Assembly: GCA_020436085.1 (NCBI GenBank)
Contig: JAGQYM010000010.1
Span: forward strand, 51,524-115,523
Direction: 5' to 3'
DNA length: 64,000 bases
Origin: Cyclobacteriaceae bacterium
Lineage (GTDB): Bacteria; Bacteroidota; Bacteroidia; Cytophagales; Cyclobacteriaceae
The notes beneath the pieces were generated by a model. That model did no database searches, was not told where the DNA came from, and saw only the letters and a list, made by a program, of their open reading frames with translations. Positions 1 through 64,000 of this stretch are shown here, piece after piece (position 1 is the first letter of the stretch; every line of letters begins with the position of its first letter). The position numbers and the translations under genes were made by a program.

Positions 1-473
1 ATGCCGTGCTTACCATTCACCACCTGACCGTTGCATACAAATCCGCTTCCAAGTCCAGTACCTAAGGTGATTACAATAAAGTCCTTCATGCCTTTGGCTG
101 CACCGAAAATCATTTCCCCCACAGCCGCTGCATTGGCATCGTTGGTCACCAGCACCGGCACGCCAAACGATTTGGCGAGCATCTTTCCAACGGGAATAGT
201 CCCTTTCCATTTCAGATTAGGCGCGTTTTCGATTGAGGCACTATAGTAATTTCCGTTGGCCGAACCGACACCAATACCGACCAATGAATAGGCGGTGCCC
301 AAGTTGGAAAGGCCTTCTCTCAAAAGAGCACTTACTTCGTCAAGTAGGTCTTCAAATTTCACAAACTTAGTTGTACTGATCTTTCCACTGTACAGCACGT
401 GCCCTACGCGATCAGCGATCCCAAACTTTGTATTGGTTCCGCCTATGTCGATCCCAAAAGTGATCTCTTTCAT
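1..473 (-). CDS. ROK-family glucokinase (partial, 3' end outside window)
   Basis: This is the N-terminal 157 residues or so of a ROK-family sugar kinase, which would phosphorylate glucose with ATP in the cytoplasm. The reverse-strand reading begins MKEITFGIDIGGTNTKFG, the ATP-binding phosphate-1 motif DIGGTN typical of the family. Further in are VTNDANAAAVGE, carrying the catalytic Asp, and TLGTGLGSGF, the phosphate-2 glycine-rich loop. The zinc-binding cysteine region lies beyond the window edge. Its ATG overlaps the TAA of the phosphofructokinase gene (TAATG), so translation is probably coupled. Downstream of pgi and pfkA it completes the first three steps of glycolysis. Substrate specificity for glucose rather than another hexose is inferred from the neighbours. 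Confidence 0.88.
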   Translation of the reverse strand, partial: MKEITFGIDIGGTNTKFGIADRVGHVLYSGKISTTKFVKFEDLLDEVSALLREGLSNLGTAYSLVGIGVGSANGNYYSASIENAPNLKWKGTIPVGKMLAKSFGVPVLVTNDANAAAVGEMIFGAAKGMKDFIVITLGTGLGSGFVCNGQVVNGKHG

Positions 474-1453
474 TAGATTGAGAGTATTTTAGCGATTCGC
501 ATCATTTCCGAATCTATCGGATGAAATTCAGTCAACGAATCAAAAGCGTTATACACCATTTTATTTTCACGAATTCCGACCATCACATCGCTCTGCCCGT
601 TTAACAGTCCTTCGACTGCAGCAACACCCATCTTACTTGCCAACACACGGTCAGCATAGGTAGGGGAGCCACCTCGTTGTAAATGCCCGATGATGGTTAC
701 TTTAATATCAAAATAGGAGGATCTCTCTGCTACCTTTCTTGCCAGTTCATTGGCAGGACCAAGCTTAGACCCTTCTGCTATCACTACAAGGTTCGATTTC
801 TTATTAGTCTCTTCACCTGCGGTTAGCCTATTGTAGAAATCATCAAAGGAGACGTCTTCCTCTGGAATTATGATTGCACCAGCACCACCGGCAATGCCGC
901 TGTTGATAGCTATGTATCCAGAGTTGCGGCCCATCACTTCAATAAAAAACAGTCTGTTATGAGAAAGTGCGGTGTCTCTGATTTTATCAATGGCATCAAC
1001 TGCAGTGTTGGTAGCAGTGTCAAATCCGATCGTGAGATCAGTGCCAGCTATGTCATTGTCTATCGTGCCCGGAATACAGATTGTGGGAATTCCATATTCT
1101 GAATGAAGCGCGTGCAGACCATTGAACGTGCCATCCCCACCAATTGCGATCAGTGCCTGAATCCCTTCCTTACCTAAATTATCGTATGCTTTTTTGCGGC
1201 CCTCAGGTGTTCTGAACTCCTTGCTCCGGGCTGTTTTAAGGATGGTGCCACCTCTTTGTAGGATGTTGCCAACCGAGCGGACGCCTAGCCTTACCAGATC
1301 ACCCTCGATCATACCCTCGTAGCCTCGCATAATGCCGAACACATCCAATTTGTAGTAGATTGCAGCTCTCACTACGGCCCTTATAGCTGCGTTCATTCCC
1401 GGTGCGTCACCTCCCGAAGTGAAGACTCCAATCCGCTGAATTTTTGACGTCAT
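473..1453 (-). CDS. pfkA: ATP-dependent 6-phosphofructokinase
   Basis: Phosphorylates fructose 6-phosphate to fructose 1,6-bisphosphate, the committed step of glycolysis. The 326-residue length matches the compact bacterial PfkA form. Visible motifs are GGDAPG (residues 14-19), GGDGT (105-109), TIDND with the catalytic Asp at 132, and MGRNSG (174-179). The glycine after GGD, rather than aspartate, is the signature of ATP-dependent rather than pyrophosphate-dependent enzymes. The gene lies 58 nt downstream of pgi and overlaps the glucokinase start by one base, so the three genes look like one operon. Nothing unusual was seen in the sequence. Confidence 0.96.
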   Translation of the reverse strand: MTSKIQRIGVFTSGGDAPGMNAAIRAVVRAAIYYKLDVFGIMRGYEGMIEGDLVRLGVRSVGNILQRGGTILKTARSKEFRTPEGRKKAYDNLGKEGIQALIAIGGDGTFNGLHALHSEYGIPTICIPGTIDNDIAGTDLTIGFDTATNTAVDAIDKIRDTALSHNRLFFIEVMGRNSGYIAINSGIAGGAGAIIIPEEDVSFDDFYNRLTAGEETNKKSNLVVIAEGSKLGPANELARKVAERSSYFDIKVTIIGHLQRGGSPTYADRVLASKMGVAAVEGLLNGQSDVMVGIRENKMVYNAFDSLTEFHPIDSEMMRIAKILSI

Positions 1454-1511
1454 TTAATGGGTTAAAACAGCCAAAAATAAGGTAAAAAGCGGATTTTAAG
1501 GAGAAAAAACA

Positions 1512-3161
1512 CTATCGCGATTTCAATCGTTTGAAATGGTTAATGAGGCCATTTGTGGACGAATCGTGAGCGGAAATCTCACCGTTTTCACTTAGTTCAG
1601 GGAGTATTTTTTTGGCCAGGGCCTTACCCAATTCTACGCCCCATTGGTCGAAACTGAAGATGTTCCAGATCGCACCCTGAACAAAAATCTTGTGCTCATA
1701 CATGGCAATTAGCATTCCCAACGTGTTAGGTGTAATAGCATCAACCAGAATGCTGTTGGTCGGTCTGTTTCCATAGAAAACACGGAATGGTTTATGGAAA
1801 GCGATTTGCTCGTTTGATAATCCCAAAGCCCTAAGTTCTTTCTCCACCTCTTCTTCATGTTTGCCCTTCATGAGGGCTTCAGTCTGTGCAAAGAAATTGG
1901 AAAGCAGTTTTGCGTGATGGTCTCCAATAGGATTGTGACTGTTAACAGGAGCAATGAAGTCACAAGGAATAAGTCGGGTACCCTGATGTATCAATTGGTA
2001 AAAAGCATGCTGGCCATTGGTGCCCGGTTCTCCCCAGATGATTGGACCGGTTGCGTAGTTTATAGATTGACCGTTTCTGTCAACCGACTTGCCGTTACTC
2101 TCCATATTGCCTTGCTGAAAGTATGCAGCAAATCGATGAAGGTACTGATCGTAAGGTAAGATCGCTTCTGATGCCGTGCCAAAAAAGTTGGTGTACCAAA
2201 TTCCGATCAAGGCCAGCATTACCGGGATGTTCTTCTCGAAAGCTGTTTCTTCAAAATGTTTGTCCATTGCGTGCGCTCCTTCCAGAAGCAGTGCAAAATT
2301 CTCGAAACCAATCGTGCACGCGATGGACAAACCGATAGAAGACCAAAGAGAGTATCTTCCTCCAACCCAATCCCAAAACTCAAACATGTTTTGAGCATCA
2401 ATGCCAAACGCCTGCACCTCATTTGTGTTAGTTGATACAGCGACAAAGTGTTTTGCTACAACTCCTTTGCCATTAGTCTTTTCGACAAACCACAGACGTG
2501 CTGAATGTGCATTCGTCATTGTTTCCTGTGTAGTGAATGTCTTGGAAGCAATGATGAACAATGTGGTTTCAGGATCAACGCTTTTTAGTACTTCAGCCAA
2601 ATGGGTTCCATCTACATTGGAAACAAAATGCGGCCGAATGTTTGAATGATATGGGCGAAGCGCTTCACATACCATGTAGGGGCCAAGGTCTGACCCGCCA
2701 ATTCCGATGTTTACAATATCAGTAATTGACTTGCCTGAAAAACCCTTCCATACCCCTGATCGAAGTTCGTTTGAAAACCGCTCCATTTGGTCCAACACCT
2801 TGTTAACATCAGGCATCACATCTTTGCCATCGACCAGAACAGGTCTATTGCTGCGATTTCGAAGTGCAGTGTGGAGTACGGCTCTTTTCTCGGTTTGGTT
2901 GATCGCCTTTCCACTAAACATATCCGCGATTGCTTCCTCAAGTTTGCATTCTTTTGCAAGACTGATCAGTGCTTCAATTGTTTCGGAAGTGATTCGGTTT
3001 TTTGAATAGTCAATCAAGAGGCCATCAAACTCGATATGAAATTTCTTAAACCTTTCCGGATCGTCATGGAATAGATCACGCATGTGCGCATGTTCTATTG
3101 CCTTGAAGTGAGAGGTAAGTTTTGCCCAGGCATTTGTTTGAGTAGGGTTGGTGTTCTGCAT
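1512..3161 (-). CDS. pgi: Glucose-6-phosphate isomerase
   Basis: Interconverts glucose 6-phosphate and fructose 6-phosphate. The 549-residue length is that of the long E. coli/eukaryote-type enzyme. Recognisable blocks are [11 protein letters not shown] (about residue 155), the [18 protein letters not shown] block (about 265-282), and [16 protein letters not shown] near residue 390, which carries the conserved active-site His. It starts at an ATG 51 nt after the P450 stop on the same strand, so the glycolytic genes may be read through from the FAAL-ACP-P450 cassette or have their own promoter in that short gap. It is followed by pfkA and glucokinase. Confidence 0.96.
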
Positions 3162-3212
3162 TTACATTAATCCTTTGCTTACAAAGGTATCAAACGAAGC
3201 AGTAATGTTAGC

Positions 3213-4415
3213 TTATTGATTTGTAGTTACGTGCAATGATTTCAGTCCACGAATAGATAGCATCGGGTTCCATTCCGGTTCGGATTGGATATCCAGGTTC
3301 TGAAATCGATTGAAAAGTTCCTTGATCGCTATCTTCCACTGTATTCGGGCCAACCATGAGCCTAGACAAAAGTGAAGACCTGCGCCAAATGCGATATGGT
3401 TCTTGGCCTTCCGCCCGATATCAAAAAGATGAGGAGAAGGGTATTGCCGCGGATCGCGGTTAGCAGCCCCGATGCACAAGGTAAGAGTATCGCTTTTTTT
3501 TACTTCGATCCCTGCGAGCGTTGAGTCTGAGTTGGCAATTCTGCCCGCCAGATGTACAGGGGATTCAAATCGGAGGGCCTCGTCAATAGCATCGTCAAAT
3601 GTCTGATCACTATTTAAAATCTTTTCTAGCTGGTCTCGGTTCAGCATCAGGTTGTGTGCCCCGGTGCCAATCAAGTTAATAGTAGTCTCTTCGCCAGCCA
3701 TGAATAGAAAGATGCAAATGGAGATGAGGGTATCGTTAGTTAGGCCAAGATCCCTTTGGTTGGCGAGAGCAATTATTTTGGAGGTCAGGTCATCAGAGGG
3801 ATTCTTAATTCTGTAGGTGATATAGTCATTAAAGTAACCAATGAGTGCCTGCGCTGCCTCATTAATTCGCACCAAGGTTTTAAATGAAGTGTACATGTCC
3901 AGTGAAAAGATCAGGTTGCTCGTTTGATTTTTGAGAAACTGATAATCTTTAAGCGGCATACCCATGATATTCGCCATCGTCATCACTGGGAGAGGAGCCG
4001 CAAAATCCTGTATCAGATCAAATTCCCCATCCACTTCGCTGAGTAGGTCGTCAATATTGTTTTTAATGATATGATTCACCTGCTTATTGTCCCAAGCATC
4101 AACAATCAGTGCCCGTGTGGTCTTGTGGGAATGGCCGTTCATTTGTACCAGAAAGGAATTCATGGCAGCCATTATAGCTGTGAGATCCTCCTCGCGGTTT
4201 TCCAGGTATCGAACCTGGCGTTCAATCCATTCATAGCGGTTGCCCACACGATAGGTTTCGTGATCAAGCAAAACTGTTTTTACCTCCTGATATCCCGTTA
4301 CTACAATGTCTCCGCTTTGTGACCGATAGACTGGCGCCACCTCTCGCAGCCTGTCGTACATAGGGTAGGGATTGGGCCTGTTCCCGGTTCCGTAAGGATC
4401 CCAAAGTTTAGTCAT
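3213..4415 (-). CDS. Cytochrome P450 (first paralogue, ACP-linked)
   Basis: A soluble bacterial class P450 of 400 residues with no membrane anchor. The I-helix oxygen-activation motif is AGEETT (240-245), the K-helix ExxR is E279-R282, and the haem-thiolate loop FGAGLHFCLG places the proximal cysteine at 350. Its ATG overlaps the ACP stop by four bases (ATGA), and ACP in turn overlaps the FAAL gene, so the three are translationally coupled. That arrangement recalls P450s that oxidise carrier-protein-bound acyl or aminoacyl chains (for example P450 BioI), and I infer the same here. It is clearly related to the P450 at 24182-25372: both share the WxPY...PYPMY N-terminus and the AGEETT motif. 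Redox partners are not encoded nearby. Confidence 0.93.
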   Translation of the reverse strand: MTKLWDPYGTGNRPNPYPMYDRLREVAPVYRSQSGDIVVTGYQEVKTVLLDHETYRVGNRYEWIERQVRYLENREEDLTAIMAAMNSFLVQMNGHSHKTTRALIVDAWDNKQVNHIIKNNIDDLLSEVDGEFDLIQDFAAPLPVMTMANIMGMPLKDYQFLKNQTSNLIFSLDMYTSFKTLVRINEAAQALIGYFNDYITYRIKNPSDDLTSKIIALANQRDLGLTNDTLISICIFLFMAGEETTINLIGTGAHNLMLNRDQLEKILNSDQTFDDAIDEALRFESPVHLAGRIANSDSTLAGIEVKKSDTLTLCIGAANRDPRQYPSPHLFDIGRKAKNHIAFGAGLHFCLGSWLARIQWKIAIKELFNRFQNLDIQSEPEWNPMLSIRGLKSLHVTTNQ

Positions 4416-4663
4416 GACGACCTGAGTGTAAGAATGTGAGCAGAAAATGTTCTGATGGTTGGGTAATCAAAAAACATCAATGGGTTGAGATCAACGCCAA
4501 GTTCATTCTCTAATTTTTCAAGCAAGTAAATCGAGTTGATTGAATCAAGACCGAATGTGGCCCAATGTTTATCCGGACTCACCAATTCCAAATCAAGTTG
4601 TGTTTCTTCTGAAACTATGCGGGAGACCAATTGAATTAAATCCGACTCAGACATTAATGCCAT
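4412..4663 (-). CDS. Stand-alone acyl carrier protein
   Basis: An 83-residue phosphopantetheine-binding protein. The prosthetic-group site is GLDSINS with Ser41, followed by a helix rich in acidic residues and the motif FFDYPTIRTFSAHI. That FxxYPTI ending is typical of carrier proteins of polyketide and FAAL systems rather than of the housekeeping fatty-acid ACP. It overlaps the FAAL gene by 10 bases and the P450 by 4, so it is almost certainly the acceptor for the acyl-adenylate made by FAAL and the carrier that presents the chain to the P450. The partner assignment is inferred from gene order. Confidence 0.93.
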   Translation of the reverse strand: MALMSESDLIQLVSRIVSEETQLDLELVSPDKHWATFGLDSINSIYLLEKLENELGVDLNPLMFFDYPTIRTFSAHILTLRSS

Positions 4664-6300
4664 AGGGAATCATCTAGCTTTTTATCAAGATATAGTTTTT
4701 TACATTCTCCACGTCTGATTTTGCCACTAGTGGTTTTTGGAATAGAACCCTGAGCCATGAAAAGAATGTCGTGGACGGATAAGCCGAAGTGATCAAAAAT
4801 ATTTCCGCGAATCCTTTCAGCTGTTTCATCAGAGCTAAACCTATCCGCAGATTTTTTCACTTCCTGCATGATCACGATTTTTTCAATCTGATCGTATTCG
4901 ATTGAAAATGCTGCACAGGCAGAACGAAGAAAGATATCACTTGAGAGTGAAGTAACGTACTCAAGGTCTTCTGCAAAATACTGTGCACCCCTAATAATAA
5001 TCGTGTCTTTAAGTCGGCCCGTAACGAATAGTTCGCCTCCACTGAGCAGCCCGATGTCGCCAGTCCTTAGATAAGTTCTGCTTTCATCGTCAATATCAAT
5101 GGTGAAATTAACCTCGGTTGTTTTTTCAGGGTCATTGAAATAGCCCTTGGTGATAGTTGGCCCATGAAGAATGATTTCACCTTGTTGGCCTTCCTTTAAA
5201 AGTTGACCACTATCCGGATCAATGATCTGAATGTCTATTCCTGGTATAGGCAAACCGAGCCCTACATAGGTTGCCAACGTGTTATCAGGCGACAGGTAGT
5301 TGAGCTTTGCATTCCTCGACTTGCATGTGACCATGAGTGTAGCTTCAGCCAAGCCGTATCCCGGTGTAAAATGATTGGATTTGAATCCCGTGCTTTTGAA
5401 GTGATTGGCAAATCGATCTAATGTGTTCTTTCTTACAGGCTCAGCGCTCACGTAGATGTGAGTCAAACTTGAAAGGTCAAGCTTTTCTGCGTCCGCCTTA
5501 TTCACTTTGTCGACACATAGATCCAAAATAAAATTAGGCCCACCAGTATGTGTTATGCGAAAATTCTCGATTGCCTTTAACCAAACGATAGGGTTCGCTA
5601 CCACTGTTCGTGGTGAGGCAATTACACCTTTGCATTGATTGTAAAGAGGAGACAAGAGACCATCAATAAGTCCCATATCGTGGTAGTGAGGAAGCCACGA
5701 AAAGCAAACGCTTTCCTTGTTCAATCCGAAGTGAGTCTTGATGGCTTGAAGGTTGTGTTCAAGGTTACTAAAGCTAATGGTAACGCCTTTAGGTTGTGAC
5801 GTTGAGCCAGAGGTGTATTGAATTAAAGCGATATCATCTCCATCTGGAAGCTCCAGGCCTTCAGTCAAACCATCTCCATTTTTGACCTCAAGTAACTTAA
5901 TAGTGTCCCTAATATCACTTGGGATCAGTTGATCGATCCGTGGCCGCAGGGAAGGACTGGTGATTATCGCATCAGGCTGAGCATGCACCAGAAAATGTTT
6001 AAACAATTCCTGCGTCTTTGGTTTAGGGATGGCTATGGGGATGGCGACAACTCGACTTAAAAAGCAACCTAATAATCCATACACGAATTCAAATCCAGTG
6101 TCAAAAATCAGCAAAGCTCGTTTCGAGCCGGATAAAGTGGAAGCAGTTGATTGGACTCCTTGAAGGAGCTCCCTGGCAGTAAGCTTAGAGGTAGAGTGGT
6201 CATCTCCAACTAATGAGTACACTACCTGGTCAGGATTGTTCTTCAACCAGATGAGTGTATCATTCAGAAAGGTCTTGGTCTTGGAAGTCACGATGTGCAA
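4654..6300 (-). CDS. Fatty-acyl-AMP ligase (FAAL-like adenylate-forming enzyme)
   Basis: A 548-residue member of the ANL superfamily that would activate a carboxylic acid as the acyl-AMP. The P-loop-like core motif QYTSGSTSQPKG is at 161-172, HYHDMGL at 205-211, YGLAEATL in the middle, RTGDIG later, and the conserved C-terminal lysine is K527 in SGKIRR. The HxHDMGL block and the LxQYTSGST form are characteristic of FAALs, which pass the acyl group to ACPs rather than to CoA. I therefore prefer FAAL over acyl-CoA ligase; the FAAL-specific insertion could not be verified by eye. First gene of the FAAL-ACP-P450 cassette, divergent from the TPR gene at 6415. Confidence 0.87.
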   Translation of the reverse strand: MHIVTSKTKTFLNDTLIWLKNNPDQVVYSLVGDDHSTSKLTARELLQGVQSTASTLSGSKRALLIFDTGFEFVYGLLGCFLSRVVAIPIAIPKPKTQELFKHFLVHAQPDAIITSPSLRPRIDQLIPSDIRDTIKLLEVKNGDGLTEGLELPDGDDIALIQYTSGSTSQPKGVTISFSNLEHNLQAIKTHFGLNKESVCFSWLPHYHDMGLIDGLLSPLYNQCKGVIASPRTVVANPIVWLKAIENFRITHTGGPNFILDLCVDKVNKADAEKLDLSSLTHIYVSAEPVRKNTLDRFANHFKSTGFKSNHFTPGYGLAEATLMVTCKSRNAKLNYLSPDNTLATYVGLGLPIPGIDIQIIDPDSGQLLKEGQQGEIILHGPTITKGYFNDPEKTTEVNFTIDIDDESRTYLRTGDIGLLSGGELFVTGRLKDTIIIRGAQYFAEDLEYVTSLSSDIFLRSACAAFSIEYDQIEKIVIMQEVKKSADRFSSDETAERIRGNIFDHFGLSVHDILFMAQGSIPKTTSGKIRRGECKKLYLDKKLDDSLWH

Positions 6301-6414
6301 AGCCGCCAGAGATGATTAGATAAAGTGAAATTATCGCTTTGGATGAACTTTTAAGATGGAATAAAGGTATTATTTTGGCTTTTTAGCGATGCGAGCACCA
6401 ACTTTGGCAGATCA
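6301..6414. promoter_or_regulatory. Divergent intergenic region
   Basis: This 114-nt gap separates the FAAL cassette (leftward) from the TPR lipoprotein (rightward) and must hold promoters for both. It is AT-rich; no clear TAnnTTTG element or operator could be assigned by eye. Confidence 0.4.
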
Positions 6415-7431
6415 ATGAGACAAATTATATTCTTCTTCATAATCGCAATTCTGACAAGTTGTTCTGAGAGTTTGGAGAGTCGGCTTCAGAAGTTTTTGGG
6501 AAAGGGAAATGAAGCTCTGGCTAACAAGAATTTTGATCAGGCCGCAGCGTACTTCGAGGAGTCACTTGCTCTTGATCCCTGCTTTCTGGATGGCTTGAAC
6601 AACCTGGGTACAACCTATTTCAGACAACAAAAATTTGAACAGGCTCTGGAGCTTTATAACAAATCAATTGAATGCGATCCGAACTACCTTGATGCGTATT
6701 TTAATAGAGCCAATACTTTTTATGAGTTGAAAGAATACTACAGCGCGCTCAAGGACCTCGAAACTCTTCAATCCGGAAAGCCCGATACCGCCATCGTTTA
6801 CTTTACAAAGGGCCTGGTGTACACAAGACTAAGAGATTTTCAAGCTGCAAAACAATCTTTTGTAAATGCCTATCGCCTGAAAAATGACGTGGAGTATCTT
6901 GTCAATAAAGCAAACGTGTTGTACTACTTAACGGAGTATGACAGTGCAAAACTGGATTTAGAAATTGCGATGGCGACAAAGCCAGATGAGCCAAACATCT
7001 ATAACACGCTTTCGCTAATTGCCACAGATGAGAAGGATTATGATCAAGCGCTCATTGATATTAACAAAGCTATCAGTCTTTTGCCAAATGAGCCATACTT
7101 CATTAATAATAGGGGCTACATCTATTTAATTCAAGGTGATTTGGAAAATGCGGAAACAGATATCAACAATAGTATTTCTGCTGATCCATCCAACGGCTGG
7201 GCTTATCGCAACAAGGGGTTGTTTTACTTGATGAAGGAAGACTACGCCAATGCAGAACGATTGTTGACGCAGGCGTTGGATATGGATCCTTTTATTGACA
7301 AAATACATTTCTATCTGGGAATGGCTTATCTTAAAAATAATAAGCAGTCTCAAGCATGCGAGCAATTTGAGCTATCGGAGCAAGCAGGTGATGCCATGAT
7401 GACAACCTCGTTACTAAAACTGTGTAAATGA
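6415..7431 (+). CDS. TPR-repeat lipoprotein
   Basis: A 338-residue protein with a lipoprotein signal peptide: a hydrophobic stretch followed by the lipobox ILTSC, with Cys16 as the acylation site. The rest is an array of roughly eight or nine tetratricopeptide repeats of the type A..Y...L...P, for example SLALDPCFLDGLNNLGTTYF and SIECDPNYLDAYFNRANTFY. Such solenoids bind other proteins. The specific partner is unknown. The stop overlaps the next gene's ATG (ATGA), so it is co-translated with the Nudix enzyme, though no functional link is evident. Confidence 0.85.
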   Translation: MRQIIFFFIIAILTSCSESLESRLQKFLGKGNEALANKNFDQAAAYFEESLALDPCFLDGLNNLGTTYFRQQKFEQALELYNKSIECDPNYLDAYFNRANTFYELKEYYSALKDLETLQSGKPDTAIVYFTKGLVYTRLRDFQAAKQSFVNAYRLKNDVEYLVNKANVLYYLTEYDSAKLDLEIAMATKPDEPNIYNTLSLIATDEKDYDQALIDINKAISLLPNEPYFINNRGYIYLIQGDLENAETDINNSISADPSNGWAYRNKGLFYLMKEDYANAERLLTQALDMDPFIDKIHFYLGMAYLKNNKQSQACEQFELSEQAGDAMMTTSLLKLCK

Positions 7432-8063
7432 TTGATTTTGAGAAGTTGGTATTGCAGTTGGAGGACCGGTTGAAACAGCCGTTGCCTGGCCCCAAAGCCC
7501 ATGAGCGGATGAGAGCCATCCCTGTCGGAAATTCCATCCCTCGTTTTGCTCACAAGATTCCGCCAAAGCCTGGCGGTGTTTTGATAGTGCTTTATCCGGA
7601 CAACGGGAAAATTTGGTTTCCTCTTATTAAGAGACCTGATTATCCCGGATTACATAGCGGTCAGGTAAGCTTCCCTGGCGGCAAAACAGAGCCGGGTGAG
7701 GATGCCGTTACCACGGCATTGAGGGAAGGGAATGAGGAAATCGGGATTGCGCAATCAGACGTAAAGGTGATCGGCAGGCTCAGTGATTTCTTCGTAATAC
7801 CCAGTAATTTTATGGTCACACCAATTGTTGGTTACACCAATAGCAAACCCGCACTCAAAGCTGACCCCATAGAAGTGGCTCGCATTCTTTATGGTGATCT
7901 GGATTCGATCTTACCCGAATCAATGATTGTAGAGAAGGAAATTATCGCTGCTCAATCATTTAAAATGAGAGCGCCCCACTTCGAGATCGAAAACGAAATC
8001 GTGTGGGGCGCTACCGCTATGATGTTAAATGAATTTCGAACTATTCTGAACGAGATTCTTTAG
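7428..8063 (+). CDS. Nudix hydrolase, CoA-pyrophosphatase-like
   Basis: A 211-residue Nudix enzyme. The Nudix box runs from G85 to I107 and reads GGKTEPGED...REGNEEIGI, containing the metal-binding REx2EE core. It is preceded by KRPDYPGLHSGQVSFPGG; the H-x-GQVSFPGG segment is the hallmark of the CoA-pyrophosphatase (NudL/PCD1) branch, which splits coenzyme A into 4'-phosphopantetheine and 3',5'-ADP. One Nudix position normally hydrophobic is Gly101. The gene overlaps the TPR lipoprotein by four bases and converges on ferritin with a 10-nt gap. Activity on CoA is inferred from the motif only. Confidence 0.88.
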   Translation: MIDFEKLVLQLEDRLKQPLPGPKAHERMRAIPVGNSIPRFAHKIPPKPGGVLIVLYPDNGKIWFPLIKRPDYPGLHSGQVSFPGGKTEPGEDAVTTALREGNEEIGIAQSDVKVIGRLSDFFVIPSNFMVTPIVGYTNSKPALKADPIEVARILYGDLDSILPESMIVEKEIIAAQSFKMRAPHFEIENEIVWGATAMMLNEFRTILNEIL

Positions 8064-8073
8064 CGTAAACTAG

Positions 8074-8631
8074 CTATTGTGATTGGGCAACTTTTGCAGC
8101 GTATGCTTCTAGCTTTCCAATCTCTTGGTCAATCATAAACAAGCCAACGCCCTCTTCGCCAATCAGGTCAAAGAGTTCGACAGCTCTGCGTGCCAAAGTT
8201 TCCTCCTCACGCTGTTCACTAACAAACCACTGCAGGAAGTTGAATGTTGCAAAGTCTTTGATTTTGAAACAGTGATCAACCAGTTCATTGATCGACTCTG
8301 TGACAGCTATTTCGTGCTTCAGGGTCTGATCAAATACCTCACGCAGACTTTTGAAGGTATGCTTGATACCCGTCACTTCTGGTTGCAGTGCATGACCACC
8401 AGCCGCATTAATGTACTTAAACAGCTTAAGCATATGCATACGCTCTTCTTCAGAGTGGTTGTAAAGAAACTGGCTGGATACCTCATATCCCTGCGTTTCG
8501 CACCACGAAGCCATCGACAAGTAGTATGCTGATGACTTGCCCTCCATCACGATTTGCTTATTGAGCATCGCCTCAGTTTCCTTGGTGAGAGATCGGGTAG
8601 GGGTGATCATTTGCTTTGACTGTTTCTTCAT
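8074..8631 (-). CDS. ftnA: Ferritin
   Basis: A 185-residue non-haem ferritin that would oxidise and store iron in a 24-subunit shell. The ferroxidase ligands are visible as Glu30 in the first helix (QIVMEGKSSAYY), Glu63 and His66 in EEERMHM, and the later SEQREEETLARR segment. The family usually starts near MLNKQI, so there is an extra N-terminal 20 residues or so; Met8 is an alternative start. It begins three bases after the aconitase stop, so iron storage is co-transcribed with an iron-sulfur enzyme, which points to iron-dependent control. Confidence 0.94.
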   Translation of the reverse strand: MKKQSKQMITPTRSLTKETEAMLNKQIVMEGKSSAYYLSMASWCETQGYEVSSQFLYNHSEEERMHMLKLFKYINAAGGHALQPEVTGIKHTFKSLREVFDQTLKHEIAVTESINELVDHCFKIKDFATFNFLQWFVSEQREEETLARRAVELFDLIGEEGVGLFMIDQEIGKLEAYAAKVAQSQ

Positions 8632-8634
8632 AAC

Positions 8635-11157
8635 TTATCTTCTTTTTTTCGCTGCTTTCTTCTTCACGACTTTTTTCGTAGCCTTCTTCGCTGCCTTCTT
8701 AACCTTGCGCGTAGTTTTCTTTACCGCCTTCTTTACTTTCTTGGCGGTTTTCTTAACCTTTTTAGCCGCCTTCTTGGTAGCTTTTTTTGCCTTGGCCTTC
8801 ACTTTCTTAGCTTGCTTCTTGGCGGCTTTCTTCACCTTCTTCGCAGCTTTTTTCACTTTCTTGGCTGCCTTTTTCTTAGGAGCCGCTTTCTTGGCCGCCT
8901 TGGCACCCGCAATCAGATTAAGCGCTGACCCTGCTTTAAACCATCCGATCTGTCCTTCGTTGTAGCTATGGTTCACTTTGATTGTGTCTTTAGTGCCATC
9001 GCTATGATTTAGTACCAGTGTCAGTTGCTTGTCAGGAGCAAAGCTTACCAGATCAATGATGTCAATCGTATCATCTTCTTTCACCTTGTTGTAGTCTGCC
9101 TCGTTGGCAAACGTCAACGCCAGCATGCCTTGCTTCTTCAGGTTTGTCTCATGGATACGCGCGAATGACTTCACCAGAATGGCCCTGATGCCGAGGTGAC
9201 GGGGTTGCATGGCCGCGTGCTCACGCGATGAACCTTCACCGTAATTGTGATCACCCACTACAATTGTTGGAACACCCGCCTTTTTGTATGCACGTTGTGT
9301 ATCGGGTACAGCACCATATTGTCCTGTGATTTGACTCTTAACGTTGTCTGTTTTGTCATTGAAGAAATTCACAGCACCTGTAAGCGTGTTGTTTGAAATA
9401 TTGTCCAGGTGACCGCGGAATCGCAACCACGGACCCGCCATAGAGATGTGGTCAGTAGTACACTTTCCCTTTGCCTTGATCAACAACTTCATGCCGGTCA
9501 GGTTCTTTCCATCCCACGCTTTGAAAGGGCTTAGTGCCTGAAGTCGCTTTGAGTCTTTCGCGATCTTCACTTGCACCTTGCTTCCGTCTTTCGCAGGAGC
9601 GAGGTATCCGGCATCTTTTACTTCAAATCCATTGGGAGGAAACTCAACGCCAAGAGGTTCATCTAGTTTCACTTTCTCCCCATTTTCGTTGGTAAGCGTA
9701 TCGGTCAAAGGGTTGAAGGTAAGATCACCCGAGATAGCAAAAGCAGTTGTGATTTCAGGTGAAGCCACGAACGCGTGCGTGTTCGGATTACCATCATTTC
9801 GCTTTGCGAAGTTGCGGTTGAATGAAGTGATGATTGAGTTTTTCCTGTTAGGGTCATTGGAGTGCCGCGCCCATTGACCAATACAAGGTCCGCAAGCGTT
9901 TGCCAAAACAACTCCACCCATTTTTTCGAAAATACCCAGATACCCGTCACGGTCGACAGTGTACCTCACTTGCTCTGATCCAGGGGTGATGGTAAACTCG
10001 GCTTTCGCTTTCAGTTTTTTATCAACAGCCTGCTTGGCCAGCGAGGCAGATCGGGTAATGTCCTCGTAAGAAGAGTTAGTACATGAGCCGATAAGACCAA
10101 CCTCAAGACGCTGTGGCCAGTTGTTAGCTCTCACCTCATCGGCAAATTTCGAAATTGGAATAGCACGATCAGGAGTGAAAGGTCCATTCACATGAGGCTC
10201 TAACGTTGAGAGGTCGATCTCAATCACCTGATCGAAATACTTCTCTGGATTGGCATAAACTTCCGGATCTCCGGTAAGGTGCTCCTTAACTTTATCCGCC
10301 AGTGCTGCTACCTCTTTGCGGCCAGTACCACGAAGGTACTCGGCCATCTTCTCATCATATCCAAACGTAGAAGTTGTTGCTCCGATTTCGGCACCCATGT
10401 TACAGATCGTTCCTTTACCTGTACATGAAAGACTTGCCGCGCCCGGACCAAAGTATTCTACCACAGCTCCTGTTCCACCTTTTACCGTAAGGATACCTGC
10501 CACTTTCAGGATCACGTCCTTGGATGCTGTCCATCCACTGAGCTTGCCCGTGAGTTTTACTCCTATGAGTTTAGGAAATTTCAATTCCCAGGCCATTCCA
10601 GCCATCACATCCACGGCATCGGCACCACCCACACCAATAGCGATCATGCCAAGACCTCCGGCATTAACGGTGTGAGAGTCGGTACCAATCATCATTCCCC
10701 CGGGGAAGGCATAGTTTTCAAGTACTACCTGATGGATAATACCCGCCCCTGGCTTCCAGAAACCAATACCATACTTATTTGATACGGACTCAAGAAAATT
10801 AAATACCTCGCCACTCGCGGTGATCGAATCCTTAAGGTCTTGCTTGGCGCCATTCTTAGCTAAAATCAGGTGATCGCAGTGCACAGTAGAAGGCACCTGA
10901 ACCTGCGGGATACCCGCAGACATAAATTGAAGCAATGCCATCTGCGCGGTTGCATCTTGCATCGCTACCCGGTCGGGAGAAAAGTCAACGTATGATTTTC
11001 CGCGTGTAAAATTTTGAAGCGGCTGATCTTTATAGAGATGAGAATAGAGAATTTTTTCAGTGAGGGTTAGCGGCCTGTTGGCAATCTTTCTTGCCTTCGC
11101 AATTCGACCCGGCAGGTCTTTGTATACCGCCTTGATCATTTCTAAGTCAAACACCAT
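8635..11157 (-). CDS. acn: Aconitate hydratase with lysine-rich histone-H1-like C-terminal tail
   Basis: A mitochondrial-type aconitase converting citrate to isocitrate in the TCA cycle. The [4Fe-4S] cysteines are C359 ([10 protein letters not shown]), C422 and C425 (ACGPCIGQW). The swivel domain carries [15 protein letters not shown]. The catalytic protein ends at GSALNLIA near residue 750, where homologues normally stop. The same frame then continues for about 90 residues made almost only of Lys, Ala, Val and Thr (DNA 8638-8907), patterned as repeated KKAAKKVKK units like histone H1. The tail is in frame with no sign of a frameshift. It may bind nucleic acid or be an assembly or recombination fusion with an adjacent H1-like gene. 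Ferritin follows after three bases. Confidence 0.95.
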
Positions 11158-11191
11158 AGTAGTTTCGTAAAAGTTTAATGCTAAACTACTA
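11157..11191 (-). promoter_or_regulatory. Hairpin overlapping the aconitase start codon
   Basis: A perfect 9-bp inverted repeat (TAGTAGTTT / AAACTACTA) with a 17-nt loop lies directly before acn. In the mRNA the 3' arm ends with the A of the ATG, so the stem would hide the start. A translational control or a DNA operator are both possible. No CAGUGN iron-responsive-element loop is present. Confidence 0.45.
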
Positions 11192-11300
11192 AAAAGGAGG
11201 GTGAATTAAGAATGGCCGGAACCCCAATTTTGCTGCAAAACAGCTCGTTTTAGTACATTTGGAGCCTAAGCCAGCGATCGAAAACGATTGATACTCTTAT

Positions 11301-12023
11301 CTACTTGCTATTGATGTAGTTAAGGAATTCGCGCTTGATATTTTCGTCTTTGAACTTACCCGAAAAATACGCTGTACCCGTTTTACTGTTGGTGTCGCCA
11401 ACTCCTCGCGAAGCCACACACATGTGGTTGGCATCCATCACTACACCCACACTTTGTGTGTTTAGCGCACGCTCAATTTCCTTTCCGATTTGAACTGTAA
11501 GTCTCTCCTGTACTTGTGGACGCTTCGAAAAATATTGAACTATGCGATTGATTTTAGAGAGTCCGATCACCTTTCCAGAACTAAAGTAAGCGACATGTGC
11601 CTTTCCATAAATAGGGACAAAGTGATGCTCGCAGTGACTATAGAATGTGATGTCTTTTTCAACCAACATCTGGTCGTAATTGTACTTGTTGTCGAACAAG
11701 CGTGCATGGGGTCTGTTCTTTGGGTTTAATCCGCTGAAGACTTCTTTCACATACATTTTAGCTACCCTGCGTGGTGTGCCGCTCAGGCTGTCGTCATTAA
11801 GATCAAGACCAAGGATGGTCATGATTTCCTTGAAATGCTTTTCAATCCTATCCACTTTTTGCTCGTCATCAAGATCGAAAGCATCCTGACGGATAGGAGT
11901 ATCCCATGAACTCAATGGATGATCGTCATCAAACTCTTCGGTGTCAGGCTTAATGGGCTGGATATTCAACGAAATTTCTTTCTGTCTCATAGAGTTTGAT
12001 TTTAAGGTCGTATTGATTGTCAA
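11301..12023 (-). CDS. folE: GTP cyclohydrolase I
   Basis: Converts GTP to 7,8-dihydroneopterin triphosphate, the first step of folate and pterin synthesis. Zinc ligands are visible as C131 and the following His residues (SHCEHHF) and C202 (DANHMCVASRG). The 240-residue open frame from 12023 has a long acidic N-terminus. The internal Met12 (ATG at 11988-11990) is a plausible alternative start and reduces the overlap with the upstream pterin gene from 74 to 41 bases. The upstream neighbour uses the product of this enzyme, so the two form a pathway pair. Confidence 0.94.
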   Translation of the reverse strand: MTINTTLKSNSMRQKEISLNIQPIKPDTEEFDDDHPLSSWDTPIRQDAFDLDDEQKVDRIEKHFKEIMTILGLDLNDDSLSGTPRRVAKMYVKEVFSGLNPKNRPHARLFDNKYNYDQMLVEKDITFYSHCEHHFVPIYGKAHVAYFSSGKVIGLSKINRIVQYFSKRPQVQERLTVQIGKEIERALNTQSVGVVMDANHMCVASRGVGDTNSKTGTAYFSGKFKDENIKREFLNYINSK

Positions 12024-12360
12024 TCTGTTGCCTTAGTATTCGCCAGATGACAATGGCAATGTTCTCCGCTGTTGGATTTAAGTTTTTAAAATAGGCGGTG
12101 TCCAGATTCAAGTTCTTGTGATCAAAGCGACTGGTCACATGCTCGCGAATCAGATCACTGAGCTTCTTCATGTCGTAGACGTACCCAGTATCAGAGTCAG
12201 GTTCACCTAAAAGGGTTACAATCAATTCATAATTATGCCCGTGGAAGTGAGGGTTACTACACTTGCCAAAGATTTGTTCATTTCGTTCGTCTGACCATTC
12301 AGGGTTGTATAACCGGTGAGCTGCGTTGAAATGTTCCTTTCTGGATACGGCTACTTTCAT
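11950..12360 (-). CDS. 6-pyruvoyl-tetrahydropterin synthase / QueD family enzyme
   Basis: A 136-residue T-fold enzyme acting on dihydroneopterin triphosphate. Zinc ligands are His15 (AAHRL), His40 and His42 (HFHGHNY), and the catalytic cysteine is C34 in FGKCSNP. The KCxNPxxHGHNY block resembles the eukaryotic-type PTPS more than classical E. coli QueD, so the product could be 6-pyruvoyltetrahydropterin, a carboxy-pterin for queuosine, or a folate intermediate (PTPS-III type). It ends in YETERNFVEYP, as in homologues, so the overlap with folE is real. folE lies directly downstream on the same strand. Confidence 0.9.
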   Translation of the reverse strand: MKVAVSRKEHFNAAHRLYNPEWSDERNEQIFGKCSNPHFHGHNYELIVTLLGEPDSDTGYVYDMKKLSDLIREHVTSRFDHKNLNLDTAYFKNLNPTAENIAIVIWRILRQQIDNQYDLKIKLYETERNFVEYPAH

Positions 12361-12448
12361 TCAATTAGACAAAGAACATCAAATTTGCCAAAAGGTTCTT
12401 CGTGGATATCGAAAATACCCAAATAAAGCCGAAAATGAGGTTGGTAGA

Positions 12449-13360
12449 CTAGAAGTTGCTGATAGAGCGGTCGTGGAAGTCGAAGAATGACATCTTGATC
12501 CCAAGCATGATTTCATGCGTGTTAAACTGTGTTCCCACAGAATTCCCTGTTGGCAATTCAAAAGTGTAACCAAGTCTGAATTGATCTTTCAACAACGCTT
12601 GAAGCTGCAATCCGTAGGTGTTGAAATTTCGGGTAAACAGACCTGCCTGATAAAGTTGATCGAAGTTGATGTTGAAGTTCAGGTCAGTGGAGAGGGGAGA
12701 ACCTTTGACAGATTTCAAGAGAACTGCTGGCTTTAGCCTCACTCTTGTTCCCATGGTAAATACATAAGATCCGAAAAGATAGTAGTGTTGATTGTAAAGA
12801 TCGAATTGTTCTCCGGCACTGCTCTTGAATGTTGTGCTCAGCAGTCTTGGTACGGAAAGTCCAACAAAGAACTTCTCGCTTTTTATGGCAGCACCAGCAC
12901 CGATGTTTGGCTTGCTGAGATTCTCATTCGTACTAAATGCAGGATCGCCTGGGTCTGCCAAATTGAGGTTACTTGCATTGCTTTTAAAGTTGATCACGCC
13001 TGCCTGCATTCCGAAGCTAAACACCTTGTCTTCCAGTTGCAGTTTATAGGAACCCACTGCCTGAAATTCAGTGTTGGTTATATTACCGATCTTGTCCTGT
13101 ACGATGAGCAGACCAGCACCAACCCTGTTATCTACAAGTGAGATATGACCATTGATGTTGAAAGTAGTTGGGTTGCCGTCAAATCCTCCCCATTGACTGC
13201 GATAGGAAATGGCAGCATTGAAATTATTGTTTAGTCCTGCATAGGCAGGGTTGATTACCAAGGGATTGAGAATGTACTGAGCATACAAAGGGTCCTGCTG
13301 TCCAAAACTCAGGTTTGAGAAGCCAATGCATGTAATAAAGAGGAGTAGAATTCTTTTCAT
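12449..13360 (-). CDS. PorP/SprF-family T9SS membrane protein
   Basis: A 303-residue outer-membrane beta-barrel protein of the PorP/SprF family, whose members help secrete or anchor type B sorting-domain proteins (SprF serves SprB in Flavobacterium). A signal peptide (MKRILLLFITCIGFSNLSFG) is followed by the family opening QDPLYAQYILNPLVINPAYAG and strands such as YRSQWGGF and YKLQLEDKVFSFGMQAG. I chose the ATG at 13360 because the longer reading starts with TTG three codons earlier and spoils the signal peptide. It lies immediately downstream of three type B substrate genes on the same strand, suggesting it is their cognate partner. Confidence 0.92.
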   Translation of the reverse strand: MKRILLLFITCIGFSNLSFGQQDPLYAQYILNPLVINPAYAGLNNNFNAAISYRSQWGGFDGNPTTFNINGHISLVDNRVGAGLLIVQDKIGNITNTEFQAVGSYKLQLEDKVFSFGMQAGVINFKSNASNLNLADPGDPAFSTNENLSKPNIGAGAAIKSEKFFVGLSVPRLLSTTFKSSAGEQFDLYNQHYYLFGSYVFTMGTRVRLKPAVLLKSVKGSPLSTDLNFNINFDQLYQAGLFTRNFNTYGLQLQALLKDQFRLGYTFELPTGNSVGTQFNTHEIMLGIKMSFFDFHDRSISNF

Positions 13361-13464
13361 ACTATACAATTGTGGTGTTCAGGTTTGGTCTTGGTATCCG
13401 AAGTTTAAATATAATTCTAAGTTTCTCGGTTTTTGTCGTTTCCCCTCACATAAATGTGTAATTG

Positions 13465-16400
13465 CTAGCGTTTCAATGTTAAATATCCTTTTAATTCGGA
13501 TAACCCATTGCTAAACTCAATTTTGTAGAAATACACCCCACTCGACAGCTCCTTTCCGCTATCACTCTTTCCCTCAAATCTACGATTTTGGTTGTCGTAG
13601 TTGTCAATTTCAAACACTTTATCTCCCCACCGATTGAAGATAGAAACCTTATTTTCTGGTCCAATTGCCTCGATATTGTCCAGCCTGAAGTAGTCATTTA
13701 GACCGTCAGCGTTTGGAGATATTCCGTTGCGAACGATGATTTCTCCCGCTACAGAAATATTGATAGTAACTGTGGTACACGCGTTTGCGATATCGCAAAT
13801 CTGGACCTGCATGGTTTCATTTCCCGTAAATGACAGTCCGGTGTAGTCAATGGTGAGGACTGTTCCACTCAACGAAGTGCTGGCGCCACTTTGAGGTTGT
13901 GAAACAATACTGATAGCACCCGTGATGTTTGGATCGAAATTACTTTCTGAATCGGATATCAGAGGTGCCAGATCGATAGATACAGACCCCTGAACTACGG
14001 TGGAGAGCGTTATAGCACTGATGGCAGGTGGCTGGTTGACGGTGGCCGATGATATGTTTACCGTGCGGGAGGCGGAGGTTGGTGCGGTCAGGTCAGCATC
14101 AAGGGTTTGGAAGGTAATCGTTTTGGAGATCGCTTTCGTACGTCCGCCTTTTCGTGCTCCGGGGTCGGGCCCGGTGTACTCGTAGGTTACGCTGCGAAGT
14201 ACCGATTGATAGACACTAAGAGGTGCACTTCCCTGTAGTGTTAGCACTCCGGTTGAGTTGTCAAAATTTCCAGTTACCGGAGACTCTGGCGTAAACGCAA
14301 GAGTCTCATTGCCGGGCTGATAGTTTTGTATCGACACGGTTGCTTGCACGATGTCATCCCCATCGGTATCAGCTAGTGTAAGTGCTGCATCAATAGCCAA
14401 AGCTACTCCGTCAAAAGCGTACTCAAGAACTGAGTTATTTAGGGTGGTAGTCGGAGCGGGGTTTTGGTTTTCAAAGAACTCAACCGTGCCGCCTTCATAC
14501 ACATACAAATCAGCTCCATAACCGACAAAGATGTCGAGGTCACCATCACTATCCACATCAGCCATGCTTAGATAACTATGTCTTGATATTTTTTGTGGTG
14601 TGCTGATTGGAAGAGTACCCTCAGTAAATGTCTGGTCCGCGTTGTTTACGAATAACCGGAATACAGTGTAGTAGGGTAGTGTTATTTCTATTGATTCGGC
14701 TACAATCAGATCCAGATCTCCGTCATGGTCAATATCTGTGCTGAACACATTAGGAGTATGATTGAAGGTTTGTGTATCAAATGGCGTGGGAGCAGTAGCT
14801 ACAGTAAAATCTGGTTCTTCTTTAGATCCTTCATTTACCATGAATTGAACCAGTGATGGATTTGGCGAATTCCCATCGTTTCCAAGAAAGGCATCCCAGT
14901 CACCATCATCGTCAATATCCAGAAATGCAAGTGAATATTCCGATCCAGGTATAAGGCCCGAAATGTCTATGGGTGACGACTCACTTTCAAATATTCCTGC
15001 ATTGTTCCTGTAGAAGATTATTTCGTCATCGAGTGCGACAAAAAGGTCTTGATCTGTATCCCCGTCAATATCAACGAATATCGGTTTATAGTTGTCACGC
15101 AGAATATCAATATCGGCAATCGAATGGTCGGTATCCTTGATGAAAACACCGTTTTCATTTCTATACACGAATAAGTCATACGATTGATCATCGGCACCAA
15201 CCACAGCATCCAAATCTCCGTCTCCATCAAGGTCAACAAGGAACGGTGCGGCCTCCAGCCCTACATCAAGCCCATCAAATGGATTTTCGAGATCAAGTTT
15301 TCTTTCAAATACAGCGTTGCCCTTGTTCTCCAAGTAAAGTAAAGCATGAAGGCCATATTTGTTCATGCCTAGCACTAAATCAAAGTCACTATCGTTGTCC
15401 AGATCGACAAAAGTTGGGGCAGACTGTAGCCCGAAATCCAAGCCATCAAACGGACTTCCGGTTTTAGCATTGGCATCCCAGGGGCCGGTCTGTTCTGTAA
15501 AAGAACTGCCATCACCTTTAAAGAATCTTAGGTCCCCATAATACCGACCAGTAATCAAATCAAGATTACCGTCACCGTCAACATCTACCAATTGTGGAGC
15601 AGACCTGTTGTTGTCTGAAAACGTTATAAATGGGAACGGGCTATCACCCTGATCGACATGAGTAAAATTGCTTTGCCCATCATTAATGAAGTAATTGATA
15701 CTGAATGTGCCAGTTCCCTGGTAATTGCTTCCGACCAAAAGGTCCAGATCACCATCGCCATCAATGTTTACAAATGTGGGAGTAATATTCGCGCCTACTA
15801 GGTTAAATTCCGATCCGTAAAAGGGATTTCCCATTTTTGTAGCGGCAACCCAAGGCCCGTCTTGCTCTGTGAAAAACAACGGATTAGAATTGCTTCCCGG
15901 AATCCCGCCATTTCCGACAAAGTATCTAATACGATCTACAGACGCTCCATGCGTACCAAAAGCCATGTCCAAATCCCCATCGCCATTAAGGTCCGCAAAT
16001 GCTGGTGCGCCTCCATAGCCGTAAATTGGGTCAAGGTTTTCATCCAAAGCTTCATATTCAACAAAGGCAGGGCTCCCGGATGTACCTTCATTCAGATATA
16101 TCTTGATGGTGCCGTACTGCTGACCAACTACAAAGTCATAGTCACCATCATTGTCCAAATCCACGGACGTAGGTTTCAACTCAAGCCCTTTCATTGGCTG
16201 TCTCAAAGGGTTCAAGGCTCTTGGTTGTTGTATGAAGGGACCTAGCGTGCTTTGCGCTACAGCATCTTGGGTATTGGCTAAAGCTGCAGCAGTTCCGCCT
16301 AAGGCAGCCAGCTTCATTTGGCAGCGGAGGTTATTTAACCTTCGTGTGAGCCTTTGAAGTTTGTTAAGGAGAGAAAAGCGCTTGGCTGATCTGAAGCGGT

Positions 16401-16503
16401 AGAACCTACCAGTGTGAATATCGTTCTCGACCTGTAGCTTGTGATTTTCCCACTGGTTGAGCTTCTTCTTGAAGAGCTGAGAAATATGTTGGGTAGATCC
16501 CAT
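13465..16503 (-). CDS. FG-GAP/VCBS-repeat surface protein with T9SS type B sorting domain (paralogue A)
   Basis: A large secreted protein of 1012 residues. Residues 1-60 are a basic, non-hydrophobic leader, then MKLAALGGTAAALA and an AVAQ cleavage site form a late signal peptide. Residues of about 100-650 hold some ten FG-GAP/VCBS repeats with Ca-binding DxDGDGDLD motifs, predicting a beta-propeller. Next come cadherin/Ig-like segments, and the last 85 residues are the CHU_C-type sorting domain (NGISPNADGLNDYF, VSIFNRWGDKVFE, GVYFYKIEF, GYLTLKR). The start at 16503 (MGSTQHISQ) is preferred over an ATG eight codons upstream because it aligns with paralogue B. Likely exposed on the surface or released; ligand unknown. 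Confidence 0.9.
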   Translation of the reverse strand: MGSTQHISQLFKKKLNQWENHKLQVENDIHTGRFYRFRSAKRFSLLNKLQRLTRRLNNLRCQMKLAALGGTAAALANTQDAVAQSTLGPFIQQPRALNPLRQPMKGLELKPTSVDLDNDGDYDFVVGQQYGTIKIYLNEGTSGSPAFVEYEALDENLDPIYGYGGAPAFADLNGDGDLDMAFGTHGASVDRIRYFVGNGGIPGSNSNPLFFTEQDGPWVAATKMGNPFYGSEFNLVGANITPTFVNIDGDGDLDLLVGSNYQGTGTFSINYFINDGQSNFTHVDQGDSPFPFITFSDNNRSAPQLVDVDGDGNLDLITGRYYGDLRFFKGDGSSFTEQTGPWDANAKTGSPFDGLDFGLQSAPTFVDLDNDSDFDLVLGMNKYGLHALLYLENKGNAVFERKLDLENPFDGLDVGLEAAPFLVDLDGDGDLDAVVGADDQSYDLFVYRNENGVFIKDTDHSIADIDILRDNYKPIFVDIDGDTDQDLFVALDDEIIFYRNNAGIFESESSPIDISGLIPGSEYSLAFLDIDDDGDWDAFLGNDGNSPNPSLVQFMVNEGSKEEPDFTVATAPTPFDTQTFNHTPNVFSTDIDHDGDLDLIVAESIEITLPYYTVFRLFVNNADQTFTEGTLPISTPQKISRHSYLSMADVDSDGDLDIFVGYGADLYVYEGGTVEFFENQNPAPTTTLNNSVLEYAFDGVALAIDAALTLADTDGDDIVQATVSIQNYQPGNETLAFTPESPVTGNFDNSTGVLTLQGSAPLSVYQSVLRSVTYEYTGPDPGARKGGRTKAISKTITFQTLDADLTAPTSASRTVNISSATVNQPPAISAITLSTVVQGSVSIDLAPLISDSESNFDPNITGAISIVSQPQSGASTSLSGTVLTIDYTGLSFTGNETMQVQICDIANACTTVTINISVAGEIIVRNGISPNADGLNDYFRLDNIEAIGPENKVSIFNRWGDKVFEIDNYDNQNRRFEGKSDSGKELSSGVYFYKIEFSNGLSELKGYLTLKR

Positions 16504-16740
16504 ACTGCGCAGTTCTTTGAAAATCAAGATATAAAATTATGCGCACAGATTTCCCTATATTTTATGAGTGATGATAAAATCGTAGGCCCGGATTTTTCAG
16601 GATTTGACAAATCGGCACAAACAGGCTTGAATAGGACTTTTTTTTGCGATGCCCCGCCCGAATTAATTGCCCTACGTCTGTGAAGATATTGTTACTCAAG
16701 AACGGGTATGATGATCTGGTCGCCAAAACGACATTTCAAA
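16504..16740. other. Intergenic region upstream of paralogue A
   Basis: A 237-nt gap with no gene. Near the start of paralogue A it resembles the stretch upstream of paralogue B (shared AGTTCTTTG followed by an AT-rich run on the plus strand), and both gaps contain TGTGAAGA.ATTGTTA further out. The promoter region was apparently duplicated with the gene. Confidence 0.4.
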
Positions 16741-19700
16741 TCATCTTTTGAGCGTCAGGTAGCCCTGTAGTTCAGGTAGACCATTGGTAAATTCAATCTT
16801 GTAGAAATAGACCCCACTTGGCAATTCTTTGCCTCCATCACTCAATCCCTCAAACCTTCGGTCATCATTGTTGTAGTTGTCCATTTCAAAAATACGATCA
16901 CCCCACCGGTTAAAAATCGATACTTTATTTTCCGGCCCGAGTATTTCTATGTTTTCAATATTGAAGAATTGATTGAATTCATCTCCATTGGGGGATATTC
17001 CGTTGTAAACCACTACCTCACCAATCACGCTTACATTTACGATCACATCTGTACATCCACCGGCAAGATCACAAGCACGTATTTGCAGCGATTCATTGCC
17101 ACTAAATGAAAGTCCGCTGTAATTAACGGTGAGGACTGATCCGCTGATCGAAGCAACAGCTCCACTTTGAGGTTGCGCTATGATCGTAATTGCCCCATCG
17201 GCTGTGGGATCAAAATTGCCCTCAGAGTCGGAGATAAGAGGAGCGAGGTCAATGGAGGCAGATCCCTGAATGACTGTTGAGAGCGTGATGCTATTAAGAC
17301 TTGGTGGTTGATTTACGGCTGTACCGATAATGTTTAGCGATCTCGTAGCCGAAACAGGTGACGTCAAATCTGAATCGAATGCACGGAACACAATCGACCT
17401 AGCAAGACTTTTAACGCGATTTGTTTTGCCCTTGCGAGCGCCTGGATCAGGTCCGGTATAGGAATAAGCAACAGTTCTCAGTATTGTTTGATAAATATCA
17501 ACAGACGCGCTTCCCGTTAAAGTGAGAACACCAGTTGAGGCATCAAAATCTCCAGTAACGGGTGCTTGTGCTGTAAACGAAAGGGCTTCATTTCCCGGTT
17601 GAAAATTTTGAATGGTTACTGTCGCGCTGACGATATCATCGTCATCACTATCGGCTACTGTAAGTGTAGCATCTACAGTCACAGGGCCAGTATTAAACTG
17701 ATACTCGATCACGGAAGTATTGATCGTGGTGACCGCAGCGGGATTTTCGTTTAAGTAAAATTCAAAGATACCGTAGTCATCACCCACAAAGATGTCCAGA
17801 TCTCCATCTCCATCCATATCTATTAATCCGGGATTGGGATTGCGGTACGTGTATGGTAACAAAGCTGGTGTCTGCATCTCAAAGGAGGCAGCTTCTGGAG
17901 TGCCCACATTTTCGAAGTAGAATATGGCATCCCCATAAAAGCTGTCATTCACATAATAGTGGCCGCCTAAAATCAAGTCTGCATCCCCGTCATGGTCAAG
18001 ATCAATAAACTTGGGTTGGGTATCGCTGTAATCAAAGAAGTTGTTATCAAATTCAGGGATATGTGACTTGTCTAGAGGATTTTCTGTTGGATCTAATGGT
18101 TTTTCAAAGTGAGGACTTGTAGCGGTTCCTGTGTTTCTGTAAAAATCAACCGTGCCTTCATGATTACCAGAAAACAAATCCAAGTCACCATCATTGTCGA
18201 TATCAACGAGGTCAATCGCGGTATTAGAGTTGCCAACGATATGTACCGAATAATAGAGACCTGAATAAACATCTTTATTTCTCGGTGGTCCCAGATCAAA
18301 GAATGGATTGGAGGCATCCATCACCTGCTTGCTCAAAACGTCATCGTCACTTAGGAAAAAAGTAATGTTGCCGTTATAATCCCCCAGGATCAAATCAAGA
18401 TCACCATCATTGTCGATATCAACGTAGACAGGTTTGGCACTCGTAAAATAACTTAAGCCCGCGAGGATATTATAGAAAGGGCTGGAAGGACCCAGCTCCT
18501 GTTGGAAGACCCCACCAACATTTTTATAATAAGTCAACGTATTGCCATACTTGCCGCCCAGCAGGGCATCCAGCGTTCCATCTTCATCTACGTCTACAAA
18601 ATACGGCACTCCATCGGCACCCGTTGCAGCACCGCCAAATGGATTATCGAGAAATACCTTGCGCTCAAAAACTGCGTCTCCCTTATTTTCAAAATAGGCG
18701 ACAGCCTCAACATTTTGGAAAAAGAATTGGACGTAGCCGGCTATGAGATCGAGGTCACCGTCACCATCAAGGTCTACAAATTCAGGTGACACATCTCTAT
18801 TCAGGTCAATGCCATAAAATGGGTTTCCCGTTTTGTTGGCTGAGTTCCAGGGATTAACGTCTTCGACAAATCCTCCTCCAGTATCTTCGAAAAATCTTAT
18901 ATTATCGTCTCTGGTTCCAATCGTTAAATCAGGAAAACCATCCTCATCGATGTCTGATATGATTGGTACTGGCCTTCTAAAGTACCCGTCCGAGATATCA
19001 GGCAATGGTATCGCAGTGGGGGTAAAAGTAGAAGAACCGTCATTTCTGAAGTATTGCAATCTGCCTCCACCAGAATAAGTATCCGCCACGAGAAGATCGA
19101 AATCAGTATCACCATCATAGTCGATAAATGAAATGCTCGGGAAGGTACTTATCGATATTGAGTTAAAGGGATTTGAAGGCCCCGTTAGCTGAGTGTATGA
19201 GCTTCCATCATTTCGATAATAGATGATTCCGCTATTATAGGTTGCCACAGCGAGATCCATATCACCATCGCCATCCACGTCTGCAAACGCAGGTTTATAG
19301 TGCGGTAGGCTTGCAGGGGTATAATTGTAGTTGTCAGATAGACTCCCGATATCTTCAAAAATGGGGGTTGTGTTGTCACCAACATTTTTAAACACCTGAA
19401 GGAAATCGGAGTTGCCAGAAACAATGTCATAATCACCGTCATTGTCTAGGTCAATGGCCGTAGGTTTCATTGCGTAACCAGACAATGGAGTTCTTAAGGG
19501 ATTCTCCAGCCTTGACTTCTTGATAAATGGGCCTAGTTCCTGGGCTTGAACTTTGTCAAAAGGTGTAAGGGCAACCAAAGTTCCCCCCAAGGCAGCGAGT
19601 TGCATTTGCCATTGGAGTTTATTCAGTCTTCGCGTCAGCCGGTGAAGTTTGCTGATCAGAGATTGACGTTTACCTGACTTAAAACGATAGAATTTACCAG

Positions 19701-19791
19701 AGTGGATATCGCTCTTTACCTGCAGTTTGTGATTTTCCCACTGAGTGAGCTTCTTTCTGAACAGCTGAGAAATATGTTGGGCAGATCCCAT
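16741..19791 (-). CDS. FG-GAP/VCBS-repeat surface protein with T9SS type B sorting domain (paralogue B)
   Basis: A 1016-residue paralogue of the flanking genes with the same layout: a basic leader of about 60 residues (MGSAQHISQLFRKKL...), a late signal peptide (MQLAALGGTLVALTPF...VQAQ), repeated Ca-binding DLDNDGDLDLI units up to about residue 650, cadherin/Ig-like domains, and a C-terminal type B sorting domain (NGISPNGDEFNQFF, VSIFNRWGDRIFE, GYLTLKR). Two blocks (NPFYGIDLNRDVSPEFVDLD and ENKGDAVFERK) recur in all three proteins. It would be exported by Sec and then T9SS. Tandem duplication is the simplest origin. Confidence 0.9.
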   Translation of the reverse strand: MGSAQHISQLFRKKLTQWENHKLQVKSDIHSGKFYRFKSGKRQSLISKLHRLTRRLNKLQWQMQLAALGGTLVALTPFDKVQAQELGPFIKKSRLENPLRTPLSGYAMKPTAIDLDNDGDYDIVSGNSDFLQVFKNVGDNTTPIFEDIGSLSDNYNYTPASLPHYKPAFADVDGDGDMDLAVATYNSGIIYYRNDGSSYTQLTGPSNPFNSISISTFPSISFIDYDGDTDFDLLVADTYSGGGRLQYFRNDGSSTFTPTAIPLPDISDGYFRRPVPIISDIDEDGFPDLTIGTRDDNIRFFEDTGGGFVEDVNPWNSANKTGNPFYGIDLNRDVSPEFVDLDGDGDLDLIAGYVQFFFQNVEAVAYFENKGDAVFERKVFLDNPFGGAATGADGVPYFVDVDEDGTLDALLGGKYGNTLTYYKNVGGVFQQELGPSSPFYNILAGLSYFTSAKPVYVDIDNDGDLDLILGDYNGNITFFLSDDDVLSKQVMDASNPFFDLGPPRNKDVYSGLYYSVHIVGNSNTAIDLVDIDNDGDLDLFSGNHEGTVDFYRNTGTATSPHFEKPLDPTENPLDKSHIPEFDNNFFDYSDTQPKFIDLDHDGDADLILGGHYYVNDSFYGDAIFYFENVGTPEAASFEMQTPALLPYTYRNPNPGLIDMDGDGDLDIFVGDDYGIFEFYLNENPAAVTTINTSVIEYQFNTGPVTVDATLTVADSDDDDIVSATVTIQNFQPGNEALSFTAQAPVTGDFDASTGVLTLTGSASVDIYQTILRTVAYSYTGPDPGARKGKTNRVKSLARSIVFRAFDSDLTSPVSATRSLNIIGTAVNQPPSLNSITLSTVIQGSASIDLAPLISDSEGNFDPTADGAITIIAQPQSGAVASISGSVLTVNYSGLSFSGNESLQIRACDLAGGCTDVIVNVSVIGEVVVYNGISPNGDEFNQFFNIENIEILGPENKVSIFNRWGDRIFEMDNYNNDDRRFEGLSDGGKELPSGVYFYKIEFTNGLPELQGYLTLKR

Positions 19792-20011
19792 TCAGGGCAG
19801 TTCTTTGCCAAACAATATATAAAATTTATGAGTACAGATTTTCTTTGATTCTTGACAATCAGCACTCCGTCACCCTGCTTGGTGGTTAAATTCATCCCAT
19901 TCCGCCCCGCAATCCGCAATTTCTACCAATCGTATCCGGACTATTATTCCCCTGATTTTGTGAAGAAATTGTTAAGGTTCGAAGTATTGAGACCTGTTTG
20001 AAGGCCAATCA
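19792..20011. other. Intergenic region between paralogues B and C
   Basis: A 220-nt gap without coding signal. It probably carries the promoter of paralogue B and the 3' end of the paralogue C transcript. Part of it resembles the gap upstream of paralogue A. Confidence 0.35.
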
Positions 20012-22804
20012 TCATCTCTTAAGCGTCAAGTATCCCTTTAGTTCAGGAAGCCCGTTCTCAAACTTGATTCGATAAAAGTAGACACCACTCGATAACTCTT
20101 TACCATCGTCACTTCGTCCTTCGAATCTTCGGTCATCATTGTTGTAGTTACTGATTTCAAAAACCTTATCACCCCAGCGATTAAAGATTGACACATTATT
20201 TTCTGGACCGAGTGTTTCTATGTTTTCTATGTTGAAGAACTGATTGAATGCATCTCCGTTAGGAGATATTCCATTGTAAACAATAATCTCTTCGGCAATT
20301 ACAGGGGGCGAAGAGATTGTAACTGACTTTGTTGCCAGGGCTGGAGTTGTTAAGTCTTGATCGTACACTGCGAATGCGATCGTTCTGGTTAAAGCTCGTA
20401 TTCGTCCTCCAGTATTGGGAGGTCCCGGATCTGGTCCTATGTAATTATATGTTACGGTTCTTAGCACATTCCGATACGCAGTTACTGATGCCCTTCCGGT
20501 CAGGGTTAGAACACCGGTGGAGGTATCAAAGCTTCCAGTGATTGGACTTTGTGGAGTGAATGCCAATACTTCATTTCCGGCTTGAAAATTTTGAATGGTG
20601 ACGGTTGCCCTGGCAATATCATCTCCATCACTATCGGCCAGCGCAAGAGAAGCATCAAGAGTAACCGGCCCCGATTCGAATTCGTAGTCTATAACTGAGC
20701 TGTTGACCGCGGTAACAGGCGCGGGGTTTTCATTGACATAGTATTTGAAAAAGCCATTGTCATTTCCGACAAATATATCCAGGTCACCATCGCCATCTGC
20801 ATCTACCGCGCTGGGGCTGGGGCGGTAATCCGTGTCGGGGATAAGGTAACCTTGCCCTACAAAAGTTGCTGCGCTTGCTGAACCCGTATTTTCAAAAAGA
20901 AAGATGCCCCTTAAGTCATACTTAGCATACGAGTCGATTTGCCTTCCACCCAATAACAAATCCAGATCGCCATCATGATCAAGGTCAACAAACTTGGGGC
21001 TTATGCCCCTGGAGTTATCAAAGTTTCCTGATGCGAATTCTGGAATATGGCTCACATCCAGCGGGTTATCACCAGGGTTGGAAGGCGCTTCGAAAGAGGG
21101 GTTTTCCTTATCACCAGTATTCTCGAAGAATTTTATTGTTCCGTTTCCGCTACTGACAAACAAGTCAACATCTCCATCATTATCGATATCTACTAAATCC
21201 AAATAGGTAATACCACCCAAAAAAACTGAATAGTAGCTTCCAGTGTCGTAATTAAAATTGTCGTAAGAGCCGACCAGATGAAATGGATTCTCTGAGTCCA
21301 TTACCTGACGTTCAAGTGTTCCATTAATATTTTGGAAGAATGTTATTCGACCATAATAGCCACCTGTAATAAGGTCAAGATCACCATCATCATCAAGATC
21401 AACTGGAACAGGAATTGCACCTTCCCAACGTTCAAATGTTTCTGCAATGCCATCAAAAAGACTCCCTGTGGTGGTATTGCTAAATACGTTGTTACTGTTC
21501 TTGAAGAACGAAAGGGCATTACTGTACTTGCCTCCAAGCAGCGCATCGATCTCCCCATCGTCATCAATATCTACAAACGAAGCCGTGCCAACACTACCTG
21601 TAGAGGCGCCACCCAATGGATTATCAAGGAACTCTTTTCGCTCAAAAACGGAATTTCCTTTATTCTCAAAATACGCGACCGGCTCAACAGCGTTATAGTT
21701 TTGAGGGCTATATCCCGCGATCAGATCAAGGTCACCATCTAAGTCCAAATCGATCAATGACGGGAATAAAGGGCCGTTTACCAAAAGAACATCGTGAAAT
21801 GGATTCCCAGTTTTAGTGGTAGGGTTCCAGGCTGCTGTTTGTTTTACGAAGTCTGAGTTTCCTCCTTTGAAGAATGTGATGTCTCCTCCTGCTCCACCAA
21901 TGATCAAATCCAGACTTCCATCCAAATCCATGTCAGCAACAAGCGCATTAGCTCTGTTGCCATAGTCGTTGGCGTAGAATGTTGGCAAATTAGGGAGGCT
22001 TGTATTGACAAACACCGATGATCCTGTGTTTTCGTAGTATAGGATTTGTGGATCGTATGCGAGATTTGCTGTTCCGCTGATAAAGACATCCAAATCGCCA
22101 TCACCGTCATAATCTATGAAGGAGTGATGCTGGCTAAAAAATGGGTTGATGGAGTAAAAGGGATTTCCTGTAGTGCCATTCCATGCACCATTCTGTGAAG
22201 TAAAAGTTGGTGTTGTGCCATTTCCACCGCCATTATTTAGATAGTACGTAGGATGAGAGTTGCTGTACAATTGACCAACTATCAAGTCGAGATCCCCATC
22301 CCCATCGAGGTCAGCAAATGATGGAATGCCTGCGCTAATGTAACCGGTGTACGCCCCAGAAGTAGCTAGGAGGAGTTCAACTTCTTCAAAATTCCCTGTC
22401 CCATCATTTACGAACATATTCAGATATCCGTAGTTGCCTCCTACAACGATATCGGAATCACCATCATTATCCAGGTCAACCGTAGCGGGCTTCAGCCTAC
22501 TCCCTGGCAACGGCTGCCTTAGAGGGTTTGCCAAACGAGACTGTTGTAAAAATGGTCCAATTTGTTGTGCCTGAACTTTGTCAAACGGAGTTAATGAAAT
22601 CAGAGCACTACTTACTGCGGCAATCTTCACTTGCCATTTGAGTTCGCTAATACCCTTTGTAAGCCGATAAAATTTAAGGAGGAGATTGTTTCTTTTTGCC
22701 GGCCTTAGCCGAAAGAACTGGCCGGAAGCAATGCTTCTGTTCAGTTTTGTTTTTAATGCTTCTCGTCTTTCTGTCTTTTTGAGAAGCTTCCTAAAAGAAA
22801 CCAT
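20012..22804 (-). CDS. FG-GAP/VCBS-repeat surface protein with T9SS type B sorting domain (paralogue C)
   Basis: The 930-residue third member of the tandem family. The leader is more diverged (MVSFRKLLKKTERREAL...) but keeps the basic character and length, and the late signal peptide again ends LTPFDKVQAQ. The calcium-binding DLDGDGDLDLIVG repeats and the SVIDYEFESGPVTLDASLAL cadherin-like unit match its neighbours. One Ig-like domain present in A and B is missing, which explains the shorter length. The C-terminus is the type B sorting domain (NGISPNGDAFNQFF, VSIFNRWGDKVFE, GYLTLKR). Confidence 0.9.
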   Translation of the reverse strand: MVSFRKLLKKTERREALKTKLNRSIASGQFFRLRPAKRNNLLLKFYRLTKGISELKWQVKIAAVSSALISLTPFDKVQAQQIGPFLQQSRLANPLRQPLPGSRLKPATVDLDNDGDSDIVVGGNYGYLNMFVNDGTGNFEEVELLLATSGAYTGYISAGIPSFADLDGDGDLDLIVGQLYSNSHPTYYLNNGGGNGTTPTFTSQNGAWNGTTGNPFYSINPFFSQHHSFIDYDGDGDLDVFISGTANLAYDPQILYYENTGSSVFVNTSLPNLPTFYANDYGNRANALVADMDLDGSLDLIIGGAGGDITFFKGGNSDFVKQTAAWNPTTKTGNPFHDVLLVNGPLFPSLIDLDLDGDLDLIAGYSPQNYNAVEPVAYFENKGNSVFERKEFLDNPLGGASTGSVGTASFVDIDDDGEIDALLGGKYSNALSFFKNSNNVFSNTTTGSLFDGIAETFERWEGAIPVPVDLDDDGDLDLITGGYYGRITFFQNINGTLERQVMDSENPFHLVGSYDNFNYDTGSYYSVFLGGITYLDLVDIDNDGDVDLFVSSGNGTIKFFENTGDKENPSFEAPSNPGDNPLDVSHIPEFASGNFDNSRGISPKFVDLDHDGDLDLLLGGRQIDSYAKYDLRGIFLFENTGSASAATFVGQGYLIPDTDYRPSPSAVDADGDGDLDIFVGNDNGFFKYYVNENPAPVTAVNSSVIDYEFESGPVTLDASLALADSDGDDIARATVTIQNFQAGNEVLAFTPQSPITGSFDTSTGVLTLTGRASVTAYRNVLRTVTYNYIGPDPGPPNTGGRIRALTRTIAFAVYDQDLTTPALATKSVTISSPPVIAEEIIVYNGISPNGDAFNQFFNIENIETLGPENNVSIFNRWGDKVFEISNYNNDDRRFEGRSDDGKELSSGVYFYRIKFENGLPELKGYLTLKR

Positions 22805-22951
22805 GCATGGACGCGCACTAATGACGCATTTTAAAGTTATACAAAAGTTAGTTCATGTTGTTTGAGCGAGCGCAAAAGAATTTTTTAGCTAGCAGTTTGT
22901 TGGTAAATTCATGAAATAATGAGGTTTTGTTGTTGATCATTTACCCTTAAG

Positions 22952-23446
22952 ATGAATAAGCATTCCGTTTCTTTTGAAAACCTATGGGGTAAACACCCCG
23001 GTGAACTTCAAAAGGAGATTGTCACCATATGGAAACAGTTTAGTCCGGGGATGGAGGCAGAAAAAGTTAACGAAAGACTTTCTCAACTGGCTTATGTTGT
23101 AAAAAATGAATTTGAACAAGTCGTTGGAATTTCGACAGCGCAAAAGGTTTACGTCAAGCAGCTAAGAAACTATTTATATTCAGTCCGGTTGTTGATTGTA
23201 CCTTCTTATCGGCAGCCCGGGCTAGCGAGTAAACTGATAGTACTCACTCGTGACTTCTTTGAGTCGATCCACAAGAGTGACACCGATGAACGAACCATCG
23301 GAATAATTACCCTTATTGAAAATAAGGACTACAGTGAAACCAGGAGGGAGGCAATCTGGCACGCCTCTCAGATGGTGTACATTGGCAATTCGGGCAAGGG
23401 CTTTCAGGTTAGGGTTTACTACTTCAAGGACGCTACTATCAACTAA
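22952..23446 (+). CDS. GNAT-like protein 1
   Basis: A 164-residue protein I do not recognise by name. The order of elements fits a GNAT acyltransferase fold: strand VVGISTAQ, strand YLYSVRLLIVP, then SYRQPGLASKLI, which matches the R/Q-x-x-G-x-G/A acyl-CoA pyrophosphate loop (R-Q-P-G-L-A), then a helix and the strand TIGIITLIEN. Its TAA overlaps the ATG of a paralogue (TAATG), and the pair converges on the ACP-P450 module. I infer a transferase, or a degenerate binding protein, acting on CoA- or ACP-bound acyl groups. Function unproven. Confidence 0.75.
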   Translation: MNKHSVSFENLWGKHPGELQKEIVTIWKQFSPGMEAEKVNERLSQLAYVVKNEFEQVVGISTAQKVYVKQLRNYLYSVRLLIVPSYRQPGLASKLIVLTRDFFESIHKSDTDERTIGIITLIENKDYSETRREAIWHASQMVYIGNSGKGFQVRVYYFKDATIN

Positions 23447-23952
23447 TGGCTTTGAAAAGCATCGCAGATATCAAATTGGAGAACGTCTGGGGAAAAGTGT
23501 CGCCAGAGACGAAACAAGAAGCAATCAAGTTTTGGGTAGACGAAAAGGTGTTATCAGAAGAGGCTGCAGAACAACGGGCTGATGAGCTTCTATTTATTGC
23601 CAGGGATACGGACAACAAGATCATTGCGGTAAGCACCGCTATTAAGATGAGGGTTAAGCTGCTCAATGATAACCTTCTTTATCAGTACAGATGTTTTATT
23701 TCACCTAAGGCGCGAGTTGTTGGTTTCGATGTTCACTTAACAAAGCTATCGTTGCAATTCCTGGAAGAGGTGGCTAAATCGGAGGAAGTACAAAAGCCAA
23801 TTGGTGTGTTTGTTGTCGTGATCAATCCGAAGCTGAATACCAACAAGATAAACAACCAGGCAGTTTGGCGTGCCTATAAAATGTATTTCATTGGTTTTAA
23901 TACAAAAGGTCAACCCATCAGAGTTTATTACTTCAAAGGGGCAAAGATCTAG
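23446..23952 (+). CDS. GNAT-like protein 2 (paralogue with altered acyl-CoA loop)
   Basis: A 168-residue paralogue of the preceding gene: both have ENLWGK/ENVWGK near the N-terminus, a VxISTAxK or AVSTAIK strand, and end in (Q/P)(V/I)RVYYFK(D/G)A. The pyrophosphate-loop equivalent reads SPKARVVGFDVHL, so the last Gly/Ala is replaced by Asp (R-V-V-G-F-D), and catalysis may be lost or altered. The pair may form a heterodimer. Its TAG stop overlaps the TAG of the ACP gene on the other strand (shared CTAG at 23949-23952). Confidence 0.75.
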   Translation: MALKSIADIKLENVWGKVSPETKQEAIKFWVDEKVLSEEAAEQRADELLFIARDTDNKIIAVSTAIKMRVKLLNDNLLYQYRCFISPKARVVGFDVHLTKLSLQFLEEVAKSEEVQKPIGVFVVVINPKLNTNKINNQAVWRAYKMYFIGFNTKGQPIRVYYFKGAKI

Positions 23953-24182
23953 CTTATTTGCTTATCAAGATTAGCGGCAAATGAATTGATGGTGGGGTGT
24001 TCCCAAAATGAATGCGGGTTGATTTCAATTCCAAACTTCTTTTCGATCTCATCGATCAGGAAAATCGCGTGCATGCTATCAAGGCCAATCGACATGAACT
24101 CCTCATCAGGATTGATATCTTCAGACCTTACACTTAGTGTTTCGGCCACCTTACTTCGAATGAATTCTCTAACCTCAGACAT
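23949..24182 (-). CDS. Stand-alone acyl carrier protein (second module)
   Basis: A 77-residue carrier protein with the phosphopantetheine site SIGLDSM (Ser36) and the C-terminal motif FWEHPTINSFAANL. The start chosen is the ATG at 24180-24182, which overlaps the P450 TAA (TAATG). The open frame extends 19 codons further upstream inside the P450 gene but lacks ACP homology there. It is a relative of the ACP at 4412. It would carry an acyl or aminoacyl chain for the adjacent P450, and the nearest loading enzyme in the window is the FAAL at 4654. Confidence 0.91.
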   Translation of the reverse strand: MSEVREFIRSKVAETLSVRSEDINPDEEFMSIGLDSMHAIFLIDEIEKKFGIEINPHSFWEHPTINSFAANLDKQIS

Positions 24183-25372
24183 TAGCGACAACTGATATAA
24201 AGTGAACGCAAACTTCTCATGTTCAGATTTTCTTTCCAAACTGGCTGGCTCAATAGTTCAAATCTGTTGAAACGGGTGGTTAATTCATCCAGCAAAATCT
24301 CAAACTCCCTTTTAGCGAGCCAGTCGCCAAGGCAGCGATGAATACCTGAGGCAAATGCGAGATGATGGTTCGGGGTTCGGTCGAGTATCAATTCATCTGG
24401 TCTCTCGAATTTTCCTGGATCACGATTAGCTGCTCCAAGGCAAATTGTGACTGCAGCTTCTTTTTCAAATTTATGTCGCGCTATTTCGCATTCTTCCGAA
24501 GCGATCCTAACCACGATTTGAGCAGGTGAATCGAACCGAAGAAGTTCTTCGGTGGCGAGGGAAGGTATTTTCTGCTCTTGGAAACTTTTATTGAGCTCCT
24601 CATTAAGAATGAGGTGATACAGGCCAAGTTCTATAAGTCCGGCAGTGGTTTCCTCACCCGCAATGAAGAGAAAGAAACAATTTCCCATCAGTTCGTGATG
24701 CGGTATTTGTTGATCTTTATTTAAATGCACCAGCCGACTCAATAGGCTATCATCAGGGTTCTTCAATTTATCAGCGGCAAATTTCTCAAAATATGCTGCA
24801 AATTCTTCTGTGGCATTTTTCATTCTCTCGATCTGTCGGAATGTAAGATACAGATCAAGCGAGTGAATCATTTCATGAGACAAGTTCTCCAGATACTTGT
24901 AGTCTTCTATCGGCAAGCCCAGGATTTTTGTCATGGTCATTGCCGGCAGGGGTGCCGCAAGCTCTGTTGCCAGGTCAAAGCGCGTTGGATCGAGGGTGTT
25001 AAAAATCGCATCGATATTTCCTTTTATTATCGCATCAACCTCTCGATTGTTCCATGCCTGCATAATGAACTTACGAAGCAGTGTATGATCGGGCGGATTT
25101 TTGAAAACTACAAAGGACTTAAGGGCATCTACAATCACGCTAAATGATTCCCACTTATCGAGGTGCTGGGTGCTGGCCTTCTCCAGCCAGGCTGCTCGGT
25201 TGCCAACAAGAAATCGTGAGTCTTTTAAGATACTTCGTGCAGCCTCATATTCTGTCACCACCCATTCGCCTGTCCTCGCACGATGAATGGGTTCATAGTC
25301 CCTCAACGCTTTGTACATTGGATAAGGGTCGAGGATGTTCTCCTTCAGGTATGGCTTCCACGGAGACTCCAC
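24182..25372 (-). CDS. Cytochrome P450 (second paralogue, ACP-linked)
   Basis: A 396-residue soluble P450, paralogous to that at 3213. Key sites are AGEETT (238-243) in the I-helix, ExxR at E276-R279, and FASGIHRCLGDW with the haem cysteine at 347. The start is a GTG that shares its G with the TAG of the TIGR03032 gene (TAGTG), and its stop overlaps the ACP start, so all three genes are translationally coupled. As with the first P450, I infer oxidation of an ACP-tethered substrate. An electron-transfer partner is not encoded nearby. Confidence 0.93.
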   Translation of the reverse strand: MESPWKPYLKENILDPYPMYKALRDYEPIHRARTGEWVVTEYEAARSILKDSRFLVGNRAAWLEKASTQHLDKWESFSVIVDALKSFVVFKNPPDHTLLRKFIMQAWNNREVDAIIKGNIDAIFNTLDPTRFDLATELAAPLPAMTMTKILGLPIEDYKYLENLSHEMIHSLDLYLTFRQIERMKNATEEFAAYFEKFAADKLKNPDDSLLSRLVHLNKDQQIPHHELMGNCFFLFIAGEETTAGLIELGLYHLILNEELNKSFQEQKIPSLATEELLRFDSPAQIVVRIASEECEIARHKFEKEAAVTICLGAANRDPGKFERPDELILDRTPNHHLAFASGIHRCLGDWLAKREFEILLDELTTRFNRFELLSQPVWKENLNMRSLRSLYISCR

Positions 25373-26439
25373 TACTTTTCCTTTTTATCGACCACTCCCC
25401 AATAGTCATTTTCCTGTGTGGTAATTGCCATGACCTGTTGGTGCATGTCCGTATTGAGCAGCCCAGGGCGCTTAACATTGGGAATGACGCGCACATCATA
25501 GATTTCATCTACGTTGTTTTCATATTTGATAAAACCAGCGAGGCTCATACGTGGCAGATAGATGATGACGATGCCACTGTAAATTGATTTTTTCGAGATG
25601 GGAAGATTTTGAAAAGCCTGGGAGGTTTCTCTCAACTTCGAAAGTCCTATGAATAGATAATCTCCGATGCGGTCCATGCCCCTCACAAATCCATCCAGTG
25701 ATTTCAATACCTCGTACTTTCCGGGCGAAGTCATTCTTACCAGGTCTCCTGTGGCCGAGTGCAACCAGTAAAGTTGTCCGTCAATAATTCTTGGTGAATG
25801 TGGCATCAACAAGTTGGTGGCAATAATTTCGTTGGACTCCACGTCCATCAAAATGCCTCCATCTGCCTTTCGTTCTCTCCACCCACCGGGCTGGTCAGAC
25901 TGTCCAAGTGCAGTCACATACTTGGGTTTATCATTTTCAAACGCGACACCATTCAGGTGGCACTGGTCAGTTGGTGTGGTGGTTTGAATAAAAAAAGGTT
26001 TCCATTGGGAGTGAAAGCTGTATTCTTCATCAATCGTTGCCAGGCAGGAGAACCTGGTGTTCACTGCCCAAAGTTGATCCCCGGCCCAGTGCAGGTCATG
26101 AATGTCATTTTCGCCAGTAAAGTATTCGGCACGTGGAAGGTAAAGCGCATCATAGGTGTTCTTTTGTTTAGGATAGTTGGGTGCCATCTTAGCCGCATTC
26201 TTTAACACAAGCACCTTGTTTGACGTGGCGATTGCAAGTTTGTCACCTTGCAGTGCAATGCCCATTGGTTTCTCAAAATTTCTAGGTAGCTGCACGAGAT
26301 GCTCCTTATCTTGGGCGCTAATGAAAATTACCTTGCCAGCCTGATAGGTTGAGATCGCCAGGGTAGCGGCCAGACCATGAAGTATTTCTGGCGCAGTGGG
26401 AGAGAAGGTACAACTGAAGGGAGGGAGCGGAGCGGACAT
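25372..26439 (-). CDS. TIGR03032-family protein
   Basis: A 355-residue protein matching the conserved uncharacterised TIGR03032 family from memory, through its opening block LAISTYQAGKVIFIS and later blocks such as NDIHDLHWAG, DQCHLNGVAF and GWRERKADGG. Repeated short beta-type motifs suggest a propeller-like fold. There is no signal peptide, so it is probably cytoplasmic. It heads the operon with P450 and ACP (TAGTG overlap), which ties it to oxidised-acyl chemistry, either as an enzyme or as a scaffold. No catalytic residues can be assigned. Confidence 0.8.
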   Translation of the reverse strand: MSAPLPPFSCTFSPTAPEILHGLAATLAISTYQAGKVIFISAQDKEHLVQLPRNFEKPMGIALQGDKLAIATSNKVLVLKNAAKMAPNYPKQKNTYDALYLPRAEYFTGENDIHDLHWAGDQLWAVNTRFSCLATIDEEYSFHSQWKPFFIQTTTPTDQCHLNGVAFENDKPKYVTALGQSDQPGGWRERKADGGILMDVESNEIIATNLLMPHSPRIIDGQLYWLHSATGDLVRMTSPGKYEVLKSLDGFVRGMDRIGDYLFIGLSKLRETSQAFQNLPISKKSIYSGIVIIYLPRMSLAGFIKYENNVDEIYDVRVIPNVKRPGLLNTDMHQQVMAITTQENDYWGVVDKKEK

Positions 26440-26442
26440 TCT

Positions 26443-26514
26443 TGATTTAGAATTTAAGATTCAAGATTGAAAATAGCAGTAAACCTCCAATCTTGAACTT
26501 TAAATTCTGAATTT
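26443..26514 (-). repeat. Large imperfect inverted repeat between the propeller gene and TIGR03032 gene
   Basis: Two 27-nt arms (26443-26469 and 26488-26514) pair at 22 positions around an 18-nt loop. On the minus strand it begins at the stop codon of the T9SS propeller gene and ends three bases before the next ATG. It could be a transcript-end hairpin or a small dispersed repeat. No T-tract follows. Confidence 0.55.
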
Positions 26515-29144
26515 TATCTCTTCAGCGTCAGGTAGCCTTCCAATGAACTCCGTCCACTGCCAAATTCAATCCGATAGAAGTATATACCACTTGGCAAGTC
26601 TTTGTCATTGTCGCTCACTCCATTGAAGCGCTTGTCCGGATTGCCGTTGTCGTAGTTGGAGACTTCGAATACCTTGTCGCCCCAGCGATTGTAAATCTTA
26701 ACTGAATTTTCTGGTTCTTCGGTTTCGATATTCTCAATTCGGAAGTAGGGATTGAAGGTGTCGCCATTGGGTGAGATACCGTTGTAAATTATTATTTCAG
26801 CTGAGGTCGGAGGCTGTGCACTTACGGTAATTGAAATTTGGCGGGTCACGCAGACAGAAAGTTGATCACATACCTCAATGGTCAGGTTGTCCACTCCAGT
26901 GAATGTGTTTCCGGAGTAATCGATTACAATTTCGTTGCTGGAATTAATTGTAGCGCTCGCCCCACTTGATGGTTGAGCAACTATTGAAAGCGAAGCTATG
27001 TCAAGATTGTTATTCGGATCTGACAACAACGATGACAATGGGATAGTTATAGAGCCACCTACCGTAACAGTAAGTGTACCAGTTGGTGCTGTTATTACAG
27101 GCGGAAGGTTGGGAATGTCAATGGTGATTTCACCTTCATCGCAAAGATTACATTGATTACACATTCGATACACGATTACCTCAGCTCCTACTGTTCCGCT
27201 GTCGGGTGTAAATTCAATGGTGTTATCCGTCAGCACAGATGCTGTTCCTTTGGTGGGAGAATTACTAATTGTAACAGTTATCACGTCTGTTGATCGAAAG
27301 AAAGAACTTGCCAATGGATCTGCAATTGAGCTTTGTCCTAGTGGTGCGGCAAGGTTTACAGAAGCCGCAATTGGTTGATCGCATCCTTTGTCAAGTAATA
27401 TAAAGTTAGCATTGGGTGGTGTAAACGTAATCGTGTGAAGAGGACCAACGTTTCCACCATCATCAAGATCAGCTTGCATAATGGAAGGTGGTACAAGACC
27501 TATTCTGCCGCGACATACCCACCAAAGTTTGTTGTTTTGAGGATCTATTTCAAGACCTCTTACTTCACCGCCTGTGGGATTGACCAGAGGGGTAACAGTT
27601 CCACTCACATCGCTGATGTCGGCTTTGTAGATTGTAGCGACTCCATTTGACTCTGTCCATGCCCAGTACACCAGTCCGTTCCCTGGGTCAACTTTCACAT
27701 CGTGAATAAATCTTTGAGGATCTGGTTCTGTACCCGACCAAAGCGACTCTTGCCCGGTGCCATCCAAATTTGCCCGAAACAAAGTTCCGGTGTTGATTGC
27801 AGCATTATCATTGGCCGTGTAGTAGATTTTTCCATTAAGCAAATCCAGATCAAGACTGAAGGGGTTTGCAATGTTCACCAGATCACTTCCAGTAATCGGA
27901 AAAGGATCGCTGTAATCAGCACGCTGTATTCGGTTGTTTGCAGCGTCCGCAAAGTAAATCATTGTATTGCTCGCATCTATGTCCATTCCAGAGATACCCG
28001 GAAGCATATCGGTGTAGTTGAGGACAATTTCGGGAGGAAGGTTTTCAAAATCGGTTTCGCCAATTAATCCGCGCTTGATGGTGGATTGGTTTCTGTCTGC
28101 CCAGTAGATGTATCGAGCGTTGTTGTCAATGGCGATGCCAGTGGGATAGGGGCTTGAGCCGAAATAGTAGCGTTCAAAGTCGCTGCCATCTGTATTCATA
28201 CGATGAATTTCTTGAAGGTTTCCTTCCGTCCAATAGAGCTTTGGTGGTGGGGTTGTGCTGAAGTCTATTGCAACATAATTTGCCGTACTTAACCCTGGTA
28301 CTATGTTGATTGCACCTGTGCCATCCAGATTGGCTCGACCTACTGTGGTGCCGCCAGTTGCCCAGTAAATGAAACCGTTTTTCTTATCTATTGCGATACC
28401 TTTAATTGTGCTTGGCAGGCTATTAACCAGCAAAGTTGGTGAGCTACCACTCAACGTAGCTCGATGAATTTGTCCAACTCCTCCATTGTTGGTTGAAAAA
28501 TAAATGAATCCACCTGCTGGATCCACCGCAACGTCATGCGGAGTTCCCAGGGTACCTGATATATTCAAGATTACTGATGGACTTGTGCCGTCTGCGTTGG
28601 CCATTTGTATTTGTCTTGACGTTGCCGTGTTGATGAAATACATTTTACTATTTACCGCATCGATGTCAATCCCATAGGTCGCAAAAAGGCCCGTCAAGGT
28701 AGCTGCTGGCAGTACAGTTATGGGGGAAGCATCAAGACTTATTCGATAGATGGACCCACCAGTTCCAACTGAGGTAACGTATAGTTCCCGTGTTGTTTTA
28801 TTAATCCCCAACGCCTCAAAAGAGTTACCAGGAGCAACCTGTATAAAGTTGATGACATTGCCTAATTGAATAGTGCCGCCAGTAGCGATCATATCCGCTC
28901 TTTTTACTAGAGCGTTGCTGGCATTGTTCTCTACCCAAAAAACTCTGTTCCGTTGCTCATCAATCACGATGTCCTTAACAGCACCGACCTGACCAGCGGT
29001 ATTAATCAGTTCTAAATTGGAGCCATCGATATTACTTCGTTGGATATGCTGAGCTCCATTTTCTGCGATGTAGAGCTTCTGTGCGTTTGCGAAAAGAAAA
29101 GCAAAAGATAGACAGGCTGCGAACAGATAATTTTTGAGATCCAT
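26514..29144 (-). CDS. YWTD-like beta-propeller surface protein with T9SS type B sorting domain
   Basis: An 876-residue secreted protein. A classic signal peptide (MDLKNYLFAACLSFAFLFANAQ) precedes LDL-receptor-type YWTD repeats through about residue 560, for example FIYWATGGTTVGRANLDG and YIYWADRNQSTIKRG, predicting one or two six-bladed propellers. Ig/cadherin-like segments follow (PNLPPVITAPTGTLTVTVGG), then the type B sorting domain (NGISPNGDTFNPYF, VKIYNRWGDKVFE, GYLTLKR). Unlike the FG-GAP paralogues it has an ordinary short signal peptide. Likely adhesive or ligand binding; the ligand cannot be deduced. Confidence 0.9.
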   Translation of the reverse strand: MDLKNYLFAACLSFAFLFANAQKLYIAENGAQHIQRSNIDGSNLELINTAGQVGAVKDIVIDEQRNRVFWVENNASNALVKRADMIATGGTIQLGNVINFIQVAPGNSFEALGINKTTRELYVTSVGTGGSIYRISLDASPITVLPAATLTGLFATYGIDIDAVNSKMYFINTATSRQIQMANADGTSPSVILNISGTLGTPHDVAVDPAGGFIYFSTNNGGVGQIHRATLSGSSPTLLVNSLPSTIKGIAIDKKNGFIYWATGGTTVGRANLDGTGAINIVPGLSTANYVAIDFSTTPPPKLYWTEGNLQEIHRMNTDGSDFERYYFGSSPYPTGIAIDNNARYIYWADRNQSTIKRGLIGETDFENLPPEIVLNYTDMLPGISGMDIDASNTMIYFADAANNRIQRADYSDPFPITGSDLVNIANPFSLDLDLLNGKIYYTANDNAAINTGTLFRANLDGTGQESLWSGTEPDPQRFIHDVKVDPGNGLVYWAWTESNGVATIYKADISDVSGTVTPLVNPTGGEVRGLEIDPQNNKLWWVCRGRIGLVPPSIMQADLDDGGNVGPLHTITFTPPNANFILLDKGCDQPIAASVNLAAPLGQSSIADPLASSFFRSTDVITVTISNSPTKGTASVLTDNTIEFTPDSGTVGAEVIVYRMCNQCNLCDEGEITIDIPNLPPVITAPTGTLTVTVGGSITIPLSSLLSDPNNNLDIASLSIVAQPSSGASATINSSNEIVIDYSGNTFTGVDNLTIEVCDQLSVCVTRQISITVSAQPPTSAEIIIYNGISPNGDTFNPYFRIENIETEEPENSVKIYNRWGDKVFEVSNYDNGNPDKRFNGVSDNDKDLPSGIYFYRIEFGSGRSSLEGYLTLKR

Positions 29145-29204
29145 GAGTAAGCAGTGGTTTTAGCCAAAGTTAAAGACCCTCGGCCCTAAATACTGCCCTT
29201 TATC

Positions 29205-32200
29205 TCATTTTTTTACTGTTAAGTAACCCGTAAGCTCCTCGCGGCCGCTCGGGAATTCCACCTTGTAGAAATAAATCCCACTTGGAAGCTCAGTTCCGTT
29301 GTTTTGTTTACCCTCAAAGCGCTTGTCTGGATTCTGGGAATCGTAATTCTCTTGCTCGTACACTTTGTCACCCCAGCGGTTGAAGATGCTGACGTTATTC
29401 GTAGGTTCTACAAATTGGATATTCTCAATGTTAAAAAAGTCATTCATACCATCTGCATTAGGTGAAATACCATTGAAAACAGTGATCTCTCCGTTGAGAT
29501 CTATTTGCATCGTTACGTCAGTACACGAGTTGAGCAAATCACAAATGGTGAACGAGATGTTATCTTGTTCGGAAGTAAAAACCGCATTAGTGTAGTCAAG
29601 CGTAAGATCACCGGTGTTAGCATCATAACTGAAGGCTGCATTTGCTGTTGAACTGAAGTTTGAAAATGAATTCAAGTCGATATTATCATTGAGATCGGAG
29701 ATCACATCGGGAATTGAGATAACAATAAGCTGACCGGGCGCTGCCTCTGGCGTAGTAGACGGGGCAGTGAACACAGGTGCTGCATTAGCAATGTCAATAG
29801 CGATGGTTCCGCTGCTGCATAGATTACATTGATTGCAAATTTGATACTCAAAAGAGTCAACGCCAATGGTGCCTGTTCCCGCTATATAACTAATGGTGTT
29901 GTTTGTGTTGACGGTCACGGTTCCTTTTGAGGGATTGTTTTGGATTGTCACGGTAATCACATCACCGCTCCCGATTGTGGAATTAGAAATTACATCAATG
30001 TTGGTCGCAACTCCCACATTGCCCTGAACAGAAGGGGAGCCCGCAACGGGTGTGCTGGCAATGCTTACTACAAGCTGATCTTGCACTTGCGGACATGGTC
30101 CAGCCGCTGGCACAGTGAGCGTAAGTATCACCGAACCTGAACTGACGTCAGCCCCACTAAGAGTGTAGGTTGCGCCAAGCAATGTGTTGTCGTCAAAACT
30201 ACCAGACCCGGTAGTGGACCATGTGGCGGTTGTGGCGCTGCCACCTATTGTTCCTGAAAGAGAGACTGCATTACCGGTACATAAACTAATGTCAGCACCA
30301 GCGTTTACGGTCGGCAATGTTGCGCAGCCAGTTGAGATAATGGTCCCGGTAATTGGGAAACTGAAAATTGGCTCTGCATCGTCATCGCTGGTGATCGTTA
30401 CGGTTTCATTGAATGTTCCGGAGGCAGCGCCACTAAGTGTAATCTCGAAAAGGACTTCATCGTAGATGCCATCGATTTCACCAGCTACACCAAATGGTGC
30501 TGCTGGCGTAAAGCTAAATGCGGTTCCTGAAATGGAGATGTTGGTTATCGCCAGGTTGACCGAGGTAGCATCAGTTATCGTGAGCTGTTTGACAACATCA
30601 GTTCCAAACGTGCCAGACCCTATGTCGATAGGAGTAGATTGTCCATTTAAAATTTCAGGATCCGAAAAAATATCAAGTCCATCAACCACCCAGAGGTCAG
30701 GGCCAACGATGATGCCAAATAGGTCGAAACTAAAGTTAGCTTCATCGGCATCATCACTTTCAATGGTGAGGGGTTCAGAAAAGGCTCCACCGGTAGCACC
30801 ACTCAATTGAATTTGAACAACCTCAGTGCCGTCCACTGGAATGACCAAAGAGGTGGCGGAGATCACACTGTAGGCTCCGTTAGTGGAAATATTCGAAACA
30901 TTTAGGTCGGCAGAGCCAAGATTTGTGATGGTGAACTCCTGAATAACATCAGTACCTCTAAACTCTATGCCGAAATCAAGCGTTGAGCTACTTGTGATTT
31001 CGCTACCCAGAACAGTTGGACCTTCAAAAACTTTTATTTCGGGTTCCGGTGAAGCTGTAACGACACCAATTAAGTCGAATTGAAATGTGCCAGTAAAATT
31101 ATCGCTTGTGATGCTTACAGTTTCGAGGAAAGTGCCTGTAGATCCACTCAGGTCGATATTGAAATTATGTGTGCTACCTGCGCCAATGGTCACTGGAGTG
31201 GAAGGAGTGCTGAATGCTGTTCCTGATATAGTAACGACAACGTTCGTGATGACAGATCCCTGATTATTTAAAATGGTAAACGTTCTGCGCTTTGTTGTAG
31301 AAGTTGATCCGAAATCGATGGCTTCAGCCTGACCATCCAATATCTCCGGGTCTGTTAATCCAGGTCCATCAAAAAGAGAAATACATTTTGATCCTGCATC
31401 GGTAATAAACCAGCCAGCAGCGATAAGTGCTGCGCGCGCGGTGCCTGCACTACAGTAAAATACTCCCTGCGCTCCAAAGTTGACCCCAGAATTTACGGAT
31501 TGAGCAGCCCAGCCTTCAAGCAGAAGATCATAATTCGCAACCGAGAGACCGGAGTTGTTGAACATATTCGCAGCCAACGTCAGCTTTGAAACATCCCAAC
31601 CACTTAGGTCTCTATCGAAGGAGGAGGCACCGGCAAACATATTCCTCATGTCAATATTTGAAACAGAGTTTAAAGTCCACGTACCTATAGGTTGATTAAA
31701 AGAAGTAGCGTTGGCAAACATGCCGTTAAAGTCATTTACGTTCGAGACATCCCAACTGCTGATATTCTGATTGAACGAGGTGGCATTTTCGAACATGCTT
31801 CGCATCTCCTGCACGTTGTTGACAACCCATCCCGTGATATTTTGATTGAAAGTAGGATGATCGGAAAACATGTCATCCATGTCAGTAACGGTGCTTACAT
31901 CCCAATTTACTATCGGTTGATTAAAGGCGATCGCTCTTCTGAACAAACCCGACATGTTGAGTACACCGTTGGTATCCCACGCGTCACCACCATTGTTTCC
32001 TCCGCCAATCTTAGTACTTATATCCTGGTTAAAAGATATGGCGCCATTAAACATCCCACCCAGGTTAGTTGCGTTTGTGATCTGCCATCCGCTGATGTCT
32101 CCATTAAACGCCTCGGCCACGCTGAACATGCCGCTAAAGTTCGTCACGTTATCCACATGCCATGTACTCACATCCCCGTTAAATGCCAGCGCTCCTCCAA

Positions 32201-33377
32201 ACATCGAGTCCATATTTGTTACATTATCGACTTGCCAGTTGTTAAGATCTTGGTTGAATGCAGAAGCGAAGTAAAACATCTCCGACATGTTGGTTACGCC
32301 ATCAACACTCCAACTGTCTAATGGTTGATTGAAGGACTCAGCATCTCTGAACATACCCGACATATTTAAGACCGAGCCAACGTTCCATCCACTTATGTCA
32401 TCATTCATGGAAATGGCATGAAAAAACATTCGCGACAGATCGGTTACTCCTGAAAGATCTGGTGCATCCACTGCATTTATTCTCAGGTTGTCACACCCGG
32501 CAAAAGCATTGCTCATTGAAGTCCATGCGATGTTACCCCATTGTTCTACAGAAAGAATTTTGTCACTGTCCTTTTGAGATGAAAAGATGAATCCGGCATT
32601 GAAAAATATTCTGGGAAATTGCCCGGTGATTTCGACCTGATAAATTCCTGGGACAGGGAAGTCGATGGTAACGCTTCCAGTGGCGCTGGTGACAGTTCCG
32701 GTATTGGTCGGATTGCCTACTTCAAACCATAGGATATCATAATCATAACCAAGTCCTGTGGTTGGGATTGTGATTTGATTATCGTTTGAGCTTCCAGGAT
32801 TATCCGTTTTCCAGGTGGTGATAAAAGGCGCCTGGCCTTGAATTGTTTTTGTTCCCGATGGGCCTAGTGACAGGCCACCGAAGGTAACAACTGCTGAAAA
32901 AGTGAAGTTGCTGACTGTAAACGATGGGATGCTAAAGGTTGCGCCTGTGGTTGCACCCGGAGCTACATTGGTAGCGATGTAGAAATACTTGGCTAATCCA
33001 TCATCCGCGATGACCTGAGAAAATGCATTAAAATTGATGGCTTCACCTGTACCTGCAGACAGGCTGGAGGTACCTACCAATGTAGCGGAGGCAAAATTGT
33101 CTACTGTGTTAAAATATAAATCGAAGTCGGTAATGTCGGATGCAGTGTATGTGCCGCCTGTTGGTTGTGTTGTTAAGGCCGTGAGCGTTGAGCTACCTCC
33201 AGTAGATAAAATACTGAAACCATAGACTCTCTGTCGAATAGTTTTATAAATGTCAACGTTACTTGCGCCCAGGTCGGTTGCAGTGACGGTTTGAGCTTGG
33301 GCAAACTGACCACTGCAAATTATCAGGCACGTAATTGTCGCAGACAAATAAAATTTTGAGAGCGATCTAAAAGACAT
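29205..33377 (-). CDS. BspA-like DUF285 repeat surface protein with T9SS type B sorting domain
   Basis: A 1390-residue secreted protein. The signal peptide (to about FAQAQ) is followed by a beta-rich N-terminal domain, then about 11 DUF285/BspA-type repeats of 24-25 residues between roughly residues 310 and 640, each like MSGMFRDAESFNQPLDSW. Next are choice-of-anchor-D-type domains (FTITNLGSADLNVSNISTNG), Ig-like domains, and the type B sorting domain (NGISPNADGMNDFF, VSIFNRWGDKVYE, GYLTVKK). DUF285 repeats occur in adhesins of Bacteroidota and Mycoplasma. It is transcribed toward the propeller gene with a 60-nt gap. Confidence 0.9.
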   Translation of the reverse strand: MSFRSLSKFYLSATITCLIICSGQFAQAQTVTATDLGASNVDIYKTIRQRVYGFSILSTGGSSTLTALTTQPTGGTYTASDITDFDLYFNTVDNFASATLVGTSSLSAGTGEAINFNAFSQVIADDGLAKYFYIATNVAPGATTGATFSIPSFTVSNFTFSAVVTFGGLSLGPSGTKTIQGQAPFITTWKTDNPGSSNDNQITIPTTGLGYDYDILWFEVGNPTNTGTVTSATGSVTIDFPVPGIYQVEITGQFPRIFFNAGFIFSSQKDSDKILSVEQWGNIAWTSMSNAFAGCDNLRINAVDAPDLSGVTDLSRMFFHAISMNDDISGWNVGSVLNMSGMFRDAESFNQPLDSWSVDGVTNMSEMFYFASAFNQDLNNWQVDNVTNMDSMFGGALAFNGDVSTWHVDNVTNFSGMFSVAEAFNGDISGWQITNATNLGGMFNGAISFNQDISTKIGGGNNGGDAWDTNGVLNMSGLFRRAIAFNQPIVNWDVSTVTDMDDMFSDHPTFNQNITGWVVNNVQEMRSMFENATSFNQNISSWDVSNVNDFNGMFANATSFNQPIGTWTLNSVSNIDMRNMFAGASSFDRDLSGWDVSKLTLAANMFNNSGLSVANYDLLLEGWAAQSVNSGVNFGAQGVFYCSAGTARAALIAAGWFITDAGSKCISLFDGPGLTDPEILDGQAEAIDFGSTSTTKRRTFTILNNQGSVITNVVVTISGTAFSTPSTPVTIGAGSTHNFNIDLSGSTGTFLETVSITSDNFTGTFQFDLIGVVTASPEPEIKVFEGPTVLGSEITSSSTLDFGIEFRGTDVIQEFTITNLGSADLNVSNISTNGAYSVISATSLVIPVDGTEVVQIQLSGATGGAFSEPLTIESDDADEANFSFDLFGIIVGPDLWVVDGLDIFSDPEILNGQSTPIDIGSGTFGTDVVKQLTITDATSVNLAITNISISGTAFSFTPAAPFGVAGEIDGIYDEVLFEITLSGAASGTFNETVTITSDDDAEPIFSFPITGTIISTGCATLPTVNAGADISLCTGNAVSLSGTIGGSATTATWSTTGSGSFDDNTLLGATYTLSGADVSSGSVILTLTVPAAGPCPQVQDQLVVSIASTPVAGSPSVQGNVGVATNIDVISNSTIGSGDVITVTIQNNPSKGTVTVNTNNTISYIAGTGTIGVDSFEYQICNQCNLCSSGTIAIDIANAAPVFTAPSTTPEAAPGQLIVISIPDVISDLNDNIDLNSFSNFSSTANAAFSYDANTGDLTLDYTNAVFTSEQDNISFTICDLLNSCTDVTMQIDLNGEITVFNGISPNADGMNDFFNIENIQFVEPTNNVSIFNRWGDKVYEQENYDSQNPDKRFEGKQNNGTELPSGIYFYKVEFPSGREELTGYLTVKK

Positions 33378-33716
33378 TTTTACTGCAGTTTAAGGTTAGG
33401 TTTAATCAATAAAAATCGCGATTTCACGTCAAAAACGTAGCCAAAAATTGGATTAATTACATACAAATATTCTGTGGGTAGCTTGGAGGTATTTTGTTCA
33501 GCGTTTCAGAACAAGGTAGCCTTGCATACTTGGACGGCCGCTGACAAATTTGATTTCGTAATCAAGATCGTTGAGTTGTTCTCAACCTCGGGCCGTGAGT
33601 TACCATCTGTTTCGCGTTAGCGGATTGGTAAAGGCCTTGAAGCAAATCTAAAATCGTCCTTTTTGTTGTAAAAACCTTCTCAAACTTGATTTAATTGCAG
33701 GTTCAAACAGGCTCAA
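33378..33716. other. Intergenic region with a T9SS gene remnant
   Basis: A 339-nt gap between the DUF285 gene (leftward) and the antiporter (rightward). It contains the orphan sorting-domain end listed separately at 33498-33581, and must also hold promoters for both flanking genes. Nothing else was recognised. Confidence 0.6.
33498..33581 (-). pseudogene. Orphan C-terminal fragment of a T9SS type B sorting domain
   Basis: The minus strand reads YEIKFVSGRPSMQGYLVLKR and then TGA, which aligns with the intact ends YKIEFTNGLPELQGYLTLKR nearby. Upstream the frame degrades (EQLNDLD) and hits an in-frame TGA at 33582-33584, with no start or body. It is the last quarter of a sorting domain left by deletion of a sixth T9SS substrate gene. 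Confidence 0.8.
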
Positions 33717-35309
33717 ATGGGCAACATTACCACCGTAATTCTTCTTCTGGCTGTAGTCACCGCTCTGGCTCAGGTCACCGACAAGATTCGCATGCCTTAT
33801 CCAGTTATGTTGGTGATTGCGGGTATCATTATTGGGCTGGTACCAGGTCTACCGATCGTCTCGCTGGATGCAGAGGTGGTGTTCCTTCTCTTTCTACCAC
33901 CTGTTTTATACTCCGCTGCGTGGAATACTTCCCTTATCGATTTTAAAGATGCCGCTCGACCGATTTCCATGTTGGCGATTGGTTGTGTACTTTTCACAAC
34001 TACATTGGTAGCATGCGCTGCACACTATTTCATTCCTGGATTTGGATGGGCTGAGTCCTTCGTTCTCGGTGCGATTATCTCTCCTCCTGACGCAGTGGCT
34101 GCTACAGCAGCAACGAAAGGACTAAAACTTCCGAAAAGAGTGATTACCGTTCTGGAAGGAGAGAGCCTGGTGAACGATGCTACTGGTTTGATCGCCTATC
34201 GTTATGCAGTGTCAGCAGTAGCTACTGGTTCTTTTATCTGGTGGCTGGTCACCATTAACTTCTTTTACGTTGCTGTGGTTGGTATCGCAATTGGATTTGT
34301 TATCGGAATGATCTTCAGGTGGATTCATAAAATTACACCTGACAATGCAATTACTGATACTACGTTTACTTTACTTGCTCCTTACACAGCCTACCTGGTC
34401 GCTGAAGAGATTCATACATCAGGTGTGCTTGCGGTAGTCACCTGTGGACTGTTCCTAAGTTTCTATTCTTCTGAAATATTTGATCATCGAACGAGAATAC
34501 AAGCCGTAGCTGTCTGGGAAACCTTGATCTTCCTCGTGAATGGAATCATCTTTATTCTCATTGGCCTTCAGTTGCCGCTGATATTGGCGAACATACAAGA
34601 GCACTCGCTTGCACAAGTAATCATTTACGGAGGCATCATCAGCCTTGCCACTATTGTAGTCAGACTAATTTGGATTTACCCAGGAGCATATTTACCACGA
34701 TGGATGAACAAACGCATTCGAAAAAATGAAGTGAGACCGTCCTTTGGTGCTGTTACTGTGGTAGGTTGGTCGGGCATGCGTGGGGTGGTTTCACTGGCTG
34801 CCGCGCTGGCATTGCCATTAACAGTCGGTGAGGGCGTTCCCTTTCCCAATCGTGACTTGATTATCTTTTTAACATTCTGTGTGATTTTTGCCACGCTGGT
34901 ATTGCAAGGTCTTACGCTGCCAACACTTATCCGCTGGTTTAAAATTACAGATGACAACTCGATCGAAAAAGAACACGATCATACAGCACGGCTAAAAATT
35001 GCCTCATCTGTAATTGAGCACATTGAATCTAATTATTCACTTAGCCTTTCGGCTGCTGTACTGGATCAAATAAAAACAAAGTATGAAATCCGGATTCATC
35101 GCCTTACGCGTGATGTGAACGAGACCAAGTTGAGCGAAGAACAAATACAGGAATTTTTAAAAATTCAGCATGATCTCATCAGGCGGGAGAGGGATGAGAT
35201 TAGAAAGATGAAGCGGGAGCGAAGGATCAGCGAAGAAGTACTGCGAAGGATAGAGCATGAATTGGACCTGGAAGAAAGCCGGTTGATGATAGACCTCGAA
35301 ACTGCTTAA
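33717..35309 (+). CDS. CPA1-family Na+/H+ antiporter
   Basis: A 530-residue membrane transporter exchanging Na+ (or K+) for H+. The first 400 residues contain about 12 hydrophobic segments. The family motif around ISPPDAVAATA (near residue 125) and LEGESLVNDATGL (about 148) hold the ion-binding and unwound-helix residues of the NhaP/YjcE-type bacterial CPA1 branch. The C-terminal 110 residues are charged and cytoplasmic (EEQIQEFLKIQHDLI), probably regulatory. The stop shares TTAA with the convergent permease stop. Confidence 0.92.
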   Translation: MGNITTVILLLAVVTALAQVTDKIRMPYPVMLVIAGIIIGLVPGLPIVSLDAEVVFLLFLPPVLYSAAWNTSLIDFKDAARPISMLAIGCVLFTTTLVACAAHYFIPGFGWAESFVLGAIISPPDAVAATAATKGLKLPKRVITVLEGESLVNDATGLIAYRYAVSAVATGSFIWWLVTINFFYVAVVGIAIGFVIGMIFRWIHKITPDNAITDTTFTLLAPYTAYLVAEEIHTSGVLAVVTCGLFLSFYSSEIFDHRTRIQAVAVWETLIFLVNGIIFILIGLQLPLILANIQEHSLAQVIIYGGIISLATIVVRLIWIYPGAYLPRWMNKRIRKNEVRPSFGAVTVVGWSGMRGVVSLAAALALPLTVGEGVPFPNRDLIIFLTFCVIFATLVLQGLTLPTLIRWFKITDDNSIEKEHDHTARLKIASSVIEHIESNYSLSLSAAVLDQIKTKYEIRIHRLTRDVNETKLSEEQIQEFLKIQHDLIRRERDEIRKMKRERRISEEVLRRIEHELDLEESRLMIDLETA

Positions 35310-37708
35310 TCTGTACGCAAAGCATTCACCGGATTGGACATAGCAGCTTTAAGAGCCTGGTGGCTCACGGATAGAATGGCAACCAAAGTTGTAATCATTG
35401 CCGCTCCAATAAAATAAGCCAGCGAAAGCGAAACGTGTCGATCAAATTGACGCAGCCAAATGTTGAGTAACCACCACGTAAGCGGTAGAGCCACAACATT
35501 ACCTATCAGCACCAGCAACAAGAACTGTTTGTTAAGCAAGTAGATGACGGATGTGATATTGGCACCCATGGCTTTCCTGATCCCGATTTCTTTGTTTCTC
35601 CTTTGTGTGGTAAAAGAAGCCAACCCATAAAGCCCTAAGCAAGCAATGACGATGGCCAGTGAAGTGAACACCAAAAACAAGGACCCAATGTCTCGTTCCG
35701 TGTCAAAGTCCTGCCTGATGTTTTGCTCCAGCACCTGGAGTTCGAAAGGTGCGTTATCGGTGTAACTGCTCCAGAGTTTTTGAATCGCTGTTTTTACGCT
35801 ATCTGTATGATGGTTTCTGATGCGAATCGCCATTTCCCAGTTGGGCGTACTGCCTGTAATGATCGCCAACGGCATGATGGGTTTTTTGGCCGATTGAAAA
35901 TTGAAATCCTGCATCACACCGATGACTTTGCGTTGTCTTCCTCCCGGCTGATCGTAATAGGAATATATTTGTTTCCCATCGAAGCTCGACCACCCAAGTG
36001 CGCGCATCGCGGTCTCATTCAGAATGATGCTCGCGGTATCCTCCGGATGATCCTCAGAGAAAAAACGCCCTCTCGTCATTTTCAAATCGAGGATATCCGG
36101 TGTGTCAAAATCCATTTCATAAACAAACATGTGAAGATCATGCCGCCCGGAGTCGATGGAGAATCGAGCTTCCCAATTGACCGAAGGTGGCAGCCTGTTC
36201 ACGTAACTGGCGTTAATTACTCCGCCAATCTTTTTAAGATCTTCTTTAAAGGCATCCCCATTCTGCATCAGATTTTTTGTGTGAAGCAGGTTCAGCACAT
36301 TGTCTTGTTCAAAGCCAGGATCAAGATTGTTCATAAAACGGAGCTGACTGTATACTACCAGTGTTCCCACGATCATCATGCTGGCGATAAAGAATTGAAA
36401 CACGACAAGAATACCCCTGATACCAAACCTCCGTCTTTTCCTTCGCAGGCTACCGCGTAGCACTTCGATCGGTGTGAATTGTGATAGGTATATGGCTGGA
36501 TAGAATCCGGCTATAAGTCCTATAACGGCAGCAATAAGCAGAAGCCCTGCTAATACCTGCGGTTGAAACAGGTAGGAGTACTCAATTGACTTCCCTGAGA
36601 TGTAATTAAAAATTGGGAGGAAAGAGACAATCACAAAAAGTGATAGCAACAATGAAATTGTGATGTAGAAATAGGACTCAAAGAAGAACTGTCGTAATAG
36701 TCTTCGTGAAGTTGCGCCTACTGTTTTGCGTACGGCTACTTCTTTGCTTCGGTTGGCCGATCTGGCTGTGGCAAGATTGATAAAATTGATGCAAGCGAGT
36801 AGGGCAATGAATACCGCGATGGCTGCTGAGATATACAAGTTGCCAATGCTACCGTTTTTTTCAATCTCATCTTCGAGTGCTGACCGAAGGTGGATACTAC
36901 TGAAAGGTTGAAGTGATAAACTGATTGAAGATGGTAGATCAATTTGCAGACTATCAATAGCTTCGGTGGCAATACCCTTCTTCACCATTTCATTCAACTG
37001 CGTTTGAAAACGCTGAGACTCTCTTGCGGATTTTAGTCGCACGTAGGTATAAACCCGCGGAACTCGCCAAGGCCCATCCAGCCCGTCAGACCAGGACTTG
37101 ATGGAAAGTATGTGACTGAAATGAAAATGTGATTGCACTGGAGGGTCTTCTGCAATTCCGGATATTGTCGCTTCGTAGCCCTGAGCAAGATGAACCGTTT
37201 TGCCAAGAACGGAATCCTCAGCACCCTCTCCATAATCAAAGTAACGTTTTGCTGCTGACGCGGTGATGACCACATTCCTCTCTTTGTTCAATACATTGCT
37301 TGCCTCACCCGCGATGAGCTTAAGGTTGAAGAACTGAAAGAAGTTGGAGTCTGCAAGTAAGAGATAATCTTCCGTGTAGCTTGTGGTGTCGTAGGTAATC
37401 GGAAATGTTTTCCAGGCACCAAACCTGATTGCTTCCTCTACCAGTTCACTTTCCTTTAGTGATTTAGCAACAACAGAGGGACTAAGGGCCGTGTTTATCT
37501 TTGAGTTTTTGTCACTTACTGTTGTTACCAAGCGGTATACCCGATTGCCGTCCGGATGGTACTTGTCGTAACTAAGTTCATCTGCAATGTACAGCCCGAT
37601 TAATAGGCTGCTGGTGATTCCGATCGTGAGGCCCAAAATGTTGATGAAAGTATAGCCCCGGTATTTTCTAACTACACGCAGGACTATTTGCAGGTACTTT
37701 ACGATCAT
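35306..37708 (-). CDS. ABC transporter permease, MacB/FtsX type
   Basis: An 800-residue permease with the Bacteroidota MacB-like layout: a first membrane segment (YTFINILGLTIGITSSLLIGLYIAD), a large periplasmic domain, three central membrane segments and FtsX motifs (NLATARSANRSKEVAVRKTVGA), a second periplasmic domain, and a second FtsX domain (RRNKEIGIRKAMGANITSVIYLL). Such proteins use an ATPase partner to move energy across the envelope for export or lipoprotein handling; no ATPase is next to it. The start at the ATG (37706-37708) is preferred to a TTG five codons upstream. Confidence 0.9.
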   Translation of the reverse strand: MIVKYLQIVLRVVRKYRGYTFINILGLTIGITSSLLIGLYIADELSYDKYHPDGNRVYRLVTTVSDKNSKINTALSPSVVAKSLKESELVEEAIRFGAWKTFPITYDTTSYTEDYLLLADSNFFQFFNLKLIAGEASNVLNKERNVVITASAAKRYFDYGEGAEDSVLGKTVHLAQGYEATISGIAEDPPVQSHFHFSHILSIKSWSDGLDGPWRVPRVYTYVRLKSARESQRFQTQLNEMVKKGIATEAIDSLQIDLPSSISLSLQPFSSIHLRSALEDEIEKNGSIGNLYISAAIAVFIALLACINFINLATARSANRSKEVAVRKTVGATSRRLLRQFFFESYFYITISLLLSLFVIVSFLPIFNYISGKSIEYSYLFQPQVLAGLLLIAAVIGLIAGFYPAIYLSQFTPIEVLRGSLRRKRRRFGIRGILVVFQFFIASMMIVGTLVVYSQLRFMNNLDPGFEQDNVLNLLHTKNLMQNGDAFKEDLKKIGGVINASYVNRLPPSVNWEARFSIDSGRHDLHMFVYEMDFDTPDILDLKMTRGRFFSEDHPEDTASIILNETAMRALGWSSFDGKQIYSYYDQPGGRQRKVIGVMQDFNFQSAKKPIMPLAIITGSTPNWEMAIRIRNHHTDSVKTAIQKLWSSYTDNAPFELQVLEQNIRQDFDTERDIGSLFLVFTSLAIVIACLGLYGLASFTTQRRNKEIGIRKAMGANITSVIYLLNKQFLLLVLIGNVVALPLTWWLLNIWLRQFDRHVSLSLAYFIGAAMITTLVAILSVSHQALKAAMSNPVNALRTD

Positions 37709-37891
37709 AAATGGTTTTGCCAAGATACTAAGCGGCCTCTATTTGCTGAGCCTAATTTTTTCGACCGGTAAGCAGGCTTTCGAAAGATTTGCAGAGGCGA
37801 GATTGATGACAATTACCTCAGGCCCTGATGTAAGTCATTAGAATTGAGTGAGATCGGGGATAGATTCACATAACCTTTAACCCTTTTAGTC
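37709..37891. promoter_or_regulatory. Divergent intergenic region
   Basis: A 183-nt gap between the permease (leftward) and the TonB gene (rightward) that should contain both promoters. No confident element was found. Confidence 0.4.
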
Positions 37892-38590
37892 ATGGGCCTC
37901 GAAATAAAAAAATACCCTAAAGCCGACCTTGGGCAATACCGGGGACTCATTTTTGGGTTCAGCCTGGCATTAACCATGGGAATGATGATCACAGCTTTCG
38001 AATGGAAAAGCTATGACAAAGCCATTGCAGATATTCAGGACAGGAGAGTTAACTCCTTTGAAATCTTAGCCGAAGTACCGCCTACTGATATACCCCCTCC
38101 ACCTCCAGCGGTTGTCACTCAACCTTCAATTGTGGAGGTGCCGGATGAGGAAGAGATCATCGAGGAGGTGAAAATCAAGATTGATATCGAGATGAATCAG
38201 GACACTAGAATAGACCAGATTACAATCCAACCAGCAATGCCGGCAATCGAAAAAGAGGATACAGAAACCATTTTCACCGTGGTTGAGAATCCGGCTGAAC
38301 CCGAAGGCGGAGTTCAAGCGTTTTACAAATATGTTTCTGAAAATATCCATTACCCTGCGCAGGCAAACCGGATGGGCATAGAAGGAAAAGTGTTCGTGGA
38401 ATTCGTGGTAAACAAGAACGGGACACTTACAGACTTTGCCATCGTAAAAGGTATTGGTGCCGGCTGCGATGAAGAAGCAGTCGAGGTACTAAAAGGTGCA
38501 CCAAAATGGAAGCCTGGCAGACAACGCGGTGTACCGGTTCGTCAGCGTATGGTTTTACCAATCATATTTAAACTGGCAGAACGAGGCTGA
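37892..38590 (+). CDS. Energy transducer TonB-family protein
   Basis: A 232-residue protein with one N-terminal membrane segment (GLIFGFSLALTMGMMITAF, about residues 20-38), a proline/acidic periplasmic linker (PPTDIPPPPPAVV), and a C-terminal TonB domain from about 140 to the end (YPAQANRMGIEGKVFVEFVV...GAPKWKPGRQRGVPV). It would carry proton-motive energy from ExbB/ExbD to outer-membrane receptors. No exbBD or receptor gene is adjacent, so its partner is unknown. A strong hairpin follows its stop. Confidence 0.92.
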   Translation: MGLEIKKYPKADLGQYRGLIFGFSLALTMGMMITAFEWKSYDKAIADIQDRRVNSFEILAEVPPTDIPPPPPAVVTQPSIVEVPDEEEIIEEVKIKIDIEMNQDTRIDQITIQPAMPAIEKEDTETIFTVVENPAEPEGGVQAFYKYVSENIHYPAQANRMGIEGKVFVEFVVNKNGTLTDFAIVKGIGAGCDEEAVEVLKGAPKWKPGRQRGVPVRQRMVLPIIFKLAERG

Positions 38591-38602
38591 TCAACTGAGC
38601 GC

Positions 38603-38640
38603 AAAAAATAAACCACGGATATTGCCGGGGTTTATTTTTT
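38603..38640. terminator. Bidirectional rho-independent terminator
   Basis: A 12-bp perfect stem, AAAAAATAAACC paired with GGTTTATTTTTT, encloses a 14-nt loop and supplies a T-tract in both directions. It follows the tonB stop and precedes the end of the DUF1761 gene on the other strand. Confidence 0.9.
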
Positions 38641-38656
38641 CATGACTCGCTAGTTT

Positions 38657-39085
38657 TTACGCCATGTACGTGAGGATGGCTGCAGCCACCAATAGCATAG
38701 CCAGATGATAGCCGGTATTGATCCCGAATAACTTCCATGATTTCTTTTCCCATGCTACCGCACCGAGGTCGATCGGCATATAGAAGCCTAGCCACGTAAA
38801 AATTGCAGAGTTCATGATGGTACCGATCTTGGGCATCTCATTCATTCCCGGCACGAATGTCCACGCAGCCATGTTGTGTGCGAAGACGTAGGCCATCAGA
38901 AAGTTTCCGATCACCATAATGATCATTCCTTTTGCCATTTCGCCACCGGATGGTTTAACACTTCTGTCGAAACCCATTTCTTTTGCCCATGCATTACCAA
39001 ACAGAGGCGTATACCAGAGAAATCCAAGAACGAAGTTGGCCACCACAGCGATGACTATGGCGGTGTAGTTAATAGGTAGTTCCAT
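38657..39085 (-). CDS. DUF1761-family membrane protein
   Basis: A 142-residue protein with four hydrophobic segments and the family opening YTAIVIAVVANFVLGFLWYTPLFG followed by AWAKEMG. DUF1761 proteins are small inner-membrane proteins of unknown function. It stands alone between two terminators, so it is probably monocistronic. Confidence 0.88.
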   Translation of the reverse strand: MELPINYTAIVIAVVANFVLGFLWYTPLFGNAWAKEMGFDRSVKPSGGEMAKGMIIMVIGNFLMAYVFAHNMAAWTFVPGMNEMPKIGTIMNSAIFTWLGFYMPIDLGAVAWEKKSWKLFGINTGYHLAMLLVAAAILTYMA

Positions 39086-39231
39086 AAGTTAGTTGTGTTT
39101 TGAGGGTGCATTATCCTGTTAATGTAGCCAAAATATGTGCTAGGATGTATAGCAACTGTTGCTCAAAATGTTGAATGTCCTATTAGGAAGATTAATTTTA
39201 AACCACCTTGGGGTAGAAAAATTCCAATAAA

Positions 39232-39255
39232 AAAGCCCTGATGGGTCAGGGCTTT
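39232..39255 (-). terminator. Rho-independent terminator of the suf operon
   Basis: A perfect 10-bp stem (AAAGCCCTGA / TCAGGGCTTT) with a TGGG loop, followed on the minus strand by a T-rich run. It lies 24 nt after the bacilliredoxin stop and ends that transcript. Confidence 0.92.
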
Positions 39256-39278
39256 ACAATTTTTATTTTGAAGTCGTC

Positions 39279-39695
39279 TTAGCAGAATTCGTCAAACACC
39301 TCAACCAGGTGCTCGCCAATCATCTGCGCATTTCTTCCTTCGATATGATGCCTCTCCACAAAGTGCACCAACTCACCATCTTTGAACAATGCAATGGATG
39401 GAGATGAAGGAGGGTAAGGAAGCGTGTACTGTCTTGCCTTCGCGACAGCCTCTACATCAGCACCCGCAAAAACGGTCGTCAAATGATCTGGACGCTTGTC
39501 ACTTTTTTGCAGTGCCCATTTGATACCTGGGCGTGCGGCACCAGCTGCACAACCACAAACAGAATTGATTACCAACAAAGTGGTTCCTTTTTGATCTTTC
39601 AATTCGCCATCTACATCTTCAGGAGTTTTTAATTCCTTAAATCCAGCGGAGGTAAGGTCAGTCCGCATGGGGGCTACTAATTCTTCGGGGTACAT
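39279..39695 (-). CDS. BrxA/BrxB-family bacilliredoxin
   Basis: A 138-residue thioredoxin-fold protein of the YphP/YqiW family. The active site CGC lies in NSVCGCAAGAARPG and the conserved HRHxIEGR-like segment appears as ERHHIEGRNAQMI. In Firmicutes such proteins remove bacillithiol from oxidised proteins; in Bacteroidota, some of which make bacillithiol, the same role is plausible. It closes the suf gene series, so the function could be redox repair of Fe-S assembly proteins. Last gene before the terminator at 39232. Confidence 0.92.
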   Translation of the reverse strand: MYPEELVAPMRTDLTSAGFKELKTPEDVDGELKDQKGTTLLVINSVCGCAAGAARPGIKWALQKSDKRPDHLTTVFAGADVEAVAKARQYTLPYPPSSPSIALFKDGELVHFVERHHIEGRNAQMIGEHLVEVFDEFC

Positions 39696-39780
39696 ATTAA
39701 TTCTAGGTTTTAAAATTCAAAATTAAATTCAATGTTCAATGTTCCAAGTTCCAGATCCCAGTTCAGACTAAACCTTGAAC
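39696..39780 (-). repeat. AT-rich TTCAA/AATTC-word spacer
   Basis: The 85-nt gap between the DUF59 and bacilliredoxin genes is built of short words such as AAAATTCAAAATTAAATTCAATGTTCAATG, resembling the arms of the inverted repeat at 26443-26514. GTTCAATGTT and AACCTTGAAC can pair with one mismatch. It looks like a small dispersed repeat. Confidence 0.4.
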
Positions 39781-40125
39781 TCAGAGAAATCCAAGTTCTA
39801 ATTTAGCTGCCTCGCTCATCATGTCCTGAGAGTAAGGCGGGTCAAAAGTAAGCTCCACTTTCACATCGTTTATACCTTCGACACCTTTTATCTTTTGTTC
39901 AACCTCTCCCGGCAAAACTTCCGCAGAAGGGCAGGAGGGTGAAGTCAATGTCATCAGCACGTATACATTGTTTACCGGGTATACATTGATCTCGTAGATC
40001 AAACCCAACTCGAAAACGTCAACAGGAATTTCGGGGTCGTACACCGTTTTGATCGCGGCAACAACCTTGTCCCTTAAGTTTTCTGTCGCAACTTCTGACT
40101 CAGTTTCTTTTGCCTGTTCACTCAT
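39781..40125 (-). CDS. DUF59 / SufT-type Fe-S assembly factor
   Basis: A 114-residue MIP18-like (DUF59) protein. The conserved DPEIPVDVFELGLIYEI block and the cysteine motif TSPSCPSAE are visible, the latter holding the reactive Cys. Members (SufT, PaaD relatives) help mature Fe-S proteins. The ATG overlaps the sufE stop (ATGA). Usual length for the family is about 100 residues; the first 20 here are a charged extension. Confidence 0.91.
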   Translation of the reverse strand: MSEQAKETESEVATENLRDKVVAAIKTVYDPEIPVDVFELGLIYEINVYPVNNVYVLMTLTSPSCPSAEVLPGEVEQKIKGVEGINDVKVELTFDPPYSQDMMSEAAKLELGFL

Positions 40126-40559
40126 TGTCCTACCTCTATTTGTGTTTTAAAAGCAAGGGCATAGCGCTTGATTTGTTTCATCATAGCTGCAAAGCCATTG
40201 GAACGCTGCGTTCCGATAAATCGTTCCATTCCGATCTTGTGCATGAAATCTACTTCCGCACTCAGAATAGTATCAGGGGTCTGGCCCGAAAATATTCTAA
40301 GCAACAGGCTGACCAAACCTTTGGTGATCGCGGTATTGCTATCAGCAGCGAAAAGAACCTTGTCGCCATCAAGTCGGGCTGTTAACCATACTTTCGATTG
40401 GCAACCTTTCACAATATTTTCCTCAGTTCTATCCCGGTCAGGCATCTCGTCCAATTTTTGACCAAGTTCCATGATGTACAAAACCGTCATTTCCTGATCA
40501 CCATCAAGCAAGCTAAATTCATTGACTATCTCTTCCTGAATTTCTTTGATGGACTTCAT
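40122..40559 (-). CDS. sufE: SufE sulfur acceptor
   Basis: A 145-residue sulfur-transfer protein that accepts persulfide from SufS and delivers sulfur to SufBCD. The catalytic cysteine is C53 in KGCQSKVWL. Its start overlaps the sufS stop (TAATG) and its stop overlaps the DUF59 gene start, so all three are coupled. Confidence 0.95.
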   Translation of the reverse strand: MKSIKEIQEEIVNEFSLLDGDQEMTVLYIMELGQKLDEMPDRDRTEENIVKGCQSKVWLTARLDGDKVLFAADSNTAITKGLVSLLLRIFSGQTPDTILSAEVDFMHKIGMERFIGTQRSNGFAAMMKQIKRYALAFKTQIEVGQ

Positions 40560-41800
40560 TACTTACTTAGAAAGTTAACAATCCGCTTCACGCCTTCTGC
40601 AAGACTATCAATTTCGGCTTTCGTATTATAAACAGCAAAGGAGGCCCTCACCGTTCCCTCAATTCCAAAACGATCCATAAGAGGCTGTGTACAGTGATGA
40701 CCTGTACGTACAGCAATTCCTCTGGCATCCAGCATTTGGCCAATATCAAACGGATGAACTCCATCGATCACAAATGACACCACACTCACTTTGTTTTTTG
40801 CCGTTCCAATCAATCGTACTCCCTCAATTTCCTTAAGCTTTCTGTGCGCATACTCGAGTAGCTCATTTTCATGTTGGGCAATGTTGGCCTTACCGATTTC
40901 ATTGATAAATGCAATCGCTTCACCGAATGCAATCACATCCGCGATATTCGGAGTACCCGCTTCAAACTTGTAAGGCAGATTGTTGTACGTTGTTTTTTCG
41001 AAGGTCACGTCCTTGATCATCTCCCCGCCACCCATATATGGCGGCATAGCCTCAAGCAATTTCTTTTTTCCATACAACACACCCACTCCGGTGGGCCCAT
41101 ACATTTTGTGAGAAGAGATGCAATAGAAGTCTGCATCCAACTCCACCACGTTGATGGGCAAGTGAGCTGCCGCCTGCGCTCCATCAACCAATACCATGGA
41201 ACCTCGCTCGTGAGCCAACTTGATGATCTCGCTAACTGGATTGATAGTACCCAGGCTGTTGCTTGCATGGTTGGTAGCAACGATTCGAGTCTTGTCGCTC
41301 AGTAGTGATTTGTATTTTGATAAGTCAATCTCACCAGTGTCGGTTACAGGTATTACGATCAGCTTCGCGCCTTTCTCTTCGCATACAATTTGCCAAGGCA
41401 CAATGTTGCTGTGGTGCTCCAGGCCGGAAATAATTACCTCATCACCTTTGTTCAAAAATTTTCTACCGTAAGTGGAGGCCACAAGATTGATGCTTTCTGT
41501 GACTCCGCGCGTAAAAATTATTTCTTCCGTGGACTGAGCGCCTAAAAACTGTCTGGCTGATTCTCTTGAACCTTCGTAAGCCCTTGTTGCTTTTTCTGCC
41601 AACGTATGAATGCCACGATGTATGTTGGCATTATAACCTTCGTAATACTCAACCAATTTTTGAATTACACGACTCGGCTTTTGCGAAGTGGCAGCATTGT
41701 CGAAGTAGACAAGCGGCTTTCCGTTTATCTGCTGGTGAAGAATTGGAAATGAATCTCTGACCTTGTTAACGTCCAAACCTATCGTTTCAGAGACATTCAT
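40559..41800 (-). CDS. sufS: Cysteine desulfurase SufS
   Basis: A 413-residue PLP enzyme of the group II desulfurases, releasing sulfur from cysteine. The PLP lysine lies in SSHKMYGPTGVG and the active-site cysteine sits in VRTGHHCTQPLMDRF. The N-terminal VRDSFPILHQQINGKPLVYFDN block is typical of SufS/CsdA. It starts two bases before the end of the sufD stop region and overlaps sufE by one base. Confidence 0.96.
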   Translation of the reverse strand: MNVSETIGLDVNKVRDSFPILHQQINGKPLVYFDNAATSQKPSRVIQKLVEYYEGYNANIHRGIHTLAEKATRAYEGSRESARQFLGAQSTEEIIFTRGVTESINLVASTYGRKFLNKGDEVIISGLEHHSNIVPWQIVCEEKGAKLIVIPVTDTGEIDLSKYKSLLSDKTRIVATNHASNSLGTINPVSEIIKLAHERGSMVLVDGAQAAAHLPINVVELDADFYCISSHKMYGPTGVGVLYGKKKLLEAMPPYMGGGEMIKDVTFEKTTYNNLPYKFEAGTPNIADVIAFGEAIAFINEIGKANIAQHENELLEYAHRKLKEIEGVRLIGTAKNKVSVVSFVIDGVHPFDIGQMLDARGIAVRTGHHCTQPLMDRFGIEGTVRASFAVYNTKAEIDSLAEGVKRIVNFLSK

Positions 41801-41802
41801 AA

Positions 41803-43113
41803 CTAAAAATTTTTGTGAAGCCTTTCGGAAACAACACCATCGATGTAATCACGAAGTTTTTCATCCGTGATCGCTTCCAATACTTCGCCTGCGAATGCAT
41901 AAAGCAGCATAGCCTTTGCGGTGCTCTTTGGAATCCCTCTTGACTGTAAATAAAAGAGAGCCTCTTCATCCAGCTGCCCAGTAGTACAGCCGTGAGAGCA
42001 CTTCACGTCATCCGCCCAAATCTCAAGCTGAGGCTTGGTGTTGATCGTTGCGGTATCAGACAAAAGAATATTTCTATTCGATTGAAAGGCGTTCGTCTTC
42101 TGGGCATGTGGCCTCACATAGATTTTGCCATTGAAGACTCCTTTTGATTTTTCGTCCATGAGACCTTTGTACAATTCATTACTAAATGAATTAGGCTTCA
42201 TATGGTCCACCACGGTGTGATTGTCGACTAAGGCTTCGCCCTTGGTCAGATAAAGACCAAAAAAGTGAGACTCGCAGCCCTCACCATCTATGAGAATAGA
42301 AAGATTGTTTCTGATCAGTTTTCCATCGAGGGTGAAAGTGTAAGTGTCAGTACGACTTGAATTTTCCTGATAGATCGTAGTGTTGGAAACCTGGACCAGT
42401 TCGCCTGGATCGTTCTGTATTTTATAATATTTAAACGAAGCGTTGGCCTGAACTTTTATCTCCTCATTTAAAGAATGGAATGCAGGCAGAGTTCCGTTGG
42501 TATTTGTTTTTTCGATAATTGAAAATTCTGCGCTCTGCTCGATTAAAACCAACAGCCTTGAATGCGAACTCACCTTGCCCTCATTGGTATCATGTTGATT
42601 AATGACAACAAGGGGGGAGGAGACTGCAATGTTCTTTTCTACATGGACAAACAGCCCATCTTGCCAGCCAGCAGCGTTGAGCAATCCAAATGGATCTTTT
42701 GAACGAGGAAAGTTTTTGAAATGAGTTTCAATAATTTCGCTCTTCTCGTTAATAGCCTGCTTCAACGGAAGTATGGTGAGCCCCTTCACAGCTTTCAATG
42801 AAGACTGTGATTCATCATATCGGCCATTGGAAAATACAACAACATTTTCAGGGAATTCACTTAAGAGACGATCCTCGACTTTAGCCTCAGATGCTATGGA
42901 TTCGGTAACCAGTTCTTTTGCATCGAAACTCTTTGAGAGAATGCGCGTGATGGGGGTGAACTTATATTCCTCGCTCTTTGCCTCCGGCAGTCCCAATTTT
43001 TTTAATTCTTCAAATGCCACCTTCCGAGCTTGGCTATCATTTGAATAGCCCTGTGCTTGTAATGAGTTGATAAGGCTCTGCGAGAAGCTTTCTTTTTCAG
43101 TGATTGTACTCAT
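41803..43113 (-). CDS. sufD: SufD Fe-S scaffold subunit
   Basis: A 436-residue component of the SufBC2D scaffold. The C-terminal half has the beta-helix core and conserved blocks GLYLTKGEALVDNHTVVDHM, KGVFNGKIYV and CSHGCTTGQLDEEALFYL, shared with SufB; the helical N-terminal half is variable, as usual. The start is one base after the sufC stop. Confidence 0.95.
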   Translation of the reverse strand: MSTITEKESFSQSLINSLQAQGYSNDSQARKVAFEELKKLGLPEAKSEEYKFTPITRILSKSFDAKELVTESIASEAKVEDRLLSEFPENVVVFSNGRYDESQSSLKAVKGLTILPLKQAINEKSEIIETHFKNFPRSKDPFGLLNAAGWQDGLFVHVEKNIAVSSPLVVINQHDTNEGKVSSHSRLLVLIEQSAEFSIIEKTNTNGTLPAFHSLNEEIKVQANASFKYYKIQNDPGELVQVSNTTIYQENSSRTDTYTFTLDGKLIRNNLSILIDGEGCESHFFGLYLTKGEALVDNHTVVDHMKPNSFSNELYKGLMDEKSKGVFNGKIYVRPHAQKTNAFQSNRNILLSDTATINTKPQLEIWADDVKCSHGCTTGQLDEEALFYLQSRGIPKSTAKAMLLYAFAGEVLEAITDEKLRDYIDGVVSERLHKNF

Positions 43114-43114
43114 G

Positions 43115-43870
43115 TTAGGCTACCTCCACCTCACTTTTGATCCAATCATACCCTTTTTCCTCTAGCTCGAGTGCGAGTTCTTTTGATCCTGACTTCACAA
43201 TCTTGCCTTTGTAAAGAACGTGTACATAATCGGGAACAATGTATTCAAGCAGTCGCTGATAGTGCGTGACCACGATGGTGGCGTTGTCTTTTGTTCTCAA
43301 TTTATTTACACCATTTGCAACAATTCGTAAGGCATCAATATCCAATCCTGAGTCCGTCTCGTCCAGTATCGCCAACTTGGGTTCAAGCATGGCCATCTGA
43401 AAAATCTCATTTCTCTTCTTCTCGCCTCCGGAAAATCCTTCGTTGAGCGACCGGCTCAATAGGGACGGATCAATCTCAACGAGTTTTATTTTCTCCTTCA
43501 TCAGGGTGAGAAACGAAACAGCATCAAGTGTATCCTGCCCTCTGTACTCACGAATCTTGTTGAGTGCCGTCTTCATGAAGTTGACAGTACTCACACCAGG
43601 AATTTCTACCGGATATTGAAACGCCAAAAAGATTCCTTCTCTGGCGCGGTCTTCTGGTTCCATCTCCAGTAAGTCCTTACCCAAAAACTCAACTGTTCCC
43701 TCTGTCACTTCAAAGTCCTCCCGTCCTGCAAGCACGGAAGCAAGAGTGCTCTTGCCAGAACCATTCGGTCCCATGATGGCATGTACCTCGCCAGGCTTTA
43801 CTTCCAGGTTAATTCCATTCAGGATTTGTTTCTCCTCAACACGTGCGTGTAGATTCTTTATTCTTAACAT
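43115..43870 (-). CDS. sufC: SufC ATPase
   Basis: A 251-residue ABC-type ATPase that drives the SufBCD scaffold. Walker A is GPNGSGKST (34-42), the signature is GFSGGEKKRNE, and Walker B with its glutamate is LAILDETDSGLD. It lies between sufB and sufD, the standard order. Confidence 0.97.
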   Translation of the reverse strand: MLRIKNLHARVEEKQILNGINLEVKPGEVHAIMGPNGSGKSTLASVLAGREDFEVTEGTVEFLGKDLLEMEPEDRAREGIFLAFQYPVEIPGVSTVNFMKTALNKIREYRGQDTLDAVSFLTLMKEKIKLVEIDPSLLSRSLNEGFSGGEKKRNEIFQMAMLEPKLAILDETDSGLDIDALRIVANGVNKLRTKDNATIVVTHYQRLLEYIVPDYVHVLYKGKIVKSGSKELALELEEKGYDWIKSEVEVA

Positions 43871-43901
43871 TTCTACCAGTTCAATATTTTAAATTCAAAG
43901 A

Positions 43902-45347
43902 CTATCCCACACTGCCTTCCAGTGTAAGGGCAAGAAGCTTTTGCGCTTCTACAGCAAACTCCATCGGGAGCTGCTTCAATACTTCCTTCGCATATCCATT
44001 TACAATCAATGCAACAGCAGCTTCTTCGTCAATCCCTCTCTGCAGACAATAGAAAATCTGGTCCTCACCAATTTTAGATGTAGTCGCTTCGTGCTCAACA
44101 TGAGCAGACTTGTTCTCTACGTCAATGTAAGGGAATGTATGCGCGCCACACTGATCTCCCATCAACAATGAATCACATTGAGAGAAGTTACGAGCGTTTT
44201 CAGCGCGTTTCAATATATGTACCTGACCTCGGTAGCTGTTTTGCGATTTGCCTGCAGAGATACCCTTGGAAACCACACGCGACTTCGAGTTCTTTCCAAT
44301 GTGGATCATCTTCGTTCCGGTATCTGCTTGCTGAAAATTGTTGGTTACGGCAACTGAGTAAAATTCTCCGCTTGAATAATCTCCCTTCAATATACATGAA
44401 GGGTATTTCCATGTGATAGCCGATCCCGTTTCAACTTGCGTCCACGAAATCTTCGAGTGGTCACCAGCGCAAAGCCCACGCTTTGTCACGAAGTTATAAA
44501 TCCCACCTTTGCCATTCTTATCTCCCGGATACCAGTTCTGTACTGTTGAGTATTTGATCTCAGCATCCTTCATGGCATACAGTTCAACCACAGCTGCGTG
44601 CAATTGATTCTCATCACGCATCGGGGCAGTACAACCTTCCAGATAGCTTACATACGATGCTTCCTCAGCTACAATCAATGTCCTTTCAAATTGCCCGGTA
44701 TTAGCAGCGTTGATTCTGAAATAGGTTGACAATTCCATCGGACATTTCACGCCTTTTGGAATGTAACAAAATGAACCATCAGAAAATACTGCTGAGTTCA
44801 ACGCAGCAAAGTAGTTGTCATTGGGAGGCACCACCGAGCCGAGGTACTTCTTCACTAGTTCTGGATGTTCCCTCACCGCCTCACTGAAAGAGCAGAAAAT
44901 AATCCCCAACTCACCGAGTTTCTCTTTAAAAGTAGTCGCTACAGAAACGCTATCTATGACAGCATCAACAGCCACCCCGGTAAGACGTTTTTGTTCAGTT
45001 AGCGAAATGCCTAGCTTTTCAAAAGTCTTGATCAATTCGGGATCAACATCCTCAAGGCTTTTCGGCTGAACCTTCTGCTTGGGCGCAGAGTAGTAGATAA
45101 TATCCTGATAATTGATCGCAGGGTAGGTAACATTCGGCCACCGCGGCTCCTTCATTGTGGTCCAATGACGATACGCTTTCAGCCTCCACTCCAACAGCCA
45201 CTCTGGCTCATTCTTTTTAGCGGAGATGAAGCGCACAATATCCTCATTGAGGCCCTTGGGCGCAGAGTCAGCCTCCAGGTTTACCGTCCACCCGTGTTCG
45301 TATTCTTTCGATGTAAATTCCTCCAGTACCTGGTTGTCTTTACTCAT
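43902..45347 (-). CDS. sufB: SufB Fe-S scaffold subunit
   Basis: A 481-residue scaffold protein and first gene of the suf series. Diagnostic blocks are [39 protein letters not shown] with the conserved Cys, and [12 protein letters not shown]; the C-terminal block is [24 protein letters not shown] palindromic operator-like site and promoter-like element lie just upstream. Confidence 0.97.
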
Positions 45348-45355
45348 GCCAGTCT

Positions 45356-45388
45356 ATTTAGACTAATTTTAAATAACCCTCAAAAGTA
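45356..45388 (-). promoter_or_regulatory. Putative suf promoter with Fur-family-like operator
   Basis: On the minus strand, TACTTTTG (45381-45388) fits the Bacteroidota -7 consensus TAnnTTTG; no good -33 TTG is present at the right spacing. Just downstream, covering the expected start site, is the 19-bp imperfect palindrome ATTTAgAcTAATTtTAAAT (45356-45374, plus-strand reading), similar to Fur/PerR-type boxes. Overlapping it is the perfect AGTCTA-AA-TAGACT-type inverted repeat. Repression by an iron or peroxide sensor is inferred. Confidence 0.45.
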
Positions 45389-45431
45389 CTAACAAATCTT
45401 CGCTTTTAAGGTTTCTAAAAGGCCAAATTTA

Positions 45432-45899
45432 TTATTCGTTAAGCTTTACCGGCCTGTCAAGACTCTCTTCCAACGAGATGATGGTCTCCGTTCTGGCAAT
45501 GCCCTCAACCTGCTGCATTTTGTCATGAAGTACCTCCATAAGGTGGTCCGTATTGCGGCAGTAAATCTTAATAAACATCGAGTAATTCCCGGTGGTGTAG
45601 TGGATGTTCGTGATTTCGGGGATCTCCTTTAGTTTGGCCAGCGCGGCATCATAAAGGCCACTTTTCTCCAGATATATGCCTATAAATGCACATAGGCCAT
45701 AACCCAGCTTGCTGTGGTTGATCCGCAAAGTCGTTTTCTCCACAATGCCTGCTTCCTCCATTTTATTCATTCGCACATGCACTGTTCCCTGTGAAACATG
45801 GACTTTTTTAGCAACCTCAGTGTAGGGCTTCCGGGCATCTTCGGTCAGTATCTCCAGGATTTTTAGATCTGTATTGTCGATTTCGTAATTCTTGGCCAT
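45432..45899 (-). CDS. Lrp/AsnC-family transcriptional regulator
   Basis: A 155-residue regulator. The N-terminal helix-turn-helix (LKILEILTEDARKPYTEVAKKVHVSQGTVHVRMNKMEEAG) is followed by the RAM ligand-binding domain (ICLEKSGLYDAALAKL region). It lies upstream of sufB on the same strand with an 84-nt gap. The AT-rich upstream region could be an autoregulatory site. The effector, probably an amino acid, cannot be deduced. Confidence 0.93.
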   Translation of the reverse strand: MAKNYEIDNTDLKILEILTEDARKPYTEVAKKVHVSQGTVHVRMNKMEEAGIVEKTTLRINHSKLGYGLCAFIGIYLEKSGLYDAALAKLKEIPEITNIHYTTGNYSMFIKIYCRNTDHLMEVLHDKMQQVEGIARTETIISLEESLDRPVKLNE

Positions 45900-46355
45900 T
45901 ATTCGTTGTGCATTTTGTTGAATTTACACAAAAATGATAATATTTTATAAATACTGTAAACTTTATATTCTGTTATTGAATTTTTTACATGTATAGTATT
46001 CATTTGCTAAAGGTTTTTCAAACAGCAGATAAAAAAGCGCGTTGTAGCCTCGTTCTCTAAAATTGTAGGGTGTTGAAACTGGCAGACAAGCCCTCCTGTC
46101 TCGGGGGTGGAGAGCAAAGGATAAACACGGGATAATGCTTGCCCGACCGGCAGGCGGGGGTTGACCACTAAAGTTTTCTTCTTTGTCCCGCGGCTAACTT
46201 CTCCGTGGAGGTTCGAACCCTCCCTCTACAGCTTCTTCAAAGGTTCTTGGTTGCAGTCATCATTTTGTTTCAAACGTACTTGAACACCGACTGTAACCCA
46301 GAACCTTTTTGTTTTAACACATTTTTGCTAATTAGAAATAGAAACCTAATTAGCT
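45900..46355. other. Intergenic region holding a tRNA-like gene
   Basis: A 456-nt gap between the Lrp gene (leftward) and the acyl-CoA ligase (rightward). Positions 45900-46060 are very AT-rich, 46064-46231 form the tRNA-like gene, and 46232-46355 show no gene. Confidence 0.7.
46064..46231 (+). tRNA. tRNA-like gene with a 99-nt variable region (anticodon GUC)
   Basis: Acceptor stem TGTAGGG pairs with CTCTACA (one G-T). T8, a 3-bp D stem TTG/CAA with loop AAACTGGCAGA, G26, the anticodon stem CCCTC/GGGGG with loop CTGTCTC (U33, anticodon GUC), and T arm GGAGG-TTCGAAC-CCTCC are all in place. The D-arm and TGG.GAGCAA segment resemble bacterial tRNA-Leu, but the discriminator is G. The variable region (46108-46206) is closed by GGAGA/TCTCC and contains a GC-rich palindrome. 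No CCA is encoded. It may be a class II tRNA with an insertion, a pseudo-tRNA, or a new tRNA-like RNA. The amino acid is undetermined. Confidence 0.55.
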
Positions 46356-48038
46356 ATGACTGACTTTCCCTGGTTCAAAAGTTATCCTGCCGGAATCCCA
46401 AATGAGATTGGTGAATACGAGTACAGTTCGCTTATCGAGATGTTTGATTTGACCTGCGAAAAATATGCAGACCAAGTAGCCTTCGAGAACTTCGGAAAGA
46501 AAATGACTTTCCGGGAGGTTCAGCAACACGCCAACAGCTTTGCTGCTTACCTACAGGTAGAGCTAGGTTTGAAAAAAGGTGACCGCATCGCCATACAGAT
46601 GCCAAACCTGCTTCAGTTTCCAATCGCCTTTTTTGGCGCCATCAAAGCCGGATTGATCGCTGTCAATACAAATCCTCTGTACACACCACCTGAAATGAAA
46701 CATCAGTTTAAAGATGCAGAGGTGTCAGCAGTTGTGATCGTTGCCAATTTTGCAAAACAGCTAGAGGTTATAAAAGATGAAATCCCGGCCAAGCACATCA
46801 TCATCACAAAAATGGGTGACATGCTTGGGCCAATGAAAGGAGGCATCGTCAACTTTGTGGTGAAATATGTGAAGAAGATGGTTCCTGGGTATCACATACC
46901 AAACGCAATTTCATTCTCCAGCGCTCTGAGCAAAGGTGCTTCATTGAAGTATACCAAACCCTCAATGGATATCGAAGATGTGGCGGTGTTGCAATACACT
47001 GGTGGAACAACCGGAATATCAAAAGGTGCACAGCTGTCGCACCGAAACCTTATCGCGCACAATCAGATGATCACGCATTGGTTCAAGCCATACATGAGAC
47101 CCGATCACCAGGATTTGATCATCACGGCAATTCCAATGTATCACATCTTCGCACTGACTGTGAATGGACTGCTCATGTTCACTTCAGGTGTCAAGAACGT
47201 GCTCATCACAAACCCTCGCGATATGAAAGGGTTTGTAAAAGAGTTACAGAAACACAAGTTCACCATCGTCACTGGAGTCAATACATTATTCAATGGCTTG
47301 TTGAATAACCCCGATTTTAAGAATCTCGATTTCTCACGTCTCGCAGGTGCAGTAGGGGGTGGAATGGCTGTACAGGATGCTGTGGCTGAGCGATGGGAAC
47401 AAGTGACAGGAAAACCTTTGGTCGAAGGATATGGACTAAGCGAAACATCCCCGGTGCTCTGTTGCAATCCATTGGATGGCAAACATCGTAGGGGATTTAT
47501 TGGTATACCGGTTCCCAGCACCGAGGTTGCAATATTCGATGATAATGGGAATCAACTTCCGCAAGGAGAAACGGGTGAAATATGTGCCAAAGGACCTCAA
47601 GTAATGAGAGGCTATTGGGAAAAAGACAACGATGGCGTCTTCTATCCCGGTGGATGGTTTAAAACCGGAGATATTGGATTTATAACAGAAGACGGCTTCT
47701 TCAAAATTGTTGACCGGAAAAAGGATATGATCAAGGTTTCTGGTTTCAACGTGTTCCCGAACGAAATTGAAAATGTAATCGCTGGGAACCCAAAAGTGTT
47801 GGAGGTGGCTGCCATCGGTGTGCCGCACGAGCGATCTGGCGAAGCGATCAAAGTTTATGTCGTGAAAAAAGATCAGTCGCTAACAGAAGAAGAACTTCTG
47901 GACTTTTGCCACAAGAGCCTCACCAATTATAAAATCCCAAAGTTTGTGGAATTCATCACCGAGGTGCCCAAATCCAATGTTGGTAAGATATTGAGGAGGG
48001 TGCTGAAGGAGAAACATGATGCTGAGGTTTCCAGGTAA
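46356..48038 (+). CDS. Long-chain acyl-CoA synthetase (FadD-like)
   Basis: A 560-residue ANL-family enzyme for fatty-acid activation with CoA. The AMP-binding motif is QYTGGTTGISKGAQLSH, with YGLSETSPV, the ATP-binding GGWFKTGDIG and the hinge DRKKDMIKVSGFNVFPNEIE later, and the catalytic lysine in SNVGKILRR near the C-terminus. The TGGTTG form and the V(SG)FNVFPNEIE hinge are typical of long-chain acyl-CoA ligases, in contrast to the FAAL at 4654. Monocistronic context; substrate length is unknown. Confidence 0.92.
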   Translation: MTDFPWFKSYPAGIPNEIGEYEYSSLIEMFDLTCEKYADQVAFENFGKKMTFREVQQHANSFAAYLQVELGLKKGDRIAIQMPNLLQFPIAFFGAIKAGLIAVNTNPLYTPPEMKHQFKDAEVSAVVIVANFAKQLEVIKDEIPAKHIIITKMGDMLGPMKGGIVNFVVKYVKKMVPGYHIPNAISFSSALSKGASLKYTKPSMDIEDVAVLQYTGGTTGISKGAQLSHRNLIAHNQMITHWFKPYMRPDHQDLIITAIPMYHIFALTVNGLLMFTSGVKNVLITNPRDMKGFVKELQKHKFTIVTGVNTLFNGLLNNPDFKNLDFSRLAGAVGGGMAVQDAVAERWEQVTGKPLVEGYGLSETSPVLCCNPLDGKHRRGFIGIPVPSTEVAIFDDNGNQLPQGETGEICAKGPQVMRGYWEKDNDGVFYPGGWFKTGDIGFITEDGFFKIVDRKKDMIKVSGFNVFPNEIENVIAGNPKVLEVAAIGVPHERSGEAIKVYVVKKDQSLTEEELLDFCHKSLTNYKIPKFVEFITEVPKSNVGKILRRVLKEKHDAEVSR

Positions 48039-48213
48039 TCGCTACTGCAAGAATCCGAAGCCGCTATTGTTGACCTTCTTTATCAACCTATCCCTTAATC
48101 AGCGTTATAAAAAGTTAGAGAGATCGGGTTGTAGTGATTTAATTTGCAAGTATTGACTTATAGATTCAAAAAATAGTGTCAACTTTGCATAAGTTTTTCA
48201 CCTGAGGCATTTC

Positions 48214-49638
48214 ATGGAAGCTAAAAAAAAGCTCACCACACAAGAGAAGGCTCTTCAGATTAATCTACGCAGAGAAGTTTACGGTTCATTTGCTGAAATA
48301 GGCGCAGGCCAGGAGGTAGCAGCCAACTTTTTTAAAGTTGGAGGAGCATCGGGTACGGTTGCCAAAACCATGTCGGCCTACGACATGAAGTTCAGTGACG
48401 CAATTTATGGCGTATGTGAACGATACGTTTGCGAAGATCGCCTTTTGGGAATGTTGGATCATGAATATCCACTGCTTCCGGAACGCCTGCCACATCTTAT
48501 CGAGAAGACTCGCTTTTTTGCTTTTGCCGATACAGTGGAAGCACTCAACTATGAGCGAACGAACCAGGGTCAGGGCTGGATCGGACTGCGATTCCAGAAG
48601 AGGCCTAACTCCGAACCCAACGATTGTGTCATTCACGTGAAGATGCACGACAATGATCCGCTGCAACAGCAATTTGCACTCGGGATTGTGGGGGTAAACA
48701 TGATCTATGCCTGTATGATGGTGGATAATCCGGAAGAAATCATGATGTCTCTGGTAGATGGCGTTGGGAAGAGGATAGAGGTGGATATGTTTAGGGTATC
48801 AGGACCGGATTTTGAAAAAGTTGATAACCGACTGATGGCGCTTAAGCTGGTGAAAAATGGACTGACCCGCGCTGCCATGTTTGGGCCGAATGGGGAAGTG
48901 ATGCAGCCATCGGAGGTATTGTACAAGAAAAATGTACTTGTACTTAGAGGGCGATTCAGACCCGTTACTCATGTTAACGTAGATATGCTTCTTGCTGCAC
49001 GCAGGTACTTTAAAAATGAACCTGACGTAGACAAGAGCAAGATGTTAGTATTGACTGAGCTGACGCTCAACGATCTCAGTGCCGATGGTACAATTGATGA
49101 AAAAGATTTCCTTTACCGCGCGGACATTATCTGCTCACTAGGACAAACCGTGATGATCTCGAATTACTTCGAGTACTATCGGGTTGCCAATTATCTGTCA
49201 CGAGTTACAAAGGGAAAAAAGATTGGTATAATAATGGGTATTTATGCCCTTGTCAAAATCTTTGAGGAAAAGACCTACCAAAACTTAAGAGGTGGCATAC
49301 TTGAGAGCTTTGCTGATCTTTTTGGAACTAATGTCAAATTGTATATCTATCCGTCTTTGAAAAAAGAAGGTAATGGACTATTCACGTTGCAGGACTTTGA
49401 AGAACAACTTCCTGATAACTTGAAGAGCTTGTTCCGTTATTTAGTCGACAATAATAAGCTCGAAGACATCGAAAAGGCAAATATCAATAACCTCCACATC
49501 ATCTCGGACAACGTGCTCGCAATGATTAGAAAAGGGGAGCGCGGCTGGGAAAAGTATGTGCCGCACAAAGTAGAGGAAGCCATCAAGGAGCATGGGCTCT
49601 TTGACTATCCTTACACTCAGGAGACTGTCGCGTCCTGA
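48214..49638 (+). CDS. Conserved protein of unknown function
   Basis: A 474-residue soluble protein I cannot assign. The N-terminal block EKALQINLRREVYGSFAEIGAGQEVA and GASGTVAKTMSAYD have the look of a strongly conserved family seen in Bacteroidota and Cyanobacteria. There is no signal peptide or membrane segment, and no obvious nucleotide-binding loop. GRFRPVTHVNVDMLLAARRYF is another conserved-looking stretch. The gene ends directly against the convergent symporter stop (49638/49639). Confidence 0.85.
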   Translation: MEAKKKLTTQEKALQINLRREVYGSFAEIGAGQEVAANFFKVGGASGTVAKTMSAYDMKFSDAIYGVCERYVCEDRLLGMLDHEYPLLPERLPHLIEKTRFFAFADTVEALNYERTNQGQGWIGLRFQKRPNSEPNDCVIHVKMHDNDPLQQQFALGIVGVNMIYACMMVDNPEEIMMSLVDGVGKRIEVDMFRVSGPDFEKVDNRLMALKLVKNGLTRAAMFGPNGEVMQPSEVLYKKNVLVLRGRFRPVTHVNVDMLLAARRYFKNEPDVDKSKMLVLTELTLNDLSADGTIDEKDFLYRADIICSLGQTVMISNYFEYYRVANYLSRVTKGKKIGIIMGIYALVKIFEEKTYQNLRGGILESFADLFGTNVKLYIYPSLKKEGNGLFTLQDFEEQLPDNLKSLFRYLVDNNKLEDIEKANINNLHIISDNVLAMIRKGERGWEKYVPHKVEEAIKEHGLFDYPYTQETVAS

Positions 49639-51027
49639 TTATTCTTTTTTCAATCGCTCGAAATATCCTTTCGCTTCCTGCATCACCTTTGGTGCGAGGA
49701 TGATTCCGGATACTACTGTTGGTATGGCCATGATCGCGTAGGCAATGTCGATGATGTTCATTACATCCTGCATGGTTGCAACAGCACCGAAGATTACCGT
49801 AGCGAGGTAAAAGTAGTTGTAGTAATTTCCAGCCTTTACTCCAGCGATGAACGACATTGCCTTATTTCCATAATACGAGTAGGAGAAGAGGGAGGTGATT
49901 GCGAAAAAGAATCCGCACATCAATAGAAGGAACCGGCCTGTGCCACCCAACGCACCTTCGAACGCATTAGCGGTAAGCGTCACACCGTTTGCCTCTGAAG
50001 TTTGCCAAACGCCAGTTACTAAAATTGCAAAGGCAGTCAGTGTACACACGAGGATAGTGTCGATTGCTGGACTTAGCATTGAGACAAGGCCCTCTCTGAT
50101 CGGCTCGCTACTTTTCGAAGCGCCAAGCGCCATTGGGGCAGTTCCTATTCCAGCTTCACTTGAGAAAGATGCCCTTCGCACTCCTGAGATTATCAGACCA
50201 CCAAGTATACCTCCCAATGCCGGGTCACCATGGTAGTTATCGGCAGCAAAAGCATCCGAAAAAATCATAGCGAAAACGCGAGGGACCTCAGAGATATTGG
50301 TGAACAAGATGGCGATCACAGATCCGAAATAGATCACGATCATCAAGGGCACCATTCTTCCTGACCACATGCCAATGCGTTGTATTCCACCGATAATCAC
50401 AATTCCGGCAAGCACGGTAAGAGCAACACCAATTATAAATTTCGCAGTGCTCACTTCATAACCAAAAAGATTGAAAGGTGTGGTGCCCAACGTGGTCTTG
50501 TTGATTCCAAGATCAATGATTACCTGAGTCAATTGATTTGCCTGGAATATGGGAAGACATCCGACCATCGCGCAAATCGAAAAGACATACGCTAGAGGTC
50601 TCCATGGTTTACCCATCGCTTCCCGAATCACATACATCGGCCCGCCTTGAATCACACCCGCTGAATCTTTTCCACGATACATCAACGATAGCGCACTCGT
50701 AAAAAAATTGGTAGACATACCCACGAAAGCAGTGATCCACATCCAGAACAAAGCACCCGGACCACCCAATGCAATTGCAGCAGCTACACCTGCGATGTTA
50801 CCCATCCCGACAGTTGAAGCTAGTGCTGTAGATAATGCCTGATAAGCGTTGATCTGCCCCGGATCATTGGGGTTGCTATACTTCCCGCGAAGGATGTCGA
50901 TGGCGTGCTTGAAATATTTATACTGAACAAAGCGAGAGTAAAATATAAAATACAACCCTCCGAAGATGAGCAGAAAGGAGATAGGTGTGTAAATGTCCGT
51001 TGCCAGCTGACTTATGAATTCACTCAT
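49639..51027 (-). CDS. Sodium:alanine symporter (AGCS family)
   Basis: A 462-residue membrane transporter importing alanine or glycine with Na+. Multiple hydrophobic segments and the family blocks GNIAGVAAAIALGGPGALFWMW, DSAGVIQGGPMYVI, SSEAGIGTAPMALGASKS and FSYSYYGNKAMSFI are present. Standard AGCS length is 450-490 residues. It is transcribed alone and ends against the preceding gene's stop with no gap. Confidence 0.94.
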   Translation of the reverse strand: MSEFISQLATDIYTPISFLLIFGGLYFIFYSRFVQYKYFKHAIDILRGKYSNPNDPGQINAYQALSTALASTVGMGNIAGVAAAIALGGPGALFWMWITAFVGMSTNFFTSALSLMYRGKDSAGVIQGGPMYVIREAMGKPWRPLAYVFSICAMVGCLPIFQANQLTQVIIDLGINKTTLGTTPFNLFGYEVSTAKFIIGVALTVLAGIVIIGGIQRIGMWSGRMVPLMIVIYFGSVIAILFTNISEVPRVFAMIFSDAFAADNYHGDPALGGILGGLIISGVRRASFSSEAGIGTAPMALGASKSSEPIREGLVSMLSPAIDTILVCTLTAFAILVTGVWQTSEANGVTLTANAFEGALGGTGRFLLLMCGFFFAITSLFSYSYYGNKAMSFIAGVKAGNYYNYFYLATVIFGAVATMQDVMNIIDIAYAIMAIPTVVSGIILAPKVMQEAKGYFERLKKE

Positions 51028-51084
51028 GCCTTGTTGGGTTAGTGATTTGCAAAATAGAAAATTAATTCAAACCGGGTAGTCCGA

Positions 51085-52140
51085 TCACTTGGTATACCCC
51101 AATTTGCCGTGAGTAACGGCCATCGTGTTACATAATATATAGAGTAGGCGGGCACCAACATTGGCATCCCATTCATCATCACCTGGTGCTACTTCATTGA
51201 GATCAAAGCCGATGATCTTCTTTCCTGAATGAGCAAGCGTCTTTAGTAATGAGGTCACCTGAAAAAAATCGAGACCACCGGGTACTGGAGTGCCTGTGTG
51301 CGGGCATAGTTTAGGATCCAATCCATCAATATCGAAACTGATGTAGACTAGCTCTGGGAGCTCATCAACTATCCGTTTGCAAATGGAATTCCAACTTTCT
51401 CCATCAAACTGACTTTGCTTTAGGTCTTCATCAAAAAAAGTTTTTACCCGCCCGCGTGCGCGATCCATCACTTGTTGTTCTTCCTCACAATAGTCGCGAA
51501 TTCCAACCTGTACGAGCCTTCTTACAGACGGCATTTTGAGGGCATTGAACATGATGGATGCATGAGAGTAAGTGAATCCTTCATATGCTCTTCTCAAATC
51601 AGCGTGAGCGTCAATTTGAAGAATCCCGAAACTATCGTAGCGTTCGTTAAGCGCATGAATAAAACCAAGCGGAGTGCTGTGATCACCACCTACCAATCCT
51701 ACCAGCTTGTTCTGCTCCAAAAGTTTCTTAACAGAAGTCTTTACGTAGATCACCAGGCTTTCACAAGCTTCATTGATGCGTGTAACTGCAAATTTATCTC
51801 CTTCAATTTCGCCTCGCTCTATCTTCTCAATATGTGACACGGCCATCTCTCTTATGTGTGAGCTTTCTTCGGCAATTCGTGATGGGATTGGCAACATGGT
51901 GATGCCCAATTGCCAGGCGTTCGGAATGTCTTTTACGAAAAGATCAACCTGTGATGAGGCATTTAATATTGCTTCAGGGCCTGAAGCCGTTCCGCTTTTA
52001 TATGAAACAGTAACATCCCATGGAATAGGTAAAATAACAACTTCTGCGGAGTCCTGATCAAAAGGCAACCCAAACAACTGACCAACTTTCCCTGGCCCGT
52101 TGGGGTCAAAACTATTAATCAATTCTTCTTTAGTGGGCAT
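51085..52140 (-). CDS. Ureohydrolase (arginase/agmatinase/formimidoylglutamase family)
   Basis: A 351-residue binuclear manganese hydrolase. The metal motifs are GGDHSTPLGF, DAHADLR and SFDIDGLDP, in the family order. The enzyme cleaves a guanidino or formimino group, releasing urea or formamide. Substrate choice among arginine, agmatine and formiminoglutamate cannot be settled from the sequence; Bacteroidota proteins of this length are most often called agmatinase-like or formimidoylglutamase. SixA lies two bases upstream on the same strand. Confidence 0.88.
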   Translation of the reverse strand: MPTKEELINSFDPNGPGKVGQLFGLPFDQDSAEVVILPIPWDVTVSYKSGTASGPEAILNASSQVDLFVKDIPNAWQLGITMLPIPSRIAEESSHIREMAVSHIEKIERGEIEGDKFAVTRINEACESLVIYVKTSVKKLLEQNKLVGLVGGDHSTPLGFIHALNERYDSFGILQIDAHADLRRAYEGFTYSHASIMFNALKMPSVRRLVQVGIRDYCEEEQQVMDRARGRVKTFFDEDLKQSQFDGESWNSICKRIVDELPELVYISFDIDGLDPKLCPHTGTPVPGGLDFFQVTSLLKTLAHSGKKIIGFDLNEVAPGDDEWDANVGARLLYILCNTMAVTHGKLGYTK

Positions 52141-52142
52141 GG

Positions 52143-52637
52143 CTATTCCAGCATTGAGGGATATATATAATTGTCAAGTGTAGCAGTGCCTTCGCTAACC
52201 TCGCGCCAACTGTTGATATCGAAACGGAGGGTAGCTAATCCACAGGTTGCCATGCTTCCGACCTCTGACCTTGAAAGATATTCAGCGAAGTAGGAGAGGT
52301 AAGGATTGTGTCCCACCAGCAACACCTGTTTGTACTCATCATCCAGTTGATTGGTGATTGAAAGGAGAGTTCTCACTGAAGCCTCATACAGGTCTTCAAC
52401 AACTTTTACATCGTAGTTTAAATTAAGAATGCCGTGTATTTGAGAAGCGGTGTCCTGAGCACGTTTTGCCACACTGGTTACCACTAAATCGATGTTGGAA
52501 TCATTTTTTTTTAAATGATGCCCAATAATGGCGGCTTCCTTCATTCCCAGAGTTGTCAAATCACGATCACGATCGTGTTGACTGTGCTGTCTCTCAGCGG
52601 ATTGCGCATGTCGAAGCAGATGTAATACGCGCGTCAT
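52143..52637 (-). CDS. SixA-type phosphohistidine phosphatase
   Basis: A 164-residue histidine phosphatase. The RHA motif is LLRHAQSAE with His10 as the phospho-acceptor, and the second His lies in LLVGHNPYLS. SixA removes phosphate from HPt phosphorelay proteins in E. coli; here the target is unknown. The gene precedes the ureohydrolase with a two-base gap, and is divergent from topA. Confidence 0.9.
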   Translation of the reverse strand: MTRVLHLLRHAQSAERQHSQHDRDRDLTTLGMKEAAIIGHHLKKNDSNIDLVVTSVAKRAQDTASQIHGILNLNYDVKVVEDLYEASVRTLLSITNQLDDEYKQVLLVGHNPYLSYFAEYLSRSEVGSMATCGLATLRFDINSWREVSEGTATLDNYIYPSMLE

Positions 52638-52698
52638 AAAACAAATTTAATCGTTCGTTTGTTGACGCTCTAGAAAGCTGTCAAAAATCTCGCTCAAT

Positions 52699-52727
52699 TT
52701 GATTTTTTAAAAAAATGCAGATATTTG
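52699..52727 (+). promoter_or_regulatory. Possible topA promoter
   Basis: TTG at 52699-52701, 18 nt, then GATATTTG at 52720-52727, one mismatch from TAnnTTTG. Spacing suits the Bacteroidota -33/-7 arrangement, and the start site would lie about 18 nt before the topA ATG. Confidence 0.35.
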
Positions 52728-52750
52728 AAAATCTCGATTAGTGAAAACGC

Positions 52751-55090
52751 ATGTCAAAGAACCTTGTAATTGTAGAGTCTCCGGCCAAAGCAAAAACCAT
52801 TGAAGGCTATCTCGGAAAAGATTTTAAAGTCGCATCAAGCATGGGACACGTGCGTGATTTGCGAAAAGGAAATCAAGCAATAGATATTGAGAATGGTTAC
52901 GCACCTACCTACGAAATAAGCCCTGACAAGAAGGAAGTAATTAAGCAACTGAAGAAGTTGGCGAAGGAGGCAGAGATGGTGTATCTGGCGAGTGATGATG
53001 ACCGTGAGGGTGAAGCCATCTCCTGGCATCTAAAAGAAGTACTGGACCTCAATGACAAAAATACACGAAGAATTGTTTTCACAGAAATCACGAAGAATGC
53101 TATAAACAACGCGCTTCAAACTCCACGCGGTATCGATATCGATTTGGTCAACGCGCAGCAGGCGAGACGCGTGTTGGACAGGTTAGTGGGCTTTGAGTTG
53201 TCCCCAATTCTTTGGAAAAAAATTAAAACAGGGCTCTCCGCAGGACGCGTACAATCTGTTGCGGTGCGACTTGTTGTAGAGAGAGAGCGTGATATTGAAA
53301 AGTTTGAAGCAAAATCTACTTTTAAAGTCTCTGCAGTTTTTGATCTGGGAAAAGGAAAGCAGCTGACTGCTGATCTTGCAGAAAAACTGGGATCGGAGAA
53401 AGAAGCAATGGAGTTTGTGGAATCGTGTAAGGGCGCCAAGTTCACCATTAACGATCTGCAAAAGAAACCTGCAAAAAAATCACCCGCACCGCCCTTTACT
53501 ACATCAACCTTGCAGCAGGAGGCGGGAAGAAAACTCAGCTTCTCTGTTTCGCAAACAATGGTTGTCGCGCAAAAGCTTTATGAGGCAGGAAAGATCTCAT
53601 ACATGAGAACTGACTCCGTCAATCTTTCTGAAGAAGCGATACAGGGCGCAACGCAACAGGTTACCTCAGCATTTGGAAAAGAATTTGTAAACGTTCGTCA
53701 TTTCAAAACCAAGTCGTCTGGCGCTCAGGAAGCTCACGAGGCAATTCGCCCGACCGACTTTTCTGTGATGGATCCGAAAATGGATCGAAACGCCAAACGA
53801 CTCTATGAACTCATTTGGAAAAGAGCCATTGCTTCGCAGATGGCTGACGCAGAACTGGAACGAACAACTGCTACCATCGGTATATCAACCAATCCGAGAA
53901 CGCTTACCGCTACCGGTGAAGTAATTAAATTCGAAGGATTCCTTAAAGTGTATATGGAGTCCAAAGATGATGAGGAGGAGGAAGGAGAGGAGGAAAGTAG
54001 TAAAATGCTTCCACCACTAACTGTCGGTCAGGATTTGAAACTCGATGAGATGAAAGCGACAGAAACGTTTTCACGTCATCCTCCTAGATATACCGAAGCA
54101 AGTCTTGTTAAGAAGCTAGAAGAATTAGGTATAGGTCGCCCTTCGACTTACGCACCTACAATCTCAACCATTCAAAAAAGAGGATATGTGGTAAAAGAAG
54201 CGCGCGAAGGAACTGAGCGTAACTACACCGTAATCGTATTGGCCAAGGACAAAATTGAAAGCAAAGTAGCCCAGGAAATTACTGGAGCAGAAAAGAATAA
54301 ATTGTTCCCCACCAACACTGCGATGATAGTGAATGACTTTTTGGTGGAACACTTTCCAGACATCACCAACTACTCGTTCACAGCCGAGATCGAAGAAGAC
54401 TTTGACGAAATAGCCAGTGGTAAGTTGGAGTGGCAACAAATGATCGATCAGTTTTATAAGCCATTCCATAAGACCGTGTCTAAGACTGAGAAGGTGGAGC
54501 GTTCTTCTGTTTCCAACAAGTCCCGGGAACTTGGGGTCGATCCAAAAACCGGCTTGAATGTGTATGCAAAGCTCGGTCGATATGGTGCTTATGTTCAGCT
54601 TGGAGAGAATCCTGAAGATGGAAAAGAAGGGAAGCCAAAGTTTGCCAGCCTGAGGCCAGGTCAGTTCATAGAGAACATTACACTAGAAGACGCACTTGTT
54701 TTATTTAAGCTGCCACGAGAACTGGGCGACTTCGAAGAAACAAAAGTGGTGGCCAACATCGGAAGGTTTGGTCCGTACGTGCTGCATAACAAGAAATTCG
54801 TTTCTATTCCCAAAGAAGAAGATCCATATACGATAACTTTTGATCGTGCGGTTGAACTGATAAAAGAAAAGCGTATCGCTGACGCCAACAAGACAATCAA
54901 ATTGTTTGATGAGAACCCGGATATTCAGGTACTCAATGGAAGGTTTGGTCCGTACATAAAGGCGGGCAAGAAGAATGTGAAGATCCCCAAAGACAAAGAC
55001 CCCAAAGAACTCACACTCGAGGAGTGTCTCACATTGGCAGAAAACGCTCCCGAACGCAGGGGAAGGTTTGCACGCAAGAAAAAGGAATAA
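52751..55090 (+). CDS. topA: DNA topoisomerase I
   Basis: A 779-residue type IA topoisomerase that relaxes negative supercoils. The Toprim start VESPAKAKTIEGYL is followed by DDDREGE (82-88) and the catalytic tyrosine Y284 in ISYMRTDS. The C-terminus has several repeats with FGPYV and IPKEEDP/DKDP segments (for example RFGPYVLHNKKFVSIPKEED), in place of the cysteine zinc fingers of E. coli; no CxxC pairs are visible. It ends in a basic tail RGRFARKKKE. Confidence 0.97.
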   Translation: MSKNLVIVESPAKAKTIEGYLGKDFKVASSMGHVRDLRKGNQAIDIENGYAPTYEISPDKKEVIKQLKKLAKEAEMVYLASDDDREGEAISWHLKEVLDLNDKNTRRIVFTEITKNAINNALQTPRGIDIDLVNAQQARRVLDRLVGFELSPILWKKIKTGLSAGRVQSVAVRLVVERERDIEKFEAKSTFKVSAVFDLGKGKQLTADLAEKLGSEKEAMEFVESCKGAKFTINDLQKKPAKKSPAPPFTTSTLQQEAGRKLSFSVSQTMVVAQKLYEAGKISYMRTDSVNLSEEAIQGATQQVTSAFGKEFVNVRHFKTKSSGAQEAHEAIRPTDFSVMDPKMDRNAKRLYELIWKRAIASQMADAELERTTATIGISTNPRTLTATGEVIKFEGFLKVYMESKDDEEEEGEEESSKMLPPLTVGQDLKLDEMKATETFSRHPPRYTEASLVKKLEELGIGRPSTYAPTISTIQKRGYVVKEAREGTERNYTVIVLAKDKIESKVAQEITGAEKNKLFPTNTAMIVNDFLVEHFPDITNYSFTAEIEEDFDEIASGKLEWQQMIDQFYKPFHKTVSKTEKVERSSVSNKSRELGVDPKTGLNVYAKLGRYGAYVQLGENPEDGKEGKPKFASLRPGQFIENITLEDALVLFKLPRELGDFEETKVVANIGRFGPYVLHNKKFVSIPKEEDPYTITFDRAVELIKEKRIADANKTIKLFDENPDIQVLNGRFGPYIKAGKKNVKIPKDKDPKELTLEECLTLAENAPERRGRFARKKKE

Positions 55091-55133
55091 GCGATTTTAC
55101 TATCGGTCTGATTTGGTAGACTTGTTTTATTAA

Positions 55134-55153
55134 ATTGAGGTCAAACCCTCAAT
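55134..55153 (+). promoter_or_regulatory. Hairpin immediately before the S9 peptidase start
   Basis: ATTGAGG and CCTCAAT form a perfect 7-bp stem around TCAAAC, ending one base before the ATG at 55155. It could limit translation or be a topA transcript end. No T-tract. Confidence 0.4.
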
Positions 55154-55154
55154 T

Positions 55155-57194
55155 ATGAAACAACTTTGCTTCATCCTCGCGTTGGCGTTTGTAAGTACTC
55201 ACGCACAGACACTTGAGCAGTTCCTCAGCCATCCTATTAGTTCAAATCTTGCCATATCAAGTGATGGAAATCAACTCGCCTGGGTTGTCAATGATCATGG
55301 CAGAAGGAACATCTATATCAATAAAGGTGGTGCCACTTCTAAACTTACCAACTACACCGATGATGATGGCCAGGAGATAGGATCGCTACTGTTTTCAAGC
55401 GATGGAAACACGCTAATATATGTGCGCGGTGGTGCTACCAACCGCTATGGACAAAATCCAAACCCTGCAAGCATGGCTGAGGGAGCCGAACGTGCGATCT
55501 GGTGCGTGCCTCTGCAAGGAGGAGAAGCTTACCGACTTGCCGAAGGAAGCCAACCGCAGTTGGTGCCGGGCAGTAACAAAATCATTTACCAGAAGTCCGG
55601 ACAAGTGTATACCATCAAACTCGAGAAGAGTTCATTCGGTGAGAGCTTGTTCGTAGCGCGCGGGGCCAACACCGCTTTCCAATTTTCTCCAAATGGTAAA
55701 GAACTTCTTTTTGTGAGCGATCGACAGGATCACTCATTCATTGGAGTCTACCAAATGGAGGAAAAAAAGATTCGATGGATAGCGCCAAACATCGGTAATG
55801 ACATGTTGCCGGTTTGGTCTCCAAACGGAAATCAGATTGCATTCATTCGCCAGCCTGGAAATCGTGCCGGAGATTTATCCAATTTAACCGGAGGTGTAAG
55901 ATTCTCAGTGATGGTGGCCGACTCCAAAACAGGGAAAGCAAAGGCGATCTGGAATTCACCATCTGATGACGGAGGTTTTGCTCAGTACTATCCCAACCAG
56001 CCATTGGCATGGTCAAAATTAAATCGCATCCTGTTCTTCTCCGAGCACGAAGGATGGAACCATGTCTATTCACTTAAACCTGACGGTACCGATCTGAAAG
56101 ACATAACACCGGGAGATGGCATCGTAGAAAGTTATTCCTTTAATGATGACCAATCTTCAATATACTTTGACGGTAATCGAACAGATATTGACAGGCGACA
56201 CATCTGGAGTACCTCCGTGACAGAAGGTAAACCACAGTCAATTACTTCCGGTGAAGGGATTGAAATGTATCCGCAATCCACAGGTGGGAAATTGTTTTGT
56301 TTTCGCTCGACTTTCGATGCCTCCATGACGCTGATGCAATATGATTTGAAGAAAAAAACATTTAGCCCAATGACGAGTCAGGATCACCCTTCTTTTTCTG
56401 CCAAGGGCTTTGTAAAACCTGAGCAAGTCATTTTAAAAGCAGCAGATGGCACTACAGTGCATGGTCAGCTTTTCGTCAATCGAGCTATCAAGGGCAAGCG
56501 GCCAGGGGTTGTGTTTATGCATGGTGGCCCAATTCGACAGATGCTGCTTGGTTTTCACTACAGCGACTACTACATCAATGCATATGCATTCAATCAATAT
56601 CTGGCGAGCCAGGGATATGCAGTACTGTCCGTAAACTATCGTGATGGAATTGGCTATGGACGCGACTTTAGAAGGGCGAAGGATCAGGGGCCTCGAGGTG
56701 CCAGCGAGTATCAGGATGTAATAGCAGCAGGAAAATATTTACAGCAGCTGCCGGAAGTTGATGCAAATAAAATCGGCCTTTGGGGTGGCTCGTATGGAGG
56801 ATACCTCACAGCAATGGGACTCGCACGCAATCCAGAACTTTTCAAAACTGGAGTTGATCTTCATGGAGTACACGACTGGGCATTCCGGGCGCGGGATTTT
56901 TCTCCGGGAGGTTCTTGGGGAATTGGTCCCGATGATATGGATCTTGCATTCAAGTCTTCGCCTGTCAGCGATCTGTCAAAATGGACCGGCCCAGTATTGT
57001 TGATCCACGGAGATGATGATAGGAACGTATTGTTTCAACAAACCATCGATCTGGCCGAACGACTTCGAGACAAAGGTATCATTGCAGAAATTTTGGTATT
57101 GCCGGATGAAGTTCATGGATTCCTTCGTTACCAAAGTTGGTATGACGCCTATGAAGCTTCTAAAGAATTTCTCGACCGCCAACTGAAAAAATAG
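55155..57194 (+). CDS. S9-family prolyl oligopeptidase-like peptidase
   Basis: A 679-residue secreted or periplasmic serine peptidase. A signal peptide (MKQLCFILALAFVSTHAQ) precedes a beta-propeller domain of WD40/PD40-like units, for example WSPNGNQIAFIRQPG, and a C-terminal alpha/beta-hydrolase domain. The nucleophile lies in GLWGGSYGGYL near residue 550, with the acid in HGDDDRNV and the His in EVHGFLRY. S9 relatives release dipeptides or act on short peptides. The TAG stop shares its G with the GTG of the sirtuin gene. Confidence 0.92.
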   Translation: MKQLCFILALAFVSTHAQTLEQFLSHPISSNLAISSDGNQLAWVVNDHGRRNIYINKGGATSKLTNYTDDDGQEIGSLLFSSDGNTLIYVRGGATNRYGQNPNPASMAEGAERAIWCVPLQGGEAYRLAEGSQPQLVPGSNKIIYQKSGQVYTIKLEKSSFGESLFVARGANTAFQFSPNGKELLFVSDRQDHSFIGVYQMEEKKIRWIAPNIGNDMLPVWSPNGNQIAFIRQPGNRAGDLSNLTGGVRFSVMVADSKTGKAKAIWNSPSDDGGFAQYYPNQPLAWSKLNRILFFSEHEGWNHVYSLKPDGTDLKDITPGDGIVESYSFNDDQSSIYFDGNRTDIDRRHIWSTSVTEGKPQSITSGEGIEMYPQSTGGKLFCFRSTFDASMTLMQYDLKKKTFSPMTSQDHPSFSAKGFVKPEQVILKAADGTTVHGQLFVNRAIKGKRPGVVFMHGGPIRQMLLGFHYSDYYINAYAFNQYLASQGYAVLSVNYRDGIGYGRDFRRAKDQGPRGASEYQDVIAAGKYLQQLPEVDANKIGLWGGSYGGYLTAMGLARNPELFKTGVDLHGVHDWAFRARDFSPGGSWGIGPDDMDLAFKSSPVSDLSKWTGPVLLIHGDDDRNVLFQQTIDLAERLRDKGIIAEILVLPDEVHGFLRYQSWYDAYEASKEFLDRQLKK

Positions 57195-57874
57195 TGAAAC
57201 ATCTTGTGGTGCTGACAGGTGCAGGGGTGAGTGCAGAAAGTGGTATTCCCACCTTTCGCGATGCCGGAGGCTTGTGGGAGGGGCATGACGTAATGGACGT
57301 GGCCACGCCTGAAGGATGGGCAAGAAATCCTTCATTGGTGCTGGAGTTTTATAACCAACGAAGGAAGAAAGCTATCGAAGTTGAACCAAACAAAGGCCAC
57401 CAGATCATAGCCGAACTTGAAAAGAGTTTTAAAGTCACCGTCATCACTCAAAATGTCGACAACCTGCATGAGCGCGCAGGCTCCACTCATGTCGTTCACC
57501 TCCACGGCACCCTGTTTGAATCGAGAAGCTCGGTTGACGAGACCTTGGTTTATCCTATTACCGGTTGGGAGATCAAAGAAGGAGAGTTGTGTGGTTTGGG
57601 TTCGCAGCTTCGACCGAACATCGTGTGGTTTGGAGAGCCAGTTTATAAAATGGAGGAAGCCATCGACTTTGCGTCCCATGCCGATATCTTTTTAGTGGTT
57701 GGCACATCTATGCAAGTCTATCCCGCAGCCAGTCTTATTCAATATACACGGCCGTCCACCAGAAAGATTGTGGTTGATCCAAAAAAACCGGAATACTTTT
57801 TTAGTGATGTTGAGTTTATAGAGGAACGTGCGGGACTTGGGATGGAGAAAGTCAGATCGTTACTTTTGAGCTAG
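57194..57874 (+). CDS. NAD-dependent protein deacylase (sirtuin, zinc-cysteine-poor)
   Basis: A 226-residue SIR2-family enzyme. GAGVSAESGIPTFR (9-22), QNVDNLH (85-91) and the catalytic His104 are clear. Y53 and R56 in FYNQRR match the class III pair that prefers succinyl- or malonyl-lysine. The zinc module normally has four cysteines, but only GELC remains, followed by LRPNIVWFGE. This loss appears common in Bacteroidota from memory, but it is not a standard zinc site. Start is a GTG overlapping the peptidase stop (TAGTG). Confidence 0.92.
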   Translation: MKHLVVLTGAGVSAESGIPTFRDAGGLWEGHDVMDVATPEGWARNPSLVLEFYNQRRKKAIEVEPNKGHQIIAELEKSFKVTVITQNVDNLHERAGSTHVVHLHGTLFESRSSVDETLVYPITGWEIKEGELCGLGSQLRPNIVWFGEPVYKMEEAIDFASHADIFLVVGTSMQVYPAASLIQYTRPSTRKIVVDPKKPEYFFSDVEFIEERAGLGMEKVRSLLLS

Positions 57875-58950
57875 TCTGCTTCAAAGGGTACACCTGTCAT
57901 TGCAGAAATAGCCCTTAGGTCTTCAACAACTTTATCAGAAAGTGGAATTCCGTTCTTGCTTCTGATTATCTCTTCCTCACGCTCCGGGTCACCGGGGATT
58001 ACTACCTGTTTTCCCTCTACAGATTTCGTGTTTCGCATCACACTTATCCAGTCATCTATTCTCTTTTTGAATTCATCAACTTCCATAAACCCGTCTATTT
58101 CCATCGCTCCAAAAAAATGCCCGATGCCTTTTCCAACACTTCGCTCCGGAATTTCCTGACGCAAAGCAAACGGTGGAGCAAACGGCCCCCAGTTAGCGCC
58201 ACTCAGCACCGCAGTAAGAATATCAACCATCGATGCCAGCGCGTATCCTTTATGCCCTCCTGCTTCGCGAGTCGAGCCCAGCGGCAGCAATGCACCACCA
58301 TCAATCATATCCTTGGGATAAGTTGTAGTTACTCCATCCTTATTGATAATCCAACCTTCTGGTATGTTAGAGTCCGCTCGCATCGCGATTTCAATCTTAC
58401 CAAACGCTGCAGCACTAGTTGCAAGATCAATCACAATTGGAGGTTCCTCTAGTCCTGGAAAGGCAATCGCAATAGGGTTGGTGCCCAGCATCCGCTCAGC
58501 ACCCCACAGTGGAGCAACAAGCTTTGTCGAATTGGTCATAGCCCAGCCAATCATGTCGTGCTTCAATGCTTCAAGAACATAGTACCCCGCAATGCCAAAA
58601 TGATTTGTATTAAACACTGATACCCACCCTGAACCAAACGTCTTTGCTTTTTCTATTGCGATAAGATTGGCGTAGTGACCGACAACCAAACCAAGACCAT
58701 TATCGCCATCAACGGTACAAACACTTTTTTTCTCTCTGATAATCTCAATTTTTGGATTTGGGTTTATGCGACCCTCTGATAACAAACCCGCATAGCTGTA
58801 AAGGCGAGCTACACCATGTGAATCAATTCCACGAATGTCCGAAAGTGCCAATATTCCCGAGGCAATACGAGCGTGGTACTCCGGAATACCGAATTCGACG
58901 AATACTTTTTCTGTAAATTCTTTGAGGTATGAAGGAGTGAATGTTTTCAC
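57871..58950 (-). CDS. Ldh-family (malate/lactate-type) NAD(P)-dependent oxidoreductase
   Basis: A 359-residue enzyme of the MDH/LDH2 family, unlike the Rossmann-fold dehydrogenases. The opening block is SGILALSDIRGIDSHGVARL, followed by GHYANLIAIEKAKTFGSGWVSVFNTNHFG and MLGTNPIAIAFPG. Members oxidise malate, lactate, ureidoglycolate or related hydroxy acids. The substrate is unknown. Its stop shares CTAG with the sirtuin stop, and the TlpA gene is three bases upstream on the same strand. Confidence 0.92.
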   Translation of the reverse strand: MKTFTPSYLKEFTEKVFVEFGIPEYHARIASGILALSDIRGIDSHGVARLYSYAGLLSEGRINPNPKIEIIREKKSVCTVDGDNGLGLVVGHYANLIAIEKAKTFGSGWVSVFNTNHFGIAGYYVLEALKHDMIGWAMTNSTKLVAPLWGAERMLGTNPIAIAFPGLEEPPIVIDLATSAAAFGKIEIAMRADSNIPEGWIINKDGVTTTYPKDMIDGGALLPLGSTREAGGHKGYALASMVDILTAVLSGANWGPFAPPFALRQEIPERSVGKGIGHFFGAMEIDGFMEVDEFKKRIDDWISVMRNTKSVEGKQVVIPGDPEREEEIIRSKNGIPLSDKVVEDLRAISAMTGVPFEAD

Positions 58951-58953
58951 CTG

Positions 58954-59553
58954 CTATCGTGAAGCCTCCTCTTTCAAGAACTTGAAAAATTTTGAGGTGT
59001 TGAAATTTGTGGTGCCCACTTCCTTCGCGAGAATCTTTCCCTCCTTAGAAACTACATAAGTAGTGGGTATGTTGGGAACATTCAGTTGTGTGGTGAGATA
59101 TCCTGAGGGCATGTAGCCACCGAACGTGAAACTTCTATCCTTGAGGTACTTAATCACTTTGCCTTTGTCAGCATCTTTGTCCAAAGAAAGAATCACGAAC
59201 TTGATGTTCTCGTCATCCTTTACCTTCTCATACAATTTTTGAATCGTTGGCATCTCAGCCCTACACGGCCCGCACCATGTGGCCCATAGATTTAGAAACA
59301 CAACCTTATTTTTGAATTCACTGAAATCTACTCGATTACCGTCCAGGTCTTTAATCTTAAAGTCATAATTGAAATCCCCTAGGTCTTTAGCTTCCTCCAC
59401 AGAGGCATCTGCCAATCCCGTCTTTAGCATAGCAGATTGTGCCAAAAACGAAAGCCCACTCAAAAGTCCCGTAATTTGAAGTATAAAGACGACAGCAATC
59501 GCTGAAATCCAGGGCTTTAGAACTTGAAATGATTTCTTTATCCAATTCATCAT
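58954..59553 (-). CDS. TlpA-family membrane-anchored thioredoxin-like protein
   Basis: A 199-residue protein with one N-terminal membrane segment (about 15-37) and a periplasmic thioredoxin-fold domain with the active site WCGPC (C94, C97). The cis-Pro segment is IPTTYVV. TlpA/ResA relatives reduce disulfides, for example in cytochrome c maturation. Start could be Met1 or Met2. The dehydrogenase follows three bases downstream. Confidence 0.92.
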   Translation of the reverse strand: MMNWIKKSFQVLKPWISAIAVVFILQITGLLSGLSFLAQSAMLKTGLADASVEEAKDLGDFNYDFKIKDLDGNRVDFSEFKNKVVFLNLWATWCGPCRAEMPTIQKLYEKVKDDENIKFVILSLDKDADKGKVIKYLKDRSFTFGGYMPSGYLTTQLNVPNIPTTYVVSKEGKILAKEVGTTNFNTSKFFKFLKEEASR

Positions 59554-59625
59554 TGGTCCGGTTATTGAAAAGTACTTCTCCCTAATGGCATTATTTGCTT
59601 AATTTGGTACAATTTACGGTTTAAA

Positions 59626-61425
59626 ATGGTTCGAACCTTACTCGTAGTCTTTGCCCTGATTGGTTTGGCTGGTCCGGTAGCCGCTCAGAAAGTAAAGTAT
59701 AAAGACCTGTTTATCTTGCTGAATGCCAAGCAGTACGAGCAGGCTGAACCCTTCCTTCGAAAGTACCTGGCAGAAAACGATGACAACCCCAACGCCTATC
59801 TTTTCATGGGGATTATTCTCCAGGATAAGGCAGCTAAGAATGACGTGCTGAAACATACCGAGATCATGATCGGCAATCTGGACTCTGCAGTGCTGTTTTA
59901 CGACAAGGCCTACAAGCAAATTGACGAGAAGGAGGTAAAGCGAAATGATGAATACTACCAGGCCTATAACAGGAGGGACCTTCGAACAGGAAAATTCGGT
60001 GTCAAGCTATCAGATGTTCAGTTTGACCTCGAAAAGAGAATGCAGGCCCTTAAAGAGCGTAAGGAGCTGGTGCAACAGTTAAGAAGACATTTTGATGATG
60101 CTCAAGGCTATTACACCAAGACACAATTCCTCTACAAAGATGTTCAAATAAAGTATAAAGAGTTAAAGAGACTTTTTCTTAGATCCAACGATACTACTGT
60201 TACTGACCTTAAAAGAATAGCCAGTACATTCGACTCTACATTGACCGCCTTTAACAGTTACAAGGAGACATCTTCTAAAATCGGGAAGACAGGATATAAC
60301 CAGGAGATTGTTTATAAAGAGATAACGGACCTCTCAGAAGAAGGAACAAGCGCGGCTGACTTCATGAGCGACAAGGTCGAGATGTGGAATTACAAAAAAT
60401 GGACTGATAACACCATTACCGGAATCCAGAAAGAAGTGATGCCGATGAGAGATCATCTTGTCACATACGACATCGAGATCAATAAGCTCAGGGAGAAACT
60501 GAAAAAAGACTCAGTTAGCGTGAAAAACGATCTTACCAAGCTTGTTGACAAAATGCTCTACGCTCAACTACAAAAGTATGATCCGAACCCGCTGCCAATG
60601 GGTGTCTTCGCTATGAAAATTTCTGAGCTTGAGTACCTGTCAGAACTAGTTGACCACAAGAATTTTCGTGACTCGGCCAATGTTAAACTTCACCTTGAGT
60701 TTATAAAAGCTGAGATTAAAGAGGCAACAAAGCTCGATAGCATTGCCGGAAAGCTAGAGGCAAGAAATCTCGATGAGGAAGTAAAGGACTATTCACACTT
60801 CGTGAACAATGCTTATGGTGCCTCTACAGTGTTGAAAAGTTTGATCAAGACCACAAAAGATTTTGCAGAGCGGGAGGTAGGTAGGAAACAAGGCGAACTT
60901 CAACACTGGGAAGATGCCCTTAAATGGATTGTCTCTGAGGCCGACTCTGTTCCTTTATTTATGGAGGTTGGTGACACCAGCAAGTTCAAACCCATGATTT
61001 TGGTTGAGGAGAAATACACAGCAGGATTTCACTTTACTGATACCACCGCGACAGGCTACTTCAGAAATATCACACCTTCGCGAAAAGCAGATATTGCGAT
61101 TGACTTCCCTGTTGATAAAAAGAATTTTACACTTAGGAGGCTGCCTGTGATCAAAGCGTTGTCTGCATCAGACGACAATGGACAAGTGTATTATACCTTG
61201 TTCTATTCACAGGAAAAAGTGAATGACAAATTTCCCGTAACCATTACTAAAATTTATAAAACAGATGGCCTGGCGTGGAGCAATAATTTCGAGTTTGAAA
61301 TGCTGCCTGTCGAAGTTTCGTTTCAATTAGAATCAGGCGAAGTTTCAGTCAAAACATCTAATCCAGCAGGGGAAAGCAAAATGGTGTTCGTTGACCGCAA
61401 TGGAAAACGAAAGGCCGCTAATTGA
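59626..61425 (+). CDS. Secreted TPR-containing protein of unknown function
   Basis: A 599-residue protein with a signal peptide (MVRTLLVVFALIGLAGPVAAQ). Residues 27-110 contain TPR-like units (AKQYEQAEPFLRKYLAENDDNPNAYLFMGI), the middle is mostly charged helices, and the end is a beta-rich domain. Bacteroidota have many such exported proteins. It may scaffold an envelope complex; no enzyme motif was found. It ends against the convergent gene with no gap. Confidence 0.85.
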   Translation: MVRTLLVVFALIGLAGPVAAQKVKYKDLFILLNAKQYEQAEPFLRKYLAENDDNPNAYLFMGIILQDKAAKNDVLKHTEIMIGNLDSAVLFYDKAYKQIDEKEVKRNDEYYQAYNRRDLRTGKFGVKLSDVQFDLEKRMQALKERKELVQQLRRHFDDAQGYYTKTQFLYKDVQIKYKELKRLFLRSNDTTVTDLKRIASTFDSTLTAFNSYKETSSKIGKTGYNQEIVYKEITDLSEEGTSAADFMSDKVEMWNYKKWTDNTITGIQKEVMPMRDHLVTYDIEINKLREKLKKDSVSVKNDLTKLVDKMLYAQLQKYDPNPLPMGVFAMKISELEYLSELVDHKNFRDSANVKLHLEFIKAEIKEATKLDSIAGKLEARNLDEEVKDYSHFVNNAYGASTVLKSLIKTTKDFAEREVGRKQGELQHWEDALKWIVSEADSVPLFMEVGDTSKFKPMILVEEKYTAGFHFTDTTATGYFRNITPSRKADIAIDFPVDKKNFTLRRLPVIKALSASDDNGQVYYTLFYSQEKVNDKFPVTITKIYKTDGLAWSNNFEFEMLPVEVSFQLESGEVSVKTSNPAGESKMVFVDRNGKRKAAN

Positions 61426-62658
61426 TCAATGGAAGAAGAGGTAGGCTACCAGAATTCCCGTTATCACACCAACCAAATCTGCAACAAGCCCTACCGTGAG
61501 CGCATAGCGGGTCTTCCTTATGTTCACTGAACCAAAGTACACCGCTAGAATGTAGAATGTGGTTTCGGTGCATCCTCTCAATATGCTGGCAAGCCTGCCT
61601 ACAAACGAGTCTGCTCCATAAGTTTTTATGGTTTCCACCATCATGCCCTTGGCAGCTCCACCACTCAGAGGCTTGAGGAAAGCTACCGGTAATGCATCAA
61701 CAAAATCCGTATTCATGCCAGCTACAGCCACTAACCACCCAATGCCTCCCGTAAAGTAATCGAGTGTGCCTGAAGCCCTGAAAACACCAATGGATACCAG
61801 TATCGCGATGAGATAAGGAATGATTTTTATCGAGGTCTCGAACCCTTCCTTCGCACCCTCAACGAACGTCTCGAAGAGGGGAATCTTTCTCACCAAACCA
61901 AGAATTAAAAAAGAGATGATGACAGAGATAATGATGATGCTACTTATCAGGTTTGACTGGACAGTCAATTGTTCCTGGCTTAGTGTGGTGAAATAATAAA
62001 CTCCACCTCCAATGATCACAGAGAAGCCCAGCAAGTAAGACAGTACAACTTTGTTGAGCAGGTCAATCTTTTGGTATAAGCTGACCACAATGAGTGCAGC
62101 AAGAGATGAAATCGAAGTTGCAATCAATGTGGGGATGAAGATATCTGTCGGGTTGGCTGCGCCTAGTATTGACCGATCGAGAATGATCGCCAGCGGGATG
62201 ATAGTGAAACCAGAGGTGTTGAGCGCAAGGAACATGATCTGTGCATTCGATGCAGTCTCCTTGTCTGGATTGAGTTCTTGCATTTCCTTCATCGCCTTGA
62301 GGCCGAGAGGAGTAGCCGCATTATCAAGCCCAAGCATGTTGGCGCTGAAGTTCATAATGATCGAACCAGTCGCTGGATGATCTGTGGGAATTCCAGGGAA
62401 CAACCTTGAGAAGAACGGTCCAACCCATCTTGATAAGATTCCCACAATTCCACTGCGCTCACCGATTTTCATAATTCCCAACCACAGCGACATGACTCCT
62501 GTGAGGTACAGGCTAATCTCAAACCCTGTTTTAGCCATGTCAAAGGTTGAATTCAACATCTGAGGAAAAACCTCCATATCCTGAAAAAGCAATAGTTTGA
62601 TAACGGCCACTGCGAAGGCAAGAAGGAAAAAGGATACCCAGATGTAGTTCAGAATCAT
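61426..62658 (-). CDS. SpmA/SpmB-like nucleoside-recognition membrane protein
   Basis: A 410-residue inner-membrane protein resembling a fusion of SpmA and SpmB. Residues of about 1-190 contain the SpmA-type block TGVMSLWLGIMKIGERSGI and NMLGLDNAATPLGLKAM. The second half has the SpmB-type blocks ASGTLDYFTGGIGWLVAVAG and GCTETTFYILAVYFGSVNIRK. Both belong to the nucleoside-recognition gate family. In non-sporulating Bacteroidota the role is not known; transport is likely. The stop is adjacent to that of the TPR gene. Confidence 0.9.
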   Translation of the reverse strand: MILNYIWVSFFLLAFAVAVIKLLLFQDMEVFPQMLNSTFDMAKTGFEISLYLTGVMSLWLGIMKIGERSGIVGILSRWVGPFFSRLFPGIPTDHPATGSIIMNFSANMLGLDNAATPLGLKAMKEMQELNPDKETASNAQIMFLALNTSGFTIIPLAIILDRSILGAANPTDIFIPTLIATSISSLAALIVVSLYQKIDLLNKVVLSYLLGFSVIIGGGVYYFTTLSQEQLTVQSNLISSIIIISVIISFLILGLVRKIPLFETFVEGAKEGFETSIKIIPYLIAILVSIGVFRASGTLDYFTGGIGWLVAVAGMNTDFVDALPVAFLKPLSGGAAKGMMVETIKTYGADSFVGRLASILRGCTETTFYILAVYFGSVNIRKTRYALTVGLVADLVGVITGILVAYLFFH

Positions 62659-62813
62659 TGACCAGACATTATTTAAGGCAACTTATGAAAAGTTACCTAT
62701 AAGTCAGGCGGGGTATTTTATGACAATCATCGATGGCACATATGTACCATTTATTGGCAAAATGTTAAAATATTGCTACTTTTCCAGTTGGTTTTAATCA
62801 AAAACGCTACTGA

Positions 62814-64000
62814 ATGAAGCTTCTTGGCGTAATTTTTTTATCTGCGCTGTGCTTTTCTACTGCCCTATCTCAACCCGCGAATGACAATATCGCAGGGGCA
62901 ATCTCGCTGACACATGGCGTTAATAACTGCTCTGCCGATGCCGCCTATACAACCGTCAATGCCACTGCGGATCTGAATCCTGGGTTTTGTTGGAATACAG
63001 CCGGAGGTGTGGCGCTGCGAAATGTCTGGTTTTCTTTCGTGGCTACGACTGGCCAAGTAAATGTTACCGTTGATGTAGGAGGAGCAAAGGGCACGCAGCA
63101 AAGAACACAGATAGCATTGTGGCAGTCCGATGGTACAACGCCAGTCTCATGCAATAGATACACTTCAAATGGGGATGACGTTAGCCTCGGGTCGGCCAGT
63201 CTCACCATGGGAGACACTTATTATATCTCCGTGGACGTTCAAAATACAGGCTATGCAGGTACATTCACATTGTGCCTGAGTAACGCTGTGGACTACGACT
63301 ACTACGAGGGCGCCACAGATGTGACAGGATTGATTAACACCTGCTCAGCGGACGCAGCTTTCACTACCATAGGAGGCACCTCTGACAAGAACAAAGCATC
63401 CTGCTGGAATACGAATGGAGGCGTGACATTGTATAACAGATGGTTTAAGTTCACAGCTCCAGCCAGTGGTTTGATGAATGTAACTGTAGATGTAGGAGGC
63501 TCAAAGGGTACCCAACAGCGCACGCAGGTAGCTATTTGGGAAGCAGATGGAATCACTGAAGTTTCATGTAACAGATATATCAACAATGGAGATGATGTTG
63601 TAGTTGGAGCCACTAGTTTGACACCAGGTCTTACTTATTACATTTCCGTTGACGTACAGAACGGAGGGTACTATGGAACATTCACACTTTGTTTGAGTGA
63701 TGCACTTGATTATGACTACTACGAGGGCGCAACAGATGTGACAGGATTGATTAACACGTGTTCAGCAGACGCAGCATTTACTACCATAGGAGGCACCTCT
63801 GATAAGAACAAAGCTTCCTGTTGGAATACGAATGGTGGAGTGGCAATGTATAACAGATGGTTTAAGTTCACAGCTCCAGCTAGTGGGTTAATGAATGTAA
63901 CTGTAGATGTAGGAGGCTCAAAAGGTACCCAACAGCGCACGCAGGTAGCCATTTGGGAAGCAGATGGAATCACAGAAGTATCATGTAACAGATATACCAA
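62814..64000 (+). CDS. Secreted tandem-repeat protein (partial, 3' end outside window)
   Basis: The first 395 residues of an open-ended protein. The start is the ATG at 62814, followed by a signal peptide (MKLLGVIFLSALCFSTALSQ). The mature part is built from repeats of 139 residues: a diverged copy from about residue 21, then copies from 63306 and 63723 (417-nt period). Each contains DYDYYEGATDVTGLIN, CSADAAFTTIGG, WFKFTAPASGLMNVTVDVGG, and TYYISVDVQNGGYYGTFTL. The second and third are nearly identical at DNA level. It may be an adhesin; T9SS export is a possibility but no sorting domain is visible. Confidence 0.85.
   Translation, partial: MKLLGVIFLSALCFSTALSQPANDNIAGAISLTHGVNNCSADAAYTTVNATADLNPGFCWNTAGGVALRNVWFSFVATTGQVNVTVDVGGAKGTQQRTQIALWQSDGTTPVSCNRYTSNGDDVSLGSASLTMGDTYYISVDVQNTGYAGTFTLCLSNAVDYDYYEGATDVTGLINTCSADAAFTTIGGTSDKNKASCWNTNGGVTLYNRWFKFTAPASGLMNVTVDVGGSKGTQQRTQVAIWEADGITEVSCNRYINNGDDVVVGATSLTPGLTYYISVDVQNGGYYGTFTLCLSDALDYDYYEGATDVTGLINTCSADAAFTTIGGTSDKNKASCWNTNGGVAMYNRWFKFTAPASGLMNVTVDVGGSKGTQQRTQVAIWEADGITEVSCNRYT

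Follow-up and report, generated by a model that had tools for sequence, protein, structure and literature searches.

The strongest and widest genomic association of TIGR03032, a widespread family for which, to our knowledge, no function is known, is with FG-GAP cargo proteins that bear an extended leader, a link that an earlier sequence-only reading of this DNA had overlooked. Within the bacterial family of the window (the whole 64,000-nucleotide stretch of Cyclobacteriaceae DNA analyzed here), an acyl/peptidyl carrier protein (ACP), a cytochrome P450, and a GNAT-like protein also form a conserved module of their own. From gene content, module conservation, co-occurrence, fusion, and adjacency, we tentatively propose that the five genes of the cluster may encode a cytoplasmic module that modifies large, leader-bearing FG-GAP proteins before their export by the type IX secretion system (T9SS). 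Gene context supports the link between module and cargo; each chemical step, the acceptor, and what TIGR03032 does are inferred.

The five-gene cluster and its products

The features of the window are collected in Table 1. The genes, overlaps, and family names that the sequence-only reading had assigned at 22952-26439 were borne out, with GNAT homology that is weak. It had chained the TIGR03032, P450, and ACP genes by TAGTG and TAATG overlaps, and we found both junctions on the minus strand: the TIGR03032 stop overlaps the P450 start at 25374-25370 (TAGTG), and the P450 stop overlaps the ACP start at 24184-24180 (TAATG). Another TAATG (23444-23448, plus strand) joins the P0001 gene to the P0002 gene. 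The ends of the P0002 and ACP genes share the CTAG at 23949-23952 and these genes are therefore convergent, as had been claimed. Since this gene content recurs in relatives, the five-gene arrangement is not a product of chance. The same reading had called the cluster a "second" P450-ACP module, implying a first; FAAL-like, ACP, and P450 genes are indeed present at 6300-3213 on the minus strand, an operon of biosynthetic appearance 18 kb from the TIGR03032 cluster.

Table 1. Coordinates of the cluster, the neighboring cargo genes, and the first module in the window
Feature	Position	Strand	Remarks
GNAT-like protein 1, P0001	22952..23446	+	164 aa; weak GNAT matches
GNAT-like protein 2, P0002	23446..23952	+	168 aa; paralogue of P0001, 32-33% identical
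Stand-alone ACP, P0003	23949..24182	-	77 aa; phosphopantetheine site GLDSM
Cytochrome P450, P0004	24182..25372	-	396 aa; start codon GTG
TIGR03032/DUF4915 protein, P0005	25372..26439	-	355 aa
T9SS type B cargo 1	20012..22804	-	basic extended leader (~80 aa) + FG-GAP repeats + CHU_C sorting domain
T9SS type B cargo 2	16741..19791	-	design as cargo 1
T9SS type B cargo 3	13465..16503	-	design as cargo 1; start set at ATG 16503 (listed ORF starts at TTG 16527)
PorP/SprF-family T9SS membrane protein	12449..13369	-	adjoins cargo genes in window and in relatives
First module, FAAL-like	6300-4654	-	before ACP and P450
First module, ACP	4663-4412	-	
First module, P450	4415-3213	-	

The best Pfam match of P0001 was Acetyltransf_7 (E = 0.052; 14.4 bits against a cut-off of 27), a profile scan of P0002 returned no family match at E ≤ 1, and neither protein reached a curated GNAT cut-off. 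When 21 members of the GNAT-like family were scanned at E ≤ 1, matches were obtained with Acetyltransf_1 (6/21, best 2.9e-4), Acetyltransf_7 (5/21, best 0.0012), and Acetyltransf_15 (2/21, best 6.5e-6). The solved GNAT 3t9y was found at 0.0017 by an 11-sequence family profile and at 0.065 by a 21-sequence profile. GNAT motif A follows the pattern R/Q-x-x-G-x-G/A; the corresponding region reads RQPGLA in P0001 and RVVGFD in P0002, and its R is invariant across the 21 sequences. The invariant positions of the family include W27, R42, T62, R79, R87, G117, G145, Y157, and F158. Because relatives reach 6.5e-6 while the window proteins stay below the cut-off, we call the pair GNAT-like, a weak designation based on sequence, and do not assign it to the GNAT superfamily. 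The GNAT label given earlier thus holds insofar as relatives match GNAT profiles weakly, but the window pair lies below every curated cut-off.

The carrier P0003 matched PF00550 at 2.3e-17, with the phosphopantetheine serine in GLDSM, and was nearer to PKS/NRPS-type carrier models than to housekeeping ACP models. P0004 matched PF00067 at 1.5e-18 and carries the motifs ELLR, AGEETT, and FASGIHRCLG (ExxR, AGxxT, and heme-Cys, respectively). Its nearest solved relatives by sequence are PksS (4yzr, 1.5e-49) and BioI (3ejb, 1.9e-47), the latter being the biotin-synthesis P450 whose structure was reportedly solved in complex with acyl-ACP. PksS and BioI act on carrier-bound or polyketide substrates; unlike them, the window P450 showed no link to genes for biotin or polyketides across the neighborhoods read, and its partners are an ACP of its own and a GNAT-like protein.

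The ACP-P450-GNAT-like module among relatives

Of 19 loci with the GNAT-like gene, drawn from 17 genomes, 16 have ACP and P450 genes no more than 2.1 kb away from it. The sequence-only reading had supposed that the P450 acts on an ACP-bound chain and that a GNAT transfers it; the gene grouping is consistent with this supposition. Two GNAT-like genes, in G174:C5 and G257, occur without ACP and P450. An APS kinase adjoins the cluster in L028 (by Pfam) and L030 (by reading), and a PAPS reductase does so in L135 (by Pfam) and L136, L137, L140, and L143 (by reading); neither is constant, and we took both for local neighbors and not for parts of the module.

In a sample of 196 genomes of the family, the GNAT-like gene was present in 11 and TIGR03032 in 30. 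All 11 GNAT-like-positive genomes carry TIGR03032, even where the two are unlinked (p = 1.8e-10). Counted by genus, 8/8 GNAT-like-positive genera are TIGR03032-positive, against 20/84 genera overall (p = 2.9e-6). Ten of the 11 genomes also gave a match to the cargo leader at E ≤ 1e-3. In G222, the ACP, P450, GNAT-like, TIGR03032, and TPR-GT41 genes are consecutive, with a leader match just past them.

We considered whether the FAAL of the first module might serve as a general loader of P0003 and found this unsupported. FAAL relatives (E ≤ 1e-60) occurred in 14/196 genomes and their overlap with the GNAT-like gene was at chance level (p = 0.57); among the 11 GNAT-like-positive genomes of this sample (six further GNAT-like-carrying genomes lie outside it), the other 10 had none, leaving only the FAAL of the window's own genome. 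No acyl-loading enzyme conserved with the module was found, FAAL being the enzyme searched for, and no ligase, thioesterase, or exporter recurred beside it in the neighborhoods read.

These observations bear on a different use of the same genes, in which the product of ACP, P450, and GNAT would be an N-acylated small molecule (a signal or an N-acyl amino acid), the GNAT would resemble an acyl-ACP-dependent N-acyl synthase, and the proximity of cargo and TIGR03032 would reflect shared regulation or ecological setting. The kinship of the P450 with natural-product and BioI-type enzymes and of the carrier with PKS/NRPS-type models speaks for it, as do the FAAL operon nearby and the modules in G153 and G182, which lie far from cargo or TIGR03032 genes. 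However, the presence of TIGR03032 in every GNAT-like-positive genome of the sample, the want of a recurring ligase, thioesterase, or exporter in the neighborhoods read, and the fusion of TIGR03032 to GNAT domains elsewhere all argue against a metabolite, and we consider this explanation somewhat unlikely.

TIGR03032 and leader-bearing type IX cargo

P0005 scored 361.8 bits against TIGR03032 (cut-off 251.5) and 370.5 bits against DUF4915 (cut-off 35); a search of the paper library used here by these two names found nothing. The sequence-only reading had made TIGR03032 a step of an ACP/P450 pathway. This does not apply in general: among the best 80 named loci, a single one, L040, which is related to the window, has ACP and P450 in the stretch covered, and we rejected such an enzyme as a general role. 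The 80 are the best of at least 581 confirmed TIGR03032 stretches, span 3.7-21 kb each (20/80 under 10 kb), and include six without a TIGR03032 row in this count (L050, L078, L081, L085, L090, and L114). The second TIGR03032 locus of the window genome (L033, 18 kb) likewise has no ACP or P450, and our neighborhood search showed that TIGR03032 elsewhere mostly occurs without ACP, P450, or GNAT.

What TIGR03032 does keep company with is an exported protein. The three window cargos matched CHU_C (PF13585) at 3.6e-23 to 4.6e-22, and cargo 1 also matched TIGR04131 at 3.7e-11; by their sorting domain, these are T9SS type B cargo. Each begins with an unannotated, basic, extended signal peptide (hereafter the leader), and the first 110 residues gave no Pfam or NCBIfam family at E ≤ 0.01. 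FG-GAP_3 was found in 30/107 genes within 400 bp of TIGR03032, against at most 1/107 in random draws from 316 distal genes. A basic, long N-region was present in 25/97 near genes versus 11/419 far genes, and a leader gene lay within 1 kb of TIGR03032 in 32/49 Bacteroidota-titled or unassigned loci, both counts including at least one gene (L064) that does not look leader-like. Cultured Bacteroidota in which TIGR03032 lies next to a leader cargo include Cesiribacter andamanensis (L053) and Winogradskyella psychrotolerans (L088). None of the 25 non-Bacteroidota loci scored had a leader gene within 1 kb, and the leader is therefore no general requirement of TIGR03032. TIGR03032 was present in 19/21 leader-positive genomes of the family and 19/22 of the order, a co-occurrence that is partly built in because the leader seeds were TIGR03032 loci and the window. 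Of the 100 loci scored below for neighboring leaders and enzymes, 98 are distinct DNA (L037/L043 and L053/L193 are repeats). Pfam tallies are without twelve loci (ten Planctomycetes, L101, and L114; the simple ORF caller errs on high-GC DNA) and without L050, L078, L081, L085, and L090, which have no scorable TIGR03032 ORF; N-region and leader counts left out these five and L114 and kept the Planctomycetes.

Enzymes also adjoin TIGR03032. It is fused to GNAT domains in L034, L035, and L065, from two lineages, and adjoined by tandem GNATs in L057 and L185; an hhalign comparison of the P0001 type with the tandem GNATs fused to TIGR03032 gave a probability of 7.9%, too low to establish shared ancestry. 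GT41-type profile matches lay nearby in 10/100 loci (five were Pfam-checked, all GT41), and a Cupin_8 protein adjoins TIGR03032 in L037. All three kinds of enzyme (GNAT, TPR-GT41, and Cupin_8) are capable of intracellular protein modification. The leader profile was matched within 8 kb in 34/100 loci, compared with 5-11/100 for each enzyme type. This predominance would suit a TIGR03032 that serves the FG-GAP protein and its leader solely as chaperone or targeting factor and leaves the cargo chemically unmodified, with the adjoining enzymes incidental or acting on other targets. We judge that role improbable: GNAT fusions occur in two lineages, other classes of protein-modifying enzyme adjoin the gene, and residues H114, D158, C160, H161, N163, H214, R253, R270, and E312, invariant in 46 TIGR03032 sequences, suggest an active or binding site and not a plain scaffold.

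Some of these residues raise the prospect that TIGR03032 does the chemistry itself: in a beta-propeller fold, H114, H161, H214, and E312, spaced by about 50, 50, and 100 residues, could bind a metal at the center and there oxidize or otherwise alter the FG-GAP cargo, other enzymes adding further lineage-specific changes. Soluble quinoprotein glucose dehydrogenase is a propeller, and one stretch of TIGR03032 gave a profile match to it at E = 0.0092. That match spans 51 profile positions only, however, and no catalytic precedent is known; we regard this as the least probable of the explanations considered here.

A proposed route to modified surface proteins

The association of TIGR03032 being strongest with leader-bearing FG-GAP cargo, a protein and not a small molecule is the likely end substrate. 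In the pre-export modification that we favor, an acyl chain would be carried by the stand-alone ACP and oxidized there by the P450, and one or both GNAT-like proteins would shift the oxidized acyl group off the ACP onto an amine. The likeliest acceptors would be lysine side chains of the FG-GAP protein with its leader, modified ahead of its export through Sec and T9SS. TIGR03032 would act on the cargo side, most likely recognizing the FG-GAP protein, the extended leader, or both, and would bring the modifying enzymes to the cargo. Against this route stand the weak profile matches behind the GNAT label, the modules remote from cargo or TIGR03032 genes in G153 and G182, the GNAT-like genes of G174:C5 and G257 that lack ACP and P450, the want of a FAAL-type loader in relatives, the many TIGR03032 loci with none of the three partners, and the leaderless non-Bacteroidota loci.

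The extended signal peptide region (ESPR) of autotransporters is a long N-terminal signal-peptide extension on very large surface proteins. The window leader can be likened to it as a long extension of this kind, but has no ESPR Pfam match and sits on T9SS cargo. TPR-GT41 proteins (OGT/SPINDLY-like) glycosylate proteins intracellularly; they occur near TIGR03032 elsewhere, were not seen in the window cluster, and differ in chemistry. The proposed scheme would resemble that of the toxin-activating lysine acyltransferases RtxC/HlyC, in which a small protein with a GNAT-like structure receives acyl groups from acyl-ACP and attaches them to lysine residues of a large secreted target (PMC8339906). 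Small GNAT-like protein, acyl-ACP donor, and large secreted target would be shared; the window cargo, however, is T9SS FG-GAP and not RTX, and the cluster includes a carrier of its own as well as a P450. No HlyC profile match was obtained at E ≤ 1 for the window GNAT-like proteins or their family members. Clusters of class-I aaRS, GNAT, and ACP (PMC2922099) were set aside as the same system since their gene set differs. A literature search at abstract level yielded nothing on an ACP-P450-GNAT/TIGR03032/FG-GAP system.

More speculatively, TIGR03032 could be a widespread, undescribed pre-export platform, a propeller (cargo-recognizing or catalytic) that marks T9SS FG-GAP proteins and leaderless giant cyanobacterial repeat proteins, and into which lineages plug OGT-like, GNAT, or Cupin_8 enzymes. 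The plug-in of the window's family might then be a new acylation line, with P450 tailoring on a private ACP and attachment by the GNAT-like pair.

For TIGR03032, the analysis points to candidate substrates, namely FG-GAP surface proteins, which in Bacteroidota bear the leader, and to several enzymes as partners; the question of its function therefore becomes testable on a handful of exported proteins or even a single one. If the proposed acylation holds, it would be, within the limited literature searched, the first known case of protein acylation with P450 tailoring and also the first known line of chemical modification for T9SS cargo that carries such a leader.

Gene content of the cluster and of the neighbouring FAAL-ACP-P450 operon

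By reading and translating the sequence directly, we confirmed the five genes of the sequence-only reading, with their strands and junctions. The minus-strand TIGR03032, P450 and ACP genes are chained by a TAGTG and then a TAATG overlap; on the plus strand, the two GNAT-like genes overlap by TAATG, and the pair shares a CTAG with the convergent ACP gene.

Genes of the P450-ACP modules and beside the window's cargo genes
Gene	Coordinates	Strand	Remark
TIGR03032	26439-25372	minus	Profile match
P450	25372-24182	minus	Profile match; P450 signatures intact
ACP	24182-23949	minus	Profile match; ACP signatures intact
First GNAT-like	22952-23446	plus	Weak GNAT match
Second GNAT-like	23446-23952	plus	Paralogue of first GNAT-like gene
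PorP/SprF	12449-13369		Adjoins window cargo genes
Small gene	11950-12360		Beside PorP/SprF gene
GTP cyclohydrolase I	11301-12023		Beside window cargo block
First-module P450	4415-3213		In operon with ACP and ligase
First-module ACP	4663-4412		Same operon as first-module P450
Fatty-acyl-AMP-ligase-like (FAAL-like)	6300-4654		Same operon as first-module P450

The small paralogous pair (32-33% identity to each other) had been called GNAT-like, a name that draws on weak matches, none of which passes a curated cut-off in the window. In a scan at E ≤ 1 of 21 family members, 6 matched Acetyltransf_1 (best 2.9e-4), 5 Acetyltransf_7 (best 0.0012) and 2 Acetyltransf_15 (best 6.5e-6). An 11-member profile of the family reached a solved GNAT at E 0.0017, weakening to 0.065 once the profile had 21 members. 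On such weak sequence matches, the window pair is best named GNAT-like.

The "first" P450-ACP module of that reading is also present: its P450 shares an operon of overlapping genes (window 3213-6300) with an ACP and a FAAL-like ligase. The two modules' P450s are 38% identical. Relatives of the ligase (E ≤ 1e-60) are rare, occurring in 14 of 196 family genomes. This sample covers 11 of the 17 GNAT-like-positive genomes described below; at that threshold the ligase turned up in the window's own genome and in none of the other 10, so the second module does not regularly come with it.

Distribution of the module and co-occurrence with TIGR03032

A search with P0002, a GNAT-like protein of the window, found the gene in 7 of the 96 relatives, and profile searches found it in 11 of the 196 family genomes and in 3 of 291 order genomes, all three within the Cyclobacteriaceae. 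Combining the 96-relative and 196-genome searches gave 19 loci in 17 genomes, with one gene split across two contig ends (G106) counted once. ORFs in the loci were called by a simple longest-ORF script, and GNAT-like loci were counted by distance by hand from tables. At 16 loci, both ACP and P450 stood no more than 2.1 kb from the GNAT-like gene; G174:C5 and G257 had neither, and the remaining locus (G018) was interrupted by a contig end. The module P450 was the sole P450 matching P0004, the window P450, at E ≤ 1e-20 in 13 of the 17 genomes; G000 and G222 had two each, and none was found in G018 or G257. Among loci that could be scored, 13 of 17 had a leader-type cargo gene within 10 kb of the GNAT-like gene, and 12 of 17 had TIGR03032 at that distance; contig ends made G154 and G222:C130 unscorable for cargo, and G018 and G154 for TIGR03032.

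All 11 GNAT-like-positive family genomes fell within the 30 TIGR03032-positive ones of 196 (hypergeometric p 1.8e-10), as did 8 of 8 GNAT-like-positive genera within 20 of 84 (p 2.9e-6), p values that overstate the strength because kinship among genomes is ignored. The 30 include weak or partial matches in G152 and G157, both without the GNAT-like gene. In G153, G182, G200 and G257, both genes are present though distant or on separate contigs. Among the 96 relatives, TIGR03032 occurred in 6 of 7 GNAT-like-positive genomes; the exception, G018, is 84% complete, with its GNAT-like gene at a contig end.

TIGR03032 and leader-bearing cargo proteins

A general tie of TIGR03032 to P450 and ACP was not upheld. 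In named genomes, we took the best 80 of at least 581 confirmed stretches, which span Bacteroidota, Cyanobacteria, Planctomycetes, Spirochaetes and others. Within the 3.7-21 kb of each locus, TIGR03032 was accompanied by P450, ACP and the GNAT-like pair in one, L040, which is the same DNA as a relative, G025 (L027). One kind of neighbour recurred: large secreted proteins in which roughly 55-90 basic residues come first, then a hydrophobic stretch that leads to an AQ-type end. A profile-free test asked for a hydrophobic stretch with 38 or more residues ahead of it that carry a net charge of +6 or higher. Among genes of 200 aa or longer, 25 of the 97 lying no more than 400 bp from TIGR03032 had such a leader-type start, versus 11 of 419 farther away (Fisher p 4.8e-12); by eye, at least one near positive (L064) is not leader type and several far ones (L041, L047, L062, L074) are. 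By profile or profile-free test, 32 of 49 Bacteroidota-titled or unassigned loci had a leader gene within 1 kb of TIGR03032, against none of the 25 other loci. Pfam FG-GAP_3 occurred in 30 of 107 near genes versus at most 1 of 107 drawn randomly from 316 distal ones, a bound set because FG-GAP_3 was not among distal families listed with at least two members. In cyanobacteria, TIGR03032 adjoins a giant repeat protein without a leader, so the repeat domain may predate the leader as the shared feature. TIGR03032 lies upstream of these proteins in L097, L102, L103, L104, L106, L108, L109 and L112.

We then used a leader profile built from 14 sequences (E ≤ 1e-3). In the family sample, 19 of 21 leader-positive genomes had TIGR03032 (p 8.5e-17); of the other two, the G238 match has stops and G212 is 60% complete. 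In the order sample, the count was 19 of 22 (background 31/291; p 6.5e-19), the exceptions being G353, whose match is broken by stops, and G087 and G352, each a short open frame. Because the profile was seeded with sequences of TIGR03032 loci and of the window, unlinked leaders give a fairer count: contig and coordinates placed a leader match apart from TIGR03032 in 12 genomes, of which 9 were TIGR03032-positive (p 9.8e-8). Four of these nine (G072, G200, G307, G358) have a linked leader too, and genomes with exclusively unlinked leaders had TIGR03032 in 5 of 8 cases (p 4.5e-4). The first 110 residues of three window cargos matched no Pfam or NCBIfam family at E ≤ 0.01. The window genome's second TIGR03032 (L033) adjoins an FG-GAP protein whose similar but diverged N-terminus is unmatched by the profile.

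At window 11301-22804, three leader-FG-GAP-CHU_C cargo genes stand in succession beside the PorP/SprF gene; one cargo gene followed by PorP/SprF, the small gene and GTP cyclohydrolase I was seen in L027, L028, L029, L031, L140 and L143. Past TIGR03032, at 26514-33377, are two more CHU_C proteins, whose signal peptides are ordinary. Relatives of both adjoin TIGR03032 in L027 and L029; in L031 a relative of the first alone does.

Accompanying enzymes and a proposed scheme

TIGR03032-GNAT fusions occur in two lineages, one of ~710 aa (G077 and G092, and, judged by frame length, four more genomes of that genus: G297, G323, G348 and G361) and one of 499 aa (L065), and tandem GNATs adjoin TIGR03032 in L057 and L185. 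In L185 (G106), the tandem separates ACP-P450 from TIGR03032, and a leader cargo comes after. Of 100 loci, 98 of them distinct, 10 had a GT41-type profile match near TIGR03032, the weakest (L187) at 1e-22 and 1.8 kb away; all five checked with Pfam were TPR-GT41. A Cupin_8 protein adjoins TIGR03032 in L037. L135 (G222) is a one-strand run of ACP, P450, GNAT-like, TIGR03032 and TPR-GT41 genes, with the contig's leader match just past it. PAPS reductase stands beside ACP in two genera (L135, 5827-6483; by reading, also L136, L137, L140 and L143). In two genomes an APS kinase gene adjoins TIGR03032 (L028, 6855-7385; L030, 10844-11389). These neighbours may point to a sulfur-donor link or be there by chance. 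In L140 (G130), TIGR03032 is in two pieces (10849-11550) beside the module and a leader cargo.

The nearest solved P450 relatives of P0004 are PksS and BioI; structure 3ejb is BioI with acyl-ACP. A dedicated ACP, a PksS/BioI-like P450 and a GNAT-like protein suggest, as read from sequence, that the P450 would oxidise an ACP-bound acyl chain and that the GNAT-like protein would pass it from the carrier to an amine. The closest parallel for such a mechanism is HlyC-type acylation, where an acyltransferase of GNAT-like structure draws on acyl-ACP and modifies lysines on a protein that is secreted (PMC8339906). The likeness stays an analogy rather than membership because no HlyC profile match was seen at E ≤ 1 among the window proteins and GNAT-like family members.

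We also observed 23 invariant columns in 46 TIGR03032 sequences, including H114, D158, C160, H161, N163, H214, R253, R270 and E312. A 51-position profile match to quinoprotein glucose dehydrogenase (E 0.0092) hints at a beta-propeller. Overall, beyond gene content and co-occurrence, the scheme is one that we infer throughout. Genomes with the module often have FG-GAP cargo with the leader, and TIGR03032 is their constant companion, which suggests that the acceptor amine sits on this cargo; TIGR03032 may bind the cargo or act on it.
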